Source: Blastochloris tepida (lineage in GTDB: Bacteria > Pseudomonadota > Alphaproteobacteria > Rhizobiales > Xanthobacteraceae). From it: DNA of 64,000 nucleotides. Positions within the stretch are counted from its first letter, which is position 1, and every line of letters begins with the position of its first letter. Both the position numbers and the translations under genes were made by a program. Positions 1 to 64,000 of the stretch are shown piece by piece. The notes beneath the pieces are model-generated. The model did not search any database and had not been told where the DNA came from. It saw only the letters and a program-made list of their open reading frames with translations. The stretch lies in the NCBI RefSeq assembly GCF_003966715.1, contig NZ_AP018907.1:856001-920000 (forward strand). The letters are read 5' to 3'.

Positions 1-2
1 AT

Positions 3-374
3 TCGGGCCTGCCGAAGGCCGAGATTCCGGCGCGGGTGGCGGCCGAGCTGTCGCGGCTCGGCATCGGCCATCTCGCCGAGCGCGCGAGTCATTCGCTCTC
101 GGGTGGCGAAAAGCAGCTCGCCGCGCTCGCCGCCGTGCTGGTGATGCGCCCCAGGCTCGTGGTGTTCGACGAGCCGACCACGCTGCTCGACCTCAGGAAC
201 CGCAATCGCATCCGCGCCGTCATCGATGCGCTGGCCGAATCGGCGCTGGTCGTCACCCACGATCTCGATCTCGTGCAGAGCTTCGAACGGGTGCTGGTGA
301 TCGAGGACGGCCGCATCGCCGCCGATGACGCGCCCGCCGCCGCCATCGCCTGGTATCGGGAGCGCGCCGCGTGA
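3..374 (+). CDS. bioM: Energy-coupling-factor transporter ATPase, BioM-like (5' end outside window)
   Basis: C-terminal half of an ABC ATPase that powers biotin uptake at the inner membrane. The reading frame is open from the window edge. The ABC signature LSGGEKQ, the Walker B stretch LVVFDEPT and the switch histidine in VVTHDLDL are all visible; the Walker A part lies outside. The stop codon overlaps the GTG start of the next gene (GTGA), so translation is probably coupled with bioN. Assignment to BioM rather than a cobalt or generic ECF ATPase rests on the adjacent bioN- and bioY-like genes. Confidence 0.85.
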   Translation, partial: SGLPKAEIPARVAAELSRLGIGHLAERASHSLSGGEKQLAALAAVLVMRPRLVVFDEPTTLLDLRNRNRIRAVIDALAESALVVTHDLDLVQSFERVLVIEDGRIAADDAPAAAIAWYRERAA

Positions 375-988
375 CCGCACCCCTTTATGTTGCCGGCGAC
401 AGCCTGCTGCACCGCGCGCCGGCGTCTGCCAAGCTCGCGTGTCTTGTGGTGCTCGGCACGGCCGTGTTCCTCACCGCCGATCTTGCGCTGCTTCTGCCCG
501 CCACGCTCGCCGCGGCGCTGCTGCTTGCGCTCGTCCGCCCGCCGCGGGCGCGGCTGGTGCGCCAGCTTGCCGGCAGCGCGATCCTGATCGGCGTGGTGGC
601 GCTCATCGCCGGCCTGTCGCAGGACTGGCACCATGCGGCGGTGGTGGCGCTGCGCTTTTCGGCCATTGTGCTGGCGGCGCTGGCGGTGACGCTGTCCACG
701 CGCGCCGCCGACATGCTGGAGGCGATCGAGGCGGCCCTGGCGCCGCTCGACCGGCGCGGCCTCGTCGATTCCGCCCGCATCGCGCTCGCCGTGTCGCTGG
801 TGCTGCGCTTCGTGCCCGAAATCCTCGGCCACTACCGCGAGATCCGCGAGGCACAGGCGGCGCGCGGGCTCGACGCCAATCCGGTGGCGCTGATCGTGCC
901 GCTGGTGGTGCGCACGCTCAAGGACGCCGACGACATCGCCGCCGCCATCGAGGCGCGCGGCTTTCCGCCCGAGCGGGCCGGGCGGTGA
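371..988 (+). CDS. bioN: Biotin ECF transporter transmembrane protein BioN
   Basis: A 205-residue EcfT-type membrane component linking the ATPase to the substrate-binding subunit. Several hydrophobic segments are seen (roughly residues 22-55, 65-90 and 130-145). The two Ala-Arg-Gly coupling motifs of EcfT proteins appear near the C-terminus, in AQAARGL and AIEARGF. It starts with GTG, overlapping the upstream ATPase by 4 bp. The short length and the bioY gene downstream support BioN. Confidence 0.85.
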   Translation: MTAPLYVAGDSLLHRAPASAKLACLVVLGTAVFLTADLALLLPATLAAALLLALVRPPRARLVRQLAGSAILIGVVALIAGLSQDWHHAAVVALRFSAIVLAALAVTLSTRAADMLEAIEAALAPLDRRGLVDSARIALAVSLVLRFVPEILGHYREIREAQAARGLDANPVALIVPLVVRTLKDADDIAAAIEARGFPPERAGR

Positions 989-1003
989 GGGGCGGGCGCG
1001 TCT

Positions 1004-1126
1004 GATACGGTTTCCGGTTGATCCCTTCGGGATACCGGAAACGGTCTCACCGAAAACCCCTTGTTCGATAATGGGGTTTTCGGCGATCGGAATACGGTTC
1101 TCCGGCTGATCAGCCGGAAACCGTAT
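1004..1126. repeat. Three-hairpin composite intergenic repeat, copy 1
   Basis: Three consecutive inverted repeats fill the bioN-bioY gap. Hairpin 1 has arms ATACGGTTTCCGG / CCGGAAACGGT (1005-1045). Hairpin 2 has arms CGAAAACCCC / GGGGTTTTCG (1051-1082). Hairpin 3 has arms ATACGGTTCTCCGG / CCGGAAACCGTAT (1092-1126). The left arm of hairpin 1 is also complementary to the right arm of hairpin 3, so the whole unit can fold as one long stem around the middle hairpin. A matching unit lies in the opposite orientation at 10,574-10,695. Confidence 0.85.
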
Positions 1127-1217
1127 GAAAAGACGGCCGGCGCGAAGCCGCTTGTCGGCGGCGGCCAAGCCATGGTCTGGTGCGACGCTCCCTTAAACTT
1201 GGCCGAAGCCTCTCGAC

Positions 1218-1784
1218 ATGACCATCCGCGACGTCGTCCTGATTGCCCTGTTCGCCGCGATCATCGTTGCCCTCGGGCTGGTGCCGGCCATTCCGGTCGC
1301 CGGCATTCCGGTGCCGATCACCCTGCAGACGCTGGGCGTGATGCTGGCCGGCGCTGTTCTCGGCCCCAAGCGGGGTGCTGCCGCCTGCCTGCTCGTCCTC
1401 CTGCTGGTGGTCATCGGCCTGCCGGTGCTGGCCGGCGGCCGCGGCGGGCTCGGCCTGATCCTCAGCCCCACCGGCGGCTTCCTTCTGGGGTTCGTGGCCT
1501 CGGCCTATGTCATCGGCTGGCTGGTCGCCCGGTTCGACCGTCTGCCGCTGGCGCGCGAGAAGCCGGCGGCGCGCGCCGCGCTCACCGTGCTCGCCTGCAT
1601 CATCGGCGGCATTGTGGTCGAATACGCCATCGGCATTCCGTGGCTGGCGGTGGCCGCCGGCCTGCCGCTGTCGAAGGCGGCGCTCGGCGCGCTGGCCTTC
1701 GTGCCGGGCGACCTCGTCAAGGCGATCATCGCCGGCCTCGTCGCCAGCGGCGTCAAGCGGGTCTATCCGATCGCGCCGAAATAG
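1218..1784 (+). CDS. bioY: Biotin-binding S component BioY
   Basis: A 188-residue, very hydrophobic protein of BioY size with about six membrane segments. The N-terminal block with VPITLQTLGVMLAG, followed by GPKRGA, is typical of BioY. It captures biotin and works with the BioM ATPase and BioN. It lies in the same direction as bioMN, 230 bp downstream, with a composite hairpin repeat in between. I see no clear BioR operator in this gap. Confidence 0.9.
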   Translation: MTIRDVVLIALFAAIIVALGLVPAIPVAGIPVPITLQTLGVMLAGAVLGPKRGAAACLLVLLLVVIGLPVLAGGRGGLGLILSPTGGFLLGFVASAYVIGWLVARFDRLPLAREKPAARAALTVLACIIGGIVVEYAIGIPWLAVAAGLPLSKAALGALAFVPGDLVKAIIAGLVASGVKRVYPIAPK

Positions 1785-1792
1785 ACCGGCGG

Positions 1793-3067
1793 TCAGCCGG
1801 CGCGCCCGATCGCCCGCCAGCCGATGTCGCGCCGGCAGAAGCCGCCCGGCCAGTCGATGCGGTCGACCGCGCGGTAGGCCTTGGCCTGCGCCTCGGCGAT
1901 GGTCGGCGCCATGGCGGTGACCCCCAGCACCCGCCCGCCGGCGGCGACGATGTCGTCGCCGCGCTGCGCGGTGCCGGCGTGGAACACCACCACGTCGGGA
2001 TCGCCCTGGGCGGCGCTGTCGAGGCCTCCGATCACCGTGCCGGTCTCGGGCTTGCCGGGATAGCCCTTGGCGGCCAGCACCACGGTCAGCGCCGCGTCGT
2101 CGTACCAGCGCAGCTCGACATCGCTCAGCGTGCCGTCGCGCGCCGCCATCAGCGCCGGCAGCAGGTCGGACACCAGGCGCATCATCAGCACCTGGCACTC
2201 GGGGTCGCCGAAGCGGACATTGTATTCGATGAGCTTGGGGCCGGTGCTGCCGACCATCAGCCCGGCATAGAGGATGCCCTTGAACGGGCATCCCTTTTCG
2301 GCCATCGCCCGCAGCGTCGGGCGGATGATCTCGGCCATGGTCCGCTCGACCACCTCCGGCGTCATCACCGGTGCCGGCGAATAGGCGCCCATGCCGCCGG
2401 TATTGGGGCCCTGGTCGTTGTCGAAGACGCGCTTGTGGTCCTGGGCGGTGGCGAGCGGCAGAGCGGTGGTGCCGTCGCTGAGCACGAAGAACGAGGCCTC
2501 CTCGCCGTCGAGGAACTCCTCCACCACCACGGCCGCCGTGCCGGGCGCGGCCGATTCGAACAGCTGGTCGAGCGCCGCCTCGGCCTCGGCCACGGTGGCG
2601 GCGACCACCACGCCCTTGCCGGCGGCGAGGCCATCGGCCTTGACCACGATCGGCGCGCCCTGCTGCCGCACATAGGCCTTGGCCGGCGCCAGCTCGGTGA
2701 AGGTGGCATAGGCGGCGGTGGGAATGCCGGCATCGCGGCACAGATCCTTGGTGAAGCCCTTGGAGCCCTCGAGCCGCGCCGCCGCCTTGGTGGGGCCGAA
2801 CGCCTTGATGCCGGCGGCCTCCAGGTCGTCGACCAGCCCCGCAACCAGCGGCGCCTCCGGCCCGACCACCACGAGGTCGATCTTCTTGACCCGGCAGAAG
2901 GCGATCACCGAGGCATGGTCGGCCGGGTCGAGCGAGACGCAGGCGGCCTCGGTGGCGATGCCGGGGTTGCCCGGCGCGCAATAGAGCTGCGTCATCAGCG
3001 GGCTCGCCGCGAGCTTCCAGGCCAAGGCATGTTCCCGGCCGCCCGAGCCGATCAAGAGCACGTTCAT
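1793..3067 (-). CDS. purD: Phosphoribosylamine-glycine ligase (GARS)
   Basis: A 424-residue ATP-grasp enzyme of purine synthesis that joins glycine to phosphoribosylamine. The N-terminal [13 protein letters not shown] and the ATP-grasp loop region around [13 protein letters not shown] are diagnostic, and the length is normal for PurD. It converges on bioY with only 8 bp between stop codons. The extra C-terminal tail after [17 protein letters not shown] is usual. Confidence 0.96.
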
Positions 3068-3243
3068 GTTTCAATTCTCCGCTCGCGGCGAGGGGTAGCG
3101 AGGCGGCCGGCCGACCGCAAGCCTGCCGCGGCGCGCCGCGGCCTCGCGGGGTGGGCGAGGGGGCTTGAGCGCCCGCCATTCGGGCCGGGCCGGCCGGGCA
3201 CTTCGCCGGACACTCTAAAGTGTTGAATTATCGCACTCTCTTT

Positions 3244-3327
3244 CGCGAAACCGGTTCCCACTGCCGGCCGGAATGCTCTAGATGATACGGTTTCCGGTTG
3301 ATCCCCTCGGGATACCGGAAACCATAT
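3244..3327. repeat. Intergenic palindromes (two types)
   Basis: Two repeats lie between purD and the next gene. At 3244-3261 is CGCGAAACCGGTTCCCAC, a type I recognise from many Hyphomicrobiales intergenic regions; a related inverted copy is at 4367-4384. At 3285-3327 is a clean hairpin with arms ATACGGTTTCCGG and CCGGAAACCATAT, the same family as hairpin 1 of the composite repeat at 1004-1126. The arms differ at one position, which makes folding rather than coding the likely conserved property. Confidence 0.75.
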
Positions 3328-3389
3328 GGTTGCCTCGGGGCCAGGAGCTGGAGCACGATCCCGCGGGCTGCGGAAGAGGACTGAGGAAA

Positions 3390-4343
3390 ATGGATCGTCT
3401 GGTCACGGTGTTCGGAGGGTCGGGCTTCGTCGGGCGCCATATCGTGCGCGCGCTGGCGAAGGCCGGCTGGCGGGTGCGGGCGGCGGTGCGCCGGCCCGAT
3501 CTCGCCGGTCATCTGCAGCCGCTCGGCACGGTCGGCCAGATTTCCGCCGTCCAGGCCAATCTGCGCTATCCCGATTCGGTCCGTCAGGCGGTGGCGGGGG
3601 CGCACGCGGTGGTCAATGCCGTGGGCATCCTGTTCGAGACCGGCCGCCAGCGTTTCGATTCCCTGCATGCCGAGGGCGCCGGCACCGTCGCCGAGGCGGC
3701 GGCCGCGGCCGGTGCGCGTCTGGTGCACGTCTCGGCGATCGGCGCCGATCCCAAGTCGGCCTCGATCTATGCCCGCACCAAGGCGGCGGGCGAGGAGAAG
3801 GTGCGCGCCGCCGTGCCGGGGGCGGTGATCCTGCGGCCGTCCATCGTGTTCGGGCCGGAGGACGGCTTCTTCAATCTGTTCGCCTCGATCGCCCGCATCT
3901 CGCCGGTGCTGCCGCTGGTCGGCGGCGGCAAGACCTGCTTCCAGCCGGTCTATGTCGGCGACGTCGCCAAGGCGGCGCTCAAGGGCGTCGAGGGCACGGC
4001 GGCGCCCGGAATCTACGAGCTCGGCGGCCCGGAGGTGAAGACGTTCGAGGAGCTGCTGCGGATGGTGCTCGACATCACCGGCCGCAAGCGGCTGCTGGTG
4101 CCGCTGCCCTTCCCGGTGGCCTATCTGCAGGCGCTGGTGATGCAGTATCTGCCGAGCCCGCTGCTCACCCCCGATCAGGTGACGCTGCTGAAGAGCCACA
4201 ACATCGTCTCGCACGCGGCGATCCAGAGCGGCCACACGCTGGAAGGGCTCGGGATCACCCCCACCGCGCTGATGAGCGTGCTGCCCAACTATCTCAGCCG
4301 CTTCCGCCGCGAGGGCCAATTCTCGGAACCGCCGCCGGTGTGA
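3390..4343 (+). CDS. NDUFA9-like atypical short-chain dehydrogenase/reductase
   Basis: A 317-residue extended-SDR protein. The N-terminal VTVFGGSGFVGRHIV is a Rossmann GxxGxxG motif, and YARTK supplies the YxxxK pair. Relatives include the NDUFA9 accessory subunit of respiratory complex I and NAD(P)-binding quinone-oxidoreductase-like proteins common in alphaproteobacteria. The start was chosen at 3390 because AAGAGGA precedes it by 9 nt and the protein then begins directly with the Rossmann fold; the frame stays open further upstream through the repeat. Substrate unknown. Confidence 0.85.
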   Translation: MDRLVTVFGGSGFVGRHIVRALAKAGWRVRAAVRRPDLAGHLQPLGTVGQISAVQANLRYPDSVRQAVAGAHAVVNAVGILFETGRQRFDSLHAEGAGTVAEAAAAAGARLVHVSAIGADPKSASIYARTKAAGEEKVRAAVPGAVILRPSIVFGPEDGFFNLFASIARISPVLPLVGGGKTCFQPVYVGDVAKAALKGVEGTAAPGIYELGGPEVKTFEELLRMVLDITGRKRLLVPLPFPVAYLQALVMQYLPSPLLTPDQVTLLKSHNIVSHAAIQSGHTLEGLGITPTALMSVLPNYLSRFRREGQFSEPPPV

Positions 4344-4448
4344 GGGACAAAGCATCTCCCGCAAACGTGGCTACCGGCTTTGCGGAAGAAAATGTGACAC
4401 ACGAGAAACTTGGAGCGCCGATCTGATGCGGTCGGATCGTATGACGCC
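4344..4448. repeat. Convergent intergenic gap with Hyphomicrobiales-type repeat
   Basis: The gap between two convergent genes. It contains GTGGCTACCGGCTTTGCG (4367-4384), an inverted relative of the repeat at 3244-3261, followed by a small CGATC...GGATCG inverted repeat (about 4418-4438). It may double as a terminator for both genes. No coding signal. Confidence 0.55.
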
Positions 4449-5252
4449 CTAGCCGGCGCGCGGGCGGGAGACCACCAGCCGCAGCGAGCCGTCGAAGCGG
4501 GGCTGCGTGCGCAGGTGACCGTGGCGGCGGTCCCAGGTGCCCTCGGCGAGGGCGCGCCGCAGCCGCTCGATGCTGCGGGCGGTCTCGTCCTCGTCGATGA
4601 AGCTCCAGGCCGAGCAGGCTTGGCGCGCTGCAGCCTCCAGGAACCGTTCCGGCCGGCCGTAATAGGCCTCGTTGAAGCCGTCATGGCAGAGGAGGGGGAT
4701 CGGCACCGGCCGCACCTCGGTGATGCCGCCGAGCGCGGCGGCGATGCGGCGCAGCGACGGGTAGCGCCGCGCCTCGGTCTCGAGCACCGCCGGCGCATAG
4801 TCGGCGAGCCAGAAGCGCGTCACGAGATCGGGGTCGCAGGTGAGCACCACCGCCGGGCCGCGGGTCACCCGCCGCATCTCGGACAGGCCCGCCTCCAGAT
4901 CATGCCATTGATGGACGGTGAAGGTGGCCATCGCGGCGGCGAAGCTGCGGTCGGCGAAGGGCAGGCGCTCGGCACAGGCGGCGATCGCCGCCGGCAACGC
5001 GGCCGGGCGCTGCGTCCGCATCGCCGCCGACGGCTCGACCGCGACCACCGCGCGGTCGTGCGGCTCGTAGGATCCGGCACCGGCCCCGACATTGAGCACG
5101 CTCTCCGCCGGACCGAGCGCCGCGGCGATGAGGGCGGCGATCTGCGGCTCCGGCTGGCGGAAGGCGGCGTAGCCTGAGCCGATCGCCCCATAATCGGTGT
5201 CGCCGGCACTGCCGTCGCGGCGGCCGGCGACTGTCGCCTCCGCCGCGCTCAT
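4449..5252 (-). CDS. Class I SAM-dependent methyltransferase
   Basis: A 267-residue methyltransferase of unknown substrate. [13 protein letters not shown] is the SAM-binding motif I, and the acidic end of strand 2 (VVAVEPS) and [13 protein letters not shown] (motif II region) follow in the normal order. An ATG at 5252 overlaps the uppP stop as ATGA, which favours this start over the ATG at 5264. The overlap implies co-transcription with uppP, but I see no functional link. Confidence 0.85.
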
Positions 5253-6055
5253 CCGATCAGCCACAAACCGAGCAGGCCCAGCGTGCCGGCGGCGATGCGG
5301 TAATAGGCGAAGGGCGCGAAGCCGTGCCGGGCGACGAAGTCGAGCAGCGTCTTGACCACCAGCACCGCCGCGCAGAACGCCGCGACGAAGCCGACCAGGA
5401 TCAAGAGGCCGTCGTCGGCGCTGAGCACCGACCAGTTCTTATAGAGGTCGTAGGTGAAGGCGCCGGCCATGGTCGGCAGCGCCAGGAAGAAGGAGAATTC
5501 GGCGGCTGCGCGCTTGTCCACCCCCATCAGCATGGCGCCGACGATGGTGGCGCCCGAGCGCGACACGCCGGGGATCATCGCCACGGTCTGACAGCAGCCG
5601 ATGCCGAAACACATCAGCGGCGTCAGCCGCATGGCGTCAAAGTGGCGCTGGGGCAGCCGCAGCCGGTCGACGATCAGAAGCACCACGCCGCCGAGGATCA
5701 AGGTGATGCAGACCAAAGCCGGTGTTTCGAACAGCACACGCTTGATGAAACCGTGGGCAAGTACGCCGATGACTGCGGCCGGCAGGAAACCGACAACAAT
5801 TCCGATGACGAACCGTCGTGCTTGAGGATCTGTCGGCAGGCGGATGGCGACATCGACAAAGCGGGTGGAGTAGACAACCAGGATTGCCAGGATGGCGCCA
5901 AGTTGGATCAAGACTTCGAACGTCTTTCCCGATGACTCGAAGCCGAGAAAGTGGCCGACCAGCAGGAGGTGACCGGTCGACGATACGGGAATGAATTCGG
6001 TTAAACCTTCGATGAGTCCAAGGAAGGTGGCCTCGATCAAATCGCCGAGTGTCAT
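5249..6055 (-). CDS. uppP: Undecaprenyl-diphosphatase UppP (BacA)
   Basis: A 268-residue multi-pass membrane phosphatase that recycles undecaprenyl diphosphate for peptidoglycan synthesis. Both family motifs are present: [17 protein letters not shown] near the N-terminus and [10 protein letters not shown] in the middle, together forming the active site facing the periplasm. The start at 6055 gives the usual [13 protein letters not shown] beginning and normal length, although the frame is open upstream. Confidence 0.96.
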
Positions 6056-6329
6056 ATTATCCCCCGATGCCGAAGGAATCAGCGTGCGCCGCACGGCACT
6101 TCGGCAAGGCTTCTTTCCACGAGAGCAGGCTTTACTGCAAGCGCTTGGCCGAAAGCTCCATACTGAAACGGCTATGGCGCCGTTGACGCTACCGGGGACG
6201 GCGGTTATAGAGCCGCGACGCGAGTTGCGGCCCGGTGAGCCGGCGAACCGAAAACGTCGCTCAAGCCCTCCGCAGAAGCTGACAGCAGGCGCGGCGTCGG
6301 ACCGCACCCAGACTTACAGGATTCAGGCC

Positions 6330-6596
6330 ATGGCCAACACCAGTTCCGCCAAGAAAGCGGCCCGCAAGATCGCCCGCCGGACCGCCATCAACAAGATGCG
6401 CCGCACCCGGGTGCGCACCGCGGTGCGCAAGGTCGAAGACGCCCTCGCCAAGGGCGATGCGACGGCCGCCGCCGCCGCGCTCAAGCTCGCCGAGCCGGAG
6501 ATCATGCGTTCGGTCGGCAAGGGCATCCTCCACCGCAACACCGCGTCGCGCAAAGTCTCGCGCCTGACCAAGCGGGTGAAGAAGATCGCCGACTGA
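6330..6596 (+). CDS. rpsT: 30S ribosomal protein S20
   Basis: An 88-residue, highly basic protein that binds 16S rRNA. The sequence from [13 protein letters not shown] through [16 protein letters not shown] is standard S20. The start at 6330 is fixed by family length; the frame continues upstream without homology. Its position just before dnaA matches many alphaproteobacterial chromosomes. Confidence 0.97.
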
Positions 6597-6692
6597 GGCG
6601 GGGCGCCGGGGCGCCAGCTGCGCCGCCTCTGCCCGCCCGCGGCGGGCGATGGCAGGCGGACCGGCCCCGCGACACAAATGGTTCAAGGATGG

Positions 6693-6722
6693 AATCCGGC
6701 ACTTGTCACCAAGTGCCGGATT
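6693..6722 (+). terminator. rho-independent terminator after rpsT
   Basis: Perfect 12-bp arms AATCCGGCACTT / AAGTGCCGGATT with a 6-nt loop, followed by TTCTG. It lies 96 bp after the rpsT stop. A short, interrupted T tract makes it a modest terminator. Confidence 0.75.
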
Positions 6723-7732
6723 TCTGCTATTCTGGCTTGAAATTTCTATGACGCCGCACGCAGGGGGATGAAATTCATCCGGCGACCCCACTTTTCACGA
6801 TGGCGGATCCGATTCGGTCATCCGGAACCATACGTAAATTTCCCATTGACTCAATTTTCCGGTTTGGGGGGCGCAGGGGCCGCTTGGCAGGCTTTGGCCG
6901 TCGGTCTCGCCGCTCAGATTTTCTCCTGAATAATCAATTGTTTGGACCCTAAGCGGCGGCGGGGCCGGGATTCTCGATCGGTTCCAAACGGGCCGAACGG
7001 GCCGATTTCGGGATTGTGGGCGAGTGTTGCAACGGCGACGCCCAGCCAAGATTCCGGCAGAATCCTCAGAGATTTGCCGGCTGACCTTTGCCCCCCGCGC
7101 CGTGCTTTTGTTTCGGCACCGATCCGGCCGCGCGCCGCAGCCGGGTTGGACGCGAGTTGCGAAGGCCGGGATGCGTGTTAAGACTCCGTTCACCTGCGGG
7201 GGTCATCCCCAGGTAAGTCTGTTCGTTCAGAGTTATTTTTAGTTGGAGCTGCGGAGAGCATGACCATGCAAGGGTTTCCCAAACGGACCCCGATCTTGGT
7301 CTAGTTATCCAGCAGTCGATATACTTGCGAACTTGTTTTGGGGGCCAGCCGGCGTCCTGTCGGCGGGTGGCGTAACAAGTATCGACATTCCAAGTAAGAA
7401 GAGCTGCGCGTTGTTGCAGCCGAGGGACAGCTATGTCTGGAATTGCACCGAACGGAGAGTGCCGGGGTCACACTGGCCCGCGATCTCCGATTGACCGCGC
7501 GCCTCGGCCCTGTGGGTCGGGGATCAAGCCCGATGCCGTCTCTGCCGCTGATGTCCGGGGACCGAACGGCCCTCGGGTCGGGGCGGTGCCGGCAGCGGCA
7601 CGCGCGGTCCCATTCCCGGGCGCACCCAGCGTGCGCTGAACGCGACTTCCGGCAACGAAACCGACGTGTCTCCTGCCTGGCGGGGCAGAGGGGCATGACG
7701 ATTGCGACCATCGACGAAAAGCGGAGCGGCGG
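6723..7732. other. rpsT-dnaA intergenic region, no convincing gene
   Basis: About 1 kb with locally lower GC. Short open frames exist, but none has protein-like composition or a ribosome site. It presumably holds the dnaA promoter. A single weak DnaA-box-like TTATCCAGC sits at 7305-7313 (7 of 9 to the consensus). One such site does not support calling this the chromosomal origin. Confidence 0.6.
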
Positions 7733-9262
7733 ATGTTGAAGAGCGAAGGTCTGGAGACCGGTTTTTTCCCGGGCCACAAATCGGTACGGAGCGCCCAGCC
7801 TGCGTTTGCGCGGACGTCGACGCGGTTTGACACCCAGTTCGACTCGCAAATGGCGGCGGCCTCGTGGGATCGCGTGCGCTCCCGGCTGAAGTCGACGCTG
7901 GGCGAGGAGGTCTATGCGAGCTGGTTCGCCTGCATGCAGCTCGATGCGGTGGCCGGCGAGGGCGTGCGCCTGTCGGTGCCCACGCGCTTCCTGAAGAGCT
8001 GGATCCAGACCCATTATGCCGAGCCGCTCGACGCCTTCTGGCGCGAGGAGATGCCGAGCCTGAAGCAGGTGGATCTGGTGGTCCGCTCGGCGGTGGCGCG
8101 GCTGCCGGCCCGCCCGGCGGCGGTCGAGCCGGCGCCTGCGGCGGCGCCCGCGCTGCCGGCCGGCACGCGGCCGCGGCCGATGCCGATCGTCGACACCCCG
8201 TTCGCCAATGTCGAGGGGCTGCCGGCCTCGCCGCTCGATCCGCGCCTGACCTTCGAGACCTTCATGGTCGGGCGCTCGAACACGCTGGCCCACGCCGCGG
8301 CGCAGGAGATCGCCGAGTCGCGTGCCGGCGAGAGCATCCGCTTCAATCCGCTCTATGTTCATGCCGCGGTCGGGCTCGGCAAGACCCACCTGCTGCAGGC
8401 GATCGCGTGGCGGGCGAGCCGGCTCGGTCGGCGCGTGCTGTATCTTACGGCAGAGAAGTTCATGTTCGGCTTCGTGGCGGCGCTGAAGAACCAGACGGCG
8501 CTGGCCTTCAAGGAGGCGCTGCGCGGCATCGATCTTCTGATCATCGACGACCTGCAGTTCCTGCAGGGCAAGTCGGTGCAGCAGGAATTCTGCCACACGC
8601 TCAATGCCTTGATCGATTCCGGCCGGCCCGTGGTGATCGCTGCCGACCGGCCGCCGGGCGAGCTTGAGAGCCTGGACGAGCGGGTGCGCTCGCGCCTTGC
8701 CGGCGGCCTGTCGGTCGAGATCGGCCCGCTGGAGGAGGAGCTGCGCCGCGCCATCCTGGCGGCGCGCATCGGCCAGATCCGCACCAAGCATCCCGGCTTC
8801 GAGGTGCCCGCCGAGGTGGTCGACTATGTCGCCGCCCAGGTGACCGCCAATGGCCGCGACCTCGACGGCGCCCTCAACCGGCTGCTCGCCCACAACACGC
8901 TGACGAGCTGCCCGGTGACGCTGGAGATGGCCGAGCACGCCATCCGCGACCTCGTGCGGCATACCGATACCAAGCGGGTGCGGATCGAGGACATCATCCG
9001 CCTCGTCGCCGAGCACTCCGGCATTTCCAAGCAGGACATCCTGTCCTCGCGCCGCACCGCCAATGTCGTGCTGCCGCGGCAGGTGGCCATGTATCTGGCG
9101 AAGACGCTGACCCTGCGTTCGCTGCCGGAGATCGGCCGCAGGTTCGGCGGGCGCGACCACACCACGGTGCTGCACGCGGTCCGCAAGATCGAGGAGAAGG
9201 TCAAGACCGACCGGGCGTTCGCCGACGAGGTCGAGCTTCTCAAGCGGCGCATCCTCGACTAG
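7733..9262 (+). CDS. dnaA: Chromosomal replication initiator DnaA
   Basis: A 509-residue AAA+ initiator that opens oriC and loads DnaB. Domain I lies at about residues 43-110. A proline/alanine-rich linker follows (about 123-155). Walker A GLGKTH is near 214-219 and Walker [10 protein letters not shown] near 268-276. The C-terminal DNA-binding domain carries the DnaA signature [16 protein letters not shown]. The first 39 residues are not typical, so translation may instead begin at the ATG at 7850. Confidence 0.96.
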
Positions 9263-9454
9263 AGGGATCGCTCCGGCGCATCCTGGCCGGGTGCCGATTG
9301 GCGGAAGGGCCTTCGCATTGCTGCGAATCCTGCGCTAAAGTCCCTGTTCCCGGCCCGGGTGGCCGGGGGGAGGGCCGCTCGGCCTCAGCCCGTCTGCGTC
9401 TTCCGGAGCTTTCCGCCGCGCGGCCTCGCGCCGCCGGCAGTCGAGGTGTCGTCA

Positions 9455-10573
9455 ATGCGTACCATCGTCGAGCGGGCCGACCTCGCCAAATCGCTTGGCC
9501 ACGTCCACCGCGTGGTGGAGAAGCGCAACACCATTCCCATTCTCGCCAACGTGCTGCTGCGCGCCGACGGCACGCGGCTGGAGCTGAAGGCGACCGACCT
9601 CGACCTGGAGGTGGTGGAGTCGATCGCCGCCGACGTGAAGCTCGCGGGCGCCACCACCGTGCCGGCGCACATGTTCCATGACATCGTGCGCAAGCTGCCG
9701 GAGGGGGCCGAGATCTCGCTGGAGGCCGACACGGCCAAGGGCACGCTGGTGATCCGCGCCGGCCGCGCCCGCTTCCAGCTCCAGACCCTGCCGGAATCCG
9801 ACTTTCCCGACCTCACGGCCGGCGAGTTCGGCCACCGCTTCACGCTGAGCGCGGCCGACCTCAAGCGGCTGCTCGACAAGACCCAGTTCGCGATCTCGAC
9901 CGAGGAGACGCGCTACTATCTGAACGGCATCTATCTGCACACCATCTCCGGCCCCGAGGGCGAGATGCTGCGGGCGGTCGCCACCGACGGCCACCGTCTG
10001 GCCCAGGTCGAGTTCGCCGCCCCCGCCGGCGCCACCGGCATGCCGGGGGTGATCGTGCCGCGCAAGACCGTGGCCGAGGTGCAGCGCCTGCTGGAGGACG
10101 GCTCGACCGAGGTGCAGATCGAGCTCTCGACCGCCAAGATCCGCTTCGCCTTCGGCGACACCGTGCTGACCTCGAAGCTGATCGACGGCACCTTCCCCGA
10201 TTACGCGCGGGTCATCCCGGTCGCCAACGACAAGACGCTGCTGGTCGACAAGGCGGATTTCGCCGCCGCCGTCGATCGCGTCTCGACCGTGTCGAGCGAG
10301 CGCGGCCGCGCGGTCAAGCTCGCGCTGTCGGAAGGCAAGCTGGTGCTGACCGTCACCAATCCGGACTCCGGGTCGGCCACCGAGGAGATCGAGGCCGACT
10401 ATGCCGCCGATCCGCTCGAGATCGGCTTCAACTCGCGCTATCTCCTGGAGATCACCGGCCAGCTCGAAGGCGACGATGCCGAGCTCAAGCTGGCCGATCC
10501 CGGCTCGCCGACGCTGCTGCGCGACAAGGACAGCCGCGGCGCGCTCTATGTGCTGATGCCGATGCGGGTGTGA
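9455..10573 (+). CDS. dnaN: DNA polymerase III beta sliding clamp
   Basis: A 372-residue clamp that tethers polymerase III to DNA. MRTIVERADLAKSLGHV at the start, EKRNTIPILANVLL in domain I and the C-terminal YVLMPMRV are typical. The chosen start (9455) gives exactly the family length. It lies 192 bp after dnaA in the same direction. Confidence 0.97.
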   Translation: MRTIVERADLAKSLGHVHRVVEKRNTIPILANVLLRADGTRLELKATDLDLEVVESIAADVKLAGATTVPAHMFHDIVRKLPEGAEISLEADTAKGTLVIRAGRARFQLQTLPESDFPDLTAGEFGHRFTLSAADLKRLLDKTQFAISTEETRYYLNGIYLHTISGPEGEMLRAVATDGHRLAQVEFAAPAGATGMPGVIVPRKTVAEVQRLLEDGSTEVQIELSTAKIRFAFGDTVLTSKLIDGTFPDYARVIPVANDKTLLVDKADFAAAVDRVSTVSSERGRAVKLALSEGKLVLTVTNPDSGSATEEIEADYAADPLEIGFNSRYLLEITGQLEGDDAELKLADPGSPTLLRDKDSRGALYVLMPMRV

Positions 10574-10695
10574 GACGAACTCCGGCCGATCAGGCCGGAG
10601 TTTCGTATCCCGGTCGCCGAAAAATCCCTTCCAGATCAAGTGTTTTTCGGCGAGACCGTTTCCGGTATCCCGAAGGGATCAACCGGAAACCGTAT
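10574..10695. repeat. Three-hairpin composite intergenic repeat, copy 2 (inverted)
   Basis: The same three-part architecture as 1004-1126, in the opposite orientation, filling the dnaN-recF gap. Hairpins: ACGAACTCCGGCC / GGCCGGAGTTTCGT (10,575-10,606); CGCCGAAAAA / TTTTTCGGCG (10,615-10,652); GACCGTTTCCGGTATCCC / GGGATCAACCGGAAACCG (10,654-10,695). Arm sequences differ from copy 1 but pairing is kept. Confidence 0.85.
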
Positions 10696-10763
10696 GAGAC
10701 GGCGCCGGGCGATCAGGCTCGGACTGGCCACGGGCCGGGACCGGCGCGCGGCCGTGACCACGC

Positions 10764-12014
10764 ATGATGACGTTACCCGAATCTCCCTGGCCTTCGCGCC
10801 GCGCCGCGCGGGTGCGGCGGCTGTCGCTGGTCAATTTCCGCTCCTGGCGGCGCGCGGTGCTCGATCCCGGCGACGCGCCGGTGGTGCTGGTCGGCCCCAA
10901 TGGTGCGGGCAAGACCAACCTGATCGAGGCGATCTCGTTTCTCGCGCCCGGCCGCGGCCTGCGCCGCGCTACGCTGGAGGAGGTGGCCCGCGACGACGAT
11001 GCCGCCGGTAGCGGTTACGATCATGACGGCAGCGGCGGTAACGGCGGCGTCTCGGGCGAGGGCGGCGACCCCGGCAACGGATCTTGGGCCGTGTCGGCCG
11101 AGATCGAGGGTCATGTCGGGCCGGTGGTGCTCGGCACCGGCATCAACCCGTCTGATCCGACCGCCCCGGTGCGCAGCCGCGATTGCCGGATCGACCGCGT
11201 GCCGGTCGGCTCCGCCGCGGCCTTCGCCGAGCATCTCGCCATCGCCTGGCTGATTCCGCAGATGGACGGGCTGTTCCTCGGCCCGGCCGCCGAGCGGCGC
11301 CGGTTTCTCGACCGGCTGGTGCTGGCGGTCGATCCCGCCCACGGCGCGCGCGTCAATGCGCTGGAGCGGGCGCTGCGCTCGCGCAACCGCCTGCTGGAGC
11401 AGGGGGGAGGGGACGCGCGCTGGCTCGATGCCGTCGAGCACGAGGTGGCCGAGGTGGCGGTGGCGGTGGCGGCGGCACGCGCCGAGACGGTGCGGCGGCT
11501 TGCCGCCGAGATCCTCGCCGGCCGCGACGATGCCGGGCCGTTTCCGTGGGCGGGCCTGCGCATCGAAGGCTGGCTGGAGCGGGCGGTGGGCGACACGCCG
11601 GCGCTGGCGCTGGAGGATCTCTACCGCGCCCGCCTCGCCGAGGGCCGCGCCCGCGACCGCGCCGCCGGCCGCACGCTGGACGGGCCGCACCGCTCCGACC
11701 TCGTGGTGATCTTCGGCCCCAAGGGGGTGCCGGCCGACCGCGCCTCGACCGGCGAGCAGAAGGCGCTGCTGGTCGGCCTCGTGCTGGCGCATGTGCGGCT
11801 GGTGGGGGCGATGACCGGCATGCTGCCGGTGCTGCTGCTCGACGAGATCGCCGCCCATTTCGACCCCGATCGCCGGGCCGCGCTCTATGACACGCTGATG
11901 CGGCTCGGCGTGCAGAGCTGGATGACCGGCACCGACCTTGCGGCCTTCGCGGCGCTGGGCACCCGCGCGGTGCGCTTCGCGGTCGAGCCCGGCCGGCTGA
12001 CGCGGCTGGATTGA
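10764..12014 (+). CDS. recF: DNA replication/repair protein RecF
   Basis: A 416-residue SMC-like ATPase that helps load RecA at gaps. Walker A GPNGAGKTN is at residues 44-52, FRSWRR lies upstream of it, the signature region is DRASTGEQKALL and Walker B is LPVLLLDEIAAHFD. Between about residues 74 and 106 is a Gly/Asp/Ser-rich insertion not expected in RecF. gyrB, which often follows recF, is absent; an insertion-sequence cluster comes next. Confidence 0.94.
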   Translation: MMTLPESPWPSRRAARVRRLSLVNFRSWRRAVLDPGDAPVVLVGPNGAGKTNLIEAISFLAPGRGLRRATLEEVARDDDAAGSGYDHDGSGGNGGVSGEGGDPGNGSWAVSAEIEGHVGPVVLGTGINPSDPTAPVRSRDCRIDRVPVGSAAAFAEHLAIAWLIPQMDGLFLGPAAERRRFLDRLVLAVDPAHGARVNALERALRSRNRLLEQGGGDARWLDAVEHEVAEVAVAVAAARAETVRRLAAEILAGRDDAGPFPWAGLRIEGWLERAVGDTPALALEDLYRARLAEGRARDRAAGRTLDGPHRSDLVVIFGPKGVPADRASTGEQKALLVGLVLAHVRLVGAMTGMLPVLLLDEIAAHFDPDRRAALYDTLMRLGVQSWMTGTDLAAFAALGTRAVRFAVEPGRLTRLD

Positions 12015-12108
12015 ACAGACGTATCCGGACCAACCTCACCCCAGCGGTTTCCGGCGGCGAGGCGGTTTCATCGCCGGCGGGTCGGCTCTTCCGGTGGCAG
12101 ACTGAGAC

Positions 12109-12226
12109 CAACGGCCCCAGACGCTGACGCGTGGGGCCGTTGACTCTTGCGGATTTTCTTTCGGGAAACCAAAGATTTCTCGAAAATCCGCGACCGGAAC
12201 CAACGGCCCGCGTTCGCGGCCGTTGG
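12109..12226. repeat. Three-hairpin composite intergenic repeat, copy 3 (divergent arms)
   Basis: Again three adjacent hairpins after recF: CAACGGCCCC / GGGGCCGTTG (12,109-12,142); GCGGATTTTC / GAAAATCCGC (12,149-12,191); CCAACGGCC / GGCCGTTGG (12,200-12,226). The outer two share the CAACGGCC arm, as the outer hairpins of copy 1 share ACGGTT. The sequence is unrelated to copy 1 but the layout, with an AT-richer TTTTC/GAAAA middle hairpin, is the same. It may end recF transcription. Confidence 0.7.
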
Positions 12227-12706
12227 CATGAGACGGCCCCCCCGCGAGCTTCTGGTTTCCAGCCTCGCTACGCACCCCTGTTCAACCGGGAAGATGGTCG
12301 ACAGTTTGGACCGGGAGGATGGTCGACAGGTCTGGGTTGGGGTTTGCGGTTTGTTCCGCCGGCTCGCGGAGCCCCGGACGGGGCGGAGCGAAGCGGCGGA
12401 ACAAACCGCGGCGATCGATCAGGCCGATGTCGTGCGCGCAGAAGCGCACCACATGGTCGCCCGTCTCGAGCTCCTCGAGGCCGAGCAGCTCGCCCGCGAA
12501 GGCTTCGCCGATGAAGACGTGCTCGCCCTTCCACTTGATGTCGCCGGCCGGCCGCACCCGGCGCACCTGATGATCGGCGTCGTACCAGGGGTCCTCGACG
12601 GTCTCCGGCATCGCCCGCGGGGATGCGACGTAGAGATCGGCCGGGGGATGCTGCGCGATTGCCTCGTGCGGCCGCTCCTCGTTGTAGTGCCGGCGGAACG
12701 CATCGA

Positions 12707-14130
12707 GATCGTGTCCCGTGGCGTGGTGTAGCTGGCGTCTTGGCCACCGTCGTCCCCCGGTTGGACCGGGCTGGTCAGCTTGCCAGTGATGGCAGTCCGA
12801 CGATGGGATCATCGCCGAGCGGGGCGATCGTTTCCAGCGTCATGTAGCGCGCCCGCTGGACGGCCCATTCGTCGTTTTGCTCCAAGAGGATAGCGCCGAC
12901 CAAGCGGGTGATGGCATCCTCGTTGGGGAAGATGCCGACGACGTCGGTGCGTCGGTTGATCTCGCCATTGAGTCGCTCAAGTGGGTTTGTGCTGTGCAGC
13001 TTAACGCGGTGCTGGGCGGGAAACGTCATGTAGGCCAGGACGTCGGTCTCGGCTTCGTCCATCAGGGCGGCGAGTTTGTGCACCTTGGGCGCAGCTGATC
13101 GGCAACGCGCCGCCACTGGGCCCGGGCGGCCTCGGCGTCCTCCTGGGCGAAAGCGGTGGCGACGAAGGCCGACACCGCCCGCCGGCCCTGGCGTTCGGCG
13201 TGGGCCAGAAGCGTGCGCATGAAGTGCACCCGGCAGCGCTGCCAGGTGGTGGCCAGCACCCGCGTCACCGCCGCCTTGATGCCTTCATGAGCGTCCGAGA
13301 TGACCAGCTTGACGCCGCGCAGGCCGCGCCGCGTCAGCTTGCGCAGGAAGCTGGTCCAGAACGGCTCGGCCTCCGAGCAGCCGATGTCCATGCCCAGCAC
13401 CTCGCGCCGGCCTTCGGCGTTGACGCCCACGGCGATGATCACCGCCACCGAGACGATCCGCCCGCTTTGGCGCACCTTCACATAGGTCGCGTCGATCCAC
13501 AGATAGGGCCACTCGCCCTCGATCGGCCGCTCCAGGAAGGCCTTGACCTTGCCGTCGATCTCCTCGACCAGCCGGGAAACTTGGCTCTTCGAGATGCCGC
13601 TCATGCCGAGCGCCTTGACCAGGTCGTCGACCGAGCGGGTCGAGATGCCCTGGACGTAGGCTTCCTGGATGACGGCGGTCAGCGCCTTCTCGGCCAGCCG
13701 GCGCGGCTCCAGGAAGCTCGGAAAGTAGGAGCCCTTGCGTAGCTTGGGGATGCGCAGCTCGACCTCGCCGGCTCGGGTCTGCCACACCCGGTCGCGATAG
13801 CCGTTACGCTGGGCCAGCCGCTCGGCGCTCTTCTCGCCATAGCCGGCGCCGGTCAGGGAGCCGACCTCCAGCTCCATCAGCCGCTCGGCGGCAAAGCCGA
13901 TCATCTCGCGCAGCACATCGGCGTCGGGGGTCTTCTCCACGAGCGCGCGAAGGTTCACCATCTCGTCGGTCATCGGTGGTTCCTCAGGTCCAGGTTGGTG
14001 TGCAACCCGATCCTACCGGAGGACGTCACCGGTGACCGCCGCGCCGCCCGCTCGCTTCGGCGCCATGAAGGGCGCGCTCGCGGGCGGCTCCGCACCACCG
14101 CCGAGCTACACCATCAACGGGGACACGACC
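12707..14130 (-). mobile_element. IS256-family insertion sequence with 8-bp target duplication
   Basis: 1424 bp. Imperfect terminal inverted repeats: left GATCGTGTCCCGTGGCGTGG, right (reverse) GGTCGTGTCCCCGTTGATGG, both running into TGGTGTAGCT. The direct repeat CGCATCGA flanks both ends at 12,699-12,706 and 14,131-14,138. It is inserted into an IS481-family transposase gene. Confidence 0.92.
12775..13973 (-). pseudogene. IS256-family transposase, frameshifted
   Basis: About 400 codons in two frames. The first frame (13,973 to about 13,088) carries the mutator-type core: [22 protein letters not shown] and RVHFMRTLL. The second frame resumes with [13 protein letters not shown] and ends with the usual [20 protein letters not shown] block. 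Loss of one base near 13,085-13,090, in a C run, accounts for the break. IS256 transposases are normally one frame, so this is an inactivating change or a sequencing error. Confidence 0.88.
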
Positions 14131-15090
14131 CGCATCGAAGCGCGCCTGCTGCTCGGCCGCCGTCGCCGCCGCGGGATCCGTCGTCTGCTCCTTCAGCGTC
14201 CGGTGCATGCGCTCGTGCCGGCCGTTCTCCTGCGGCGAAGCCGGCCGAATGAAATGCGGCTCGATGCCGAGCTTGAGCCACCACACCGACAGCCGCGTCA
14301 GTCCGCCCGCACCGGTCGAGCCGAACGGCGGCCCGTTGTCGCAGCGGATCGCCTTCGGCAGGCCGTGCTCGCGGAACGCCTGCGCGAACACCGGCCGAAC
14401 CCCCGCCGCGGTCGGCGGCGCCACCCGCACCTCGATCAGGAACCGCGTGACCCCGTCGGTCAGCGTCAAAGGATCGATCCGGTGCCCGTCCCGCGTGCGG
14501 AACCAGCCCTTGAAATCCGCGCTCCACTCGTCGTTCGGCGCCACCGCCGCGACGAACGAGCGAGCCTGGTCGATCGGACGCCGCCGCCGCTTCACCGGCG
14601 CGACCAGCCCGGCCGCCTTCACGATGTCGCCGATCGTCGAGGCCGCCGGCCACGTCACCTCGGGAACGTCCCGCTGCAACCGGGCCAGAAGCTTGCGCGG
14701 CCCGAAATACGGAAACCGCCGCCGAAGCCGCACGATCTCCGCCGCCAGCGCCGCCGGGGTGCGGTGCGGACACCGCAGCGGCGCGTGCGACCGCTCCACG
14801 AACCAGTCCGCAGCCCCGCTCGCCCGCCGCGCCCGCCACGCGTAGAACGTATCCCGGCTCACCTCGTAGCGCCGGCAGAGCTCCGAAACGCTCCATGCCC
14901 CTGTGTCGTAATCCGACAGCATCCGGATCCGCTGCTCCATCCGACAGGTCTCCAAAAATGGCATCGAAGGTCCTCCCTCCAATGCAACGTGACCTGTCGA
15001 CCATCTGCCCGGTCTGAACTGTCAGGACTCTACCCGGTCCGTACCGGTCGGGTGGGGGCCTCCGGCGCGTGCAAGACCCCACCGCGTGTA

Positions 15091-15133
15091 ATACGGTTTC
15101 CGGTATTCCGAACCAATCAACCGGCAACCACAT
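15091..15133. repeat. Degenerate single-hairpin repeat copy
   Basis: ATACGGTTTCCGGTATTCCG followed after 3 bp by ATCAACCGGCAACCACAT. Related to hairpin 1 of the composite repeats, but the right arm has lost several pairings. It lies between the IS481 end and the rpoH terminator. Confidence 0.6.
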
Positions 15134-15134
15134 G

Positions 15135-15166
15135 ACGAAAACGCCGGCCCAGGGCCGGCGTTTCGT
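15135..15166 (-). terminator. Terminator of rpoH
   Basis: A long GC-rich stem, ACGAAAACGCCGGCC / GGCCGGCGTTTCGT, with a very small loop, 41 bp past the rpoH stop. On the minus strand the stem runs into TTTTCGT. Confidence 0.75.
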
Positions 15167-15206
15167 GTTCATCGGGTCCGGGTTCGGCGGATCGGCCGGG
15201 CTTGCG

Positions 15207-16103
15207 TCAGGGCGACATCGCCAAGGCGGGCGCCTGCTCCAGGGCGCGCATCCGCGCCAGCACCGCCTCCTGCACCTTCTCGAAGGCGCGCACCTCGATC
15301 TGGCGGACGCGCTCGCGGGAAACGCCGAACTCCTCGGCCAGCTCCTCGAGCGTGATCGGATCGTCCGACAGCCGGCGCGCCTCGAAGATGCGGCGCTCGC
15401 GCGGGTTCAGCACGTCCATGGCGCCCTTCAGCGCGGCGCGGCGGGTGTCCATCTCCTCGCTCTCGACCAGCAGCGCTTCCTGGTTGGCGCTCTCGTCGAC
15501 CAGCCAGTCCTGCCACTCGGAGCCGCCCTCGCCATCGTCGCGCAGCGGCGCGTTCAGCGAGGCGTCGCCGACGAGGCGGCGGTTCATCTCCACCACCTCG
15601 CGCTCCTCGACGCCGAGCCGCTTGGCGATCTGCTTGACCTGATCGGGCTTGAGGTCGCCGTCGTCGAGCGCGGAGATGCGGCTCTTGGCCTTGCGCAGGT
15701 TGAAGAACAGCTTCTTCTGCGCCGCCGTGGTGCCCATCTTCACCAGCGACCAGGAGCGCAGGATGTACTCTTGAATCGCGGCCTTGATCCACCACATGGC
15801 GTAGGTGGCCAGCCGAAAGCCCTTCTCCGGCTCGAAGCGCTTCACCGCCTGCATCAGGCCGACATTGCCCTCGGAGACGACCTCCGAGATCGGCAGGCCA
15901 TAGCCGCGATAGCCCATCGCGATCTTGGCGACGAGGCGAAGGTGGCTGGTGACGAGCTTGTGAGCCGCGTCCGAATCGCCATGCTCGCGCCAGCGCTTGG
16001 CGAGCATGTATTCCTCCTGCGGCTCCAGCATGGGGAAGCGCCGGATCTCGTCGAGATAGCGCGCAAGACCATTTTCGGCAGTGATCAGAGGCAACTGGGC
16101 CAT
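15207..16103 (-). CDS. rpoH: RNA polymerase sigma-32 factor
   Basis: A 298-residue heat-shock sigma factor. Region 2 includes GNVGLMQAVKRFEPEKGFRLATYAMWWIKAAI; the sigma-32-specific box QKKLFFNLR follows. Region 4 ends with SRERVRQIEVRAFEKV. The length and RpoH box separate it from housekeeping sigma. It directs expression of chaperones and proteases. Alphaproteobacteria often have more than one copy. Confidence 0.96.
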   Translation of the reverse strand: MAQLPLITAENGLARYLDEIRRFPMLEPQEEYMLAKRWREHGDSDAAHKLVTSHLRLVAKIAMGYRGYGLPISEVVSEGNVGLMQAVKRFEPEKGFRLATYAMWWIKAAIQEYILRSWSLVKMGTTAAQKKLFFNLRKAKSRISALDDGDLKPDQVKQIAKRLGVEEREVVEMNRRLVGDASLNAPLRDDGEGGSEWQDWLVDESANQEALLVESEEMDTRRAALKGAMDVLNPRERRIFEARRLSDDPITLEELAEEFGVSRERVRQIEVRAFEKVQEAVLARMRALEQAPALAMSP

Positions 16104-16214
16104 GATGATGCGCCCTCCAATAGCTCGTGGGCTCCCCGAGCGGGCGAGCCCTCGGGTGATCGCGTAATGCCGACCACGTTCCAGACCATATCGGTGCCAA
16201 TAGCTGGGATCAAA

Positions 16215-17255
16215 TTACGCTTTCGTCAGTTTCCGCGCCGGAGTTTGCGCGAGAGACCTACGCAAAGCGGCAAGGTCTTCGGGCAGTTCCGATGCGAACT
16301 CCATGAATTCTTGGCTCGAAGGATGAACAAAGCCTAAGCTTGCGGCGTGAAGCGCTTGGCGGCCCAGCCGGTCGAGCGCGCTGCGCGCCGCCTCCGGCAG
16401 CTGCGCGGCCTTGGTGCGGAAGCCCGCGCCATAGACCGCATCGCCCAGCAGCGGGTGGCCGATATGGGCCATGTGCACCCGGATCTGATGGGTGCGGCCG
16501 GTCTCCAGCCGGCATTCGACGAGGCTCGCCACCGGCCGGCCGTCGCTGCCGGCATAGCTCTCGATCCGCCGCCAATGGGTCACCGCCCAGCGCCCGTTGG
16601 CGCGCACGGCGATCTTCTCGCGGTTCCTGGGGTCGCGATCGAGCGGCGCATCCACCGAGCCGGAGGGCAGGGCCGGCACGCCCCAGACGAAGGCGAGATA
16701 GCTGCGGGTGAGATCGCCGGTGCGGCCATGATCGGCGAACTGGGCGGCGAGCCGGCGGTGGGCGCGGTCGGTCTTGGCCACCACCATCACCCCGGAGGTG
16801 TCTTTGTCCAGGCGATGGACGATGCCCGGCCGCGCCACCCCGCCAATGCCCGACAGGCTCGCGCCGCAATGGGCGATCAGCGCATTGACCAGCGTGCCGG
16901 CGGGGCTGCCCGGCGCCGGGTGGACCACGAGGCCGGCCGGCTTGTCGATGACGATGAGGTCGGCGTCCTCATGGACGATGGCGAGCGGAATCCGCTCGGG
17001 CGCCGGCGTCGGATCCTCCGGCGGCGGCACGTCGAGAACGATGGCGGCGCCAGAATTGACCCTGGCGCCGGGGTCCACTACCAATCGGCCGTCGATGGTC
17101 ACCGCCTCGGCCAGGATCAGCGCCTTCAGGCGCGAACGGCTGAAGGCGGGAAGCCGGTCGGCGAGCAGGCGGTCGAGCCGGGTGCCGGCCTCGGCCTCGG
17201 TCACGGTCAGTTCGCTGCGCGCGGCCTCGTCCGGCCGGGTCGTCGTGTCGTTCAT
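16215..17255 (-). CDS. rluD: 23S rRNA pseudouridine synthase, RluD type
   Basis: 346 residues. An N-terminal S4-like RNA-binding domain (SRSRLKALILAEAVTIDG) precedes the catalytic domain with HRLDKDTSGVMVVAKT, whose aspartate is the catalytic residue, and RLETGRTHQIRVHMAHIGHP. It probably makes the pseudouridines of helix 69 of 23S rRNA. The start at 17,255 was chosen because upstream residues are unlike the family. Confidence 0.93.
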   Translation of the reverse strand: MNDTTTRPDEAARSELTVTEAEAGTRLDRLLADRLPAFSRSRLKALILAEAVTIDGRLVVDPGARVNSGAAIVLDVPPPEDPTPAPERIPLAIVHEDADLIVIDKPAGLVVHPAPGSPAGTLVNALIAHCGASLSGIGGVARPGIVHRLDKDTSGVMVVAKTDRAHRRLAAQFADHGRTGDLTRSYLAFVWGVPALPSGSVDAPLDRDPRNREKIAVRANGRWAVTHWRRIESYAGSDGRPVASLVECRLETGRTHQIRVHMAHIGHPLLGDAVYGAGFRTKAAQLPEAARSALDRLGRQALHAASLGFVHPSSQEFMEFASELPEDLAALRRSLAQTPARKLTKA

Positions 17256-17382
17256 CGGTTCATCCGGCCCCGGTTCATCGGGTCTTCGCTCGTCACGTCT
17301 TGCGCTTGGCGCATCGTGCCCACATCTGCCTGTCTCCACCCCATCGCGTTTCCGCACATCCTCCGTCAACATATTGCGTGCC

Positions 17383-17724
17383 ATGACATCCACCCAGGAC
17401 AACGAACCGCCGCTGACCCCGGAACAGGAGCGGCTGGTGTCGCGGATGCGCCGCCTGTCGCAGGTTTCCGCACTGGTGATGGTGCTCGGCGCGGCATCGG
17501 TGTTCGGCGTCATCGGCTATCGCCTTTTCACCGGCCCGAAAAGCACGGGCGGCCTCGCCGACGTGACGGCGACGCTGCCGCGCGGCGCCAAGATCGTCTC
17601 GACCGCGGTGGCCGGCGAGCGCCTGGTGGTCACGGTCGAGCAGAACGGGTCGATCGAGGTGCACACCTTCGCCCTCGATACGCTGAAGCCGGCCGGCCGG
17701 CTGCGCTTCGCCAGCGAGCCCTGA
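17383..17724 (+). CDS. Small single-pass membrane protein (DUF6476-like)
   Basis: 113 residues, divergent from rluD. One membrane segment at about residues 27-49, preceded by a charged cytosolic start and followed by a beta-rich domain (residues 58-110). Short proteins of this layout beside rluD are common in Hyphomicrobiales; I believe they are filed as DUF6476 but cannot confirm. Function unknown. Confidence 0.75.
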   Translation: MTSTQDNEPPLTPEQERLVSRMRRLSQVSALVMVLGAASVFGVIGYRLFTGPKSTGGLADVTATLPRGAKIVSTAVAGERLVVTVEQNGSIEVHTFALDTLKPAGRLRFASEP

Positions 17725-17891
17725 CGGGACCTCGCAGGAGGTGCGCCGCGGGGGCGGTGCAGCCAAGACGTGCGCGGGCGCCCGATCGACGCAGGTTATG
17801 CACCGCAACGCGCCCCTGCACCGCCGCAGCGTCGCTCGACACTGTTGCAGGCGCCCCGCAAGACGGCTATATCGCAACTCCGCGCCGCGCT

Positions 17892-17967
17892 GCTCCCTTC
17901 GTCTAGCGGTCTAGGACGTCGCCCTCTCACGGCGAAAACAGGGGTTCGAGTCCCCTAGGGAGCGCCA
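17892..17967 (+). tRNA. tRNA-Glu (anticodon CUC)
   Basis: 76 nt including an encoded CCA. Acceptor arms are GCTCCCT (17,892-17,898) and AGGGAGC (17,957-17,963). The anticodon loop CCTCTCACG gives CTC. The T arm is GGGGTTCGAGTCCCC. This gene is the integration target of the neighbouring island; its 3' half is repeated at 55,513. Confidence 0.97.
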
Positions 17968-17968
17968 T
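17918..17968 (+). repeat. Left attachment site (attL) inside tRNA-Glu
   Basis: The 51 bp from GTCGCCCTCTCACGG through AGGGAGCGCCAT are identical to 55,513-55,563. They cover the anticodon arm to the CCA end, the usual target of tyrosine integrases. The first integrase ends 12 bp further on. Confidence 0.93.
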
Positions 17969-17979
17969 CCGCGCACTTC

Positions 17980-19089
17980 TCACGTTGATTTCCCTTCATT
18001 TTTCGCCGTTTTCCCCAAACCGCTCGGTGTGGTTTGGGTAATCTTGTTCGCCTTGTGTGCTTCCAGCTTCAGCACGGCCTCGCGTCCGCCCCGCCGCCGA
18101 TCGGCCTCGCGGGTGTAGCGCTCGGCCTCGGCCAAGGTGGTGTGGCCGAGCGCGGCCATGATCTCGTGAGCGGAGCACCCGGCGTCCGCCATCCGGCGGC
18201 CGAGGGTCTTGCGGAGGCCGTGCGGCTTGCAGTCATCCGGCAGGCCCGCCGCCCTGATCGCGTCGCGCATGAAGCGGGAGAAGCCGTCGACCGTGAATGG
18301 CTTGGCGAACTCGGTATTGATGATGGTGACGTGATCGCGCGGCCACTCGGCAAGAGCGGCCTGCAGATCGCTGTGCAGACCGACGTCGACACCGACGCCG
18401 GTCTTGTGGCGGGTATAGCCAACACCACCTTCCTCGACCTGGCGCCACGTCATCCGATGCACGTCGACGCGCGCAACGCCGACATAGAGCATGAGGGCGT
18501 AGGCGGTGCGCTGCTTGGTCCCGATCGGCCACCGCCGCTCAAAAGCGGCAAGCTCCGAATCGGTCCAGGCGCGGATTTCTTTGGTCTTGGGCCGCTTGAT
18601 GCCGGCCGAAGGATCGAACCGCAGCTTGCAGGGGTTCTTGTCGTCCAGCGTCATCGCGTGCTGGATCAGGATGCGCAGCATCTTGAGGAGCGACAGCGCA
18701 GCGCCGGGCCGATCGGCGTAAGGGCCGAGGATGCCGTTGTTGATGCGCTCTTGCGTCAAGCCGGTCACGGTGCGGTGGCCGTGGTCGGTGCGCAGCGTCT
18801 CGATGCGGCTGGCATAGCCGGCCTTCGTCGTCGGCCGCAGGCCGGTGTAGGCGCGGCTTTTCATGTAGGAGACGATCAGCGCGGCAATGGTGCCGGGGGT
18901 AATTCCCGTGTTGGCCGTCGTCTTGGGCGCGGTCTCGCCTGCGAGGGCCGCCTGATAGGCGACGCGGAACTCTTCTGAGGTCGGGTCGGCCGGCAACCGG
19001 ATGCGCGGCCCCTTGCCTCGCCTGAAGGACAAATAGGTGCGGCCCTTGACGTGGTTCCGCTCAACGTGCGGCGGCAGCTTGCGCGGCAT
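17980..19089 (-). CDS. Tyrosine recombinase/integrase (island integrase 1)
   Basis: 369 residues, ending 12 bp from attL, the classic position of an island integrase. The catalytic domain shows the first arginine in YVGVARVDVHRMTW, the HGLRKT box (His-x-x-Arg), and LGHTTLAEAERYTR with the second His and the nucleophilic Tyr. The N-terminal part has a core-binding SAM-like fold region (about 60-150). The start at 19,089 was chosen over a longer frame; it overlaps the upstream regulator gene by 29 bp. Confidence 0.92.
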   Translation of the reverse strand: MPRKLPPHVERNHVKGRTYLSFRRGKGPRIRLPADPTSEEFRVAYQAALAGETAPKTTANTGITPGTIAALIVSYMKSRAYTGLRPTTKAGYASRIETLRTDHGHRTVTGLTQERINNGILGPYADRPGAALSLLKMLRILIQHAMTLDDKNPCKLRFDPSAGIKRPKTKEIRAWTDSELAAFERRWPIGTKQRTAYALMLYVGVARVDVHRMTWRQVEEGGVGYTRHKTGVGVDVGLHSDLQAALAEWPRDHVTIINTEFAKPFTVDGFSRFMRDAIRAAGLPDDCKPHGLRKTLGRRMADAGCSAHEIMAALGHTTLAEAERYTREADRRRGGREAVLKLEAHKANKITQTTPSGLGKTAKNEGKST

Positions 19090-19336
19090 CGATGTCATTC
19101 CACGTGTCGTCGATGGTGGGCGCCTCGCCATCGACCGGGAGGGCGTCAATCGCGGCGTCCAGGGAGCGAACGTCCCAGGCCTTGCGCCGGTCGCTGAGAC
19201 GCCGCGGGCGCGGCATGCGCCCATCCTGCACCATCTCGTCAAAGGTGTTGGGGGACACGCAAACGTAAGCCGCCGCCGCCTCCCGGCTGATCAGCCGGGG
19301 CGGGAGAGTGGGGGGAAGGGCGGCTTGGCGCGGCAT
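19061..19336 (-). CDS. AlpA-like excisionase/DNA-binding regulator
   Basis: 91 residues. The middle (LISREAAAAYVCVSPNTFDEMVQ, then GRMPRPRRL) is a MerR/AlpA-type helix-turn-helix followed by a wing. Such proteins control integrase expression and excision in satellites and prophages. It overlaps the start of the integrase gene, so the two are probably coupled. Confidence 0.8.
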   Translation of the reverse strand: MPRQAALPPTLPPRLISREAAAAYVCVSPNTFDEMVQDGRMPRPRRLSDRRKAWDVRSLDAAIDALPVDGEAPTIDDTWNDIDAAQAAAAR

Positions 19337-19380
19337 ATGGATGGCGAGCCTCGGTGGAATCCCGACAGAGAGACGAACGG

Positions 19381-19623
19381 CTACTCGGCGGCCTCGAGCT
19401 GATAGGCGCAGGGCGGCGCGTTGATCGCGGCGTTGATCGCCTGCTGCAGCTCGGGGAGCAGCTCGCGGCGGAGCGAGATGCCCTGCTTGGTCGGCCGCGT
19501 GACGCCGCCGTAGCCATCGACCCAGACGCGGACGTCGACCAAGTCGAAGCCCTTGAAATTCGAGGTCGTCACGCGGACGACCTCGGTCTGGTTCTTGCGG
19601 AACTCGCCGATCACGAACGTCAT
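19381..19623 (-). CDS. PC4/p15-like single-stranded-DNA-binding protein
   Basis: 80 residues. KNQTEVVRVTTSNFKGFDLVDVR... then ISLRRELLPELQQAI matches the layout of the PC4 (transcriptional coactivator p15) fold: curved beta sheet then a helix. It probably binds single-stranded DNA during element replication or transcription control. Its stop overlaps no gene, but its start overlaps the upstream gene by 4 bp. Confidence 0.7.
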   Translation of the reverse strand: MTFVIGEFRKNQTEVVRVTTSNFKGFDLVDVRVWVDGYGGVTRPTKQGISLRRELLPELQQAINAAINAPPCAYQLEAAE

Positions 19624-19844
19624 TCAATCTCTCCCTGAGTGGAGCGGGCCTCCTGCGCTGCAATCCATCCGGTCAGGACACTCCGGCGGGCGCAGAGAAG
19701 AGAGCCGAGGCGGAATACGGGAAGATTTGACTTCTCGGCCAGGTAGTAGACCTTGCGGCGATCCTTGGCCGAACCGAAAATGAACTCGGCGATCTGGTCG
19801 GCGCCGCGGAGGATGTCTTCAGAAATTCGGTGATCCGCGCTCAT
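19620..19844 (-). CDS. Small helix-turn-helix DNA-binding protein
   Basis: 74 residues. GADQIAEFIF...RRKVYYLAEKSNLPVFRLG reads as a short AlpA/winged-helix-type DNA-binding domain, with a basic recognition region around LLCARRSVLTGWI. It is part of a chain of 4-bp overlaps (19,620-19,623 and 19,841-19,844), so it belongs to one operon. Confidence 0.65.
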   Translation of the reverse strand: MSADHRISEDILRGADQIAEFIFGSAKDRRKVYYLAEKSNLPVFRLGSLLCARRSVLTGWIAAQEARSTQGEIE

Positions 19845-20455
19845 TTCGGATCTCCGAAGGTGATCTGGACGAACGGCTCGCCTGCTGCGTCGACGATCCA
19901 GCGGGCAGCCAGTTCAAGAGGCAGCACGATCATGGCCCCGCGCTTCGACTGAAAGGAGCCAGCCAAGTTGAAATCCAATATCGTGTCGCCGGGACCTGCT
20001 TCGCCGTCCGGCCAGATGATGAAAAACTTGCTTGCCTCTTCCGGATCATCCTTACCGAACAAAATGTGGTCCGCGAGCCACCGCGAGCGCCGTCCCCAAG
20101 ACGGGGTCGGCTGACTCTGCCCCCCCAAATCGAAGGTCTTCTCATGCTTCGAGAACGGCGCCTTCTCATGATCGCCCTCATAGGCGGCGATCAGACGCAG
20201 GCAATGCCACGCCAAATGCAGCCCTGCCCCGCGCGAAAATGCCTTCGCCCGCTTGGGGCCAAGACCCACGTCGGCGCAGGTCTTGAGCACCCACAGCTCG
20301 CACAGGTCGAACAGGTCATACCGGGCCATGCCCTCCGACGACGGCAGATGGCCTTCACGCCGCCAGTCGCGCTGAGTGACACGGGCGACGCCCGAGATTT
20401 CCTCCGCACGGGTGGGGCCGAACTTCTTCAGGGTATAGGCAAATTGCGCGCGCAT
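19841..20455 (-). CDS. Phage-type regulator-like protein of unknown function
   Basis: 204 residues. The N-terminal FGPTRAEEISGVARVTQRDW followed by YDLFDLCELWVLKTCADVGL resembles a MerR-like HTH plus coupling helix; the rest (about 90-204) matches nothing I recognise. It overlaps the next gene by 4 bp. The 180 bp upstream (20,456-20,634) has no gene and probably carries the promoter of this operon. Confidence 0.6.
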   Translation of the reverse strand: MRAQFAYTLKKFGPTRAEEISGVARVTQRDWRREGHLPSSEGMARYDLFDLCELWVLKTCADVGLGPKRAKAFSRGAGLHLAWHCLRLIAAYEGDHEKAPFSKHEKTFDLGGQSQPTPSWGRRSRWLADHILFGKDDPEEASKFFIIWPDGEAGPGDTILDFNLAGSFQSKRGAMIVLPLELAARWIVDAAGEPFVQITFGDPK

Positions 20456-20634
20456 GGTGTGACGTGTCCCACATGCCCGCCGCAACGTCAATGATTGTCG
20501 TGGGCGATCCCACACATTCCCAACCATTCCGCACCATATCCATCCGTTCCGCGCCGCGCGCCTCCTGCCGATCTGCCAACTCGATCCGATCGGGCACCGT
20601 CGCCACCAGGGCGCATCACGGCCCCTTTCGCCTC

Positions 20635-21030
20635 CTATGGCTTGGCGGCACGAGCGGCGCGGGCGCTGTGGGCCTGCAGGCGATCGGCGGCAGCGGAGCA
20701 GATCAGCGAGAGCTTGGCGAAGTGGTCGGCAGACGAGGTCATGCTGTCCACCAAGTCCGCCATGTCGGCCTGCGCGGTGATGCGCGCGACGCTGTCGTGC
20801 ATGTCGGGCTGCGATTGGCGGATCAGGAAGTAGGCGAGCTGCACACACGGGATGGACGGGTTGGCGTTGAAGTCCATCCACTCGTGGTGCGCCGGCGGCT
20901 TCCAGCCTTTCAGCTCGGCCCGCAGGGTGGCGATTCGTTGCTCGACATCAGCGCCCGGGAATTGGACGACGTTCGACGGGGCCGGGCTCGCCTTGGCGGG
21001 GCGTCTGCGCTTGGGCGGCGGTGTGGTCAC
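20635..21030 (-). CDS. Conserved hypothetical protein
   Basis: 131 residues with a basic, proline-rich N-terminus, the short motif NVVQFPG and a helical C-terminal part. The GTG start overlaps the preceding stop as GTGA, which decides the start. No function recognised. Confidence 0.55.
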   Translation of the reverse strand: MTTPPPKRRRPAKASPAPSNVVQFPGADVEQRIATLRAELKGWKPPAHHEWMDFNANPSIPCVQLAYFLIRQSQPDMHDSVARITAQADMADLVDSMTSSADHFAKLSLICSAAADRLQAHSARAARAAKP

Positions 21031-21689
21031 AGCGCGCCTCCCATCGGCAGATGACGGCTGGCGAGCACCCGGCGGCGCGGGGCGCGACGGCGACGCGCCT
21101 TCAGCGCCATGGCTTGGCGCAGCAGGCGGCGCTGTTCGGCGTGGGTGTCGCAGCGGGGGCGATCGGGCGGATCGTGCGGGAAGGTGACGAACTGGCGCAC
21201 GTGGATGCCGCTCGGGCGCCCTGACGGCCGGCGGTCGAGGCGTGGATCGAACAGCGCCGCCTGCCGCGCCCGCCATTCGGTGTCGAAGGTCGGATTGTTG
21301 AGCGGCACATTCGGGAAACCGGCGGAGGTCTCGGGATCGGTGAAATCCTCTTCGACGCAGCCCCAAGCGTTGTCGCCGGTCTGCCCGTCCTCGGTCCAAC
21401 CGAGGAACGGTTCGTCGTCCACGTCGGGTTCGAGGTCGCCACCGTCCTCGGGGGCGTCGTCCTCTTCGGGCGCGTCGTCTTCCTCGGCATCGGCGTCCGG
21501 TTCGGCTTCGTCGAGGACGCCCGGCGGCAGATAGCCGAACGACGGCTCGAGGTCGGGGTCGCCGTCGATCTGGTCGAGAACATCGATGGCGGCCTCGGCG
21601 ACCTCGGCGAGCACCCGGCGCAGCGCGGGCGTCACCTCAATGAACAGCCGCCGGGCATGGCTCTCCCGTTCGCGGACATGAGTGTTCAT
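21027..21689 (-). CDS. Acidic hypothetical protein, operon with next gene
   Basis: About 220 residues. A very acidic middle (Glu/Asp runs at roughly 60-110) is followed by a strongly basic C-terminus. It lies divergent from the XRE regulator, with two palindromic operators between them. The ATG at 21,689 was chosen; another at 21,716 would overlap the first operator. Function unknown. Confidence 0.55.
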   Translation of the reverse strand: MNTHVRERESHARRLFIEVTPALRRVLAEVAEAAIDVLDQIDGDPDLEPSFGYLPPGVLDEAEPDADAEEDDAPEEDDAPEDGGDLEPDVDDEPFLGWTEDGQTGDNAWGCVEEDFTDPETSAGFPNVPLNNPTFDTEWRARQAALFDPRLDRRPSGRPSGIHVRQFVTFPHDPPDRPRCDTHAEQRRLLRQAMALKARRRRAPRRRVLASRHLPMGGAL

Positions 21690-21712
21690 GCGCGTGGTCC
21701 TGTGGTAAATGG

Positions 21713-21767
21713 TCAACAGAATCTGTTGATAGATGCGCTCGTACCGAGCGTCAACATAAAATGTTGA
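21713..21767. promoter_or_regulatory. Twin palindromic operators between divergent genes
   Basis: TCAACAGAATCTGTTGA (21,713-21,729) and TCAACATAAAATGTTGA (21,751-21,767). Both fit TCAACA-N5-TGTTGA, 38 bp centre to centre. They lie between the leftward operon and the rightward XRE regulator/ATPase pair. The second overlaps the XRE start, consistent with autoregulation. Confidence 0.8.
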
Positions 21768-21769
21768 TC

Positions 21770-22000
21770 ATGACGCCTGCGCAATGTCGGGCCGCAAGAG
21801 CCCTGATCGAATGGACGCAGCCCCGCTTGGCGGAGGCTGCAAAACTTGGTTTATCTACGGTGGTGGATTTCGAGAAATCTCGCCGATCAGTTTCGGAGGA
21901 TGCGATCGCGGCCATCCGTCTTGCTCTTGAAGGGGCCGGTATCGAATTCATCCCAGAAAACGGCGGGGGTCCAGGAGTGCGCCTACAAAAACCGCAGTGA
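21770..22000 (+). CDS. XRE-family transcriptional regulator
   Basis: 76 residues from the ATG at 21,770 (79 if from 21,761, which lies inside an operator). CRAARALIEWTQPRLAEAAKLGLSTVVDFEKSRR is an XRE helix-turn-helix, followed by the short GAGIEFIPENG beta strand typical of single-domain repressors. It precedes the ATPase gene in the same direction and probably controls it through the twin operators. Confidence 0.85.
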   Translation: MTPAQCRAARALIEWTQPRLAEAAKLGLSTVVDFEKSRRSVSEDAIAAIRLALEGAGIEFIPENGGGPGVRLQKPQ

Positions 22001-22071
22001 GATCAATGTGCCGCACATCTTGCGCTTGAAGCGAGAAATAATAGAGTTTTACGCATAGATTCGAGGATAGC

Positions 22072-23610
22072 ATGAGGTTAGTCGAAGTAGAAACGTTTGG
22101 CACGGTGGAAGCCGACAATGATGACCTCCTTCTTGAATGCTTTGAGGATCATGAGGCATATATCGCAGCGAAAAAACACGACAAATTCTTGATTGTTGGC
22201 CGAAAGGGCTCAGGAAAGACGGCAATTTTCCGAAAACTTGTTTCAGATAAGGCCTACGATTATTTTTGTCATGGCCATTCTTTTTCTGACTATCCATGGT
22301 TTCATCACGATGCCCAAAAGAAGGCTGGCGTGCCCGATGCGGAATGCTTCCGGTATAGCTGGGAATACGTTATGTTAATTTCCCTTGCTCGGATGATTCT
22401 TAAAGATGCGAACGACCCATGGTCGGAAGAATCTCTTGAGGCGATGGTCAGACTGCAAGATTTTGTAAAAGATAGCTATGGAACTACAGAGCCTGAGCTA
22501 AATAGAATATTTTCACCTAATACAAAGCTAAAGCTAAAGCCATCCCTGACTGCGGGGTTGGGGCCTGTAAGCGCAAGCATTGTTGCGGAACAAGTTGAGA
22601 TCCCAAAGCTTCCGTTGATAGTATATGAAGTTAATCAAGCATTGCTTGAGACTATAATAAGATGTCTAAATCCTAACTTTAACTATCACATTTGCTTCGA
22701 CGAGCTTGACAGGAATTTTTCATTAACTGAAGAGATTTACCGGCATCGCTTGTCGGGGCTTTTGATTGCTGCGCGAGATTTCAATAGAAATCTCCGGAGA
22801 TCTGGCAAAAATGCGTCCGTCATTATCTTTTTAAGAGATGATATTTTGAGATATTTAAAATTTGAGGACAAAAATAAAATTGTTGAGGATTCGGCTATGA
22901 TGATTGAGTGGGATAAGCGTTCCACAAGTAGGACGCTTAAGGGATTAATGGAAAAAAGGTTTTCCAAGGTGCTGGGTATCCCGGATAGTCTTGCATGGGA
23001 GGAAGTTTTCGCCGAAGATCAGCAAATGCCAGGACGACAAACGAAATATCAGTACATACTAGACAGAACATTTAAGCGTCCTCGCGATATCATAAAGTTT
23101 ACAAATGAAATACTTAGGCACTACAAGCAGGACGGCGATCAGGTGGGAAAATTTGTTAACAAAAATATCATTTCTGCAAGAGAGGAGTATTCAAAATATA
23201 TGAAGAAAGAATTGGTTGATGAGGTGCATAAGCACTTTCCGGACGAGGATTTTGCATTTGATGTGATTAGGACGATCGGGAATCTTTCATTTACGTTTAA
23301 CAAATTCAAGGAATCCTATGACGAGTTGAAAAATTTGCGGGAAGTAAAGACCGGACATTCAATTATGCTGCGTGAGTTATATAATTTTTCTGCCATCGGG
23401 TTTCTGAAAGTTGGCGGTTCGGGCGGTGGCTCAGAATGGGTATGGCGTTACGAAGACACTGAAGCTGAATATGACGAGAGAGCTACCATCTTCCGTGTTC
23501 ATAGCGGTCTAAAAGAAGTACTCGGCCTCAAGCAAGGGCGAGCAATTGGAGCTAATGACGCTCCTGTAACGGCAGGCGATGTAGACATTGAAACAGTAGA
23601 AGAAGCTTGA
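22072..23610 (+). CDS. P-loop ATPase, Sll1717-like (candidate defence protein)
   Basis: 512 residues, visibly AT-rich against GC-rich neighbours. Walker A GRKGSGKT is at residues 43-50 and Walker B ICFDELDR at 207-214. The C-terminal half is helical, with RPRDIIKFTNE near 340. The layout matches the Sll1717 family of P-loop ATPases, related to KAP/STAND-type NTPases. No membrane segment or fused nuclease is seen. GAGGA precedes the ATG. Its place inside a satellite with its own regulator suggests superinfection exclusion or abortive infection; that is inference. Confidence 0.75.
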   Translation: MRLVEVETFGTVEADNDDLLLECFEDHEAYIAAKKHDKFLIVGRKGSGKTAIFRKLVSDKAYDYFCHGHSFSDYPWFHHDAQKKAGVPDAECFRYSWEYVMLISLARMILKDANDPWSEESLEAMVRLQDFVKDSYGTTEPELNRIFSPNTKLKLKPSLTAGLGPVSASIVAEQVEIPKLPLIVYEVNQALLETIIRCLNPNFNYHICFDELDRNFSLTEEIYRHRLSGLLIAARDFNRNLRRSGKNASVIIFLRDDILRYLKFEDKNKIVEDSAMMIEWDKRSTSRTLKGLMEKRFSKVLGIPDSLAWEEVFAEDQQMPGRQTKYQYILDRTFKRPRDIIKFTNEILRHYKQDGDQVGKFVNKNIISAREEYSKYMKKELVDEVHKHFPDEDFAFDVIRTIGNLSFTFNKFKESYDELKNLREVKTGHSIMLRELYNFSAIGFLKVGGSGGGSEWVWRYEDTEAEYDERATIFRVHSGLKEVLGLKQGRAIGANDAPVTAGDVDIETVEEA

Positions 23611-23677
23611 AAAGGCGAGGCTAAATCTTTCCAGTCAGCGCCAAGCTAAGCAATTGCTGATGTTCAAAATGTCGATA

Positions 23678-24013
23678 TTAAGATAAAAACTTCGACCGGA
23701 TCACCGCCGGCGCCGGTTGCGGCGCCGCCTCCGCCGTCGAGGCGCTAAGCATCGGCGCCTCTTTGAGGCGGGCGGCAAGGTCGGTGAGGCGCCAGCCGGC
23801 AGCAAAGAGCCCGTGCAGCGCGGCGGTGGCATAGACGCGGGTGTCGAGCCCTTCGTTGCGCACGCCGGCATCCTTCACCCACTCCAGCCGCGCCACGCCG
23901 CGGGTGTATTTGCGCACGGCGCGCTCGGCCACCAGCTCGCCGAACCAGGCGTAATCGCGATCGGCCGGGAAATGGCAGGCGCCGGCGCATTCCATGCCGC
24001 CGACATCGTTCAA
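23678..24013 (-). pseudogene. C-terminal remnant of a GpA-type terminase large subunit
   Basis: The last ~110 codons of a GpA-like terminase: CHFPADRDYAWFGELVAE, then RLEWVKDAG and RNEGLDTRVYATAA, the usual nuclease-end blocks. Everything upstream is missing, replaced by the PIN gene. An intact but different, HK97-type terminase lies at 25,906. The fragment marks a lost phage genome. Confidence 0.75.
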
Positions 24014-24783
24014 CGGTCGGCAGGCGGTTTCTTCTCGGTCGCCGTTGGCTCGGCGCCTTTATCAGGGAGCTGGCTTCCGTCAGGTTCCCGCGCGCAGTTC
24101 GGCGTTGGGGTCGGCTCGCCCGTCATGTCGTTCTCTGAGGGTTCCAGTCCCCGCCGGTGATCGGCCTTCGAATCGGGCACAGGGGCTTCAGGTGGCGTGC
24201 CATCCGCATCGGCAGCCGCTTTGCCCTGGGGTGTCGCTTCTGGCTCAGGGGTCGGCTCGGCCGGGTCAGGTCCCTCAAACGGGAGCTGGCCTTGTTGCGT
24301 CTCCGGTGGCAGCTGCAATTCCGCGATGCCGACGACCTTTATCCCCTTCGGAGCCCGCTTCTGAATGTGCGGATCGTCCGAGTAGATGACGCTGGCGCGC
24401 TCGGTCACCGCGATGGCAATGATCTGGTCATCGAACTTCGCCTTGGCCCGCGGCATTCCGGCGGCACGTGCCGCTTTTCTGTCGGCCTCGCGAAGCGCGT
24501 GCTCGATCGCAGCGCGTTCGTCGAAGGGAACGATTTTGACGTGCTTGGTGCGGCGGAGCGTCGAAAGCCACTCTGCCATTGCCGGCCCCGCCCCGACAAG
24601 AATTTCAGCCAGCGTCGGCGTGGGGATGATGATGGTGGCCCGCTCACGTTGCAGCGTCGCGATCAGGTGGTTGACCCGCGCTTGGCAGTCCGTCACGGGC
24701 TTCTTGGTCGCAGGATCAAGAGGCGCCTTCGCGTGTTCGTCGACCACGAACACCAGGACCGCGGTATCGAACACGACGATCAC
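24010..24783 (-). CDS. PIN-domain ribonuclease (VapC-like toxin candidate)
   Basis: 257 residues. The PIN acidic residues appear in order: VVFDTAVLV (Asp6), TPTLAEIL (Glu about 60), KFDDQIIAIA (about 117-118) and VIYSDDPH (about 134). After residue 155 a long Pro/Glu-rich tail extends the protein, unusual for VapC. It starts within the stop of the upstream gene (ATGA), so translation is coupled. Family function is metal-dependent RNA cleavage. Confidence 0.8.
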   Translation of the reverse strand: MIVVFDTAVLVFVVDEHAKAPLDPATKKPVTDCQARVNHLIATLQRERATIIIPTPTLAEILVGAGPAMAEWLSTLRRTKHVKIVPFDERAAIEHALREADRKAARAAGMPRAKAKFDDQIIAIAVTERASVIYSDDPHIQKRAPKGIKVVGIAELQLPPETQQGQLPFEGPDPAEPTPEPEATPQGKAAADADGTPPEAPVPDSKADHRRGLEPSENDMTGEPTPTPNCAREPDGSQLPDKGAEPTATEKKPPADR

Positions 24784-25526
24784 GGGGCATCCTCATCGTG
24801 GCGGTCCGCCAGGATTTCGGCGACTGGGTCGGCGCGTTCTCGCCACTGGCTTCCCTTGGCGCTTCGCAGCCGAGCGACCACGTCAGTCAGCGGGGCATCA
24901 TCCAGCTTCTCAAAGTTGACGATCTTGAACTCGTCGAGCTGCCAAACTCCCTCTGCCAAACGCCGCCACTTTCCCGTGCCGTAAACCCGAATGGTGGGGC
25001 CGAAGAGGAGGTGCCCGAGTTCGCGGGCGATTTCCCTTGTCGTGTAGAGGCCGGTCAGTACACAGCCGCTCGGATCACGGAGGTTCACCGGAACGGTGAC
25101 ATCCTTGCCGCCGACCCGGATCACCTCGCCGTCGAGCGTTCCTTCCTGGGTGAACGGCCCGAATGTGATCGGCATCGGACGATTTTTGCCGGGGAAAGGT
25201 ATGACATTACACGGGGTGTCGGTGGCTAGACTTCCCGTTGCGTTGTCTGCTCGAAGCAGGTCATCCAACTCCGCGAACGCCTTCGCTGCTTCCCTTGGGC
25301 CTGTTCCGGTTCGGACACTGTCGAAACGGTCGCGCACCTTCGGGCGAGCCGGTTCGTCAACGTCGGCGACCAACACTGCCGACCCTTCCGCAACTCCGCG
25401 AAAATGAACCTGGGCACCCTCGCCGAGAAGGCGCGCAAGCGCACTGATGTACTCGGCAAGGCGCTCCATCGGGAGCGTCGCCGGCGTGTAGGCGCCATCA
25501 ATTTTGAACCGGTACTCGGCGCTCAT
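24780..25526 (-). CDS. Partner gene of the PIN protein, unknown function
   Basis: 248 residues. The N-terminal part (MSAEYRFKIDGAYTPATLPM, then YISALARLLG) and a central beta-rich part (GEVIRVGGKDVTVPVNL) are unlike antitoxins I know. It overlaps the PIN gene by 4 bp and comes first, the order usual for antitoxins. It could be a non-classical antitoxin or a sensor. Confidence 0.65.
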   Translation of the reverse strand: MSAEYRFKIDGAYTPATLPMERLAEYISALARLLGEGAQVHFRGVAEGSAVLVADVDEPARPKVRDRFDSVRTGTGPREAAKAFAELDDLLRADNATGSLATDTPCNVIPFPGKNRPMPITFGPFTQEGTLDGEVIRVGGKDVTVPVNLRDPSGCVLTGLYTTREIARELGHLLFGPTIRVYGTGKWRRLAEGVWQLDEFKIVNFEKLDDAPLTDVVARLRSAKGSQWRERADPVAEILADRHDEDAP

Positions 25527-25905
25527 CCATCTACCCTCATAGGCATTCTATCTCACCACACCGTTCTTCACGAGGGGGTGCCGCGAGCTTGAGTGCAGCC
25601 CAGCGGGCCGGCTTGTTGACGCACGCGGGGCGGATCACCCGGCTATCCACATGGAATAGCGCCAATTTTGCCGAGTTTCGCAACATTTCATGGAGGGTGG
25701 AGGGGGCGCCCGTCGCCCCCTCCGGTCTTCCACGACCAAAGCCCCAGAATCGCGGGAGACAGCCGTCAGGCCGCGTCCTTGAGAGCCTGGGCGGCATTGG
25801 CGTTTGCTGTCTCGCCGCGCTGCCCTGGCCCTTGAGAATTGTTCCCCCTCGGCACAATTCTCGGCCGGCCCGCCTGGGAAACCCGTTCCCCCTTGGCCCC
25901 GGTTT
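25527..25905. other. Intergenic region with strong hairpin
   Basis: No convincing gene. A perfect 10-bp stem, GGAGGGGGCG / CGCCCCCTCC (25,699-25,723, 5-nt loop), lies downstream of the head/packaging operon and could stop its transcripts, although no T tract follows. The rest probably holds the promoter for the PIN operon. Confidence 0.5.
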
Positions 25906-27453
25906 TCACAGGACCAGGAACCCGCCTTCGCGGTCCTCGTAGGGGCTGCGCACCGGGCCGGAGGTGCGCTCTGCGAGGCCGATGGCCATGGCGAGGGCGA
26001 CCAGGCCGTCGATGCGGCCGGTGCTGCGGGCCTTGTCGATCTTGCGTGAGCCGGCCGGATCCTGGGTGATGCAGGCGTTGGCGGCGTTCCAGCGCAGCAC
26101 CGGGTGGCCGCCATGGCGCAGCCGGCCGGTCAACACGGCGGTCTCGAGCGCGTCGACTGCCGGCGCCATGTCCCTGAAGCCCTGGCCCCAATCGATCAGC
26201 GGCACCTCGAGGCCGTCGTCGGCCAGCGCCTTCTTGAGGTCGGCGATGCGCCAGCGGTCGAAGGCGATGCCCCGCACGTCGAAGTGCGAGGTCACCTCGG
26301 CGAGGCGGCGCACCACGGCGCCCTTGTCGATCGCCCGGCCGGGCGGCGCCTCGAGGTAGCCCTGATCGCGCCACAGCGCGTAGGGCACGCGGTCGCGCTC
26401 GCCGCGCTCGCGCAGCGTGTCGCCGGCGGACCAGAACCAGGCGAGCACGTCATAGGACGGCGGAGTGTCGTCGTCAGGGAACACCAGCACCAGGGCGGTG
26501 AGGTCTTGCGTGGAGGACAGGTCGAGCCCGCCGAAGCACGGGCGGCCCTCAAGCTGCTCGAGGTCGACCGGGACGGCGCCGGCGTCCCAATCGGCGGACG
26601 ACAGGAAGCGCTGATCGGCGTCGACCGGCTGGTTGAGATAGAGATTGCGGAACACCGACTCGAGCGAGGGCACGCGCTTGGCGCGGGCGGCAAAGGTGCG
26701 CATCTCGTCGATCGAGCGGAAGTCGCCGAGGGCGGGATTGCAGGCGTGCCACACCGCCTCGTCCCACGGGTCGGCCTCGGGCGGCGCCTGATAGATCACG
26801 GGGGCGAATGTGGGGTCGGCGATCACGCCGTCGCGCACCTTCTTGCCGTACTCGACCAGCTCGCTCATCACGTGGGTGGGGTCGCTCGAGGTCGTCGAGA
26901 TGACGATGGTCAGCGGCTGGGCGCGGGCGGCGGTCGAGGTGGTCAGCACGTCGAACAGCTGGCGGTTCGGCGCCTGGGCGAGCTCGTCATAGATGATCGC
27001 CGAGGCGTTGAAGCCGTGCTTGGTGCGGGCGTCGGCGCTGAGCGCCTGATAGACGCTGCCTGAGGCGTAATGGACGATGCGCTTGGTGGAATCGATGATG
27101 TTGACCATCGATTCCAGCTCGGGATCGGCGCGCACCATGGAGGCGGCGGCGTTGAACACGATGGCGGCCTGGGCGCGGTCGGCGGCGGCCGAATAGACTT
27201 GGCCGTTCCGCTCGCCATCGGCGAGCAGGTGATAGAGCACGAGGCCGGCCGCCAGCTCGGTCTTGCCGTTCTTGCGCGGCATGGTGATGAGCACCTGGCG
27301 CACCGCGCGGTGGCCGTCGTCGCGCACGGGATCGTAGATCTGGCGAATGATCGCCTTCTGCCAGTCGCGCAGCAGGAACGGCTTGCCGGCGGCCGGCCCC
27401 ATGGTGTTGGTCAGGTTCTCGAGGAACCGGATCACGCGATCAGATCGGACCAT
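25906..27453 (-). CDS. Phage terminase large subunit (HK97/Terminase_1 type)
   Basis: 515 residues. The packaging ATPase has a variant Walker A in LITMPRKNGKTELAAG and Walker B AIIYDELAQ. The RNase-H-like nuclease domain begins at GGLDLSSTQDLTALV; a second acidic site lies near FDRWRIADL. It drives DNA into the procapsid and cuts it. The start at 27,453 overlaps TerS by 22 bp. Confidence 0.93.
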   Translation of the reverse strand: MVRSDRVIRFLENLTNTMGPAAGKPFLLRDWQKAIIRQIYDPVRDDGHRAVRQVLITMPRKNGKTELAAGLVLYHLLADGERNGQVYSAAADRAQAAIVFNAAASMVRADPELESMVNIIDSTKRIVHYASGSVYQALSADARTKHGFNASAIIYDELAQAPNRQLFDVLTTSTAARAQPLTIVISTTSSDPTHVMSELVEYGKKVRDGVIADPTFAPVIYQAPPEADPWDEAVWHACNPALGDFRSIDEMRTFAARAKRVPSLESVFRNLYLNQPVDADQRFLSSADWDAGAVPVDLEQLEGRPCFGGLDLSSTQDLTALVLVFPDDDTPPSYDVLAWFWSAGDTLRERGERDRVPYALWRDQGYLEAPPGRAIDKGAVVRRLAEVTSHFDVRGIAFDRWRIADLKKALADDGLEVPLIDWGQGFRDMAPAVDALETAVLTGRLRHGGHPVLRWNAANACITQDPAGSRKIDKARSTGRIDGLVALAMAIGLAERTSGPVRSPYEDREGGFLVL

Positions 27454-27887
27454 TTGCCCTTCGCCTTCGGCGTGCCGAGCTTGAGCCCGCTGCGGTCGGC
27501 CGGCGACAGGCCGAGGCGGGTGGCGAGCGTCGCCATGGTCTTGGCGGCCTCGGTCCGGATCTTGAGCAGCGGCGAGGGCTTGCCGTTGCGCAGCAGCGTC
27601 TTGCCGAACAGGTCGCGGCTGGCGGCGATCTCCTCGGAGGCGGCCTTGTGGGTGGCCCAGGCCTCGCAATAGGCCTCGAGCAGGCCGGCGTCGGCGACGG
27701 TGATCATGCCCGGCGGCACGCTCTCCATGATCTCGCGCCACTTCGTCTTGGCGTCGTCGGAGAGGTGGTCGGGGCAGCTCGCCTCGCCGGTCGGCTGCGG
27801 CTCGGCGTGGTTGATCGGCAGGCGGCCGGGATTGCCCTCCAGCACGCGGAGCGTGGTCGGCTTGGGCTTCGGCCCGCGCGCGCCCAT
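27432..27887 (-). CDS. Phage terminase small subunit (P27 family)
   Basis: 151 residues. MGARGPKPKPT, LRVLEGNPG and LSDDAKTKWREI are typical of P27-family small terminases. It recognises the DNA to be packaged; in satellites this is the subunit that redirects packaging. Overlap with TerL indicates one operon. Confidence 0.92.
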   Translation of the reverse strand: MGARGPKPKPTTLRVLEGNPGRLPINHAEPQPTGEASCPDHLSDDAKTKWREIMESVPPGMITVADAGLLEAYCEAWATHKAASEEIAASRDLFGKTLLRNGKPSPLLKIRTEAAKTMATLATRLGLSPADRSGLKLGTPKAKGKWSDLIA

Positions 27888-27889
27888 GG

Positions 27890-28222
27890 TCAGCGTCCCC
27901 CGTTCCACCAGTGGCCGCGGTCGAGCGGCCGGCCGGTGTCGTCGCAGGCGCCGCGCGGCGCCCACGCCTCGCAGCGCGCGTTGCCGAAGCCGCCATCCTG
28001 GCGCACGGTCTTGCGGCCGTGGCAGGGCACGCACATCGGCTGCCAGTTGGAGCGCGACCAGAACAGCTTGAGGTCGCCGCGATGCGGCGTCTTGTGGTCG
28101 ACGATGGTGGCCGGCGCGCCGCAGGCGCAGGTCGGGTGCGCGGCCAGGAACGCCTTGCGCGCCTGTTCCCATTTGCGGGTGTAGCCGCGCGCGCGGGCGG
28201 AGGGGCGGGCGTCCTTGGCCAT
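27890..28222 (-). CDS. HNH endonuclease
   Basis: 110 residues. CACGAPATIVDHKTPHRGD, NWQPMCVPCH and GRKT form the zinc-bound HNH core. HNH proteins next to terminase in HK97-type phages are needed for genome cleavage during packaging, which is the likely role here. It is separated from TerS by 2 bp. Confidence 0.92.
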   Translation of the reverse strand: MAKDARPSARARGYTRKWEQARKAFLAAHPTCACGAPATIVDHKTPHRGDLKLFWSRSNWQPMCVPCHGRKTVRQDGGFGNARCEAWAPRGACDDTGRPLDRGHWWNGGR

Positions 28223-28223
28223 C

Positions 28224-28808
28224 TCAGAACGCCCACACACGGTGCTCGGCGAGCGTCGCGAGCGCGCCATCGGGCAGCTCGTCCACGGCGCCGGCGGTGA
28301 TCGTCTCGCGGTTGGCGTAGAGCGTGGCGGCGAGCTGCAGGATGGCGGTGCGGAGCGGCGCCGGGACGTCGGCGGCGCTGTCGCCGTAGCCGGCGCGGAA
28401 GGTGACGGCCACCGCCTCGCGCATGGGGCGCGTTGCCGGCCAGGCCTTGCCATAGGCCGGCACGATGCCGGCCGGCGCGGCATCGGCGAGGCCGAACACC
28501 TGATAGGCGTCGGCCGCCAGCGTCTGCACGGTGCCGGCGGCGTCGACATAGGCGATCTCGGCCACCGCCTGGCAGGGCGGCAGCGGAACCGTGATGGCGT
28601 CGGGAAAGCCGTCGAGCAGCAGCTTCCAGGTCTGGGTGATGAGCGCCCGGCCGAGGAAGCCGTCGCGGCCGTCGAGCCGCTGCACCGCGGCCTGCAGATA
28701 GTGGTCGATCAGGGCATCGTCATCCGAATGCTCGAGGCGCAGGTGCGCCTTGGCTTCCTGCAGGCTGACCGGTGACGTCCCCGGTGGCGTGATGCGGATC
28801 AGGCGCAT
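28224..28808 (-). CDS. Head-tail connector protein (gp6-like)
   Basis: 194 residues. VSLQEAKAHLRLEHSDDDALI with the following helix is the head-completion/connector fold of gp6-like proteins. It would seal the portal and offer a docking face for a tail. No tail genes are found nearby, so the tail would have to come from another phage. Confidence 0.85.
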   Translation of the reverse strand: MRLIRITPPGTSPVSLQEAKAHLRLEHSDDDALIDHYLQAAVQRLDGRDGFLGRALITQTWKLLLDGFPDAITVPLPPCQAVAEIAYVDAAGTVQTLAADAYQVFGLADAAPAGIVPAYGKAWPATRPMREAVAVTFRAGYGDSAADVPAPLRTAILQLAATLYANRETITAGAVDELPDGALATLAEHRVWAF

Positions 28809-28915
28809 GGTCTCTCTCGTGTTCGGGGGCCGGGGGCACGACTTGGGTCGCCTGCAAGCCGTGCCCCCGTTCGGGAGGCGCCGGCCCCGCACGGCGCCTC
28901 ACGATGCGATGTCCG

Positions 28916-29350
28916 CTACGCCACCGGCGCGTTGGCGGGATGGCCCTTGACCACCGCCACACAGATCGGCGTGCCAGTGCCATGGGTGCCGGAGAAGTCG
29001 GCGAGCACGCTGATGAAGCGCTTGCCGCCGACATAGGAGAGCTTGGTCACGTCGGCCGCCGGATGCGCCGCGGTCAGCGCCTTGACGATGCCGCCGGCTG
29101 CGACGGTGGCGTCGACGACGTCGGCCGGCGCGACCGCGGTGTGCTCGGCGAGGGTGGCGGTGTCGCCGTGCTTGAGCACGAACTCGATCTTGTTGGTCGC
29201 GTCGAAGGCGATGCCGCTGGCGCCGACAGCAATCAGGATCGCCGCGGCATTGAAGCCGGCGAGGTCGATCGCCACCGGGGCGTTGTCGACCGAGAGCGTG
29301 GCGGGGCCGATCGCCAGGACCGGCCCGAGATTGGGCGAGAGGCTGCGCAT
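28916..29350 (-). CDS. Hypothetical phage structural protein
   Basis: 144 residues, Ala/Val-rich and beta-like, located between capsid and connector in the operon. The position suggests a minor head or decoration protein. No domain recognised. The 107 bp after its stop have no gene. Confidence 0.6.
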   Translation of the reverse strand: MRSLSPNLGPVLAIGPATLSVDNAPVAIDLAGFNAAAILIAVGASGIAFDATNKIEFVLKHGDTATLAEHTAVAPADVVDATVAAGGIVKALTAAHPAADVTKLSYVGGKRFISVLADFSGTHGTGTPICVAVVKGHPANAPVA

Positions 29351-29374
29351 GGTGATGTCTCCTGCGGCTGCTGG

Positions 29375-30556
29375 TCAGGCGGTGGCGATCTTGAGCTTCC
29401 GGATCGCCTCGGCCCGGCGGACGCCGCCGGCGACGCGACGGCGGCCGTGGAAGCGGACGCGGCCCTTGGTGCGCTGGGTGTAGTCGTCGCGGACGATCGA
29501 CAGCGCGATGCGGTCGAAGATACGGTAGCCGACGCTGAAGTCGCCGAACGCGATCGGGAAGGCATTGGCGACCACATCCGGCATGTCCGGCGCCTCGACC
29601 ACCGGGCGGCCGAGAATGGTGGTGGCCGGCGCACCGGCGAGGCCCGCGGCGGTCTGGACGAGGTACTGACCCTGGCCGTCCTTCAGCTTGCGGATGGCGC
29701 CGAGCGTCGCCGAGTTCATCATCCACACGCCGTTGAGGCGGTAGGCCGGCTTGACGGCATGGTAGAGGTCGATCAGGCCGTCCGGCTTGATCACGCTGGC
29801 ATCGCCGCCGGGGGTGTAGGAGACGCCGGTGTCGGCCATGAAGCCCATCGGACGCTTCACGCCGGAGCCGGTGACGAACGCCGTGCCCTCGGCGAGGCCG
29901 AACGCCTCGGCGAACTCGAGCGCGAGTTCGGAGGCCACGTCGATCGCGGCGTCCTCGAGCATCTGCAGCGAGACGTCGACATAGGTCGCCAGCTCGTGCA
30001 CGGGATAGCTCTGCGCGCCGTACTGGACCGTGGTCTCGGGCCGGTCTTCGTCCTCGGCCACCCAGGTCGCCGAGGCGGCGCTGGCGCGGCGGAGCATGGT
30101 GACGCTGGGCGCCGAGGTGCTGCGCACGGTGGCGACCTGGCGCACCGGCGAGAACAGCACGAGGTTCTTGTCGATCTCGGCGACGAACTCGGGCGGCGCC
30201 AGATAGCCGGCCTGGGAATCGTCGGCGAGCCGCAGCGCCTTGCGCTCGACATCGCCCATCGCCTCGCGGCCGGTGCGCAGGAACGCCTCGAACGCCTTGG
30301 TCTCGAGCGCCGGCGTCTTGTCCGGCTCCGGATCGCCCGAACCGGGGCGATTGAGCTTGAGTTCGATCTTGTCGAGCCGCTCGGCCAGCTTGTCGGCGGT
30401 CGCCGTCTTCGCCTCGAGGCCCTTCAGGCGGTCGTCGACGGTCTTGGTGAGGTCGGCGAGCGCCTTGGTGACGAGGTCGCCCGCGTCGTCGGCCGGCGGG
30501 GCGCCTTCGCCCTTCAACTCGATGCCGCCGGGCAGCGGCCGGATATGCGTCGTCAT
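29375..30556 (-). CDS. HK97-family major capsid protein
   Basis: 393 residues. An N-terminal coiled-coil scaffold domain (about residues 30-72, rich in Leu/Lys/Glu) precedes the HK97 fold with YVDVSLQMLEDAAIDVASEL and GFMADTGVSY. The N-terminal domain would be removed by the adjacent protease. The start at 30,556 gives the usual length. Confidence 0.93.
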   Translation of the reverse strand: MTTHIRPLPGGIELKGEGAPPADDAGDLVTKALADLTKTVDDRLKGLEAKTATADKLAERLDKIELKLNRPGSGDPEPDKTPALETKAFEAFLRTGREAMGDVERKALRLADDSQAGYLAPPEFVAEIDKNLVLFSPVRQVATVRSTSAPSVTMLRRASAASATWVAEDEDRPETTVQYGAQSYPVHELATYVDVSLQMLEDAAIDVASELALEFAEAFGLAEGTAFVTGSGVKRPMGFMADTGVSYTPGGDASVIKPDGLIDLYHAVKPAYRLNGVWMMNSATLGAIRKLKDGQGQYLVQTAAGLAGAPATTILGRPVVEAPDMPDVVANAFPIAFGDFSVGYRIFDRIALSIVRDDYTQRTKGRVRFHGRRRVAGGVRRAEAIRKLKIATA

Positions 30557-30561
30557 GGTCT

Positions 30562-31065
30562 TCACCTCTTCAGCGCCGCGGCGGCGCGGTTGATCGCGTC
30601 GGCGAGCGCGAGGGCTGCCGCCGCGGACTTGGCGCCGGTCACCCGCGCGCCGGGATGGCAGGGAATGGAAACGAGGCTGATCTCGGCGAGGTCGACGGCG
30701 GCGATGGTGCGGCCACCGCCGCGGCGCGGCGCCGCCTTCCGGGCGATGAAGCCGATCGACAGGCCGGTGACGGCGCCGGCCTGCACCATGGCGCGGACCT
30801 CGCGGGCACGGGCGATGTCGTCGACCAGCAGCCGGCCCGTCACGTGCAGGCCGACCGCGTCCTCGGTGACGTCGGTCCACGCCCCGACCACGTCGTTCGG
30901 GTCATGCCCGAACAGCATCGGCAGCGGCGCCTTGGCGGTGGCGAAGGCGCCGGGCTGCATCACGTCGCCGGCCCGGTCGGGCGAGCCGAACGGCCAAGCG
31001 AGGCCGGTGATCAGCCCGGCCTCGTCAACGGCGAGCGTTGCCTTGATCTCGACGCGCACCGTCAT
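30562..31065 (-). CDS. HK97-family prohead protease
   Basis: 167 residues. The conserved His in PMLFGHDPNDVVGAW, the Ser in VTGLSIGF and the acidic residue in LAEISLVSIPC form the assemblin-like active site. It cleaves the capsid scaffold domain after assembly. The ATG overlaps the portal stop as ATGA. Confidence 0.92.
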   Translation of the reverse strand: MTVRVEIKATLAVDEAGLITGLAWPFGSPDRAGDVMQPGAFATAKAPLPMLFGHDPNDVVGAWTDVTEDAVGLHVTGRLLVDDIARAREVRAMVQAGAVTGLSIGFIARKAAPRRGGGRTIAAVDLAEISLVSIPCHPGARVTGAKSAAAALALADAINRAAAALKR

Positions 31066-32282
31066 GACGTCGCCCCCGGAGTGGCGGCGGCGCCGGGGGT
31101 GATCGCCGGGTTCGCGTAGACCTCGCCGCCGGGATAGGGCGCCAGCCGCTCCCACGTCCGGGCGGTGTTGGGGTTGATGACGCGCGCGGCGATGAGCTGC
31201 GAATAGGCGGTGGCGCGATCGGCGATGTTGGCCTGGGTGAGGTCGTCCTCGTCGAACTCGATCACCAGCCCGGACTTGCGCTCGTCCGGCGTCAAGAGCG
31301 CCCGGCGCAGCGCCGACTCCCAGGCCCGCAACATCGGCTGCAGGCAGAACACCAGGAACTCGCGGCCGAGGCTCTCGACATTGCCCCAGGTCGCCCGCTC
31401 GAGTTCGAACAGCATGTGCGGCGGCACGCGGAACGCCCGCGCGATCTCCAGCACCTGATAGCGCCGCAGCTCGAGGAACTGCAGGTCGACCGAGCTGAAG
31501 GTCAGCGGCATGAACTCCATGCCGTCTTCCAGGATGAGGGTGTTGCCGCTCTTGTCGGTGCCGCTGTAGACCGCCTGGAAGCTGTCCTTGAGCCGCTTCA
31601 GCGCCGCCTCGCCGAGCGTCTTGCCGTACTTCAGCACGCCGCCGGGACGGGCGCCGGCGGCGAACAGCTTGCCGGCGTGGCGCTCCATCACCAGCGCGAG
31701 GCCGATCGCCTCGCGGGCGAGCGTCAGCGGCGCACGGCCGACCGCGCCGAACGCGGTCACGGCGATGCAGTCGCCGGCCGCCAGCTCGCGCGGGCCGTCG
31801 GCGGTGTTGAGCTTGAACGCCGGCTCGCCGGTCGCGGCGTCGCGGGTGACGCTGAACGTGCCCGGCCGGTAGCGGATCAGCTCGCGCGGCGCGCCATTGA
31901 CGCGGTTGACCCACACCAGGGCGCCGGCGTCGTTGGTGAGCGCGTCGATGGTGGCGCCGAGGAAGCCGTCATAGGCGCCGGTCCAGTCGTTCCACTCGCC
32001 CGACAGCAGCGCCTGGGCGGGATGATCGGGCACCGGCACCCGCGAGCCATCGGCCGCCACCCGGTAGACGGAGCGCGGCAGGCAGGCGACCGCCTCGCCG
32101 ATCGCGCGGGTGGCGCAGGCCACCGCCGGCACCCGCAGCGCGGTCTCGGGCGTCACGACGGCGCCGGCGGCGGTCGGCGCGGCGCCGAACAGGGCAAGCA
32201 GCTCGGGCGAGGACGCGGTGAGCGAGACCGGCCCCGCGGCCTTGGTCTCGAGCCCCAGCAACTTGCGAATGTCGTCGAACAT
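31062..32282 (-). CDS. HK97-family portal protein
   Basis: 406 residues. SVYRVAADG, the GTDKSGNTLILEDGMEF block and the FRVPPHMLFELERATWGN to QPMLRAWE region are characteristic. It forms the dodecameric DNA entry vertex. First gene of the leftward head/packaging operon. Confidence 0.93.
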   Translation of the reverse strand: MFDDIRKLLGLETKAAGPVSLTASSPELLALFGAAPTAAGAVVTPETALRVPAVACATRAIGEAVACLPRSVYRVAADGSRVPVPDHPAQALLSGEWNDWTGAYDGFLGATIDALTNDAGALVWVNRVNGAPRELIRYRPGTFSVTRDAATGEPAFKLNTADGPRELAAGDCIAVTAFGAVGRAPLTLAREAIGLALVMERHAGKLFAAGARPGGVLKYGKTLGEAALKRLKDSFQAVYSGTDKSGNTLILEDGMEFMPLTFSSVDLQFLELRRYQVLEIARAFRVPPHMLFELERATWGNVESLGREFLVFCLQPMLRAWESALRRALLTPDERKSGLVIEFDEDDLTQANIADRATAYSQLIAARVINPNTARTWERLAPYPGGEVYANPAITPGAAATPGATS

Positions 32283-32722
32283 GCATCCACCGAAGCAAGA
32301 AGTTTACGTGCTGCAATAGATTAGACGAGGATTGCAGAGTGCATCAATAACTTGCAGGGTGGACTGACGAACGTTCCAATCTATTACAATGCATTCCGCG
32401 CTTCTGTGATCTATGGTGCCGCACCTCTGGCCTTGAGGCGGGATGTATGCTCGCTGGCCTCGCCAGATCGGGCGGAAAATCTGAAAACCCTCGAAACTTT
32501 ACGCGGAGATGCGCATGCCGGTCCCGGCGGCTCTCCTGGAAGTTCTGACCCACCCCCCGGGGGCGGCGCCGTCGCCCCGACGCGCCTCGCCTCGCGGCCG
32601 GCACACCCTGCGGGCCACGCTGCTGCAGCGCGTCGAATGCCGCCTCGAACGGCGCCTCTGAGTGCGTCGTGTCGGATGCCGTGGTGATGGCTGCTGCGGA
32701 CTGAAGTCCCATGATGGCAGCC
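32283..32722. other. Gap upstream of the portal operon
   Basis: 440 bp without a believable gene. The stretch 32,290-32,400 is AT-rich and includes TTGCAG and TACAAT elements that could form the leftward or rightward promoter; I cannot assign them. The rest is GC-rich and featureless to me. Confidence 0.45.
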
Positions 32723-33388
32723 CTACCGACGCAGGTGCGGGCTCGACCTCGCCCCGGGCTCCCATCGCCAAGCCTCTTGCGTGGTCTTCGCTGCGGCGAC
32801 GCTGCAGGAAGAAACATCTGTGCTCTTCGTGGGGCTCACCGTTTTGGCCGTTTTGAACCCTATCGGGCGGTGTGCGGTCGGGCCGCACTTGATCCACGCC
32901 CGCCACTCGGGCGAGACGATCTCGATGAGGTTCGGCAGGTTCTTCTGACCGGGGCGCGGACGCGCGGTCACCTTGATCAGGCCGAGGCGGCCGGCCGCGC
33001 GCAGCGCGTTCTGCACGGTGGAGCGGCAGACGCCGGCGAGCGCGGCAATCTGATCGTTGGGCCGGTCGCTGATGCCGCGGTGCTTCACGTCGCCCGCGAT
33101 GATGGCGAGCACGGCGCGCTCGCCCTCGGTGAACAGGGCGCGCAAGTCGGACGGCATGGGCGACGAGCTGCCGAGCATGCGGCGACGCCTGCGAGATGCC
33201 TCGTGGTCAGGCGAGCGCGGGTGCCGGCGCGGCGGGAAGCGACGCACAATCGGTCTGTCGGGAGACTGGGCGCGTCCGCCCGGCGCATCGGGGATGCTGT
33301 CGGGATCGACGCCAGCGGCCTGACACATCGCGAGGAAGCCGGCCTTCGATGACGTCGGGCTGGCGAAGTTGCGGAAGGCGTCAGCCAT
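32723..33388 (-). CDS. Winged-HTH replication/regulatory protein
   Basis: 221 residues. The region TEGERAVLAIIAGD to RPNDQIAALAGVCRSTVQNALRAAGRLGLI is a winged helix-turn-helix of the kind found in phage replication initiators; the wing follows in ITVTARPRPGQ-like sequence (read here as VTARPRPGQKN). The upstream gene overlaps by 8 bp. It could be the initiator of the left element or a regulator of the capsid operon. Confidence 0.6.
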   Translation of the reverse strand: MADAFRNFASPTSSKAGFLAMCQAAGVDPDSIPDAPGGRAQSPDRPIVRRFPPRRHPRSPDHEASRRRRRMLGSSSPMPSDLRALFTEGERAVLAIIAGDVKHRGISDRPNDQIAALAGVCRSTVQNALRAAGRLGLIKVTARPRPGQKNLPNLIEIVSPEWRAWIKCGPTAHRPIGFKTAKTVSPTKSTDVSSCSVAAAKTTQEAWRWEPGARSSPHLRR

Positions 33389-33794
33389 GACGCACCCCCA
33401 CCGCCGGCACAGCCGCAACCGCGGCCTTGAACGTCGCGAAGACGCCGAGGGGGGCGTCGTCGGCATCGAAGGCCGCAAAGCCGGCGCCAGCGGGCTCCAC
33501 CCGGCCGGCCCGGCGGGTGCCGTCATAGACGCTGACGGGCCGGCGAGCTTCTTGCCGGCGCCCGCTGCCCCGGCTACCGTTGTCGGTGTTCTGCTGCCGA
33601 GCAGGAGCGTCACGACTGACCCCGCGCGCCGAGCCACCGGCCGCGGGGTTCTCGTTCTTGGGGGTGTTCGGGCCGCTCTGGAGTTTGGGGGAGAGTTCAG
33701 AATTGCATTGAGAATCAATGCCTCGCTCTGACCCCAAATTGTGACCTAAACCATTGCCATTGCCTGAAATAGGCGCTTCCCTAGGGAGCGCCAA
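33381..33794 (-). CDS. Hypothetical protein, possibly 5'-truncated
   Basis: 137 residues from a TTG. Only the C-terminal block (VSVYDGTRRAGRVEPAG, then AAFDADDAPLGVF) looks like a conserved small phage/island protein. The frame stays open upstream to about 34,045 without ATG or GTG. The 5' end lies on the attachment-like palindrome at 33,772, so the gene may have been cut by recombination. Confidence 0.45.
   Translation of the reverse strand: MALPREAPISGNGNGLGHNLGSERGIDSQCNSELSPKLQSGPNTPKNENPAAGGSARGVSRDAPARQQNTDNGSRGSGRRQEARRPVSVYDGTRRAGRVEPAGAGFAAFDADDAPLGVFATFKAAVAAVPAVGVRHG
33772..33793. repeat. Possible internal attachment core
   Basis: CCCTAGGGAGCGCCA (33,779-33,793) is identical to the last 15 nt of tRNA-Glu. 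It sits in a near-palindrome, GGCGCTTCCCTAGGGAGCGCC. It lies where the gene content changes from the leftward capsid module to the rightward replication module. Confidence 0.45.
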
Positions 33795-34033
33795 AATTTC
33801 ATAGCAAAATCCGCGACTTGCGCCCTGGCTCGATTGGCCGGGGTCGTTGTCGTTGCCGAATTCGTTGATTTCAAATCCCAGCGCCGCACCCGCATCGGAC
33901 GCGGAAAATTCGAGTTTGGGCGTGGCCGCGTCGGACAGATCGCACGCCGACTTGGGTTTTCGTGCTGGTGTAACCTTTTGTTTTTTAATCAGAAAGCTGC
34001 CTTCCCGCCTATCTCGCGAATTATCGCTAAGTA

Positions 34034-34108
34034 CGTGTCATACACGCTGCGGAGAAATGTAAGACACGGGATCACTTAAACAGCGGGCGGCAAATTGTAT
34101 GACACGGC
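34034..34108. promoter_or_regulatory. Cluster of three TGTATGACAC operators
   Basis: CGTGTCATACACG (34,034-34,046, palindromic), ATGTAAGACACG (34,058-34,069) and TTGTATGACACG (34,096-34,107) share the core TGTAtGACACG. They precede the Xis-like gene at 34,196 and are probably binding sites for an island repressor. The remainder of the 33,795-34,195 gap holds no gene I can support. Confidence 0.6.
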
Positions 34109-34195
34109 GTTGCTGAGAAGAGCGCCGTCCTCAACTGTTTACTTGTTTCCAAACGCCAGCTATATTGCCAATCCATCATTTTACGGAGGCCCAAA

Positions 34196-34516
34196 GTGGG
34201 AACGGTGAAATCGCGAAGCAGGAAAGGTGTTCCGGCGCCGCCGTGTGGATTCGGCGCGCTGACGGTCCCCGAAGCTGCGGCCTATCTCAGGGTGTCGCGT
34301 TCATCAGTTTACAATCTCTTCGAGCGTGGCGACCTGCGGCCGATCAAAGTCGGCGGCCGGACGCTTATCCGGAAGGCGGATGTCGACGCGCTGCTTGACC
34401 GTGAGGCCAGGACTTCGGGGCCGTGGGCACGGTCGAATCGCGGCGAGGCGGCGCGAGCGGCCCGCACGGCGTCGGCGTCGGCGTCGGCGTCGGCCGCGGT
34501 CGACGTGTTTGCCTGA
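34196..34516 (+). CDS. Excisionase-family (MerR-like) DNA-binding protein
   Basis: 106 residues. LTVPEAAAYLRVSRSSVYNLFERGDL followed by GRTLIRKADVDALL is the standard Xis/MerR-type HTH of mobile elements. An Ala/Ser repeat tail follows (about 88-103), encoded by a GGCGTC tandem repeat. It opens the rightward operon of the second module. Confidence 0.85.
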   Translation: MGTVKSRSRKGVPAPPCGFGALTVPEAAAYLRVSRSSVYNLFERGDLRPIKVGGRTLIRKADVDALLDREARTSGPWARSNRGEAARAARTASASASASAAVDVFA

Positions 34517-34526
34517 GGCGCCGGCC

Positions 34527-35426
34527 ATGGGCATGCCCCGGTCCGACGGCCCCCGCAGCGTAGACCACCCGAACCCGCGATCAGCGTTTGCGTTCCTTGC
34601 GGCCGGGTTTGCGCGGCTGAACCGCGAAGAGACACCGGCGCACTGGTTCCCGCCGGTCGAACCGACGGCCGGCATGTCGGCCTATGAGCGCGGCTACTGG
34701 CAGCGATACCGATCGGTGCTGGAGCAAATGACCGACGTGTTTCACCGAGAGGCGATCCGCGAGCTTCTGGCGGCCGGGGTTCCTCCGGGCTGTTTCGAGG
34801 AGCCGATGTCGCCCGGGACCGCGGCAGCGGTCGAGCGGCGCGTGATAGAAATCCGCGCCGCGTGGTTGAACAGCGAGGCAACGGTTCCCCAACCACCGCA
34901 GGACTCGCAGAATTCCCTTCGATGGCTGCACCAGCGCGTGATCGGTGCCACCTGCCTATTCTCAAGAGGGGAAACCGAGAATGCGCAATGCGTAGCTGCC
35001 CAAGCGCTTCTCAACGCCGGCGTGCGGCAACCCACCGAATCCAATCTTCAGCGGAAGGGGCCGTCGGATGGCCTTTCACGCGACGCGGTGCGGCGTGCTT
35101 TGCGCGCATATAGAATTCACCTCTTCGCGTTAGGAAACCCTGACCTCGTCGGAGCGACCCTGATCGCCGACGTGTATCGGGTTCGGGCGCTTCACCAGCT
35201 TTATCGGATCACACGGCGCGAGCGCCGCGACCTCGACCGGGTCACGGGGTGCGACCTCGTGGACGTGCTCGATGCAGAGCGCGACCTTCCGGCACGCGTG
35301 GCGGAAATCCTCGGGCCGTGTGCCTCCGAGAAAGTGTCGGCCTCGCTGGTCCAGCTCGGTTTGCTGCAAACGTGGCGGAGGTGTGCGGAAGACGCCCGAA
35401 AATCGGCCATCGCAGCGCACACCTGA
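34527..35426 (+). CDS. Hypothetical protein
   Basis: 299 residues, mostly helical and arginine-rich. Nothing recognised. The ATG at 34,527, 10 bp after the previous stop, was chosen. It lies in line with the Xis-like gene and the primase, so it probably belongs to the early operon. Confidence 0.55.
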   Translation: MGMPRSDGPRSVDHPNPRSAFAFLAAGFARLNREETPAHWFPPVEPTAGMSAYERGYWQRYRSVLEQMTDVFHREAIRELLAAGVPPGCFEEPMSPGTAAAVERRVIEIRAAWLNSEATVPQPPQDSQNSLRWLHQRVIGATCLFSRGETENAQCVAAQALLNAGVRQPTESNLQRKGPSDGLSRDAVRRALRAYRIHLFALGNPDLVGATLIADVYRVRALHQLYRITRRERRDLDRVTGCDLVDVLDAERDLPARVAEILGPCASEKVSASLVQLGLLQTWRRCAEDARKSAIAAHT

Positions 35427-35468
35427 ACCGCCGATGATGGCGCCTTCACACGCTTCAGAGGGCGGCCG

Positions 35469-35768
35469 ATGTTGAGCACCAACGAAACCCGAATTGAGAA
35501 TTCATCGGATTGGCGCACGCGCCTCGCGGTGTCGGTGCGAGAGGCGGCAGACTTGCTCGGGTGGTCGACATCCCGCGTGCGAAACAACGTTGGCGCATGC
35601 CGTCTCGACGGCATCAGGGCGGCCGCAGGCGGACAGCTTTACGTCACCACCGCGAGCATTGCCGCGATGTTGGCCGAGCAAGAGGCCGCGAAACGCGAAG
35701 CCGCCGTTCAGGAACGACGCCGCTCGCAGCCGACACTACGGCTCGTCGTCGACAATTCCAGGTCTTGA
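35469..35768 (+). CDS. Small HTH DNA-binding protein
   Basis: 99 residues. SVREAADLLGWSTSRVRNNVGACRL is an HTH of the MerR/AlpA type, with the following strand YVTTASIAAML. The C-terminus is basic. It directly precedes the primase-helicase and may regulate replication. Confidence 0.65.
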   Translation: MLSTNETRIENSSDWRTRLAVSVREAADLLGWSTSRVRNNVGACRLDGIRAAAGGQLYVTTASIAAMLAEQEAAKREAAVQERRRSQPTLRLVVDNSRS

Positions 35769-35822
35769 AGCAAGAAGGCCGGCGCTCGCGGGAACGAGCG
35801 ACCGGCCGGAAAGGGAATTATC

Positions 35823-38438
35823 GTGAGCGTCAATCCTTTAGCACGGCCGGGCGCCGCGGGCAATTCGGCGGCCGACTTCAGCGAATTGCTTGCGCGGGCG
35901 CCGAAGCTGCCGCCGGCTGGCGGAAATACGTCGCGGCTGTCACCAGCTGTATTCGAGAAGTCGCAGCCGGCAGGTCCCGTGCCGGCGCCGGCACCCGTCG
36001 TGCCGCCCGGGAGGTTCGCCGAGTTCTGGCGGCTTGGATATCGCCGGCTGGTGCCGATCGTCCCGGTTGATGCTGAATTGTCGGAGCACTCGACGCTCCA
36101 CCAGCGCATCAAGAAAGACCCTCGCAACGATGGCCGCGGCAAGACGCCGGGCGTCAAGGGCCGAGACGGCAAGTGGTGCTCGTTCGATTGGGCGTCTTGG
36201 GAATCCACTGAGGCCGATCTGCAGCGTTGGGCGGGCATGGGCGCCGGTGTCGGCATCAAGTGCGGTGGCGCTGACGGATTGGTGGCGATCGACGCCGACA
36301 CTCTCGACCTCGACCAAGCCCGCACCATTCGGAGCGTTATCGAGGAGAAGCTCGGCCTGTTGCCGGTGCGCATTGGGCAGGACCCCAAGGCGCTCTATTT
36401 GTGTCGATCGTTGGAACCGATGCGCTACGCCCGCGTGGAATTCGGCGAGCGCGATGACAGGGGCCGGTCGCGCTTCCGCGTCGAGCTTCTGACCGACGGC
36501 AGACAGTTCGTTGCCGCCGGGACGCATCCGAAAACCCGCAAGCCCTACCACTGGCCGCGCCCGCCGGTGCGGCTCGACGATCTGCCGGTGTTCGAGCCTC
36601 AAGCCATCCTGGCCGTCTTGGAGGCGATCCGAGCGGCCATGCCGGCCAGCAAACCTTTGGTGCTGGAGGGCGGCAAGGGCGACGTCGACCAGTCCTCGCT
36701 GCAGGGGCGGCTGGAGGACGTTCGCCGCGCCGTCGAGGCTACGCCGAACCGAACCGAGCTGTTCCCGACGCGCGAGGCTTGGCTAGGGTTCGGCTACGCC
36801 ATCAAGGCCGCGTTGCCGGACCACCCCGACGACGCGCTGGAGCTGTTCCACGAGTGGTCGGCCCGCTGGGAGGACCCGGACGGCGAAGCCAACGATCCGG
36901 ATTACGTGACCGCGGAATGGGCGCGGTGCAAGCCGCCGTTCCGGCGCGGTGCCTCGTGGCTGTATGAGTTGGCCGAGCAGCACAGCGGCGGCAAGTTCAG
37001 CCGGGCGGAGCTGTGGTTCGACGTCATCGAGGACACCGAGGACCCGTTCGAGATCGCAGCGCGCCGGGCTCGCGAGCAGGCCGAGGGCTCGGCACCGATG
37101 CTCGCGAGCCCGGCGTTAACGGTCGTTCGCGGGGTGGTGGACACGTCCGCGGTGTCGGTGCGCGAATGGCTGGTGTGCCCCCGCTTGCCGATCGGCGATG
37201 TTGCCCAGTGCGTCGGCGAGCCCGGAATCTCAAAATCCACCTTCGCGCTTCGCGATGCTCTTGCCGTCGCGACGGGCAACGAACAGCTTCTCCGCGGCGC
37301 TGACGCATCGGGAAACCCGATCAGCCCGGAGCGCTTGCATCGCTCTGGTGCGGTCATCGTCTACAACGCCGAGGATCGGGAAGCGGAAATGCGCCGCCGG
37401 TTGGCTGCTGCCCAGCGGCATTACGGCATCACCGCAGCCGACATGAAACACCCGATCGTGCTGTGGTCGGGGATTGACCACCAAACCCTGACGATCGTCC
37501 GCCGCGACGGCGAGCGTGGTGCGATGAAGCGAGCACCGGGCGCCGACGCGCTCGAGAGCGTGATTGCGGAACACGGGGCCGTGCTGGTCGTCCTCGATCC
37601 GCAGATCAGCCTCAGTGCGGGCGGCAACGAGAACAGCAACGACGATCAGGACGCCTTGCTGCAGGAGCTGGCGCGGATCGCGACACGTCGGCAGACGAGC
37701 ATCCTTGTCGTTCACCACACCTCGAAAGCCTCGCGGGACAACAAGGGCGACATGGCGGCCGGACGTGGCGGCTTCGCCGCTGTCGGCAAGGTGCGCAGCG
37801 CCTTCACACTCTGCAACGTGACCGGCGATGGCGACGAAAAGGCTTGGGGCGTCACGCCGGCCGAGCGCCTGATCCGGCTCGACTACGCGAAAGTCAGCCA
37901 CGACAAGGTGCCGACGGGGCCTCTCGTGTTCCGGCGTGTCAGCGCTCCGGTTGGAAACGGCCTCGGAACTCGGCCAGCGACGGCCGAGGTGTTGTTCGAG
38001 GGCAACCCGCGCGAGGCGCTCAAGATGGCCGGCGACTTCGCCCCGGTGCTGGAGCTGGTGGACGTCAAAGCCCTGGCCGCGGCCGCCGGCGAAAAGCCGG
38101 TTGACCAAGCCAAAGCACAGCAAGTCGCCCGCATCGCCAATGAGCTGATGGGCGACGACGACGAAATCGGGCTCGGCGGGAATTGGGAGGTCATCGGCGC
38201 TCGGATGCGCGACGCCGGCCTGATCAAGGCCGCAGGTCGGCCGACGATTACCGGAGAGGTTCGGTCGGCGCTCGTGGGTCAAGGAATTTGCGTCGACCAC
38301 CGCGGCCGAAAAGTCCTGATCCGAATTTCAAAGCGGGGCTCCGGCGACAAGGCGCCGCTATGGATCGAACGAATTCCGGCCGAGGACACGTATGACATGT
38401 CACACACGAGCCGCGTCACACAGGAAGGCGGAAAATGA
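35823..38438 (+). CDS. Primase-polymerase/RepA-like helicase fusion
   Basis: 871 residues in three parts. An AEP-type primase domain (about 65-250) has the metal-binding AIDADTLD and a conserved His in AAGTHPKT. A PriCT-like segment follows (about 290-390). The C-terminal RecA-like helicase has Walker A GEPGISKST near 464, Walker B LVVLDPQ and LVVHHTSKASRDN. Such proteins start replication of satellites and plasmid-like phages at a nearby origin. The iteron array follows immediately. Confidence 0.85.
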   Translation: MSVNPLARPGAAGNSAADFSELLARAPKLPPAGGNTSRLSPAVFEKSQPAGPVPAPAPVVPPGRFAEFWRLGYRRLVPIVPVDAELSEHSTLHQRIKKDPRNDGRGKTPGVKGRDGKWCSFDWASWESTEADLQRWAGMGAGVGIKCGGADGLVAIDADTLDLDQARTIRSVIEEKLGLLPVRIGQDPKALYLCRSLEPMRYARVEFGERDDRGRSRFRVELLTDGRQFVAAGTHPKTRKPYHWPRPPVRLDDLPVFEPQAILAVLEAIRAAMPASKPLVLEGGKGDVDQSSLQGRLEDVRRAVEATPNRTELFPTREAWLGFGYAIKAALPDHPDDALELFHEWSARWEDPDGEANDPDYVTAEWARCKPPFRRGASWLYELAEQHSGGKFSRAELWFDVIEDTEDPFEIAARRAREQAEGSAPMLASPALTVVRGVVDTSAVSVREWLVCPRLPIGDVAQCVGEPGISKSTFALRDALAVATGNEQLLRGADASGNPISPERLHRSGAVIVYNAEDREAEMRRRLAAAQRHYGITAADMKHPIVLWSGIDHQTLTIVRRDGERGAMKRAPGADALESVIAEHGAVLVVLDPQISLSAGGNENSNDDQDALLQELARIATRRQTSILVVHHTSKASRDNKGDMAAGRGGFAAVGKVRSAFTLCNVTGDGDEKAWGVTPAERLIRLDYAKVSHDKVPTGPLVFRRVSAPVGNGLGTRPATAEVLFEGNPREALKMAGDFAPVLELVDVKALAAAAGEKPVDQAKAQQVARIANELMGDDDEIGLGGNWEVIGARMRDAGLIKAAGRPTITGEVRSALVGQGICVDHRGRKVLIRISKRGSGDKAPLWIERIPAEDTYDMSHTSRVTQEGGK

Positions 38439-38449
38439 CTTTCACCGGC

Positions 38450-38709
38450 CTTGTCGCCCTTTTCGGCCTTGTCGATCGCATGTCGGTGCTTGTCGGCGAC
38501 AAGCCGATCGCAGGTCTTGTCGGTGCTTGTCGGTCGCTTGTCGGCGACAAGCAAAATATCCATCAAAACAATGAGTTAGTTCATTCCGGTTTGCTTGTCG
38601 GTGCTTGTCGGCAGAAAACAAGCGACAAGGGCGGAAAAAACTCAATGAAATCAATGCTTGTCGCTTGTCGGTGCTTGTCGCCCTACGGGGGGCTGTCGGC
38701 ACCGACAAG
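38450..38709. repeat. Iteron array, probable replication origin
   Basis: The heptamer CTTGTCG occurs 11 times forward (starts 38450, 38468, 38489, 38516, 38526, 38537, 38594, 38604, 38657, 38664, 38674) and 4 times inverted (38497, 38545, 38623, 38703) in 260 bp. The longer unit CGGTGCTTGTCGG recurs three times exactly and once with one change. AT-rich stretches at 38,551-38,590 and 38,633-38,656 could serve for unwinding. A short open frame across it is an artefact of the repeats. Confidence 0.8.
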
Positions 38710-38831
38710 CCGCCGCCCCCACGGGCGGAAGGCGGCCGTTTCAGAAAAACGGCACGGTGGTTTTCGACAACAAACAAGGCCGACAATTCGGCGGATAAAA
38801 TATCCGGTCGCCGCGTCATACGGGATAATTT

Positions 38832-39413
38832 ATGCGGGCGTTTGGGCGGAGCGCATCGGTGAAGCTTAACAGTCGCCAATTGTGGGCGCGCTCGCGCGAA
38901 TTCCGAGAGGTGGCCGACGCCGCGCTCGCGAAATTCAACGCGACCCGCCATCTCCGGCCAAAATGCGGCGCCAAGCGGCGGACGGATGGCCAGCCGTGCC
39001 AGAACTTGCCGTTGGCCAATGGGCGTTGCCGGCTTCACGGTGGCCGTGTGCCGGGCGGTGACGGGTGGCATAAGCCCCGGTGGCCGGAGAACGGCCCCGG
39101 CGCCGACGCGGCGCTGGCGCGCAAGCTGGAGCATCTGGAGTGGCGTCGGGCGAAGCGTGCTGCTCGCCTTGCCGCGATGACGCCGGAGGAGAGGGCGCGT
39201 CACGAGGCTTGGCACCGCGCACGCAAGCCCGGCTCGGCCGCCGAACGTGCCGCCGAACGTGAGCGGCGGCGCCAGGACAAGGCTGCGGCGAATCTGCTGG
39301 GCGGTGATCGGCCGCGTGAGCGCCGCAGTCCGGAGCTGCTGGCGCTCGACGCCGAGATCGTCGAATTGCGATTGGCGCTCGCGATCGAAACAGGAGAAGG
39401 GATTTTCCGATGA
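38832..39413 (+). CDS. HGGxP-type cysteine-motif phage protein
   Basis: 193 residues. RPKCGAKRRTDGQPCQN, then GRCRLHGGRVPGG is the Cys-His/HGG motif of small phage and island proteins thought to bind zinc; role unknown. The C-terminal half is a highly charged helix. A GTG at 38,862 is an alternative start. It overlaps the next gene by 4 bp. Confidence 0.7.
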   Translation: MRAFGRSASVKLNSRQLWARSREFREVADAALAKFNATRHLRPKCGAKRRTDGQPCQNLPLANGRCRLHGGRVPGGDGWHKPRWPENGPGADAALARKLEHLEWRRAKRAARLAAMTPEERARHEAWHRARKPGSAAERAAERERRRQDKAAANLLGGDRPRERRSPELLALDAEIVELRLALAIETGEGIFR

Positions 39414-39796
39414 CAAAGGCCAACGACGAAGGCGAAGCCGACGACGGCCTCGACGCTGAGCTCGAAGAGCTCGCCGCGATCGACGATGAGGTCGAGTTCC
39501 GAGAGGCGCTCGGGCGGAGCCTGCGCACGCGCGGGGCGTTTGAAGGCTATCGGGCAGCGTTGAGCGTGGCCCGCGACAAGCGGGCGCCAGCACCGGCCCG
39601 CGCAACGGCGTCCGTGGCGCTGTTGCGTGCTGCGAACTTGTTCGCGAAGAGCGACGATGGCGGGGCGCCTAAGCAGCCGTACGAAATGAGCCTCGACGAA
39701 CTCGACCGTGAGATCGAACGCTTGCGGCGGGCGCGCACCGGCGAAGCCGCGCCGGCGAAGCCGCGATCGAAGCGGGATCGGGGCGTGTTCGGCTGA
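39410..39796 (+). CDS. Small acidic hypothetical protein
   Basis: 128 residues. An acidic N-terminus is followed by helices and MSLDELDREIERLRRARTG, a pattern common in phage genes that follow HGGxP proteins. A packaging or terminase-accessory role is possible but unproven. ATGA overlap with the upstream gene. Confidence 0.6.
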   Translation: MTKANDEGEADDGLDAELEELAAIDDEVEFREALGRSLRTRGAFEGYRAALSVARDKRAPAPARATASVALLRAANLFAKSDDGGAPKQPYEMSLDELDREIERLRRARTGEAAPAKPRSKRDRGVFG

Positions 39797-39864
39797 CCGG
39801 AGCCTGTGTGAAGCAAAGCCGAAGAAATCGGCAGCCGAGCGCAATTGGCTGCCAAAAATCCCAA

Positions 39865-40887
39865 TTAGCGGGAACTGACGGTTTGCACCGCGGCTCTTTG
39901 GATCGCCGCTCCGGAAGAATTCACCTGATCAGCCGTTTTCCCTACGGTCGACAAGACGTAGTGTCCCCCAGCCGGTCGCTTGAGCACGACATAGTTTGTC
40001 GCGTAACCTTCGTCCGTCTCGCAGACGGTGAACAGGTTGAACGCCGAAGCATTCGACTCCGCTGGAGCGATTCCGGAAGCGAACCTTCCTTTGCAGCGTG
40101 AACTGTCGGCAGCGAACAAGCCCGCCTTTATCGCCTCAGGTGTCGTCTCACGGTCCGCGGCCATCACTCTAACCGAACCTATGCCCTCGCCCTTTATCGC
40201 CCAAACGGCATCGTGCGCCTTTAGCTCAGGTGGAATCGCATCGGGCTGTAGGAAGACGAATCCCGTAATGCCGGCGAGACTGAGGACGTTTGTCGCGAAG
40301 GTCACGGCTTCAAGACGCGTTTCGGCCGAAGGGCCGACAGGTGCGCGTGAAGCTGTTGGGGGGTGTGGGGTCGGGCGCGCCGCTGTTGGTGCGCCGAGAG
40401 GGTTCTTTGCGCAATTAAGCAACTCTGCGAGCATCGAAGACGTATTTGTCAAATTAAACTTCATAAATTCATCAGAATCTAACGACTTAATGTATAATAC
40501 GTATCCGCGACGGATTTCGTTAAACAGACCAACATCATCTGGCAATTCTGCTAAAACAAGTTTATCTGAAATGGCTTCTCCGATTCCAAATCGGACTGGT
40601 CCATCATCAATTTTGTAAGCAAATCTATGATTCGACATCAACGGTAAATGCCAATTATTGCGCGATAGGCCAAGAGACCATCGAAAATCATTGCTTATTG
40701 AAAATAGAACATTGTAGCCGGACCTGTACGGAGCGAGAGAAACGCACGATTGAAACTTGCCGGTTTTATCGTTGCTGTACGCTGTTACAGACCAATTTCC
40801 TACATTGAACTCTCGGATTCGTGCTGCGTTGGCGCAAGAAGTCAGCGCCGTCAGAAGCGCGAGGGAAGAAACAACAAGCCGAACCAT
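39865..40887 (-). CDS. Exported protein of unknown function
   Basis: 340 residues. The N-terminus MVRLVVSSLALLTALTSCANA is a signal peptide; LTSC could be a lipobox. Two regions flank a Pro-rich linker (about residues 165-190). Part of the gene is AT-richer than its neighbours. It is transcribed against the replication operon, like typical cargo. Confidence 0.65.
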   Translation of the reverse strand: MVRLVVSSLALLTALTSCANAARIREFNVGNWSVTAYSNDKTGKFQSCVSLAPYRSGYNVLFSISNDFRWSLGLSRNNWHLPLMSNHRFAYKIDDGPVRFGIGEAISDKLVLAELPDDVGLFNEIRRGYVLYIKSLDSDEFMKFNLTNTSSMLAELLNCAKNPLGAPTAARPTPHPPTASRAPVGPSAETRLEAVTFATNVLSLAGITGFVFLQPDAIPPELKAHDAVWAIKGEGIGSVRVMAADRETTPEAIKAGLFAADSSRCKGRFASGIAPAESNASAFNLFTVCETDEGYATNYVVLKRPAGGHYVLSTVGKTADQVNSSGAAIQRAAVQTVSSR

Positions 40888-40965
40888 GGCGCGCCCTCCG
40901 GAAAAGTCAGATGCAGTGTCCCCTTGTGCAGCCCGAGATTGCAAGGGTCTCGGCTAAGGAAGCGC

Positions 40966-41640
40966 TCAATTCGAGGTGGACAGCATCCGCTTGACGCTTT
41001 CGGCCCCGTAGGGCGCACCAGACGGCCCGGTGAAGCCGGCTTCGGCCAACTTGGCGGCGACAGTGCGGAGCGACGGCCGCTCGCCCGTCCGAGGGTTCTT
41101 CCGGTTCAGGCGGCGGGCGAGCGCGATGGCTTCGGCCGGCACCGGCTTGCGACCTTCGACGCGACGGCCGATTTCCCGGCTCTTGCGGTCCCGCGCGCCG
41201 CGAAGCTTGGCGACCACCATCGCCTTTTCGAACTGAGAGACGGCGCCGAGGATTTGCCGGATCAGCGTCGCGGTCGGTGTCTCGTCAACGAAGCTATCAG
41301 GGCTGTCGGCGGCAATAAGTTCGATCCCGAGGCGCTGTAGCATGCTGTGGCCGGTTTCCTGCACGATCAGATCGCGGGCGAACCTGCTGGCCGTCTCGAC
41401 GATGATCTTGCGAACCCCGTTGCCGGCGATCCGCTCCAGCATGTCGGCGAAACCCGGACGGGTGTCGACAGGGTCGGCGCCGCTGACGGCCGCGTCGTAG
41501 AACTCGGCAACGATCGTCAGCCCGGCCCGCTTCGCATACGCCTCAACGGCCGCCTTTTGACGCGCCAGGCTGTCCTTGTCGGCGCCGACGTTCGAGGCGG
41601 AGCTTGTGCGGTAGTAGGCGAGCGCTTCGTGCTTGGCCAT
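40966..41640 (-). CDS. Serine recombinase (resolvase family)
   Basis: 224 residues from the ATG at 41,640. ALAYYRTSSASNVG contains the nucleophilic Ser region; FYDAAVSGADP, TRPGFADML and ETASRFARD follow in resolvase order. The C-terminus has an HTH-like region (SLRTVAAKLAEAGFTGPSG). It could resolve multimers or invert DNA within the island. Confidence 0.88.
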   Translation of the reverse strand: MAKHEALAYYRTSSASNVGADKDSLARQKAAVEAYAKRAGLTIVAEFYDAAVSGADPVDTRPGFADMLERIAGNGVRKIIVETASRFARDLIVQETGHSMLQRLGIELIAADSPDSFVDETPTATLIRQILGAVSQFEKAMVVAKLRGARDRKSREIGRRVEGRKPVPAEAIALARRLNRKNPRTGERPSLRTVAAKLAEAGFTGPSGAPYGAESVKRMLSTSN

Positions 41641-41692
41641 CTGCTTTCCCTTCATTCAAGGCTATGCAGAGTCTCGCGCTTTCGGCTGAAAC

Positions 41693-41718
41693 TGTCAACA
41701 ATCTTGAGAAAGTTGACA
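41693..41718. promoter_or_regulatory. Inverted repeat upstream of the serine recombinase
   Basis: TGTCAAC / GTTGACA arms with a 12-bp spacer, 53 bp upstream of the recombinase start. A likely operator or recombinase site. Confidence 0.5.
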
Positions 41719-41900
41719 ATCGCCACGGCCGCGCCACGGCGGAGGGGGCGCCGAACCCGATGCTGTACGTATTCGCGCGTATGCTGGCGAAGGCATCGGC
41801 GCGGCGGTGGCCGAGTATGAAAATGTCAGACAATCCCGATGCGACTAGAGCGTTCAGTCTCAACAAAATTCGCTTTTCTGAAATGTCGTTCGTCAGAAAA

Positions 41901-41921
41901 TGTCTGATGACAAATCAGACA
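41901..41921. promoter_or_regulatory. Inverted repeat upstream of 42,012 gene
   Basis: TGTCTGA / TCAGACA arms with a 7-bp spacer. A related ATGTCAGACA lies at 41,824. The surrounding 41,820-41,990 is AT-rich and has no gene; it probably contains the promoter. Confidence 0.5.
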
Positions 41922-42011
41922 AATCATACGAAACCGCTGGAAGCGGCCGCTATTTACAGAAAAGCAAACCCCATACATGCTCATTTCATCGGTAAACCGT
42001 CGGAGGGACGC

Positions 42012-42314
42012 ATGTCTAGGCTTGAAAACGAAATCCGTGCGTTTTGGTGCACGATGTCCGAGGTTGCCGCCTCGGAACGCGGTAACGATCCCAACGAGGC
42101 TCGCGCGGGCGTCGAGTGCCTGACGGCCTGCGGCTCCTACGGCGCGAGCCCAGCGATGCGGCGCCGGGTCATCGGCGAGCTGCGGCGGCTCACCGCCGCG
42201 TCGCGGCATGCGTCCGCGCGAGCCGCCGCATCGGCGTGCATCGTTGAGCTGGAGAGCATCGACGAAGTCGCCGACGCGGTCGCGATGGCGCGGATAGAGG
42301 CCGAGATCGGTTGA
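42012..42314 (+). CDS. Small helical hypothetical protein
   Basis: 100 residues, starting 8 bp after GGAGGGA. Helical, with an alternating Ala/Arg pattern; no recognised domain. Preceded by the palindromes described at 41,901. Confidence 0.6.
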   Translation: MSRLENEIRAFWCTMSEVAASERGNDPNEARAGVECLTACGSYGASPAMRRRVIGELRRLTAASRHASARAAASACIVELESIDEVADAVAMARIEAEIG

Positions 42315-42564
42315 TCGTCGCTGGCCCCGTGGCCGGCGGCGCGCGGCGCGCCAGCGGCTGATCCCCGCCTCGGGCCGGTGGCGCGGGCGACATGCGGGCA
42401 TGCGATGCGCGCACGTCGAGCGACGCGGCGGGGCTGGCCGGCGAGCCCCGCCAGCACCCCGGCCCGGCCCCCGGTCACCCTCCGGGGGTAGTCCGAACGC
42501 GATGACAGAAGCGGCGCCGGGCGCTCATAGAAATTCGCGCCGAGCCCGAACTTTTCCCGCGCGA

Positions 42565-42843
42565 TCATCCGCGGCGACGTCCCGGAAACGCCACCACGTT
42601 GCCGCCGACAGCCGGCGTGACCGGGCGCCCGGCGACGCTGGCCGACGCACAGCTCGACCCGGCGCCGACCGCCGCGCGCACCGGCCGCGGCGACAGTTCG
42701 TCAGCCAACGCGGCAGCGTCCTCTCGCATCAGTTCAACCAACCGCGTGATGCGGGGCCGACGATCGGCCGGCACCGCATCGAGCACTTCGTCGGCAAGAA
42801 CGGTCAACGCCGCGACAACGCGGCGAGCATGAATGTCGAGCAC
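42565..42843 (-). CDS. Possible small DNA-associated protein
   Basis: About 92 residues from a GTG. The helical part (HARRVVAALTVLADEVLDAV...) and the C-terminal VVAFPGRRRG resemble short island proteins. Start and reality are both uncertain; the 42,315-42,564 stretch has no other gene. Confidence 0.4.
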   Translation of the reverse strand: MLDIHARRVVAALTVLADEVLDAVPADRRPRITRLVELMREDAAALADELSPRPVRAAVGAGSSCASASVAGRPVTPAVGGNVVAFPGRRRG

Positions 42844-42987
42844 AGCGGCCCCCGTGGTTGTGGCGGTTTCGGCAGCATAGTCGCGTTGCCCGAAGTGTGC
42901 GCTTCCGGCGTTTTTGGGAGGCATTTTAGCGCACACCTGAAACGCCTACTTTGGGCAAACGACAGCGATCTTTTGAGGACCAACGCG

Positions 42988-43515
42988 ATGTCTCGACGTC
43001 CTTTCGACATGTGGCCTTACATCGATCGCATCTGTACGGGCCTAAAGGACGCGACGGGCTACGCGGAACGAGGCGCAACCGCCGCATTTGCGTACAAGGC
43101 TGCGCACGGTCTGCGGTGGGCGTTCGAATATGCGGGAGTCCTCTGGATAGAACAGGTATCCCTCCCGGCTGAGCAACGCGATCGCATCCTCGGATTGCTT
43201 GTTTGTGCTGAAGCCGCCATGCGAGCACCGCTTGAGCAAGTTGGGTGTTCGGCCGCGACGACCAAGGCCGCCATGGCGGCTTTCGCGACGCTGATTGTGA
43301 TGCTGGCGGAGACACCGGAACAGCGCCTGTCGCGTTTCGACGGACAGGGGGCCGACGCCATGGACACCGTGGTCATATTCCGGAACGCGATGCACAGCGT
43401 TGAATTGACGTGCCGAATTCTTGACCGCGCCCGCGAACGGCGGCGAGCGACCGTCGACGCGCTTCAGCCGCTGGTGAGCGTTGGAACCGAGGGAGCTCTC
43501 GCATGCCGTCGTTGA
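42988..43515 (+). CDS. Hypothetical protein
   Basis: 175 residues, helical. Nothing recognised. TGAGGA upstream supports the start. It overlaps the large virion-like gene by 13 bp, so the two are probably co-translated. Confidence 0.55.
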   Translation: MSRRPFDMWPYIDRICTGLKDATGYAERGATAAFAYKAAHGLRWAFEYAGVLWIEQVSLPAEQRDRILGLLVCAEAAMRAPLEQVGCSAATTKAAMAAFATLIVMLAETPEQRLSRFDGQGADAMDTVVIFRNAMHSVELTCRILDRARERRRATVDALQPLVSVGTEGALACRR

Positions 43516-46500
43516 ACGAATCCGAAGGCCGGCGCTCGCAGGGTGGCGCAATGACCGCCTCGCCGCAGAACGTCATTGAAGTTGAGCTGCCGGACGGAAC
43601 CGTGATCGAGGTGGCCGGCGTCACGACGCCCGAGGCCGCCGCCAGGGCCGCGCATGCCTACATGAAAAGGCGTCCGGCCGGTCCCACCGCTGGTGCGCCT
43701 GTCGCAGCCACACCGTCCCCGGCCGCAACCACGGCCCCCGCGGACCCGGCGGCGGCCGCCGCCATGAGGCCGGCCCCGGAGCCGCACCAGAGCCTCGCGC
43801 GACAGATCGGTGGCGCGATCGGCCGCGCCGCGGCGGGCGTTCCGCAACTCGCTGTCGAGCGTGTGTTGTCGCCATTGTCACAGGCTGCGCGCGGCGTTCG
43901 CGAGGGTGTCGCGGCTGTCGCCGGCCTGCCGGTCGATCTGGTCAATGCGGGGCTGAGCCTCGCCGGCCTCGGCAGCGAAAAGCCGGTCGCCGGATCGAAG
44001 CAGATCGACGAGCTGCTGAACGGCTACGGCGCCTTTGAGCCGCCGCCGGCGCAGAACTTCGGCGAGCGCATGTTGCGCCGCGTCGGGATTGAGGTCGGCG
44101 CGGCGACTGTGCCTGTCGCTGGAGCGCTTCGCGCTGGCGAGATGGGCGTCGAGGCCGCCCGCAAGCTGCCGCCGCTGGTCCGCGAGTTCGTCGAGTCTGC
44201 GGCCACCGCGCCCGGCCAGTTCGTTGCGCGCGAGGGCACGACGGCGGCCGCTGCCGGCGCTGGTGCTGGACTAGTCGGCGAGCTGACCGGCCGCAATCGC
44301 GCGATTGGGGAAGGACGCGAGCCGACGACCGGCCAGCAGATCGGCGATTTGGCCGGGGCACTCGGCGGCGCCGGCGCCGTCGGTGTGGTCCGGTCGGTCG
44401 GCCCAGCGGTGGCCGACGTGGCGCGCGCCGTCACCGGCTCGCCGAGCTACACGTCGAAGGTCGTCCGAGAAGCGGCGGCCGAGCAGCTCGCGCAGAACTA
44501 CGTCGGCCCGGCGTCGCAGGACGGCGATACGCGGCAGATCATCGAGGCCATCGAGCGCGGCCGGCGGGTCGGCGACGCGGTTCCCGGTTTCCGCGATACG
44601 TTGGCCGCCAGGACCGGGAACGCCGGCTTTGCCGCGCTGGAGCAAAGCCGCAGCAGCACCGGTCCGAATTCCGGCCTGTTCGCCCAGCGTCGCGCCGAGA
44701 ACACGGCCGCGGTTGACAGCGCCCTGGCCGGCGTGGCGCCGCAAGGATCGCCGTCCGATCTGCGCAACGCCTTGGCCGTCGAGCGAGACCGCCGGCTTGC
44801 CGAAGCCGCCGACCGGACGCGGGCGGCACAAGCCACGTTCAACCAAGCGGCCGACCGGCTGCAGGCCGTGCGCGCCACCGCGGACGCGCGTGGCGCCGAT
44901 ATCCGGAGCGCATTGGAGGATGCGAAGGCGGCGGCTCGCGACGTCGAGCGGGAAGCGTGGCGCGGCGTCTCCGATGCCGGCGAGGTCGACATTCGGCCGC
45001 TGGCCGCCTCCTTCCAGCGTGTCACCGGCGGCTTGTCCGAGGCCGAGCGCCGCTCGTTCGTGCCGCGGGATATCGTCTCGATTCCCGACGCGATCATTGA
45101 ACGGGTGCAGCCGCGCAATCCGGCGTTGGCGCAGACACGCGCCGATCTGCCGGCCGAGGATCGCGCCATTTTCGACGCCATCCTCGGCGGCGGAGCCGCG
45201 CCGGACGCGACCGTGAATGTGCGCCTCGGCGAGGTGACGGGCCTGCGGTCGGCGCTCTCCAGCGCCTTGATCGAAGCCGGCATCGCGCGCGACCCGGCCC
45301 GGGCTCGCGTGCTCAACCAGTACATTTCGGCCGTCGACGACTATCTCGGCGCGGCGCTGCCGGCCGAGTTGCGCGGCCAGTATGACGCCGCTCGCGCCGT
45401 CAGCCGCGACTTGAACGACCGCTTCACCCGGCCACAGTCGGCCATCGCGCAGACGCTCGACCGGCAACAAGGCCTCTACCGGCAGCCGGACTCGGCGGTG
45501 CCGGACAAGTTCGTGCAGTCGGACGAAGGTCGCATCGCCGACTTCGAGGCGCTCATTCGCGAGGCCGGGAACGATCCGCGCACCCGCGGCGCCATCCGAG
45601 ATCAAGTCCTGTCCGACGTCCGGCAGCGCGGCTTGCTCGACGATCCGGAGCGGCTCGACGCCTATCTCGGCCGCTACAACACGGTGTTCAGCCGGTTCCC
45701 CGAGCTTCGGGCCGAGCTCGGCAACGCCGCGGCCTTGCGCCGGACGCTCGGCGAGGCGACCACCGCCGAGGCCGGCTTGGCGCGCGATCTGGGCACGCCG
45801 GAGCGGCCGGGCCGCGGCACGGTCGGCCAGTATCTGCGCAGTGCTGACGAGACGACCGAAGCGGCGTTCGAGCGCGTGCTGCGCTCGCACGAGCCGGGCA
45901 AGGCCGCTGACGAACTCTTGCGGTTCACCGGCGACAGCCCGGCCGCGGTGGACGGTGCTCGGGCCGCGTTCTGGAGAAGCCTGGAGAAGCACGCCCGCGC
46001 CACCGATCCGGCGACGCCCGGCGTGCGGCCGTGGGTGCCGGCAGCAATGAAAAGCTTCCTCGACGAGCCGCGGTCGGTGGCGGTGGCCGAGCGGCTTTAC
46101 CGCGACAACCCGGAGCACCTCGCCAATATCCGCCAGATCGCCGAGGCCATTCAGGGCGTCGACCTTCGCCCCCGGCCGCCCGCGGCGGTGGGCGGCAATC
46201 CGGCCGCAGCCGGCGGCCCCGGCAACATCCTGACGCCCGAGACGGTCATGAGCCGCACCCTGGCGTGGCACCGTGGCCAGATCGGCGGCCCGTTCTTGGT
46301 GTCGTCGCTCGCGGCGGTGGCCGCGCGCCGGGCCGTCCGTCGAGCGCATGCCGACGCCATCAGCCGGCTGTTGGACGAGGCGTTGCTCGACCCGGACCTC
46401 GCCAAGCTCCTACTGGAGCAAAACAATCCGGCGACGCGGGCGGCGCTGACGCGACGCACCAAGGGGTGGATGGGCAATGAGGCTTCCACACTGGCCGATC

Positions 46501-46556
46501 TGATCGCCGGCGACGATCAGGAGGTCGACCCGGTGAAGGCGGCCGTCATGCGGTGA
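43503..46556 (+). CDS. Large virion/DNA-ejection-like protein
   Basis: 1017 residues, Ala/Gly/Arg-rich. An N-terminal beta strand pair (NVIEVELPDGTVIEVAGV) is followed by a Pro/Ala linker. Glycine-zipper-like hydrophobic segments lie at about 235-260 and 275-300 (AAAAGAGAGLVGEL). Long helices (about 320-700) follow. This composition and the short predicted membrane-active segments resemble internal virion or ejection proteins of podophages. No enzyme motif is seen, so the call is by architecture only. Confidence 0.5.
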   Translation: MPSLNESEGRRSQGGAMTASPQNVIEVELPDGTVIEVAGVTTPEAAARAAHAYMKRRPAGPTAGAPVAATPSPAATTAPADPAAAAAMRPAPEPHQSLARQIGGAIGRAAAGVPQLAVERVLSPLSQAARGVREGVAAVAGLPVDLVNAGLSLAGLGSEKPVAGSKQIDELLNGYGAFEPPPAQNFGERMLRRVGIEVGAATVPVAGALRAGEMGVEAARKLPPLVREFVESAATAPGQFVAREGTTAAAAGAGAGLVGELTGRNRAIGEGREPTTGQQIGDLAGALGGAGAVGVVRSVGPAVADVARAVTGSPSYTSKVVREAAAEQLAQNYVGPASQDGDTRQIIEAIERGRRVGDAVPGFRDTLAARTGNAGFAALEQSRSSTGPNSGLFAQRRAENTAAVDSALAGVAPQGSPSDLRNALAVERDRRLAEAADRTRAAQATFNQAADRLQAVRATADARGADIRSALEDAKAAARDVEREAWRGVSDAGEVDIRPLAASFQRVTGGLSEAERRSFVPRDIVSIPDAIIERVQPRNPALAQTRADLPAEDRAIFDAILGGGAAPDATVNVRLGEVTGLRSALSSALIEAGIARDPARARVLNQYISAVDDYLGAALPAELRGQYDAARAVSRDLNDRFTRPQSAIAQTLDRQQGLYRQPDSAVPDKFVQSDEGRIADFEALIREAGNDPRTRGAIRDQVLSDVRQRGLLDDPERLDAYLGRYNTVFSRFPELRAELGNAAALRRTLGEATTAEAGLARDLGTPERPGRGTVGQYLRSADETTEAAFERVLRSHEPGKAADELLRFTGDSPAAVDGARAAFWRSLEKHARATDPATPGVRPWVPAAMKSFLDEPRSVAVAERLYRDNPEHLANIRQIAEAIQGVDLRPRPPAAVGGNPAAAGGPGNILTPETVMSRTLAWHRGQIGGPFLVSSLAAVAARRAVRRAHADAISRLLDEALLDPDLAKLLLEQNNPATRAALTRRTKGWMGNEASTLADLIAGDDQEVDPVKAAVMR

Positions 46557-46571
46557 GGGGTGACCGTATCG

Positions 46572-47048
46572 TCACCGACAATGGGAAACGAAAACGGTGG
46601 ACCGTGTCGCACGATATTTTTCGCCAACAACGGGCATGGCCATATTGTTAATGTGTGAGTTCATATGCACTATCATTCGTGATTTAACGTGAAAATTGAA
46701 TACATTTATTGCATTTCTTTTTATCACAACTGCGATTATGTGGTCATCATCTGCGCTGGTCACCGTTGCCTCTTCGATGGGATTTCGGCCGTCAATTACT
46801 GAAGACATGCCTGGAGGCACGTAACTGTCAACGGAAACGTAGAAGCGGCCGTTGTCGAGAATTATCCGGACGGGCCCCAAGCTATCCTCGAACCAACGGG
46901 GTGCGTCCGAGGCAATGCTCACGCCTTTTCCTTCCAACGGCGCACACTCAAAGACCTGAAGCGCCGACGCATCGCGTGTCGACAAATTCAGCGAAGAACC
47001 GACACAGGCGGCGATCGCGAAGAGATGACAGGCTGAACGGCTGGGCAT
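46572..47048 (-). CDS. Small exported protein
   Basis: 158 residues with an N-terminal signal-like segment (CHLFAIAACVGSSL). Beta-rich mature part, no known domain. AT-richer than its flanks. Transcribed opposite to the virion-like gene. Confidence 0.6.
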   Translation of the reverse strand: MPSRSACHLFAIAACVGSSLNLSTRDASALQVFECAPLEGKGVSIASDAPRWFEDSLGPVRIILDNGRFYVSVDSYVPPGMSSVIDGRNPIEEATVTSADDDHIIAVVIKRNAINVFNFHVKSRMIVHMNSHINNMAMPVVGEKYRATRSTVFVSHCR

Positions 47049-47166
47049 GTGGTGGCACCCGCAGCGGGCCGAGGCGATCCACTTCTAGTATGTTGAATGT
47101 CGCTTGTGCAATTAGGAACTGTGGCGAGTCGATGCGCAGCTTCCGATTTCCCCGCTGCTCGGGATA

Positions 47167-49365
<2,199 letters not shown>

Positions 49366-49413
49366 GGGTGACAGCATCAGGAAAATCCCGCATCCGCCGA
49401 CGGCAAACCCTGA

Positions 49414-49683
49414 TCACTGCTTTCCCTGCTGCCGCAAGAGAGTGCGTGCTACGCCCCGTTCGGCTTCTTCGTCAGCCCCGACGCTCAATTTCTCCGGTGT
49501 GCATCGGCTCGTAGGCGGGCTCCCGCATACACGGGCGATTTCGGCCCAGCCGACACACTTCCCGTCCGGTCCTCGGTATCCAGGCCCTCCGCGGCTCCCG
49601 CAGCCGCGTGACGCTGCCACGGCCGAGGACACCAGGATAAGGACACCGGCAACGACGATGAGCGGCGATCGCAGCGCAGACAT
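49414..49683 (-). CDS. Small exported cysteine-rich protein
   Basis: 89 residues. A signal peptide (residues 1-24, ending SSAVAA) precedes a Gly/Cys-rich part, SRGCGSRGGPGYRGPDGKC, with four to five cysteines. Proteins of this type are seen in Hyphomicrobiales genomes; function unknown. Confidence 0.6.
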   Translation of the reverse strand: MSALRSPLIVVAGVLILVSSAVAASRGCGSRGGPGYRGPDGKCVGWAEIARVCGSPPTSRCTPEKLSVGADEEAERGVARTLLRQQGKQ

Positions 49684-49694
49684 TGAAGAACCCG

Positions 49695-50441
49695 CTATCT
49701 CGTCGGCTGCTGAGCAATGCTGATCTCATGCCGGTCAGAGCCTACGACAACGACAAGCCGATAGCTCTTCTGGTCAGAGCCTTCGGGTGGTTGAATATGG
49801 ACTTGGCCACCGTACCACTCGCCCGGCAGGAGCGTGTTGTCCTTGATGACCCCTCGTTCGAGGGCCACCATGTTGGCTTGGCCACGCTCAATGGTGGCTG
49901 AGATCATGGCCTCGTTCTGCATGTTGGCGTTCGCCTGGGCGACCGCTGCGGCAGCTGGGCTGTAACCGACGGTGTGGGCCTGATAGACGCCGCGAGGCGT
50001 ATAGACGGTCGTGTTGGCGTTATAATAGCCGGCGTTTGCAGCGGCGGCCGCGTTTGCCCCAGCGGCCAGCCCGGTCAGGATAGCAGCTGCGACCTGCCGG
50101 TTGCGCTCCTCAGTTCGGAGGTCTTCGAACGTGAACACCTTCAGAGCAGCCTCAGACGACTCGGCGCGCTGGTAGGCCTCGATGTCCGCGACGCGGAATT
50201 CCAGCGGCTGTTTCGTCAGGTTGTTGATGCCGACCACGAACACAGGCCGGGCGCCGGCAGCAAATTCGCGAGCTGCCGCGCGGACGAGCACGATCGAGGA
50301 CTTTCTTCGCGACACTATCGCCGGCTGGCCGTCTCGTGTGATCGATTGCTGATCTGGCCCTGCTTGGAAGGCTACCCGTTCGTGGACACACGCTCCAAGA
50401 ACGCTCGCGACCGCCAGCACCAGCACCCAACCTCCACGCAT
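49695..50441 (-). CDS. Lipoprotein of unknown function
   Basis: 248 residues. Signal peptide with lipobox LGAC (residues 15-18). The mature part has an Ala/Asn-rich middle (GLAAGANAAAAANAGYY) and a beta-rich end, VHIQPPEGSDQKSYRLVV. The start at 50,441 was chosen because the lipobox then sits correctly. Confidence 0.7.
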   Translation of the reverse strand: MRGGWVLVLAVASVLGACVHERVAFQAGPDQQSITRDGQPAIVSRRKSSIVLVRAAAREFAAGARPVFVVGINNLTKQPLEFRVADIEAYQRAESSEAALKVFTFEDLRTEERNRQVAAAILTGLAAGANAAAAANAGYYNANTTVYTPRGVYQAHTVGYSPAAAAVAQANANMQNEAMISATIERGQANMVALERGVIKDNTLLPGEWYGGQVHIQPPEGSDQKSYRLVVVVGSDRHEISIAQQPTR

Positions 50442-50639
50442 CGACAACCTCCCCCGCGCTGCGCCGATGCTCTCGTTTCGGTTGCCTTCTCGCAACCCCA
50501 ATAAATGCTTACGTTAGGTCGATCGGGACCGGATTTTGCGGCAAACTGACGTCTGTTCGCCGAATGGTTCCGCTCGGAATAACCTCGGCGCCCGAGCGAA
50601 GGGGCCGCGTGTCCCGCCGAGGGTCGACCGCGCTGAAGG

Positions 50640-50885
50640 ATGTGGAAAATGGTTCTTGGCTGGTGGCGCCGACGGCAGGCCTACGCCGCTGCGGTGGAGG
50701 ATCAGGCCGCGGAGTTGATCGCCCAACACGGCGATCACGCCTATCGGCTCGCCCGGGATGCTGGCCGTCTGACCAGCGCGGATGACCTCCAGGTGCATTT
50801 CTGGGCGAAGGTGGCGCAGGAAATCGCTCGGCGGCAGGGCCACGAAATCGGAGCCGACACGGCGACGCGCTATCTGGAGCGCTGA
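50640..50885 (+). CDS. Conserved small hypothetical protein
   Basis: 81 residues (78 from the ATG at 50,649). Trp/Arg-rich start then helices: AAAVEDQAAELIAQHGDHAY and FWAKVAQEIARRQGHEIG. Short proteins of this pattern are widespread in alphaproteobacteria. Its end overlaps the convergent nuclease gene by 16 bp. Confidence 0.65.
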   Translation: MWKMVLGWWRRRQAYAAAVEDQAAELIAQHGDHAYRLARDAGRLTSADDLQVHFWAKVAQEIARRQGHEIGADTATRYLER

Positions 50886-51343
50886 GCCCGCCGCCATTCC
50901 CAAGGCTCGACGAACTCGGTTCCCCACAGGCCGCGCTTGGCGGCCCGCGCCTCGGCCTCCGCGCTGTCGTATTCGTGGCTGTAGCGGATGAACGAGAGCG
51001 CCCAACCGCTGCGCACCATGGCGTCGCCAAGATCGATGCCACGGGCGGAACAGTGGGCAAGCGTCCTGCCATACCGATCGGTGCCGTCCGGTGTGCAGGC
51101 GACGACGCTCGGGCCGATCAGGTCGGCCAACTTCATGGCGGACTGCCCGCCGCACAGGATGGGGGCGCCGGTCGATCGGTTGCGGCAATGCTGCGAACTC
51201 TCGGGCGCGTCGATCCCCGACAGGCGAATGCGCCCGCCGTGGATTTCGATCGTGTCGCCGTCGATCACAGACGCCCGGCCCAAGATCGGCTCAGCTGCCG
51301 CAGGGGATACGAGAACGAGAAGGACCAGGAGGATGCGGATCAT
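50870..51343 (-). CDS. Secreted thermonuclease-family protein
   Basis: 157 residues. Signal peptide (1-18), then the SNase core: ASVIDGDTIEIHGGRIRLSG, IDAPE with the catalytic acidic residue, and DRYGRTLAHC. The family hydrolyses DNA and RNA with calcium; several bacterial members are only nuclease-like. Start at 51,343 chosen for the signal peptide. Confidence 0.85.
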   Translation of the reverse strand: MIRILLVLLVLVSPAAAEPILGRASVIDGDTIEIHGGRIRLSGIDAPESSQHCRNRSTGAPILCGGQSAMKLADLIGPSVVACTPDGTDRYGRTLAHCSARGIDLGDAMVRSGWALSFIRYSHEYDSAEAEARAAKRGLWGTEFVEPWEWRRAQRSR

Positions 51344-51628
51344 GCCTGCTTCCGAAGGTACGCTGCGGCGGTGCGGATCGCCTCTTCGGCCGAGTGGCTG
51401 ACCGAATGGACCGCGCACGCAAGCATCAGGTTCTGGCCGAGACCGATCTCATCGAGTCGGCGGCTGGCGTTTGGAGTTAGCGAGGGACAACTGAGTTGGC
51501 GTTGGTCGGCTGGTACGGCACCTTATCGTTCGTCGTTCTTGATTCGAAAGGGTCTGAACAGAGTGACATGTTCCGGCCGTAATCGTTTATCGTCACATTG
51601 CCGATTTGCCGTCGGGGCGGTTAGTCAA

Positions 51629-53092
51629 ATGCCGAAGCCAAAGCCACAAAGAATTCGTGATCCAATACATAATCTTATCGAGTTTGGGTCCGGTCATTTT
51701 GAAAACACTATATGGCAAGTCATTCAGACGCCGCCATTCCAGCGGTTAAGAAGAATTAAGCAACTCGGATTTTCAGAATTTGTATTTCCAGGAGCGACGC
51801 ATACGCGTTTTGCCCACAGTATTGGTGTGTTCCATGCAGCGCGACAGCTTGTTGAGGTGATTGAGAGATATGCTGGATCTCACCAACAACAGTTTAAAGA
51901 GCTTCGAGTCCCTCATGTTCTCGCTGCCGCACTTCTCCACGACGTTGGACATGGAATGTTCAGCCACGCCTTCGAGGCGCTCGGGAAGGAATTTAAATGG
52001 CCTATGGCTCGGCATGAGGAAGTAAGCCAGAAGATCATTCGTGACAGCGAAATATCTCGTGTGCTTGATCGTGAGTTGAGTAAGGGATTTTCCGAGAACG
52101 TTGCCGATTTAATTGCCCAGGATACGCCAAGCGATTTGTATGGCTCCATCGTGTCGAGTCAATTTGACGCCGACCGATTGGATTATATGCAGCGTGATAG
52201 GCTGATGACAGGCGTTCAAAGCAGCGGTGTTGACCCAACTTGGCTTCTTGCAAATCTTGAGGTGGCCGAGGTTCCGACTGGTGTTGATGAGGCCAGCGCT
52301 GGGGTTGTGGAAACGCTGGTTTTAGGGCCGAAAGCTATTCAAACTGCCGAAAGCTATGTCCTTGCATTGTTCCATCTCTACCCAAATGTTTACCTCCACA
52401 AGGCTACTCGCGGTGCGGAAATGCTTTTCCAGGCGCTCATGCGGCGTCTTGTACGCCTGCACGCTGCAAATGGCATTTCCCGAAGCGGTTTGCCGGACCG
52501 GCATCCGATTTTTCGCTTTTTCGAGGAGCCGACGAATCTGAGCAGGGCGGTCGCGCTCGACGACACCGTTTTCTGGGGCGCTATGCCGATGTTGTCCGAG
52601 GCCGACGACGATGAGGTTCGCCGGTTGGTGTCCGCATTGCGCGAACGTCGCCTCGCAAGGTGCGTTGATCTGAGAGTGCGCGTCGAAGCGTCGCTACCGC
52701 AAGCGAACGGTGAGAAGCGTGAACAATGGAGAGCTCGTGTAAAACTTGTCTGCGATGAAACCGCCAAGGAATTGAAGAATATTGATGCTGCTAGGCTTAG
52801 AGATAAAAAAGAAGAAGCCTGTGACGACAAGCCGGCTCGGTTTCTTGTTGATCAATATGCTCGAAACCCGTACAAGCGGTTTCAAGATTCTAAGACGCCC
52901 CTTAATCAGATCTTAATTCGTGTTGGAGATTCTCCACCTAGAGACATGGGGGAGTTTTCCCCAATTATCGCGCACGCGGAACCCTTTGACCTCTGCCGGG
53001 CATATGTGTTTCGAGACGACACGGATGCCGAATCTGTGATAGAGAACGTAATGAGAACAAAAATCCAGGAGACCGGCCATGGCCACGCGTGA
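51629..53092 (+). CDS. HD-domain phosphohydrolase (SAMHD1/dNTPase-like)
   Basis: 487 residues. The HD metal site is complete: His63 in THTRFAHSIG, His104-Asp105 in LLHDVGHG, and the downstream Asp in SQFDADRLDYMQRD (178-190). The RDPIHNLI start matches the YwfO/SAMHD1 type of dNTP triphosphohydrolase. GC is visibly lower than in the flanks. The last 14 bp overlap the next gene, so the two form an operon. dNTP hydrolysis is a known antiviral strategy; that role here is inference. Confidence 0.85.
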   Translation: MPKPKPQRIRDPIHNLIEFGSGHFENTIWQVIQTPPFQRLRRIKQLGFSEFVFPGATHTRFAHSIGVFHAARQLVEVIERYAGSHQQQFKELRVPHVLAAALLHDVGHGMFSHAFEALGKEFKWPMARHEEVSQKIIRDSEISRVLDRELSKGFSENVADLIAQDTPSDLYGSIVSSQFDADRLDYMQRDRLMTGVQSSGVDPTWLLANLEVAEVPTGVDEASAGVVETLVLGPKAIQTAESYVLALFHLYPNVYLHKATRGAEMLFQALMRRLVRLHAANGISRSGLPDRHPIFRFFEEPTNLSRAVALDDTVFWGAMPMLSEADDDEVRRLVSALRERRLARCVDLRVRVEASLPQANGEKREQWRARVKLVCDETAKELKNIDAARLRDKKEEACDDKPARFLVDQYARNPYKRFQDSKTPLNQILIRVGDSPPRDMGEFSPIIAHAEPFDLCRAYVFRDDTDAESVIENVMRTKIQETGHGHA

Positions 53093-53618
53093 ACAGCATT
53101 TGGCCGCGGTTCGCATCGTCCAGGATGCAGATGGCGAGCTCGTTGGGCGTACGCGCCTCCAGAAGATTGCCTTCCTTTTGAAGCTTGCCGGGTTCGAAAG
53201 CCAGTTCTCTTTCGAATATCGGCATTATGGGCCGTATAGTGAGGATCTTGCACAAGCAATGGAGATTGCTGCAGCGCTCGGTACGGTTCTGGAGGATGAG
53301 CGCATAGCTGACTGGGGCGGTCGTTACTCGATCTATACTTTAGGGAAAAATGTTGCTCCACGAGACCCTGTGAGATCTGCATTTGTACAGAAAGCAAAGC
53401 GGGTTAATGCTGTTGAGTTGGAGCTTGCTGCTACAGCAGCATATCTCTTTGTTGGAGAGGGCATCGGCGGAACTGCCGGCGGTAACCCGTGGCACGAAAC
53501 ACGTCGGCGCAAACCGAGCAAAGCTGCCGGGGGGCGGCTTGAGCGCGCGGCTAGGGTCTACGAGGAACTTCGCCAGTCTGAGACCGTCTATCCTCTTCCT
53601 GAGTTGCCGCCTCCGTAA
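53079..53618 (+). CDS. YwgA/Panacea-like partner protein
   Basis: 179 residues. GRTRLQKIAFLLKLAGFE then FEYRHYGPYSEDLAQAME is the pattern of YwgA-type proteins, also like the Panacea (DUF4065/SocA) fold. In Bacillus subtilis ywgA lies close to the HD-hydrolase gene ywfO, supporting a functional pair. It overlaps the HD gene by 14 bp. It could be an antitoxin-like or sensor subunit. Confidence 0.7.
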   Translation: MATREQHLAAVRIVQDADGELVGRTRLQKIAFLLKLAGFESQFSFEYRHYGPYSEDLAQAMEIAAALGTVLEDERIADWGGRYSIYTLGKNVAPRDPVRSAFVQKAKRVNAVELELAATAAYLFVGEGIGGTAGGNPWHETRRRKPSKAAGGRLERAARVYEELRQSETVYPLPELPPP

Positions 53619-53733
53619 TTTCCGCTGCGATCACGAAACCAACGTCGACCGGCGGCACGCCGTCTGAACTGGTGCGCTTCCCCGGCTCCGTGGCCGACGA
53701 ACCTTGCGGATCAGTTCCGGGGGGGGCTGGCGC

Positions 53734-53976
53734 CTACTGCCCCACCGCATCCCTCACGCATTTGGTGGTGAAGCTGGTTTGCGCCGCGCCGTGCAGCTTC
53801 TTGTCGGCCGCCTGGGCATCGCAGGCCGTCTTGGCGTCGGTCTCGCACTTCTTCATGAAGCTTGTCAGGGCGGCACCGTGGAGCTTCTTGGCGTCGGCGG
53901 TGGCCTTGCAGCTGTCGGCGAGCGCCGGGCCAGCGAGCAGGGTGGCCGTCAGGACGGCAATTCCGAAGCGGAGCAT
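53734..53976 (-). CDS. PsiF-repeat exported protein
   Basis: 80 residues. Signal peptide ending in ALA, then two repeats of the Cys-Lys-Ala-x-Ala...KKLHGAALTSFMKKC type (about 22-47 and 50-76), the PsiF pattern. The family is periplasmic and of unknown function. Confidence 0.8.
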   Translation of the reverse strand: MLRFGIAVLTATLLAGPALADSCKATADAKKLHGAALTSFMKKCETDAKTACDAQAADKKLHGAAQTSFTTKCVRDAVGQ

Positions 53977-54107
53977 TGATTCCTCCCTGGCGTCCTTTGC
54001 GACGCCTCAGCCGAGGCGAAACCATCTCGCGAGAGCCGTCAAGACGGCGCGAGAACCCTTCTGGACGGAACCTGCAGGACGTGGCGCCCCGCGGCGGCTG
54101 TTGCCGT

Positions 54108-55373
54108 CTAGGCCGCGGGGCCGAGGGCCACATCCGGCGCAAACCGCCGGATCGTCTCGGCCACATAGGACGGTGCGAGGTGGGCGTAATGCTTCTCCAC
54201 CATCCGGGTGTCGGCATGGCCGAGGGCGTGCGCGACCACCATCAGCGGCGCGCCACCGCGCACCATCGTGCTGGCGTAGGTGTGCCGGAGCTCGTGCAGG
54301 GTGATGCTGTCGAGCCCCGCCTTCTCCAGCGCGTCCCTGAACCCCCGCTGATAGCTGGCCGGCTTCCACGGCTCGCCGGTGGCCTGCGTCAGCAGGAAGG
54401 CATCCGGGCTCTTGTCCTTGGTGAGGTCGGCGAACAGCCGGGCGCCGCCGGCCGGCAACGGGATGTGCCGCGGCTTGCCGCTCTTGCTCTCCGCGACGAA
54501 CACCGAGCCGTTGGCCGCGTCGAAATCGCGGACCTTCAGCCGAGCCAATTCGCCGAACCGGGCGCCGGTCACCAGCGCCGCCGCGATCAAGTCGCGCAAC
54601 CGGCCCTCGGCGGCCGCCAGCAAGCGGCCTTGCTCGGCCGTGTCCAGGAACCGCACCCTGGCCGCGGTGGTGCCGCGGAACGGCTTCACGAGGCGCCACG
54701 CTGAATCATCATGCACGAGCTGGCCGGTGCGCGCCCAATTGAGCGCGGCCTTCAGCACCGTCAGCGTCCGGTTGGCCGTGTCGCGCCGTTGGCGCAGCAC
54801 CTCGGGGTCTTTGAGGTCGACCGCCCGCGTGGCCTGCTTCGTGGCGAAGCGCCGCGTCCGCACCCGCTTCGGCGCCTTCACGAGGCCATCGCGCCACTGC
54901 CGCAGCCCCTCGGCTGTCAGATCGGCGGCGAGGATCGAGCCCAACGCCGGCCGGATGTGCGCGCCGGCTCGCGCCCGTGCGTCGGCCACCGACTTCATGC
55001 CCTCGGCCTCGCGGGCGGCGAAGTAGCGATCGAGGATGGCGTCGACGGTCAGGCCGGCGCCCGGGTCGGTCTTTGGCCCGGCAATGACTGCCTTGGCCCA
55101 AACCCTGGCCTTCTCCTTCGCCTGTTCGTGGTCGAGTACCGCCTCGCCATCGGCCGTGGTGACGTCGTCGGCGAGCCCGAGCCGCGTCTGCACCCGCGTC
55201 CCGCTCGGCCGGCGCGTGGCCGCGAGCCACGATCCGCCATGGCCGCGGGTGCCGCGCCCCCTGCGGTAGCCAAGCCGGATGCCCGGCCCGATGACCTCCC
55301 ATTCCGGGGCGTCGGAGCGGGGGAGGGCGAGGCGGGCGGTGCGGCTGGAAAGAGCGCTGCGACGGCGCGGCAT
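54108..55373 (-). CDS. Tyrosine recombinase/integrase (island integrase 2)
   Basis: 421 residues. A long basic N-terminal arm, a core-binding domain (about 105-215) and a catalytic domain with VTGARFGELARLKVRD (Arg), LHELRHTYAS (His-x-x-Arg) and ALGHADTRMVEKHYAHL (His and Tyr). Its start lies 140 bp left of the attR repeat. With integrase 1 at the other end, it suggests two elements. Confidence 0.93.
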   Translation of the reverse strand: MPRRRSALSSRTARLALPRSDAPEWEVIGPGIRLGYRRGRGTRGHGGSWLAATRRPSGTRVQTRLGLADDVTTADGEAVLDHEQAKEKARVWAKAVIAGPKTDPGAGLTVDAILDRYFAAREAEGMKSVADARARAGAHIRPALGSILAADLTAEGLRQWRDGLVKAPKRVRTRRFATKQATRAVDLKDPEVLRQRRDTANRTLTVLKAALNWARTGQLVHDDSAWRLVKPFRGTTAARVRFLDTAEQGRLLAAAEGRLRDLIAAALVTGARFGELARLKVRDFDAANGSVFVAESKSGKPRHIPLPAGGARLFADLTKDKSPDAFLLTQATGEPWKPASYQRGFRDALEKAGLDSITLHELRHTYASTMVRGGAPLMVVAHALGHADTRMVEKHYAHLAPSYVAETIRRFAPDVALGPAA

Positions 55374-55512
55374 AGCGGCCTCAGTTTTCGTTGTCGATTT
55401 CGTTGCTATCTATCCCACGAAACGAGGCCAGACACCAGTGGACAAACAAAGAAATAATCGTTGTTTTTCAATCGTCTAATGTTGTATCTGTATGTCTAGG
55501 AACGTCCAATTT

Positions 55513-55563
55513 GTCGCCCTCTCACGGCGAAAACAGGGGTTCGAGTCCCCTAGGGAGCGCCAT
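55513..55563 (+). repeat. Right attachment site (attR): partial tRNA-Glu 3' end
   Basis: 51 bp identical to 17,918-17,968. The 5' half of a tRNA is missing, so this is not a functional gene. Integrases lie on both sides (54,108-55,373 and 55,670-57,481), so it may serve both elements. Confidence 0.93.
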
Positions 55564-55669
55564 TTCCGACTAACCCCTTGACCTGTCGGAAGAAGCCGGA
55601 TTATCAAAGGGTTGAAGCCTCCAGGTGCTACACGCATCTGCTACACGAGGCTCGCCTTTGTCCCGTCAG

Positions 55670-57481
55670 ATGACCCACATTCAGCGGCGTCGTGGCACAC
55701 CTGAGTTTCGTCGGAGGCTTCCGGTCGAGATGGCCGGCAAGCCGGTTCCGTCATGGTGGCCGGCGAACCTCCGCGACCTCGTCTCCGCCAAGACCGGCTG
55801 CTTCAAGCGTGAACTGGTGCGCGGCATTGCCCGAGTGCCGGAGCCCAGGCGCAAGGCCCAAGTCGCCAAGCTGATCGCCGAGACGGAGGCGCTGTTCGCG
55901 GAGGCGAAGCGGACCCTGGCCACCGGGCCGAGGCGTGAGCTTTCGGAAGGTGACCTCCAATTCCTCGCCGATCACCGCCGGGCTGAAATCCTCTCCGTCG
56001 ATGAACACCTCCGGCGGGAGGGGTTCGGGCTGATGGGAGAGGAAGGGGCAGGTGTTCAGATCGGCAGCGCTCTTGAGGAACCGGGCCTCACCACCGCGGA
56101 CTACGACTTCCTCGGCGCCGTCCAGGCCGAACGATTCGCCGACATGAAGCGGGAACTGGCGACACGCCGGCCACCGGCTCAGATCATCGAGCGGGCCAAG
56201 CGGGCGGCGGCCGAACTGTTGAGCGTCGAGCTTCAGGACGGCAGCGAAGACCTTCGCGACGCCGCATTGCGTCTCCTGGAGGCCGAGGTGCTGGCATTCC
56301 AGGACGCCACCCGGCGCCACAACGGCGAGGTCGTGCGGACGCCGGCCACGCCCTCCACAAAGCCCGCCAATCGTGCCGACGCCAGCGACGGCCCCAGGCT
56401 GACGGAGGCCTTCAAGGCGTGGTCTGGCGAGAACGCCAATCCTGGCAAGGAGAAGCCCGCATCCAACACGATCCGGGAAGCCGATCATGCTGTCCGCAGG
56501 TTCATCGAGCTGCATGGTGACCTCTTCGTTCGTCAGATCACCCGCAAGCACGCGCGTGAATTCCGCGATGCGCTTCTGAAGCTGCCGACGCGGCTTCCCG
56601 GCTATCTGCGGCAGCTTCCTCTTCCGAAGCTGCTTGCTGAGCCGGCGATTGAGAAGATGCCGAAGCCGAATGTTGCGACTGTCAACAAGGCTATGGCGCT
56701 CTTGTCCGCGATCTTGAGTGAAGCCGCTGACGATCATGACCTTGAAGCCGATGCAGCGGGTTGGTCGAATCCGTTCAAAGGCTTGCGGATCAAGGGGGCC
56801 AGTAAGGCGGAGGGCAAGCGACGCCCATTCGAGATGGCGGAATTGCGGAAGGTGTTTTCTGACCCCGAGATCATCGGTGGCGACAAGCCCAAGGGCGGAG
56901 GACGCGGCATCACGGCGCGGTGGCTTCCGCTCCTGGCGTTGTTCAACGGAGCGCGGCGCGAAGAACTCGCGCAATTGAAGGTGCGCGACGTCATGCTTGA
57001 TGACGTCTCCGGTCGCTGGTTTCTGAACCTCACCAACCTTGAGGACGATCAAAGCCTGAAGACGGACGGCAGCGTGCGCAAAGTCCCGGTTCACCGCGAA
57101 CTGATCGCCTGCGGCTTCCTCGAATATGTGGCTGCGAGACGAAGGAAGGAGCTGGACGGTTGGCTGTTCCCGTTGTTGACGCCGAACAGCGAAGGCATCC
57201 GCGGCGACAGTTGGGGCAGGTGGTTCGGGCGAAAGCTCGATGAACTCGGCCTCAGCGATCCGCGCCTTGTGTTCCACTCGTTCCGTCACACCTTCCTCGA
57301 CCGCTGCCGGGACTGCGACGTGCCGCGGGAAATCGCCTACGCCTTCACCGGCCACGCCACCGGGAAAACGGTCGGCGACGATTATGGGCGCGGCTTCTCC
57401 ATCACGCGGCTTGCACGGGAGATGGACAAGGTGCGCTATCCGGGGCTGGACCTGTCCGCCTACTACGTCCAGGCCGCTTGA
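55670..57481 (+). CDS. Tyrosine recombinase/integrase (third)
   Basis: 603 residues, long for an integrase because of an extended N-terminal half (about 1-230). The catalytic domain has LFNGARREELAQLKVRD, VFHSFRHTFLDRC and TGHATGKTVGDDYG. It starts 107 bp beyond attR and reads away from it, the usual place for the integrase of an element whose left end is that repeat. An earlier ATG at 55,625 is less likely. Confidence 0.92.
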   Translation: MTHIQRRRGTPEFRRRLPVEMAGKPVPSWWPANLRDLVSAKTGCFKRELVRGIARVPEPRRKAQVAKLIAETEALFAEAKRTLATGPRRELSEGDLQFLADHRRAEILSVDEHLRREGFGLMGEEGAGVQIGSALEEPGLTTADYDFLGAVQAERFADMKRELATRRPPAQIIERAKRAAAELLSVELQDGSEDLRDAALRLLEAEVLAFQDATRRHNGEVVRTPATPSTKPANRADASDGPRLTEAFKAWSGENANPGKEKPASNTIREADHAVRRFIELHGDLFVRQITRKHAREFRDALLKLPTRLPGYLRQLPLPKLLAEPAIEKMPKPNVATVNKAMALLSAILSEAADDHDLEADAAGWSNPFKGLRIKGASKAEGKRRPFEMAELRKVFSDPEIIGGDKPKGGGRGITARWLPLLALFNGARREELAQLKVRDVMLDDVSGRWFLNLTNLEDDQSLKTDGSVRKVPVHRELIACGFLEYVAARRRKELDGWLFPLLTPNSEGIRGDSWGRWFGRKLDELGLSDPRLVFHSFRHTFLDRCRDCDVPREIAYAFTGHATGKTVGDDYGRGFSITRLAREMDKVRYPGLDLSAYYVQAA

Positions 57482-58044
57482 TCCTCGCAGGTCATCCCGT
57501 GGTCTTCCCCCAGCTTCTCCAGCTTGGCACGGGCGACGCCGCTCTCGTTCGCGTTGCACTTGTCCTCGGCCAGCCGGTGTAGCTTCATCGCGTAGTCGGC
57601 GTCCTCCTTGGTGAAGGGAACCGGCTTTGCCTCACCTTCGGCGGCAACCTTGGTGGCCTCGCGGTAGGCTTGGCGAACGTGGGTGGGGTGCGCCACGGCG
57701 TTGTAATCGGCGGTTACAACGGCCCATACGGCGTCCCAGTTCTCGGCCAGCCACATGGCATCAGCCCTATGGGAGCGAGCCATGTCCCCGAAGCTATTCT
57801 CCCGGCACCACTGGCCGAAGCCCTGGTTGCTCGGATGCAGCCGCCGGCCGATCAGCAGCGCCCGCCCCACCATTCCCGCGGGACTGATTGTCTGCCCGCT
57901 ATCGCGGTAGCGAGAAGCGTCGTCGACGACGGATTTGGCGAGGTCGGCGTACTGGCAACCATGGTTGTGGGTAGACCACCGGAGGTGCTCAATAGCGCAA
58001 CGCGCTGCGGATTTGGCGAGGTCTGATGTTTGCAGCGGCTGCAA
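57463..58044 (-). CDS. Hypothetical protein
   Basis: 193 residues from TTG. The segment ALLIGRRLHPSNQGFGQWC, followed by ARSHRADAMWLAEN, recalls DUF3102-like phage proteins, but the match is loose. It converges on the integrase, overlapping by 19 bp. Confidence 0.5.
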   Translation of the reverse strand: MQPLQTSDLAKSAARCAIEHLRWSTHNHGCQYADLAKSVVDDASRYRDSGQTISPAGMVGRALLIGRRLHPSNQGFGQWCRENSFGDMARSHRADAMWLAENWDAVWAVVTADYNAVAHPTHVRQAYREATKVAAEGEAKPVPFTKEDADYAMKLHRLAEDKCNANESGVARAKLEKLGEDHGMTCEDQAAWT

Positions 58045-58789
58045 GCATCCTCGTCTTCGCGACTCTCGAAATCGCTCGCATGCGAGCGATTTGGAGCGGC
58101 TCCAAGACGCCAGCCTGTCCGGAGTCTAGCGTGCTAGACGCCAAAGTTCTGGAGGACCGGAAATTTAGGCACGCCCGACATTTCCCGCCCTGGTGTCCAC
58201 GGCGTGGACACCTCGTGTGCCACGCGTGACACACCTCCTGCTTTCCACGGCGTGCAAACCTCGCGGTACCTCAGTGCGCAAAGGAAATTCTCCGGAGAAA
58301 TTCGAAGGTACCCCCTCGTAGTTCCGCGGCCGGCGGCTTCCCCCCGTGCCCCCGGCTGGCGGCCGGCTGGTGGGCTGACGTGTTTGTGGCGAGGTCGAGG
58401 GCGGGGCCTCGGGTGGCCGCGCTATACGCGTCCTCCTCGGACCAGACGGACACCTTGAACCTCAATCGGATTGAGGTTTGCCAACAGCACGCCGCTGACC
58501 CCGCGAACCCCACTGTCAGGGAGTGGGTCAATCAGATCCGCGGGGCTGGTAACCTTGGTCAGGGAGGTCGAGGGCTGGGCCACCAGAAGGTGCCACCTGT
58601 CCGTAAAGAGAGGGCCTCTTATGGGACGGTGGCACGTTCGAGGTGGGCGCTGAGGAGGAGGCTGTGTCCGTTGGGGTATACCCTCGCGGACGGTCGCTCA
58701 TACTGGCGTTTCCGCGTCCGTAAGGGTTGACTTTGGCCTACGGACAGTCGACCCTGCGGACGTTGCCTCAACGGACGCCCAAACCGACC
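58045..58789. other. Non-coding region upstream of the serine recombinase
   Basis: 745 bp with no credible gene. It contains two inverted repeats near the recombinase start: GTGCCACC / GGTGGCAC (58,591-58,635) and GTCCGTA / TACGGAC (58,716-58,745). They could be recombination (res) sites or operators. Confidence 0.55.
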
Positions 58790-59422
58790 ATGGCCACCAT
58801 CCTCTATGCCCGCGTCTCCACCGCCGATCAGACCCTCGACCACCAGCGCACCCAGGCCGAGGCCGCCGGCTTCCACCTCGACCACGTCGTCGCCGATCAC
58901 GCCACCTCGGGCATCTCGACCCGGCTGGTGGAGCGGCCGGAAGGGCGGCGGCTGTTCGACCTCCTGCGAGCCGGCGACACGTTGGTGGTCCGCTGGGTCG
59001 ACCGCCTGGGGCGCAACTACGCCGACGTCTGCGACACCATCCGCGAGTTCATGCGTCGGGGTGTCGTGGTGCGCACCGTCATCAACGGCCTGATCTTCGA
59101 CGGCGCCACCAAGGACCCGATGCAGCAGGCCGTCAGGGACGCGTTGATCGCCTTCATGGCGGCGACTGCCCAGGCTCAGGCCGAGGCCACCAGGGAAGCG
59201 CAGCGGGCCGGCATCGAGCACGCCAAGGCCAAGGGCGAAGGCTATCGCGGCCGAAAGCCCAGCTACAACCGCGTCCAGATGGCGGCGGTGCAGGACATGC
59301 TCGGCCAGTCGGTCGGCATCGCTGCCATCGCCCAGGCCACCGGCCTCAGCCGGCAGGCGATCTACCGCATCAAGGACGACCCGGCCGCAGCCGAGGCGGC
59401 GCTGGCGACCTGGGGGCTGTGA
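58790..59422 (+). CDS. Serine recombinase (resolvase/invertase)
   Basis: 210 residues. ILYARVSTADQTLDHQ holds the catalytic Ser; ATSGISTRLVERPEGRRLFDLLRAGDTLVVRWVDRLGRN-type sequence follows in family order, and the C-terminus is a Hin-type HTH (VGIAAIAQATGLSRQAIYRI). The start at 58,790 is the usual one. Confidence 0.93.
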   Translation: MATILYARVSTADQTLDHQRTQAEAAGFHLDHVVADHATSGISTRLVERPEGRRLFDLLRAGDTLVVRWVDRLGRNYADVCDTIREFMRRGVVVRTVINGLIFDGATKDPMQQAVRDALIAFMAATAQAQAEATREAQRAGIEHAKAKGEGYRGRKPSYNRVQMAAVQDMLGQSVGIAAIAQATGLSRQAIYRIKDDPAAAEAALATWGL

Positions 59423-59774
59423 GGAAGAGGTCGAACCTCTCAGTATTCGGCCCAGGCCTGTCGCTCTGGCCTCGTTTTCCGGCAAACCCGCTGCGTTCGT
59501 TAGCTGGTCGAGTGTGTCGAACTGTCCTGTTCTTCGGCTGACAATTCATACGCTCTATTGAACGAAGACGGAACGCGGGTGCCCAGGCATCCCCGCTCGG
59601 CTTTTCCTGAAGCCGCGCACACCTGCCACCCCCTGTTCTGCTTTGTTCGGCTGACGTGACGCTTCGGGTCCACCGCGACCACCACCGCCACGCCGGCCCT
59701 CACCACCACCATTCCCGAACCCTTCGCGCAGCGGCGGCGCCACGGCCGCCTGCGCTCAGACCACGGAGATTCCC
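59423..59774. other. Intergenic region
   Basis: About 350 bp without a gene. A short hairpin (AGGCC / GGCCT, about 59,453-59,471) followed by TCGTTTT may terminate the recombinase transcript. TTCGGCTGAC occurs twice (about 59,533 and 59,646). Confidence 0.5.
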
Positions 59775-60038
59775 ATGGACACCACCGGACTGCCCTTTCG
59801 GGCACATGCCCAGCCCGCCCGCTCGACGGCGACGATGACGAGGTCGGCCCCTCGGCGCCGGCCTCCGCACGAGGGCGACCGCCTGACGCTGCGGGCCAAC
59901 GAAACCGACATGGCCAACCTGATGACGCTCTACGAGCACCTGCGGGTGACGAAGCCGTTCATCGACCGCTCGGGCTGCCTGCGGCACGCGCTGCAGGTCG
60001 CCGCCGATGAAGCCCGCAAGGCGAGCGGCACCCGATGA
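59775..60038 (+). CDS. Ribbon-helix-helix-like small protein
   Basis: 87 residues. GDRLTLRANETDMANLMTLY then DRSGCLRHALQVAADEA fits an RHH/CopG-type DNA-binding fold used in mobilisation and partition. Basic N-terminus. The stop overlaps the start of a 28-residue frame (ATGA). Confidence 0.6.
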   Translation: MDTTGLPFRAHAQPARSTATMTRSAPRRRPPHEGDRLTLRANETDMANLMTLYEHLRVTKPFIDRSGCLRHALQVAADEARKASGTR

Positions 60039-60121
60039 TCCCGGCATTCGCGCTGCACCCGGCGCTGGCCGAGCTGCTCATCCTCGGCGCTGCCGTCACC
60101 TTGGCGCGGTGCTTGGGCTGA
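60035..60121 (+). CDS. 28-residue hydrophobic peptide
   Basis: Starts in the ATGA overlap with the preceding gene. The sequence runs MIPAFALHPALAELLILG and ends ARCLG, enough for one membrane span. Coupling makes translation plausible; too short for certainty. Confidence 0.4.
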   Translation: MIPAFALHPALAELLILGAAVTLARCLG

Positions 60122-60218
60122 GCCCGGTGCCTTCCACCTCGACCACCATCATCATGGCCTCGTTCGGCATGTCGCCGGGTGGGGCCTTTTCGTTCCCAAG
60201 GACAAGGAGACCTCACCC

Positions 60219-62171
60219 GTGCTCGTCACAGCACGCCCGTCCGATCTGTCGCAGATCAAATCCAACCTGCTCGGCACCACCTTCACCGTGCCGGAGTTCG
60301 AGCCCACGTCAGCGCCAGCCGTCACCTCGCGCGGCATCTTCGTCGACCTCGATACCCTCACCACGCCGGCCATCACGCTGACCAAGCAGCGGCTCACGGC
60401 CTTCGGGTCGAAGCTCTCAGCGGAGCACGAGGAAGCCGTCGCCCGGCTCATCAGCCGCTTCACGCTCCAGGCCAATGGCGAGCAGCGTGGGCGATACGCG
60501 GTCGCCATGCCGTGCGGCACCGGCAAGACTTTGGCGCTGGTGTGCTGGTGCGCCACGCTGGTCCGCTCCGGGTTGCCGTACTCGGTGCTGATCTGCGCCA
60601 GCAAGGTCGATGAACTCGTCGCTATTCGCCGCCAGCTCCAGGAGATCGGCGTCCCCGACGACGAGGTCGGCCTCGTCCACTCGCTGGGCTATGACAGGAC
60701 CGACCCTGCGGACCTCCGCTGGCCGACCGAGGACAACGACCAGCGCCGCATCCTCCTCGTCACCCACGCCCGCGTGAAGGGCGGCGGGTTTGACGCCAGC
60801 GTCACCCGGTTCCGCGGCAAGCGGCGCTCGGTGGTGGTGTGGGACGAGTCGCTGATCGTGTCGGCGGCGCAGAGCGTCGAGCTTGCCAGCCTGCTGCCGG
60901 CGGTCGACTGGCTGCTCAAGCGGGACGCGCTCATGGGCACCGAGAACGAGGACCGCGCCCGGCTCCGCGCCTATCTGGAGCGGGCTGTCGCGATCATCGA
61001 GGCCGAGCAACACCGGCTGGCCAAGTCGGCGAAGCCGAAGCCGCGGACCATCCACATGCCGCCGATGCACGAGGACGACCGGACGGCGTTCAAGGCCGCG
61101 CTGCCGAACGTCGTGACCGTCGAGCCGATCCGCGCCTTTCTCGACATGGCGAGCGAACCGCTGCGCCTGCTTGGTGTTCGCCAGGGCCACGGTGGCGTCA
61201 TCCGCTACGACCTCGCGGTGCCGACCGACCTCGACAACGTCGTGATCCTCGACGCCTCCACGCCAATCCGGGCGCTGGTGGATGCCGACAGGACCATCAA
61301 GGCGGACGACTGGTTCCCCGGCCGCACCATCAAGACCTACGCCGACGTCACAATCCGCTGGTGGAAGCGGGCTGGTGGCCGTGACGCGATGGAGAGGGAG
61401 TTCGCCAAGCCGCGGGACCAGCGCACGGTCTCGCGGGAGATCGTCAAGGCCGTGAAGTCCATCCCCGCGGACGAGGCGGTGCTCGTCTTCACCCACAAGC
61501 CGCACAAGCGACAGCCGGACATCGGCGCCACGCTGAAGGCCGACCTCAAGGCGGCGGGCATCGACGTGGACGCCGTGCTGCCGGACGGCTTGCCGCGGTT
61601 CTCGTGGGCCACCTTCGGCCGCGAGACCGCCACCAGCGAGTGGGTCCGGTGCCGACACGTCTTCCTCGTCGGCGCCCTGTACCGCAGCGACCTCGACCTC
61701 GGGGCCGCTCTCGTCGGCCAGCGGGACGACCTGACGGCGGCGGTGACGGGAACGGAGATCAGGGAGGCGCAGCACTCCGAGATCGCCCACTCGGTGCTGC
61801 AGGCGGTCAACCGCGCGGCATGCCGGACCACGCTCAATGGCAAGGCCGCGCCCACCACCGCCCACGTCATCCTCTACGACCGCGAGCCCCTCGACCTCGT
61901 GGCTTCCGTGATGCCGGGCCTCCGCATCGAGGACTGGGAGACGGAGACCGGACAGGAAGGGATGAAGACGGAGGCGGTGAAGCGGGCCATCGTCGCCTAC
62001 CTGTCGGCCCTGCCCGAGGGCACCGACAGCGTGACCCTCGTGGCGCTGAAGAAGGTCATCACGGCCGAGTTGCAGGTCGACCTCAGCAACAAGTGCTGGC
62101 AGGAGGCGCGGGATCGGGCATGCGTCGAGGCCGGATGGCAAGTCGAGGGACGACGACTGGTCCGCAATTAA
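60219..62171 (+). CDS. SF2-like helicase/ATPase of a mobile element
   Basis: 650 residues. Walker A in AMPCGTGKTLALV (about 95-107), SVLICASKVDEL (motif Ia) and an altered motif II VVVWDESLI, with DES in place of DEAH/DEAD. A C-terminal half with VVILDASTPIRAL and VLVFTHKPHK is helicase-like. It probably acts in replication of the right-hand element. Part of its C-terminus is repeated in a decayed copy at 63,428. Confidence 0.7.
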   Translation: MLVTARPSDLSQIKSNLLGTTFTVPEFEPTSAPAVTSRGIFVDLDTLTTPAITLTKQRLTAFGSKLSAEHEEAVARLISRFTLQANGEQRGRYAVAMPCGTGKTLALVCWCATLVRSGLPYSVLICASKVDELVAIRRQLQEIGVPDDEVGLVHSLGYDRTDPADLRWPTEDNDQRRILLVTHARVKGGGFDASVTRFRGKRRSVVVWDESLIVSAAQSVELASLLPAVDWLLKRDALMGTENEDRARLRAYLERAVAIIEAEQHRLAKSAKPKPRTIHMPPMHEDDRTAFKAALPNVVTVEPIRAFLDMASEPLRLLGVRQGHGGVIRYDLAVPTDLDNVVILDASTPIRALVDADRTIKADDWFPGRTIKTYADVTIRWWKRAGGRDAMEREFAKPRDQRTVSREIVKAVKSIPADEAVLVFTHKPHKRQPDIGATLKADLKAAGIDVDAVLPDGLPRFSWATFGRETATSEWVRCRHVFLVGALYRSDLDLGAALVGQRDDLTAAVTGTEIREAQHSEIAHSVLQAVNRAACRTTLNGKAAPTTAHVILYDREPLDLVASVMPGLRIEDWETETGQEGMKTEAVKRAIVAYLSALPEGTDSVTLVALKKVITAELQVDLSNKCWQEARDRACVEAGWQVEGRRLVRN

Positions 62172-62225
62172 TGCCCCTCCTTTACTAGAGACATTTGGGG
62201 AGGAGCATTAGTTGGCCGAAGTGCG

Positions 62226-62489
62226 TCATCTAGGCGCGTCCTCCTCTTCATGATCCCTTCCACCTTGGGGGCGCATTCTCTGGCGATCCGCCGGTTCTGG
62301 CCTAGTCCTGATGTCGGAGCCGGCGGTGCTGCCCAGAAGGGCGCCGACCATGAGGATGATGTCGGGGAGGAGGATGACGACCCCGGCACCGCCTTCGGGG
62401 CCACCGTCCGCGTCAACGCCGGAACCGGCAGGTTGCCCGGATGGCGCACCGAAGCTCGCCTTCTTCCTTGTCCGCCCCGCCAACACCAC
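62226..62489 (-). CDS. Possible small membrane protein
   Basis: 87 residues with one hydrophobic stretch, VVILLPDIILMVGALLGS (about residues 36-53), and charged ends. The region 62,490-62,750 upstream has fragments of coding-like sequence on the same strand in several frames, so a longer broken gene is possible. Confidence 0.4.
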   Translation of the reverse strand: MVLAGRTRKKASFGAPSGQPAGSGVDADGGPEGGAGVVILLPDIILMVGALLGSTAGSDIRTRPEPADRQRMRPQGGRDHEEEDAPR

Positions 62490-62753
62490 GCTCGCGGTGG
62501 CTTCTCTGGCACGGCCGCCGACTCAGCTCTGGTTGGTGGAGTTGGACCGGCGGAGCGGCCAGAGGGCGCCGCCGTTTGGGGGTGGCGATCATGGTCGAGG
62601 ATGATCACCCCACCCTCGGCCTCCGCCTCGCGGCCACCGTCTGCACCACCCGGTGCGCTGCGGGCTGAACGGACGGCATCGCCGATGGCCGCCTCCTTCG
62701 TCTCCCTGTCCGGATCACGGGATGGCGTGAGGACAAGGTGGCAGCCGCGATTA

Positions 62754-63347
62754 TCAGCACCAGCTCCGCCGCGATCCGGTCCACGGCCGGGCAAGCCCCT
62801 CGCTGACCAGGACATCGCCAAGCGACTTTCCATTGCGGTAGATCGTCCGCAGCTTGCGGCCGTACTGGTCCTCATCGCGGAAGCCGACGGTCAGCGAAAA
62901 GGGGCCGTCGTTCAACAGCCGCAGCAGGCGGTGTTTGGCGGCTTCGCCGAGCTGAGCTTCGTGGGGGCAACGCGGTGGGCTGAGTTCTGGCGCGTCGATG
63001 TCGGCGACCCTGATTTTTTCGCCCCGGAACCAGAAAGTATCGCCATCCACCACGCAATTGCGCCGAGCGCCTCCCGCGCAATACGAGAACGAGGCGGCGA
63101 GCGTGTCCGGCCCTGGTGGCAAGATCAGTGCCCAAACCCTCGACACGCTGATGAAGCCATTGAACTCGTACAGCACCATCAGAGCGGCGGCGATCAGCGC
63201 CCAGATGGCGGCGTCTCGCACTGATCGCAGGCTGAGCCACACGCGCGGGCGTGTTCCTCGCTGCCATCTGCGACGCGGTGTCCAAGCATGCCCGAAGTCC
63301 GCCATCACCGTCGCCATGGTTGTTGCAGCCAGGACTGAAGGTTGCAT
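62754..63347 (-). CDS. Membrane-anchored SNase-like nuclease
   Basis: 197 residues from the ATG at 63,347. One membrane span (AAIWALIAAALMVLYEF) precedes the SNase core with VVDGDTFWFRGEKIRVADID, APE, and DQYGRKLRTIY. The catalytic Arg/Asp/Glu pattern appears kept. Second protein of this family in the window, not closely similar to 50,870-51,343. Confidence 0.8.
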   Translation of the reverse strand: MQPSVLAATTMATVMADFGHAWTPRRRWQRGTRPRVWLSLRSVRDAAIWALIAAALMVLYEFNGFISVSRVWALILPPGPDTLAASFSYCAGGARRNCVVDGDTFWFRGEKIRVADIDAPELSPPRCPHEAQLGEAAKHRLLRLLNDGPFSLTVGFRDEDQYGRKLRTIYRNGKSLGDVLVSEGLARPWTGSRRSWC

Positions 63348-63427
63348 GCCCTCGCTTAGCGCTCGGTTTGAAAAATCGATCGAATTGTCGGGAATCCCAG
63401 GTTCTCGGCCTGATCCCGAAAGCCGCC

Positions 63428-63560
63428 AACCGCGCGGCATGCCGGACGATCATCAATGGCAGTGCCGTAGCGATGATGTTTACGTCTTCCGCGACGATCC
63501 CGATCTCCTCGACTTAGTTGCCTCCATGATGCTGGGAGCCGCATTGATGACGAGGGACGG
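63428..63560 (+). pseudogene. Decayed duplicate of the helicase C-terminus
   Basis: NRAACRTIING (from 63,428) parallels NRAACRTTLNG of the helicase at 61,810, with 20 identical bases in a row. After a frame change, VYVFRDDPDLLDLVASMMLG parallels VILYDREPLDLVASVMPG. The rest is missing. A relic of a paralogous element. The flanking 63,561-63,889 contains nothing I can support. Confidence 0.7.
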
Positions 63561-63889
63561 TGCCAGACAACCGGATGAAGGCTCGGGCCGTCAATTGGCC
63601 TATCGAGGCGCTCAAGGCGGCGCTGAAAAGTACGAAACTGCAACAAGAGCGTGGGCCTCGCTCGCGAACGTGTGTGTGAGGAAGCTGGGTGTCGGATCCG
63701 AGGCCGCCCCCGCTCCCTTGTTAGGACTTAACCGCAGTCACTTGCCAAATTTGAGCTTGCGACGGATAACGTAACGAAACGCTACCGCTGGCTGCGAACG
63801 CTTGGCGGGGCGGGGCGGGCAAACGAGCGGGTGCTAAAATAATTATTTCGCATTTGGTCGAGCTTCGCAGTGGTAACAGGCGTCACTGC

Positions 63890-64000
63890 ATGGAGGGCGG
63901 TGTGTTTTCTAAAATCAAAGCGGCCTGGGCAGAGGCAAGGGGAGAAGTTGCGCTTCGCGAAGCCTTTGACATCTTATACCGCTACAACAATTGGCCGGAT
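63890..64000 (+). CDS. Start of an unknown gene (3' end outside window)
   Basis: 37 codons to the window edge. The GTG at 63,902 has GGAGGG upstream and is the more likely start; the ATG at 63,890 is in frame. VFSKIKAAWAEARGEVALRE then DILYRYNNW is helical. AT content rises here. Not identified. Confidence 0.5.
   Translation, partial: MEGGVFSKIKAAWAEARGEVALREAFDILYRYNNWPD

Follow-up and report, generated by a model that had tools for sequence, protein, structure and literature searches.

A candidate capsid-forming, tail-borrowing phage satellite integrated at a tRNA-Glu gene of Blastochloris tepida

The satellites known as cf-PICIs encode their own capsid, portal, protease, connectors, HNH endonuclease, TerS and TerL, have no tails, and average approximately 14 kb, according to PMC10690885, PMC10803314 and PMC13230959. 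Tail-borrowing satellites are reported mainly from enteric bacteria, Pasteurella and Firmicutes; the Alphaproteobacteria are not among the main cf-PICI hosts listed in PMC10803314, although cf-PICIs are described as widely distributed across Bacteria in PMC10690885. In the literature searched, which was partly covered and from which subscription papers were mostly missing, we found no report of capsid-forming satellites in the Alphaproteobacteria. Related lifestyles have been described elsewhere: the Vibrio cf-PISP satellite-plasmids are tail-less 15.8-kb circles with head genes (PMC13230959), and the Streptomyces satellites MulchRoom and MiniFlayer carry full sets of head and packaging genes and depend on a helper; however, the latter two have virulent helpers and direct terminal repeats and are described in PMC10690885 as not homologous to cf-PICIs.

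In this study, we analysed a 64-kb stretch of B. tepida DNA (the window; NZ_AP018907.1, positions 856,001 to 920,000). Judged from its gene content, the window probably contains a 15.8-kb integrative satellite that would make its own head and borrow tails, and the best reading is that this element belongs to an alphaproteobacterial lineage of such satellites. The first-pass annotation had proposed a head-making, tail-borrowing satellite; that proposal is supported by the absence of detected tail and lysis genes from the island and by the existence of att-bounded, tail-less relatives.

The integration site is a plus-strand tRNA-Glu (CTC) gene predicted by ARAGORN (17,892 to 17,967), the last 15 bases of which constitute the att core. 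This core (CCCTAGGGAGCGCCA; attL, 17,953 to 17,967, plus strand) recurs exactly at 33,779 to 33,793 (attR, plus strand), and a 51-bp tRNA-Glu repeat (55,513 to 55,563, plus strand) forms the end of a neighbouring element (33,794 to 55,563). The 15-bp core is present in exactly three copies in the window (17,953, 33,779 and 55,548) and was found in 0 of 100 shuffles. The spacing of these sites delimits a satellite of 15.8 kb, near the 14 kb of cf-PICIs, and a separate neighbour of 21.8 kb. It had been assumed that 17.9 to 55.6 kb was one island and, alternatively, that a left part ending at 33.8 kb would approach satellite size; the exact core at 33,779 splits the former into two elements and supplies the latter with its right end. 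Both halves could instead be a single 37.6-kb element, in which case the satellite would be larger and would include the primase-helicase and cargo of the right half: both halves are flanked by the 51-bp repeat, the right half has the primase-helicase and an AlpA-like gene, and the two might be mobilised together. This reading is very unlikely, however, since an exact att core lies at the junction, each half has its own integrase adjoining an att site, and in both size and content the relatives correspond to just the left half. Because the att sites mark the junction, we treat the left and right parts as separate elements. Chromosomal integration, as in cf-PICIs, is indicated by the att sites and by a minus-strand tyrosine integrase gene (17,980 to 19,089; phrog_1, 3e-35; PF00589; H-x-L-R-K motif). 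As had been noticed, this gene and the AlpA/excisionase-like gene next to it (19,061 to 19,336, minus strand; phrog_25900, 1e-12; phrog_66, 3e-7) adjoin the tRNA. With regard to an AlpA- or Stl-type regulator as in cf-PICIs, the product of this gene is AlpA/excisionase-like by PHROGs and has no Pfam match; an XRE-type regulator is encoded at 21,761 to 22,000 (plus strand), and its family is present in 27 loci of our set, including the window.

The head and packaging genes form a single leftward operon (25,906 to 32,282) of eight open minus-strand genes, in which neighbours either overlap (by 4 or 22 bp) or are separated by 1 to 107 bp; each lies where the first-pass annotation had placed it, and the PHROGs families match. 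They encode the portal protein (31,062 to 32,282; PF04860; phrog_12, 1e-84), the prohead protease (30,562 to 31,065; phrog_80, 2e-46), the HK97 major capsid protein (29,375 to 30,556; TIGR01554, 3e-103; phrog_10, 4e-78), a small head protein that is a jelly-roll capsid cement or decoration protein (28,916 to 29,350; phrog_5707, 1e-10; model pLDDT 94), the head-tail adaptor (28,224 to 28,808; phrog_442, 3e-27), an HNH endonuclease (27,890 to 28,222; phrog_2323, 2e-24), a P27-family TerS (27,432 to 27,887; phrog_83, 3e-36; TIGR01558), and TerL (25,906 to 27,453; phrog_9, 2e-152), in which Walker A-like and B-like motifs are present. The element has its own capsid, protease and portal, as well as HNH, TerS and TerL; in these genes it resembles cf-PICIs, and it is near them in size. 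It differs in having the cement protein, which matches capsid chains of Carin1, Agrobacterium phage 7-7-1 and a Bordetella phage; no such protein is mentioned in the accessible cf-PICI descriptions of PMC10690885, PMC10803314 and PMC13230959. Among the connectors, the adaptor was found; no head closure protein appeared in a six-frame PHROGs scan of 116 open reading frames (among 25 of the 26 families listed), and no neck protein was found in the satellite. Since the adaptor is the only connector found, a helper would have to provide head closure and neck.

P4-like satellites are not known to have a capsid of their own and reshape that of their helper, whereas the window element carries its own HK97 capsid operon. 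The Rhodobacter gene transfer agent, whose capsid is related in sequence to that of the window, makes its own tail and is not known to have an integrase, att site or satellite plan; in the window element, by contrast, no tail was found, and an integrase and att sites are present. It is extremely unlikely that the operon is a head cassette domesticated by the host, akin to a gene transfer agent or nanocompartment, and that it packages host DNA. The RcGTA capsid is the nearest solved sequence to the window capsid (6e-48), and another part of the genome carries a GTA-like cluster; however, the capsid of that cluster is only 36% identical to the window capsid, and the island is bounded by att sites and encodes an integrase, HNH, TerS and TerL of its own. 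Moreover, synteny with a genome of the same genus (G298) ends exactly at the tRNA end, and the 5 kb compared beyond that point contains no match to the island.

That the island lacks tail and lysis genes had been claimed from the letters alone, and profile searches bear this out. In the left part, all open reading frames of at least 45 aa in six frames, seven named ones excepted (116 in total), were scanned against PHROGs at E<=0.01, and no tail, baseplate or lysis family appeared among 25 of the 26 families listed; cf-PICIs likewise have no such genes. When 22 left-part proteins were scanned singly, the sole tail-labelled match was a weak one of TerS to phrog_226 (minor tail protein; E of 7e-4, with no stretch passing alone, versus 3e-36 for the TerS family). 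Nor did the right part (33.8 to 55.6 kb) yield any tail, baseplate or lysis family among the proteins scanned (8 with PHROGs, 10 with Pfam). A 1,017-aa protein of the right half (43,503) was considered as a candidate tail protein; it matches no family and nothing in phage records. A single viral contig carries it, in identical form; among the order's 149 other genomes it is found in 3, and a further 93 relatives, where they are named at all, are called "hypothetical protein".

Against 50,697 phage records, the top-scoring match of the window element was 36% identical and all 442 matches were below 60%; against 72,556 plasmid records, the top match was about 50%, with all 204 below 60%. Relatives were found in other alphaproteobacteria, where tail genes were called from gene families built here and partial PHROGs scans. 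Five (L119, L124, L128, L133 and L131) are att-bounded, have no detected tail gene, measure 14.8 to 18.4 kb, and lie at tRNA-Met, -Glu, -Lys or -Tyr or at a site without assignment; since they are discrete islands, a one-off deletion of tails is unlikely. On the capsid tree, the window falls in a 15-member clade (SH-aLRT 99) in which 14 members are tail-less and one is tailed, the ambiguous L121 being counted as tail-less; over the whole tree at least 10 changes of tail label are required, compared with a mean of 24 after shuffling, so tail-less capsids cluster. A closed circular Roseomonas replicon, pTT14-8 (16,883 bp), encodes portal, protease, capsid, adaptor, HNH and terminases and has no match to the tail-gene profiles used; the Vibrio cf-PISP of PMC13230959 are circular like this 16.9-kb replicon, whereas the copy in the window is integrated and encodes an integrase. 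Two otherwise different loci (L122 and L123) share a portal-to-TerL cassette that is 97% identical in DNA except for HNH, and this cassette is under purifying selection (dN/dS of 0.03 to 0.25 in seven of its eight genes).

These relatives bear on the view that the element is a defective prophage, decaying after its tail and lysis genes were lost in place. In its favour, foreign cargo and part of a TerL of another type lie within the island, and tail genes are present in some relatives whose capsids are similar, closely related heads occurring both with and without them (L169 versus L147 and L176, with capsids 79 to 81% identical). However, the head genes are open and make up a single operon, and discrete islands with the same tail-less plan are found at different tRNAs. 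Moreover, tail-less capsids cluster (10 changes versus 24), there is a closed circle that lacks tail matches, and the cassettes of relatives are under purifying selection. Given the five att-bounded relatives, the clade with 14 tail-less members of 15, the Roseomonas circle, and the shared and selected cassette, we consider a lone decayed prophage unlikely.

The relatives are mixed, with tail-less and tailed elements on one capsid tree, and our scoring by gene families and partial PHROGs scans initially overlooked tape measures. L125 and L062 were relabelled for the capsid tree after PHROGs revealed tape measures, and L139, L149, L153 and L186, each with a tape-measure match, were also rejected as tail-less. 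Salmonella phage As1 and Bacteriophage sp. 103231 (16.5 and 18.2 kb), which have related capsids, were discarded as satellites, being partial genomes with annotated tail genes.

A resident prophage starting at 2.18 Mb has matches to adaptor, head closure, neck, terminator and tape-measure families, and its identity to the satellite is 42% for the adaptor, 37% for TerL, 26% for the portal and 25% for the capsid. The window adaptor is the best of 48 matches to this prophage's adaptor in our set, and the window portal ranks 68th of 132; in the opposite direction, the prophage adaptor ranks only 16th among the matches to the satellite adaptor across 150 genomes, self not counted, so the likeness is weak evidence for a helper. 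On these comparisons, the prophage is a possible helper. Identity falls below that of the capsid by a median of 20 points for the adaptor, 25 for head closure and 19 for the cement protein; connector divergence was rejected as proof of helper matching, because the cement protein also diverges and the pairs are not independent.

We envision that the satellite would excise when a helper phage infects or is induced, with a REP-like protein aiding its replication. Its capsid genes would form a small head, to be filled by the satellite's terminase with a single 15.8-kb copy. A neck and tail made by the helper could then dock to the adaptor on the portal, and the helper would also lyse the host cell. 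The hybrid particle would deliver the island to another cell, and integration at tRNA-Glu may follow there.

The sister elements have an additional neck, tail tube and tape measure, and no lysis genes were seen in them. We tentatively propose, with confidence a little short of even, a broad alphaproteobacterial satellite lineage built around one exchangeable portal-to-TerL head cassette, occurring both as islands bounded by att sites, several of these islands being at tRNA genes, and as closed circles of 17 to 23 kb, and graded from head only (the window) through head and neck to head, neck, tail tube and tape measure. Elements of the last grade would set their own tail length and borrow the remaining tail, a lifestyle between those of cf-PICIs and phages. 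If true, such a lineage in soil, plant-associated and aquatic alphaproteobacteria would widen the range of tail-borrowing gene transfer. Graded relatives would make the change from phage to satellite, or the reverse, testable, and likewise which proteins determine compatibility with a helper tail.

The remaining satellite genes lie on both sides of the operon. On the minus strand are genes for a PC4/p15-type DNA-binding protein (19,381 to 19,623; PF02229, 1e-12), a small phrog_18541 protein whose family is present in eight loci of the set, including the window (19,620 to 19,844), a 204-aa protein without a family match (19,841 to 20,455), a 131-aa protein with a weak phrog_7968 match (20,635 to 21,030), and a 220-aa protein without a PHROG match (21,027 to 21,689). 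A cargo P-loop ATPase of the Sll1717 family is encoded on the plus strand (22,072 to 23,610; NF047389, 6e-96), where GC falls to 42 to 51%. It is followed on the minus strand by a C-terminal fragment of a terminase large subunit that differs in type from the one in the operon (23,678 to 24,013; phrog_15, 2e-19, aligned over 860 to 959 of 1330; PF20454, which we take to be the lambda gpA type); this is probably a relic, and it indicates some decay within the island. A role for it as a conserved decoy was not supported, as a search for proteins of similar length returned only the window's own (seven candidates, low power). Next come a PIN-domain-like phrog_21691 protein (24,010 to 24,783, minus strand; Pfam match below the cut-off) and a phrog_19868 protein identified by PHROGs (24,780 to 25,526, minus strand). 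Upstream of the operon, a winged-helix-like phrog_15967 protein (32,723 to 33,388, minus strand; start uncertain, at 33,157 or about 33,388) is likely a replication initiator, and across 106 residues it shares 49% identity with part of a gene on the circular plasmid pMPOP02.

The satellite, an island of 15.8 kb that we read as making its own head and borrowing tails, adjoins the tRNA-Glu gene at 17,892-17,967, and its integrase lies at 17,980. The window contains exactly three copies of the att core, CCCTAGGGAGCGCCA (at 17,953, 33,779, and 55,548; 0/100 shuffles), the second copy falling where the first-pass annotation had guessed that the left part ends (33.8 kb, for 15.9 kb). A 51-bp repeat also has one copy at the tRNA gene and another at 55,513-55,563. 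The simplest account is that two tandem elements occupy one tRNA gene, the satellite and a 21.8-kb element beyond it; the latter is probably the older of the two. The anatomy, boundaries, and conservation of the satellite are direct observations. A genome of the same genus, G298, matches the left flank at 90% identity through the last tRNA base, where similarity ends, and no island sequence was matched within the 5 kb examined beyond the tRNA end.

The window covers bases 856,001 to 920,000 of a single-contig, 3.95-Mb genome, and from 32,282 down to 25,906 on its minus strand the satellite carries genes for a portal, a protease, an HK97 capsid, a 144-amino-acid head (cement) protein, a head-tail adaptor, an HNH protein, TerS, and TerL. 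All eight are open, with neighbors overlapping by 4 and 22 bp or sitting 1 to 107 bp apart, and family scans concur for every gene; the single leftward operon claimed earlier stands. The same annotation held that the island lacks tail and lysis genes, and our searches of the satellite agree. When 22 proteins (the 21 listed satellite genes plus the ORF at 33,381-33,794) were scanned singly against PHROGs, the sole tail-labeled match was a weak one of TerS to phrog_226 (7e-4, versus 3e-36 for TerS). A six-frame scan (E ≤ 0.01) of the complete set of 116 ORFs that are 45 amino acids or longer, except the integrase, TerL, TerS, adaptor, capsid, protease, and portal, yielded no tail, baseplate, or lysis family among the 25 of 26 families listed. 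Upstream of the portal lies a phrog_15967 protein with weak replication-initiator matches, called at 33,157; its relatives in nine other loci measure 239 to 266 amino acids, so that its start is probably near 33,388. A lone fragment of a different terminase large subunit type lies at 23678-24013.

Capsid searches returned 302 relatives from viral contigs and 199 from genome contigs, and the best 80 of each kind were kept; with the first viral locus (L033, identical capsid) left out, 79 viral loci, 80 genome loci, and the window were analyzed. After label correction, 158 loci with the capsid family comprised 75 tailed, 32 tail-less (including the window), and 51 too short for scoring. A 79-row capsid tree with corrected labels was built by quick search with SH-aLRT as the sole support measure, after removal of short rows, identical copies, and the majority of viral rows. 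In it, the window capsid fell within a 15-row set (support, 99) of 14 tail-less rows and 1 tailed row. On this tree, the tail label has to change 10 times (starred branches force 7 or more of these), versus a shuffled mean of 24; tail-less heads are thus clustered yet do not form one clade.

Five att-bounded islands had no detected tail gene: L119 (15.0 kb), L124 (18.4 kb), L128 (14.8 kb), L131 (18.0 kb), and L133 (18.0 kb). Their 59 called non-head, nonconnector, nonintegrase proteins gave 54 PHROGs families, and the 25 of these listed were all replication, integration, or unknown; three of the larger unknown proteins, scanned singly, had no tail match. Because 25 of 54 families were listed, the absence of tail genes from these islands is likely rather than complete. 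A Nitrospirillum island (17.3 kb, tRNA-Pro) also has head closure, neck, and tail-terminator genes, and a Jiella island (16.0 kb, tRNA-Arg) carries a tape measure. At L125, a tape measure gene (14140-16758) immediately follows TerL and is the only tail gene detected at that locus.

Circular forms were also found. Roseomonas mucosa pTT14-8 (16,883 bp) encodes a portal, a protease, a capsid (53% identical), an adaptor interrupted by an IS21 insertion, an HNH protein, and terminases, and matched no tail, cement, or integrase profile used here. In both Paracoccus marcusii unnamed5 (17,494 bp) and pMPOP02 of Methylorubrum populi (23,392 bp), head and neck genes are accompanied by tube or chaperone genes and a tape measure. 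The PLSDB annotation of the three circles, which is incomplete, lists no lysis gene. Part of one pMPOP02 gene is 49% identical to the first 106 residues of the phrog_15967 protein as called at 33,157, and a further gene annotated "phage tail protein" (our family 49) means that pMPOP02 may include a tail-tip part. A PHROGs check of L158 identified head and neck genes together with a major tail protein, tail chaperones, and a tape measure. These families recur at L175, where 21-bp repeats lie 17.4 kb apart on either side of them, and no further tail genes were apparent from the family matches there. These two loci and the latter two circles showed no lysis gene and at most a small part of a tail tip; they may be satellites that produce a tail tube of their own. 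An alphaproteobacterial satellite lineage in grades (head only; with neck; with neck, tail tube, and tape measure), existing as islands and circles, is a tentative reading that we place slightly below even, because of the possible tail-tip part of pMPOP02 and the incomplete PLSDB annotation.

The head cassette can be shared between otherwise different loci. L122, in Roseomonas genomospecies 6, and L123, in Azospirillum oleiclasticum, have 97% identical DNA over a stretch that starts just ahead of the portal and runs through the end of TerL, except for HNH, the only gene replaced (L122, 12475-12816; L123, 12550-12795). Beyond the cassette, alignment is limited to short stretches, most of them 67 to 84% identical. 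The L123 DNA examined showed no integrase. The dN/dS ratio for this cassette was 0.03 to 0.25 in seven of eight genes and 0.58 for HNH; across the remaining five pairs, the ratio was also well below 1 for most genes, the exceptions being the cement protein in one pair (1.1) and the integrase in another (0.9). Three genes 3' of TerL, common to L122 (15695-17260) and L127 (15695-17358), resemble by eye another phage's remnants.

On gene content, the life cycle of the satellite is most likely that of a capsid-forming phage satellite (cf-PICI): it would excise, replicate, and fill its own heads, which would then take helper tails. Of nine cf-PICI features drawn from four sources (PMC10690885, PMC10803314, PMC11389934, and PMC13230959), five were found in it. 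For two others the observations are mixed: there is a head-tail adaptor, but the six-frame scan showed no head closure gene, and the AlpA/excisionase-like regulator matches PHROGs families but no Pfam family. The last two concern grouping with published cf-PICI capsids and helper-induced packaging in own heads with helper tails. We infer its induction, particle, and helper. The first-pass annotation proposed looking for a co-resident prophage with a matching connector-tail interface, and a candidate lies in the same genome, from 2.18 Mb. Our profiles matched there an integrase, HNH, terminase, portal, capsid, cement, adaptor, head closure, neck, terminator, and tape measure. Among its genes compared with their satellite counterparts, the adaptor is the most similar (42% identity; TerL, 37%; portal, 26%; capsid, 25%). 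This likeness is at most suggestive of a helper role.

The neighboring integrative element at the same tRNA (33794-55563) encodes an AlpA-like regulator (34196-34516), a primase-helicase (35823-38438), a resolvase (40966-41655), a RecD2-like helicase (47167-49365), an HD-domain protein (51629-53092), and an integrase (54108-55373); none of its scanned proteins matched a head family. Its 1,017-amino-acid protein (43503-46556) matched no family and has 93 other relatives; since several come from contigs of 46 to 49 kb, it is perhaps from an undescribed phage. Immediately outside the outer att site, an integrase-like gene (55730-57481) is oriented away from it.
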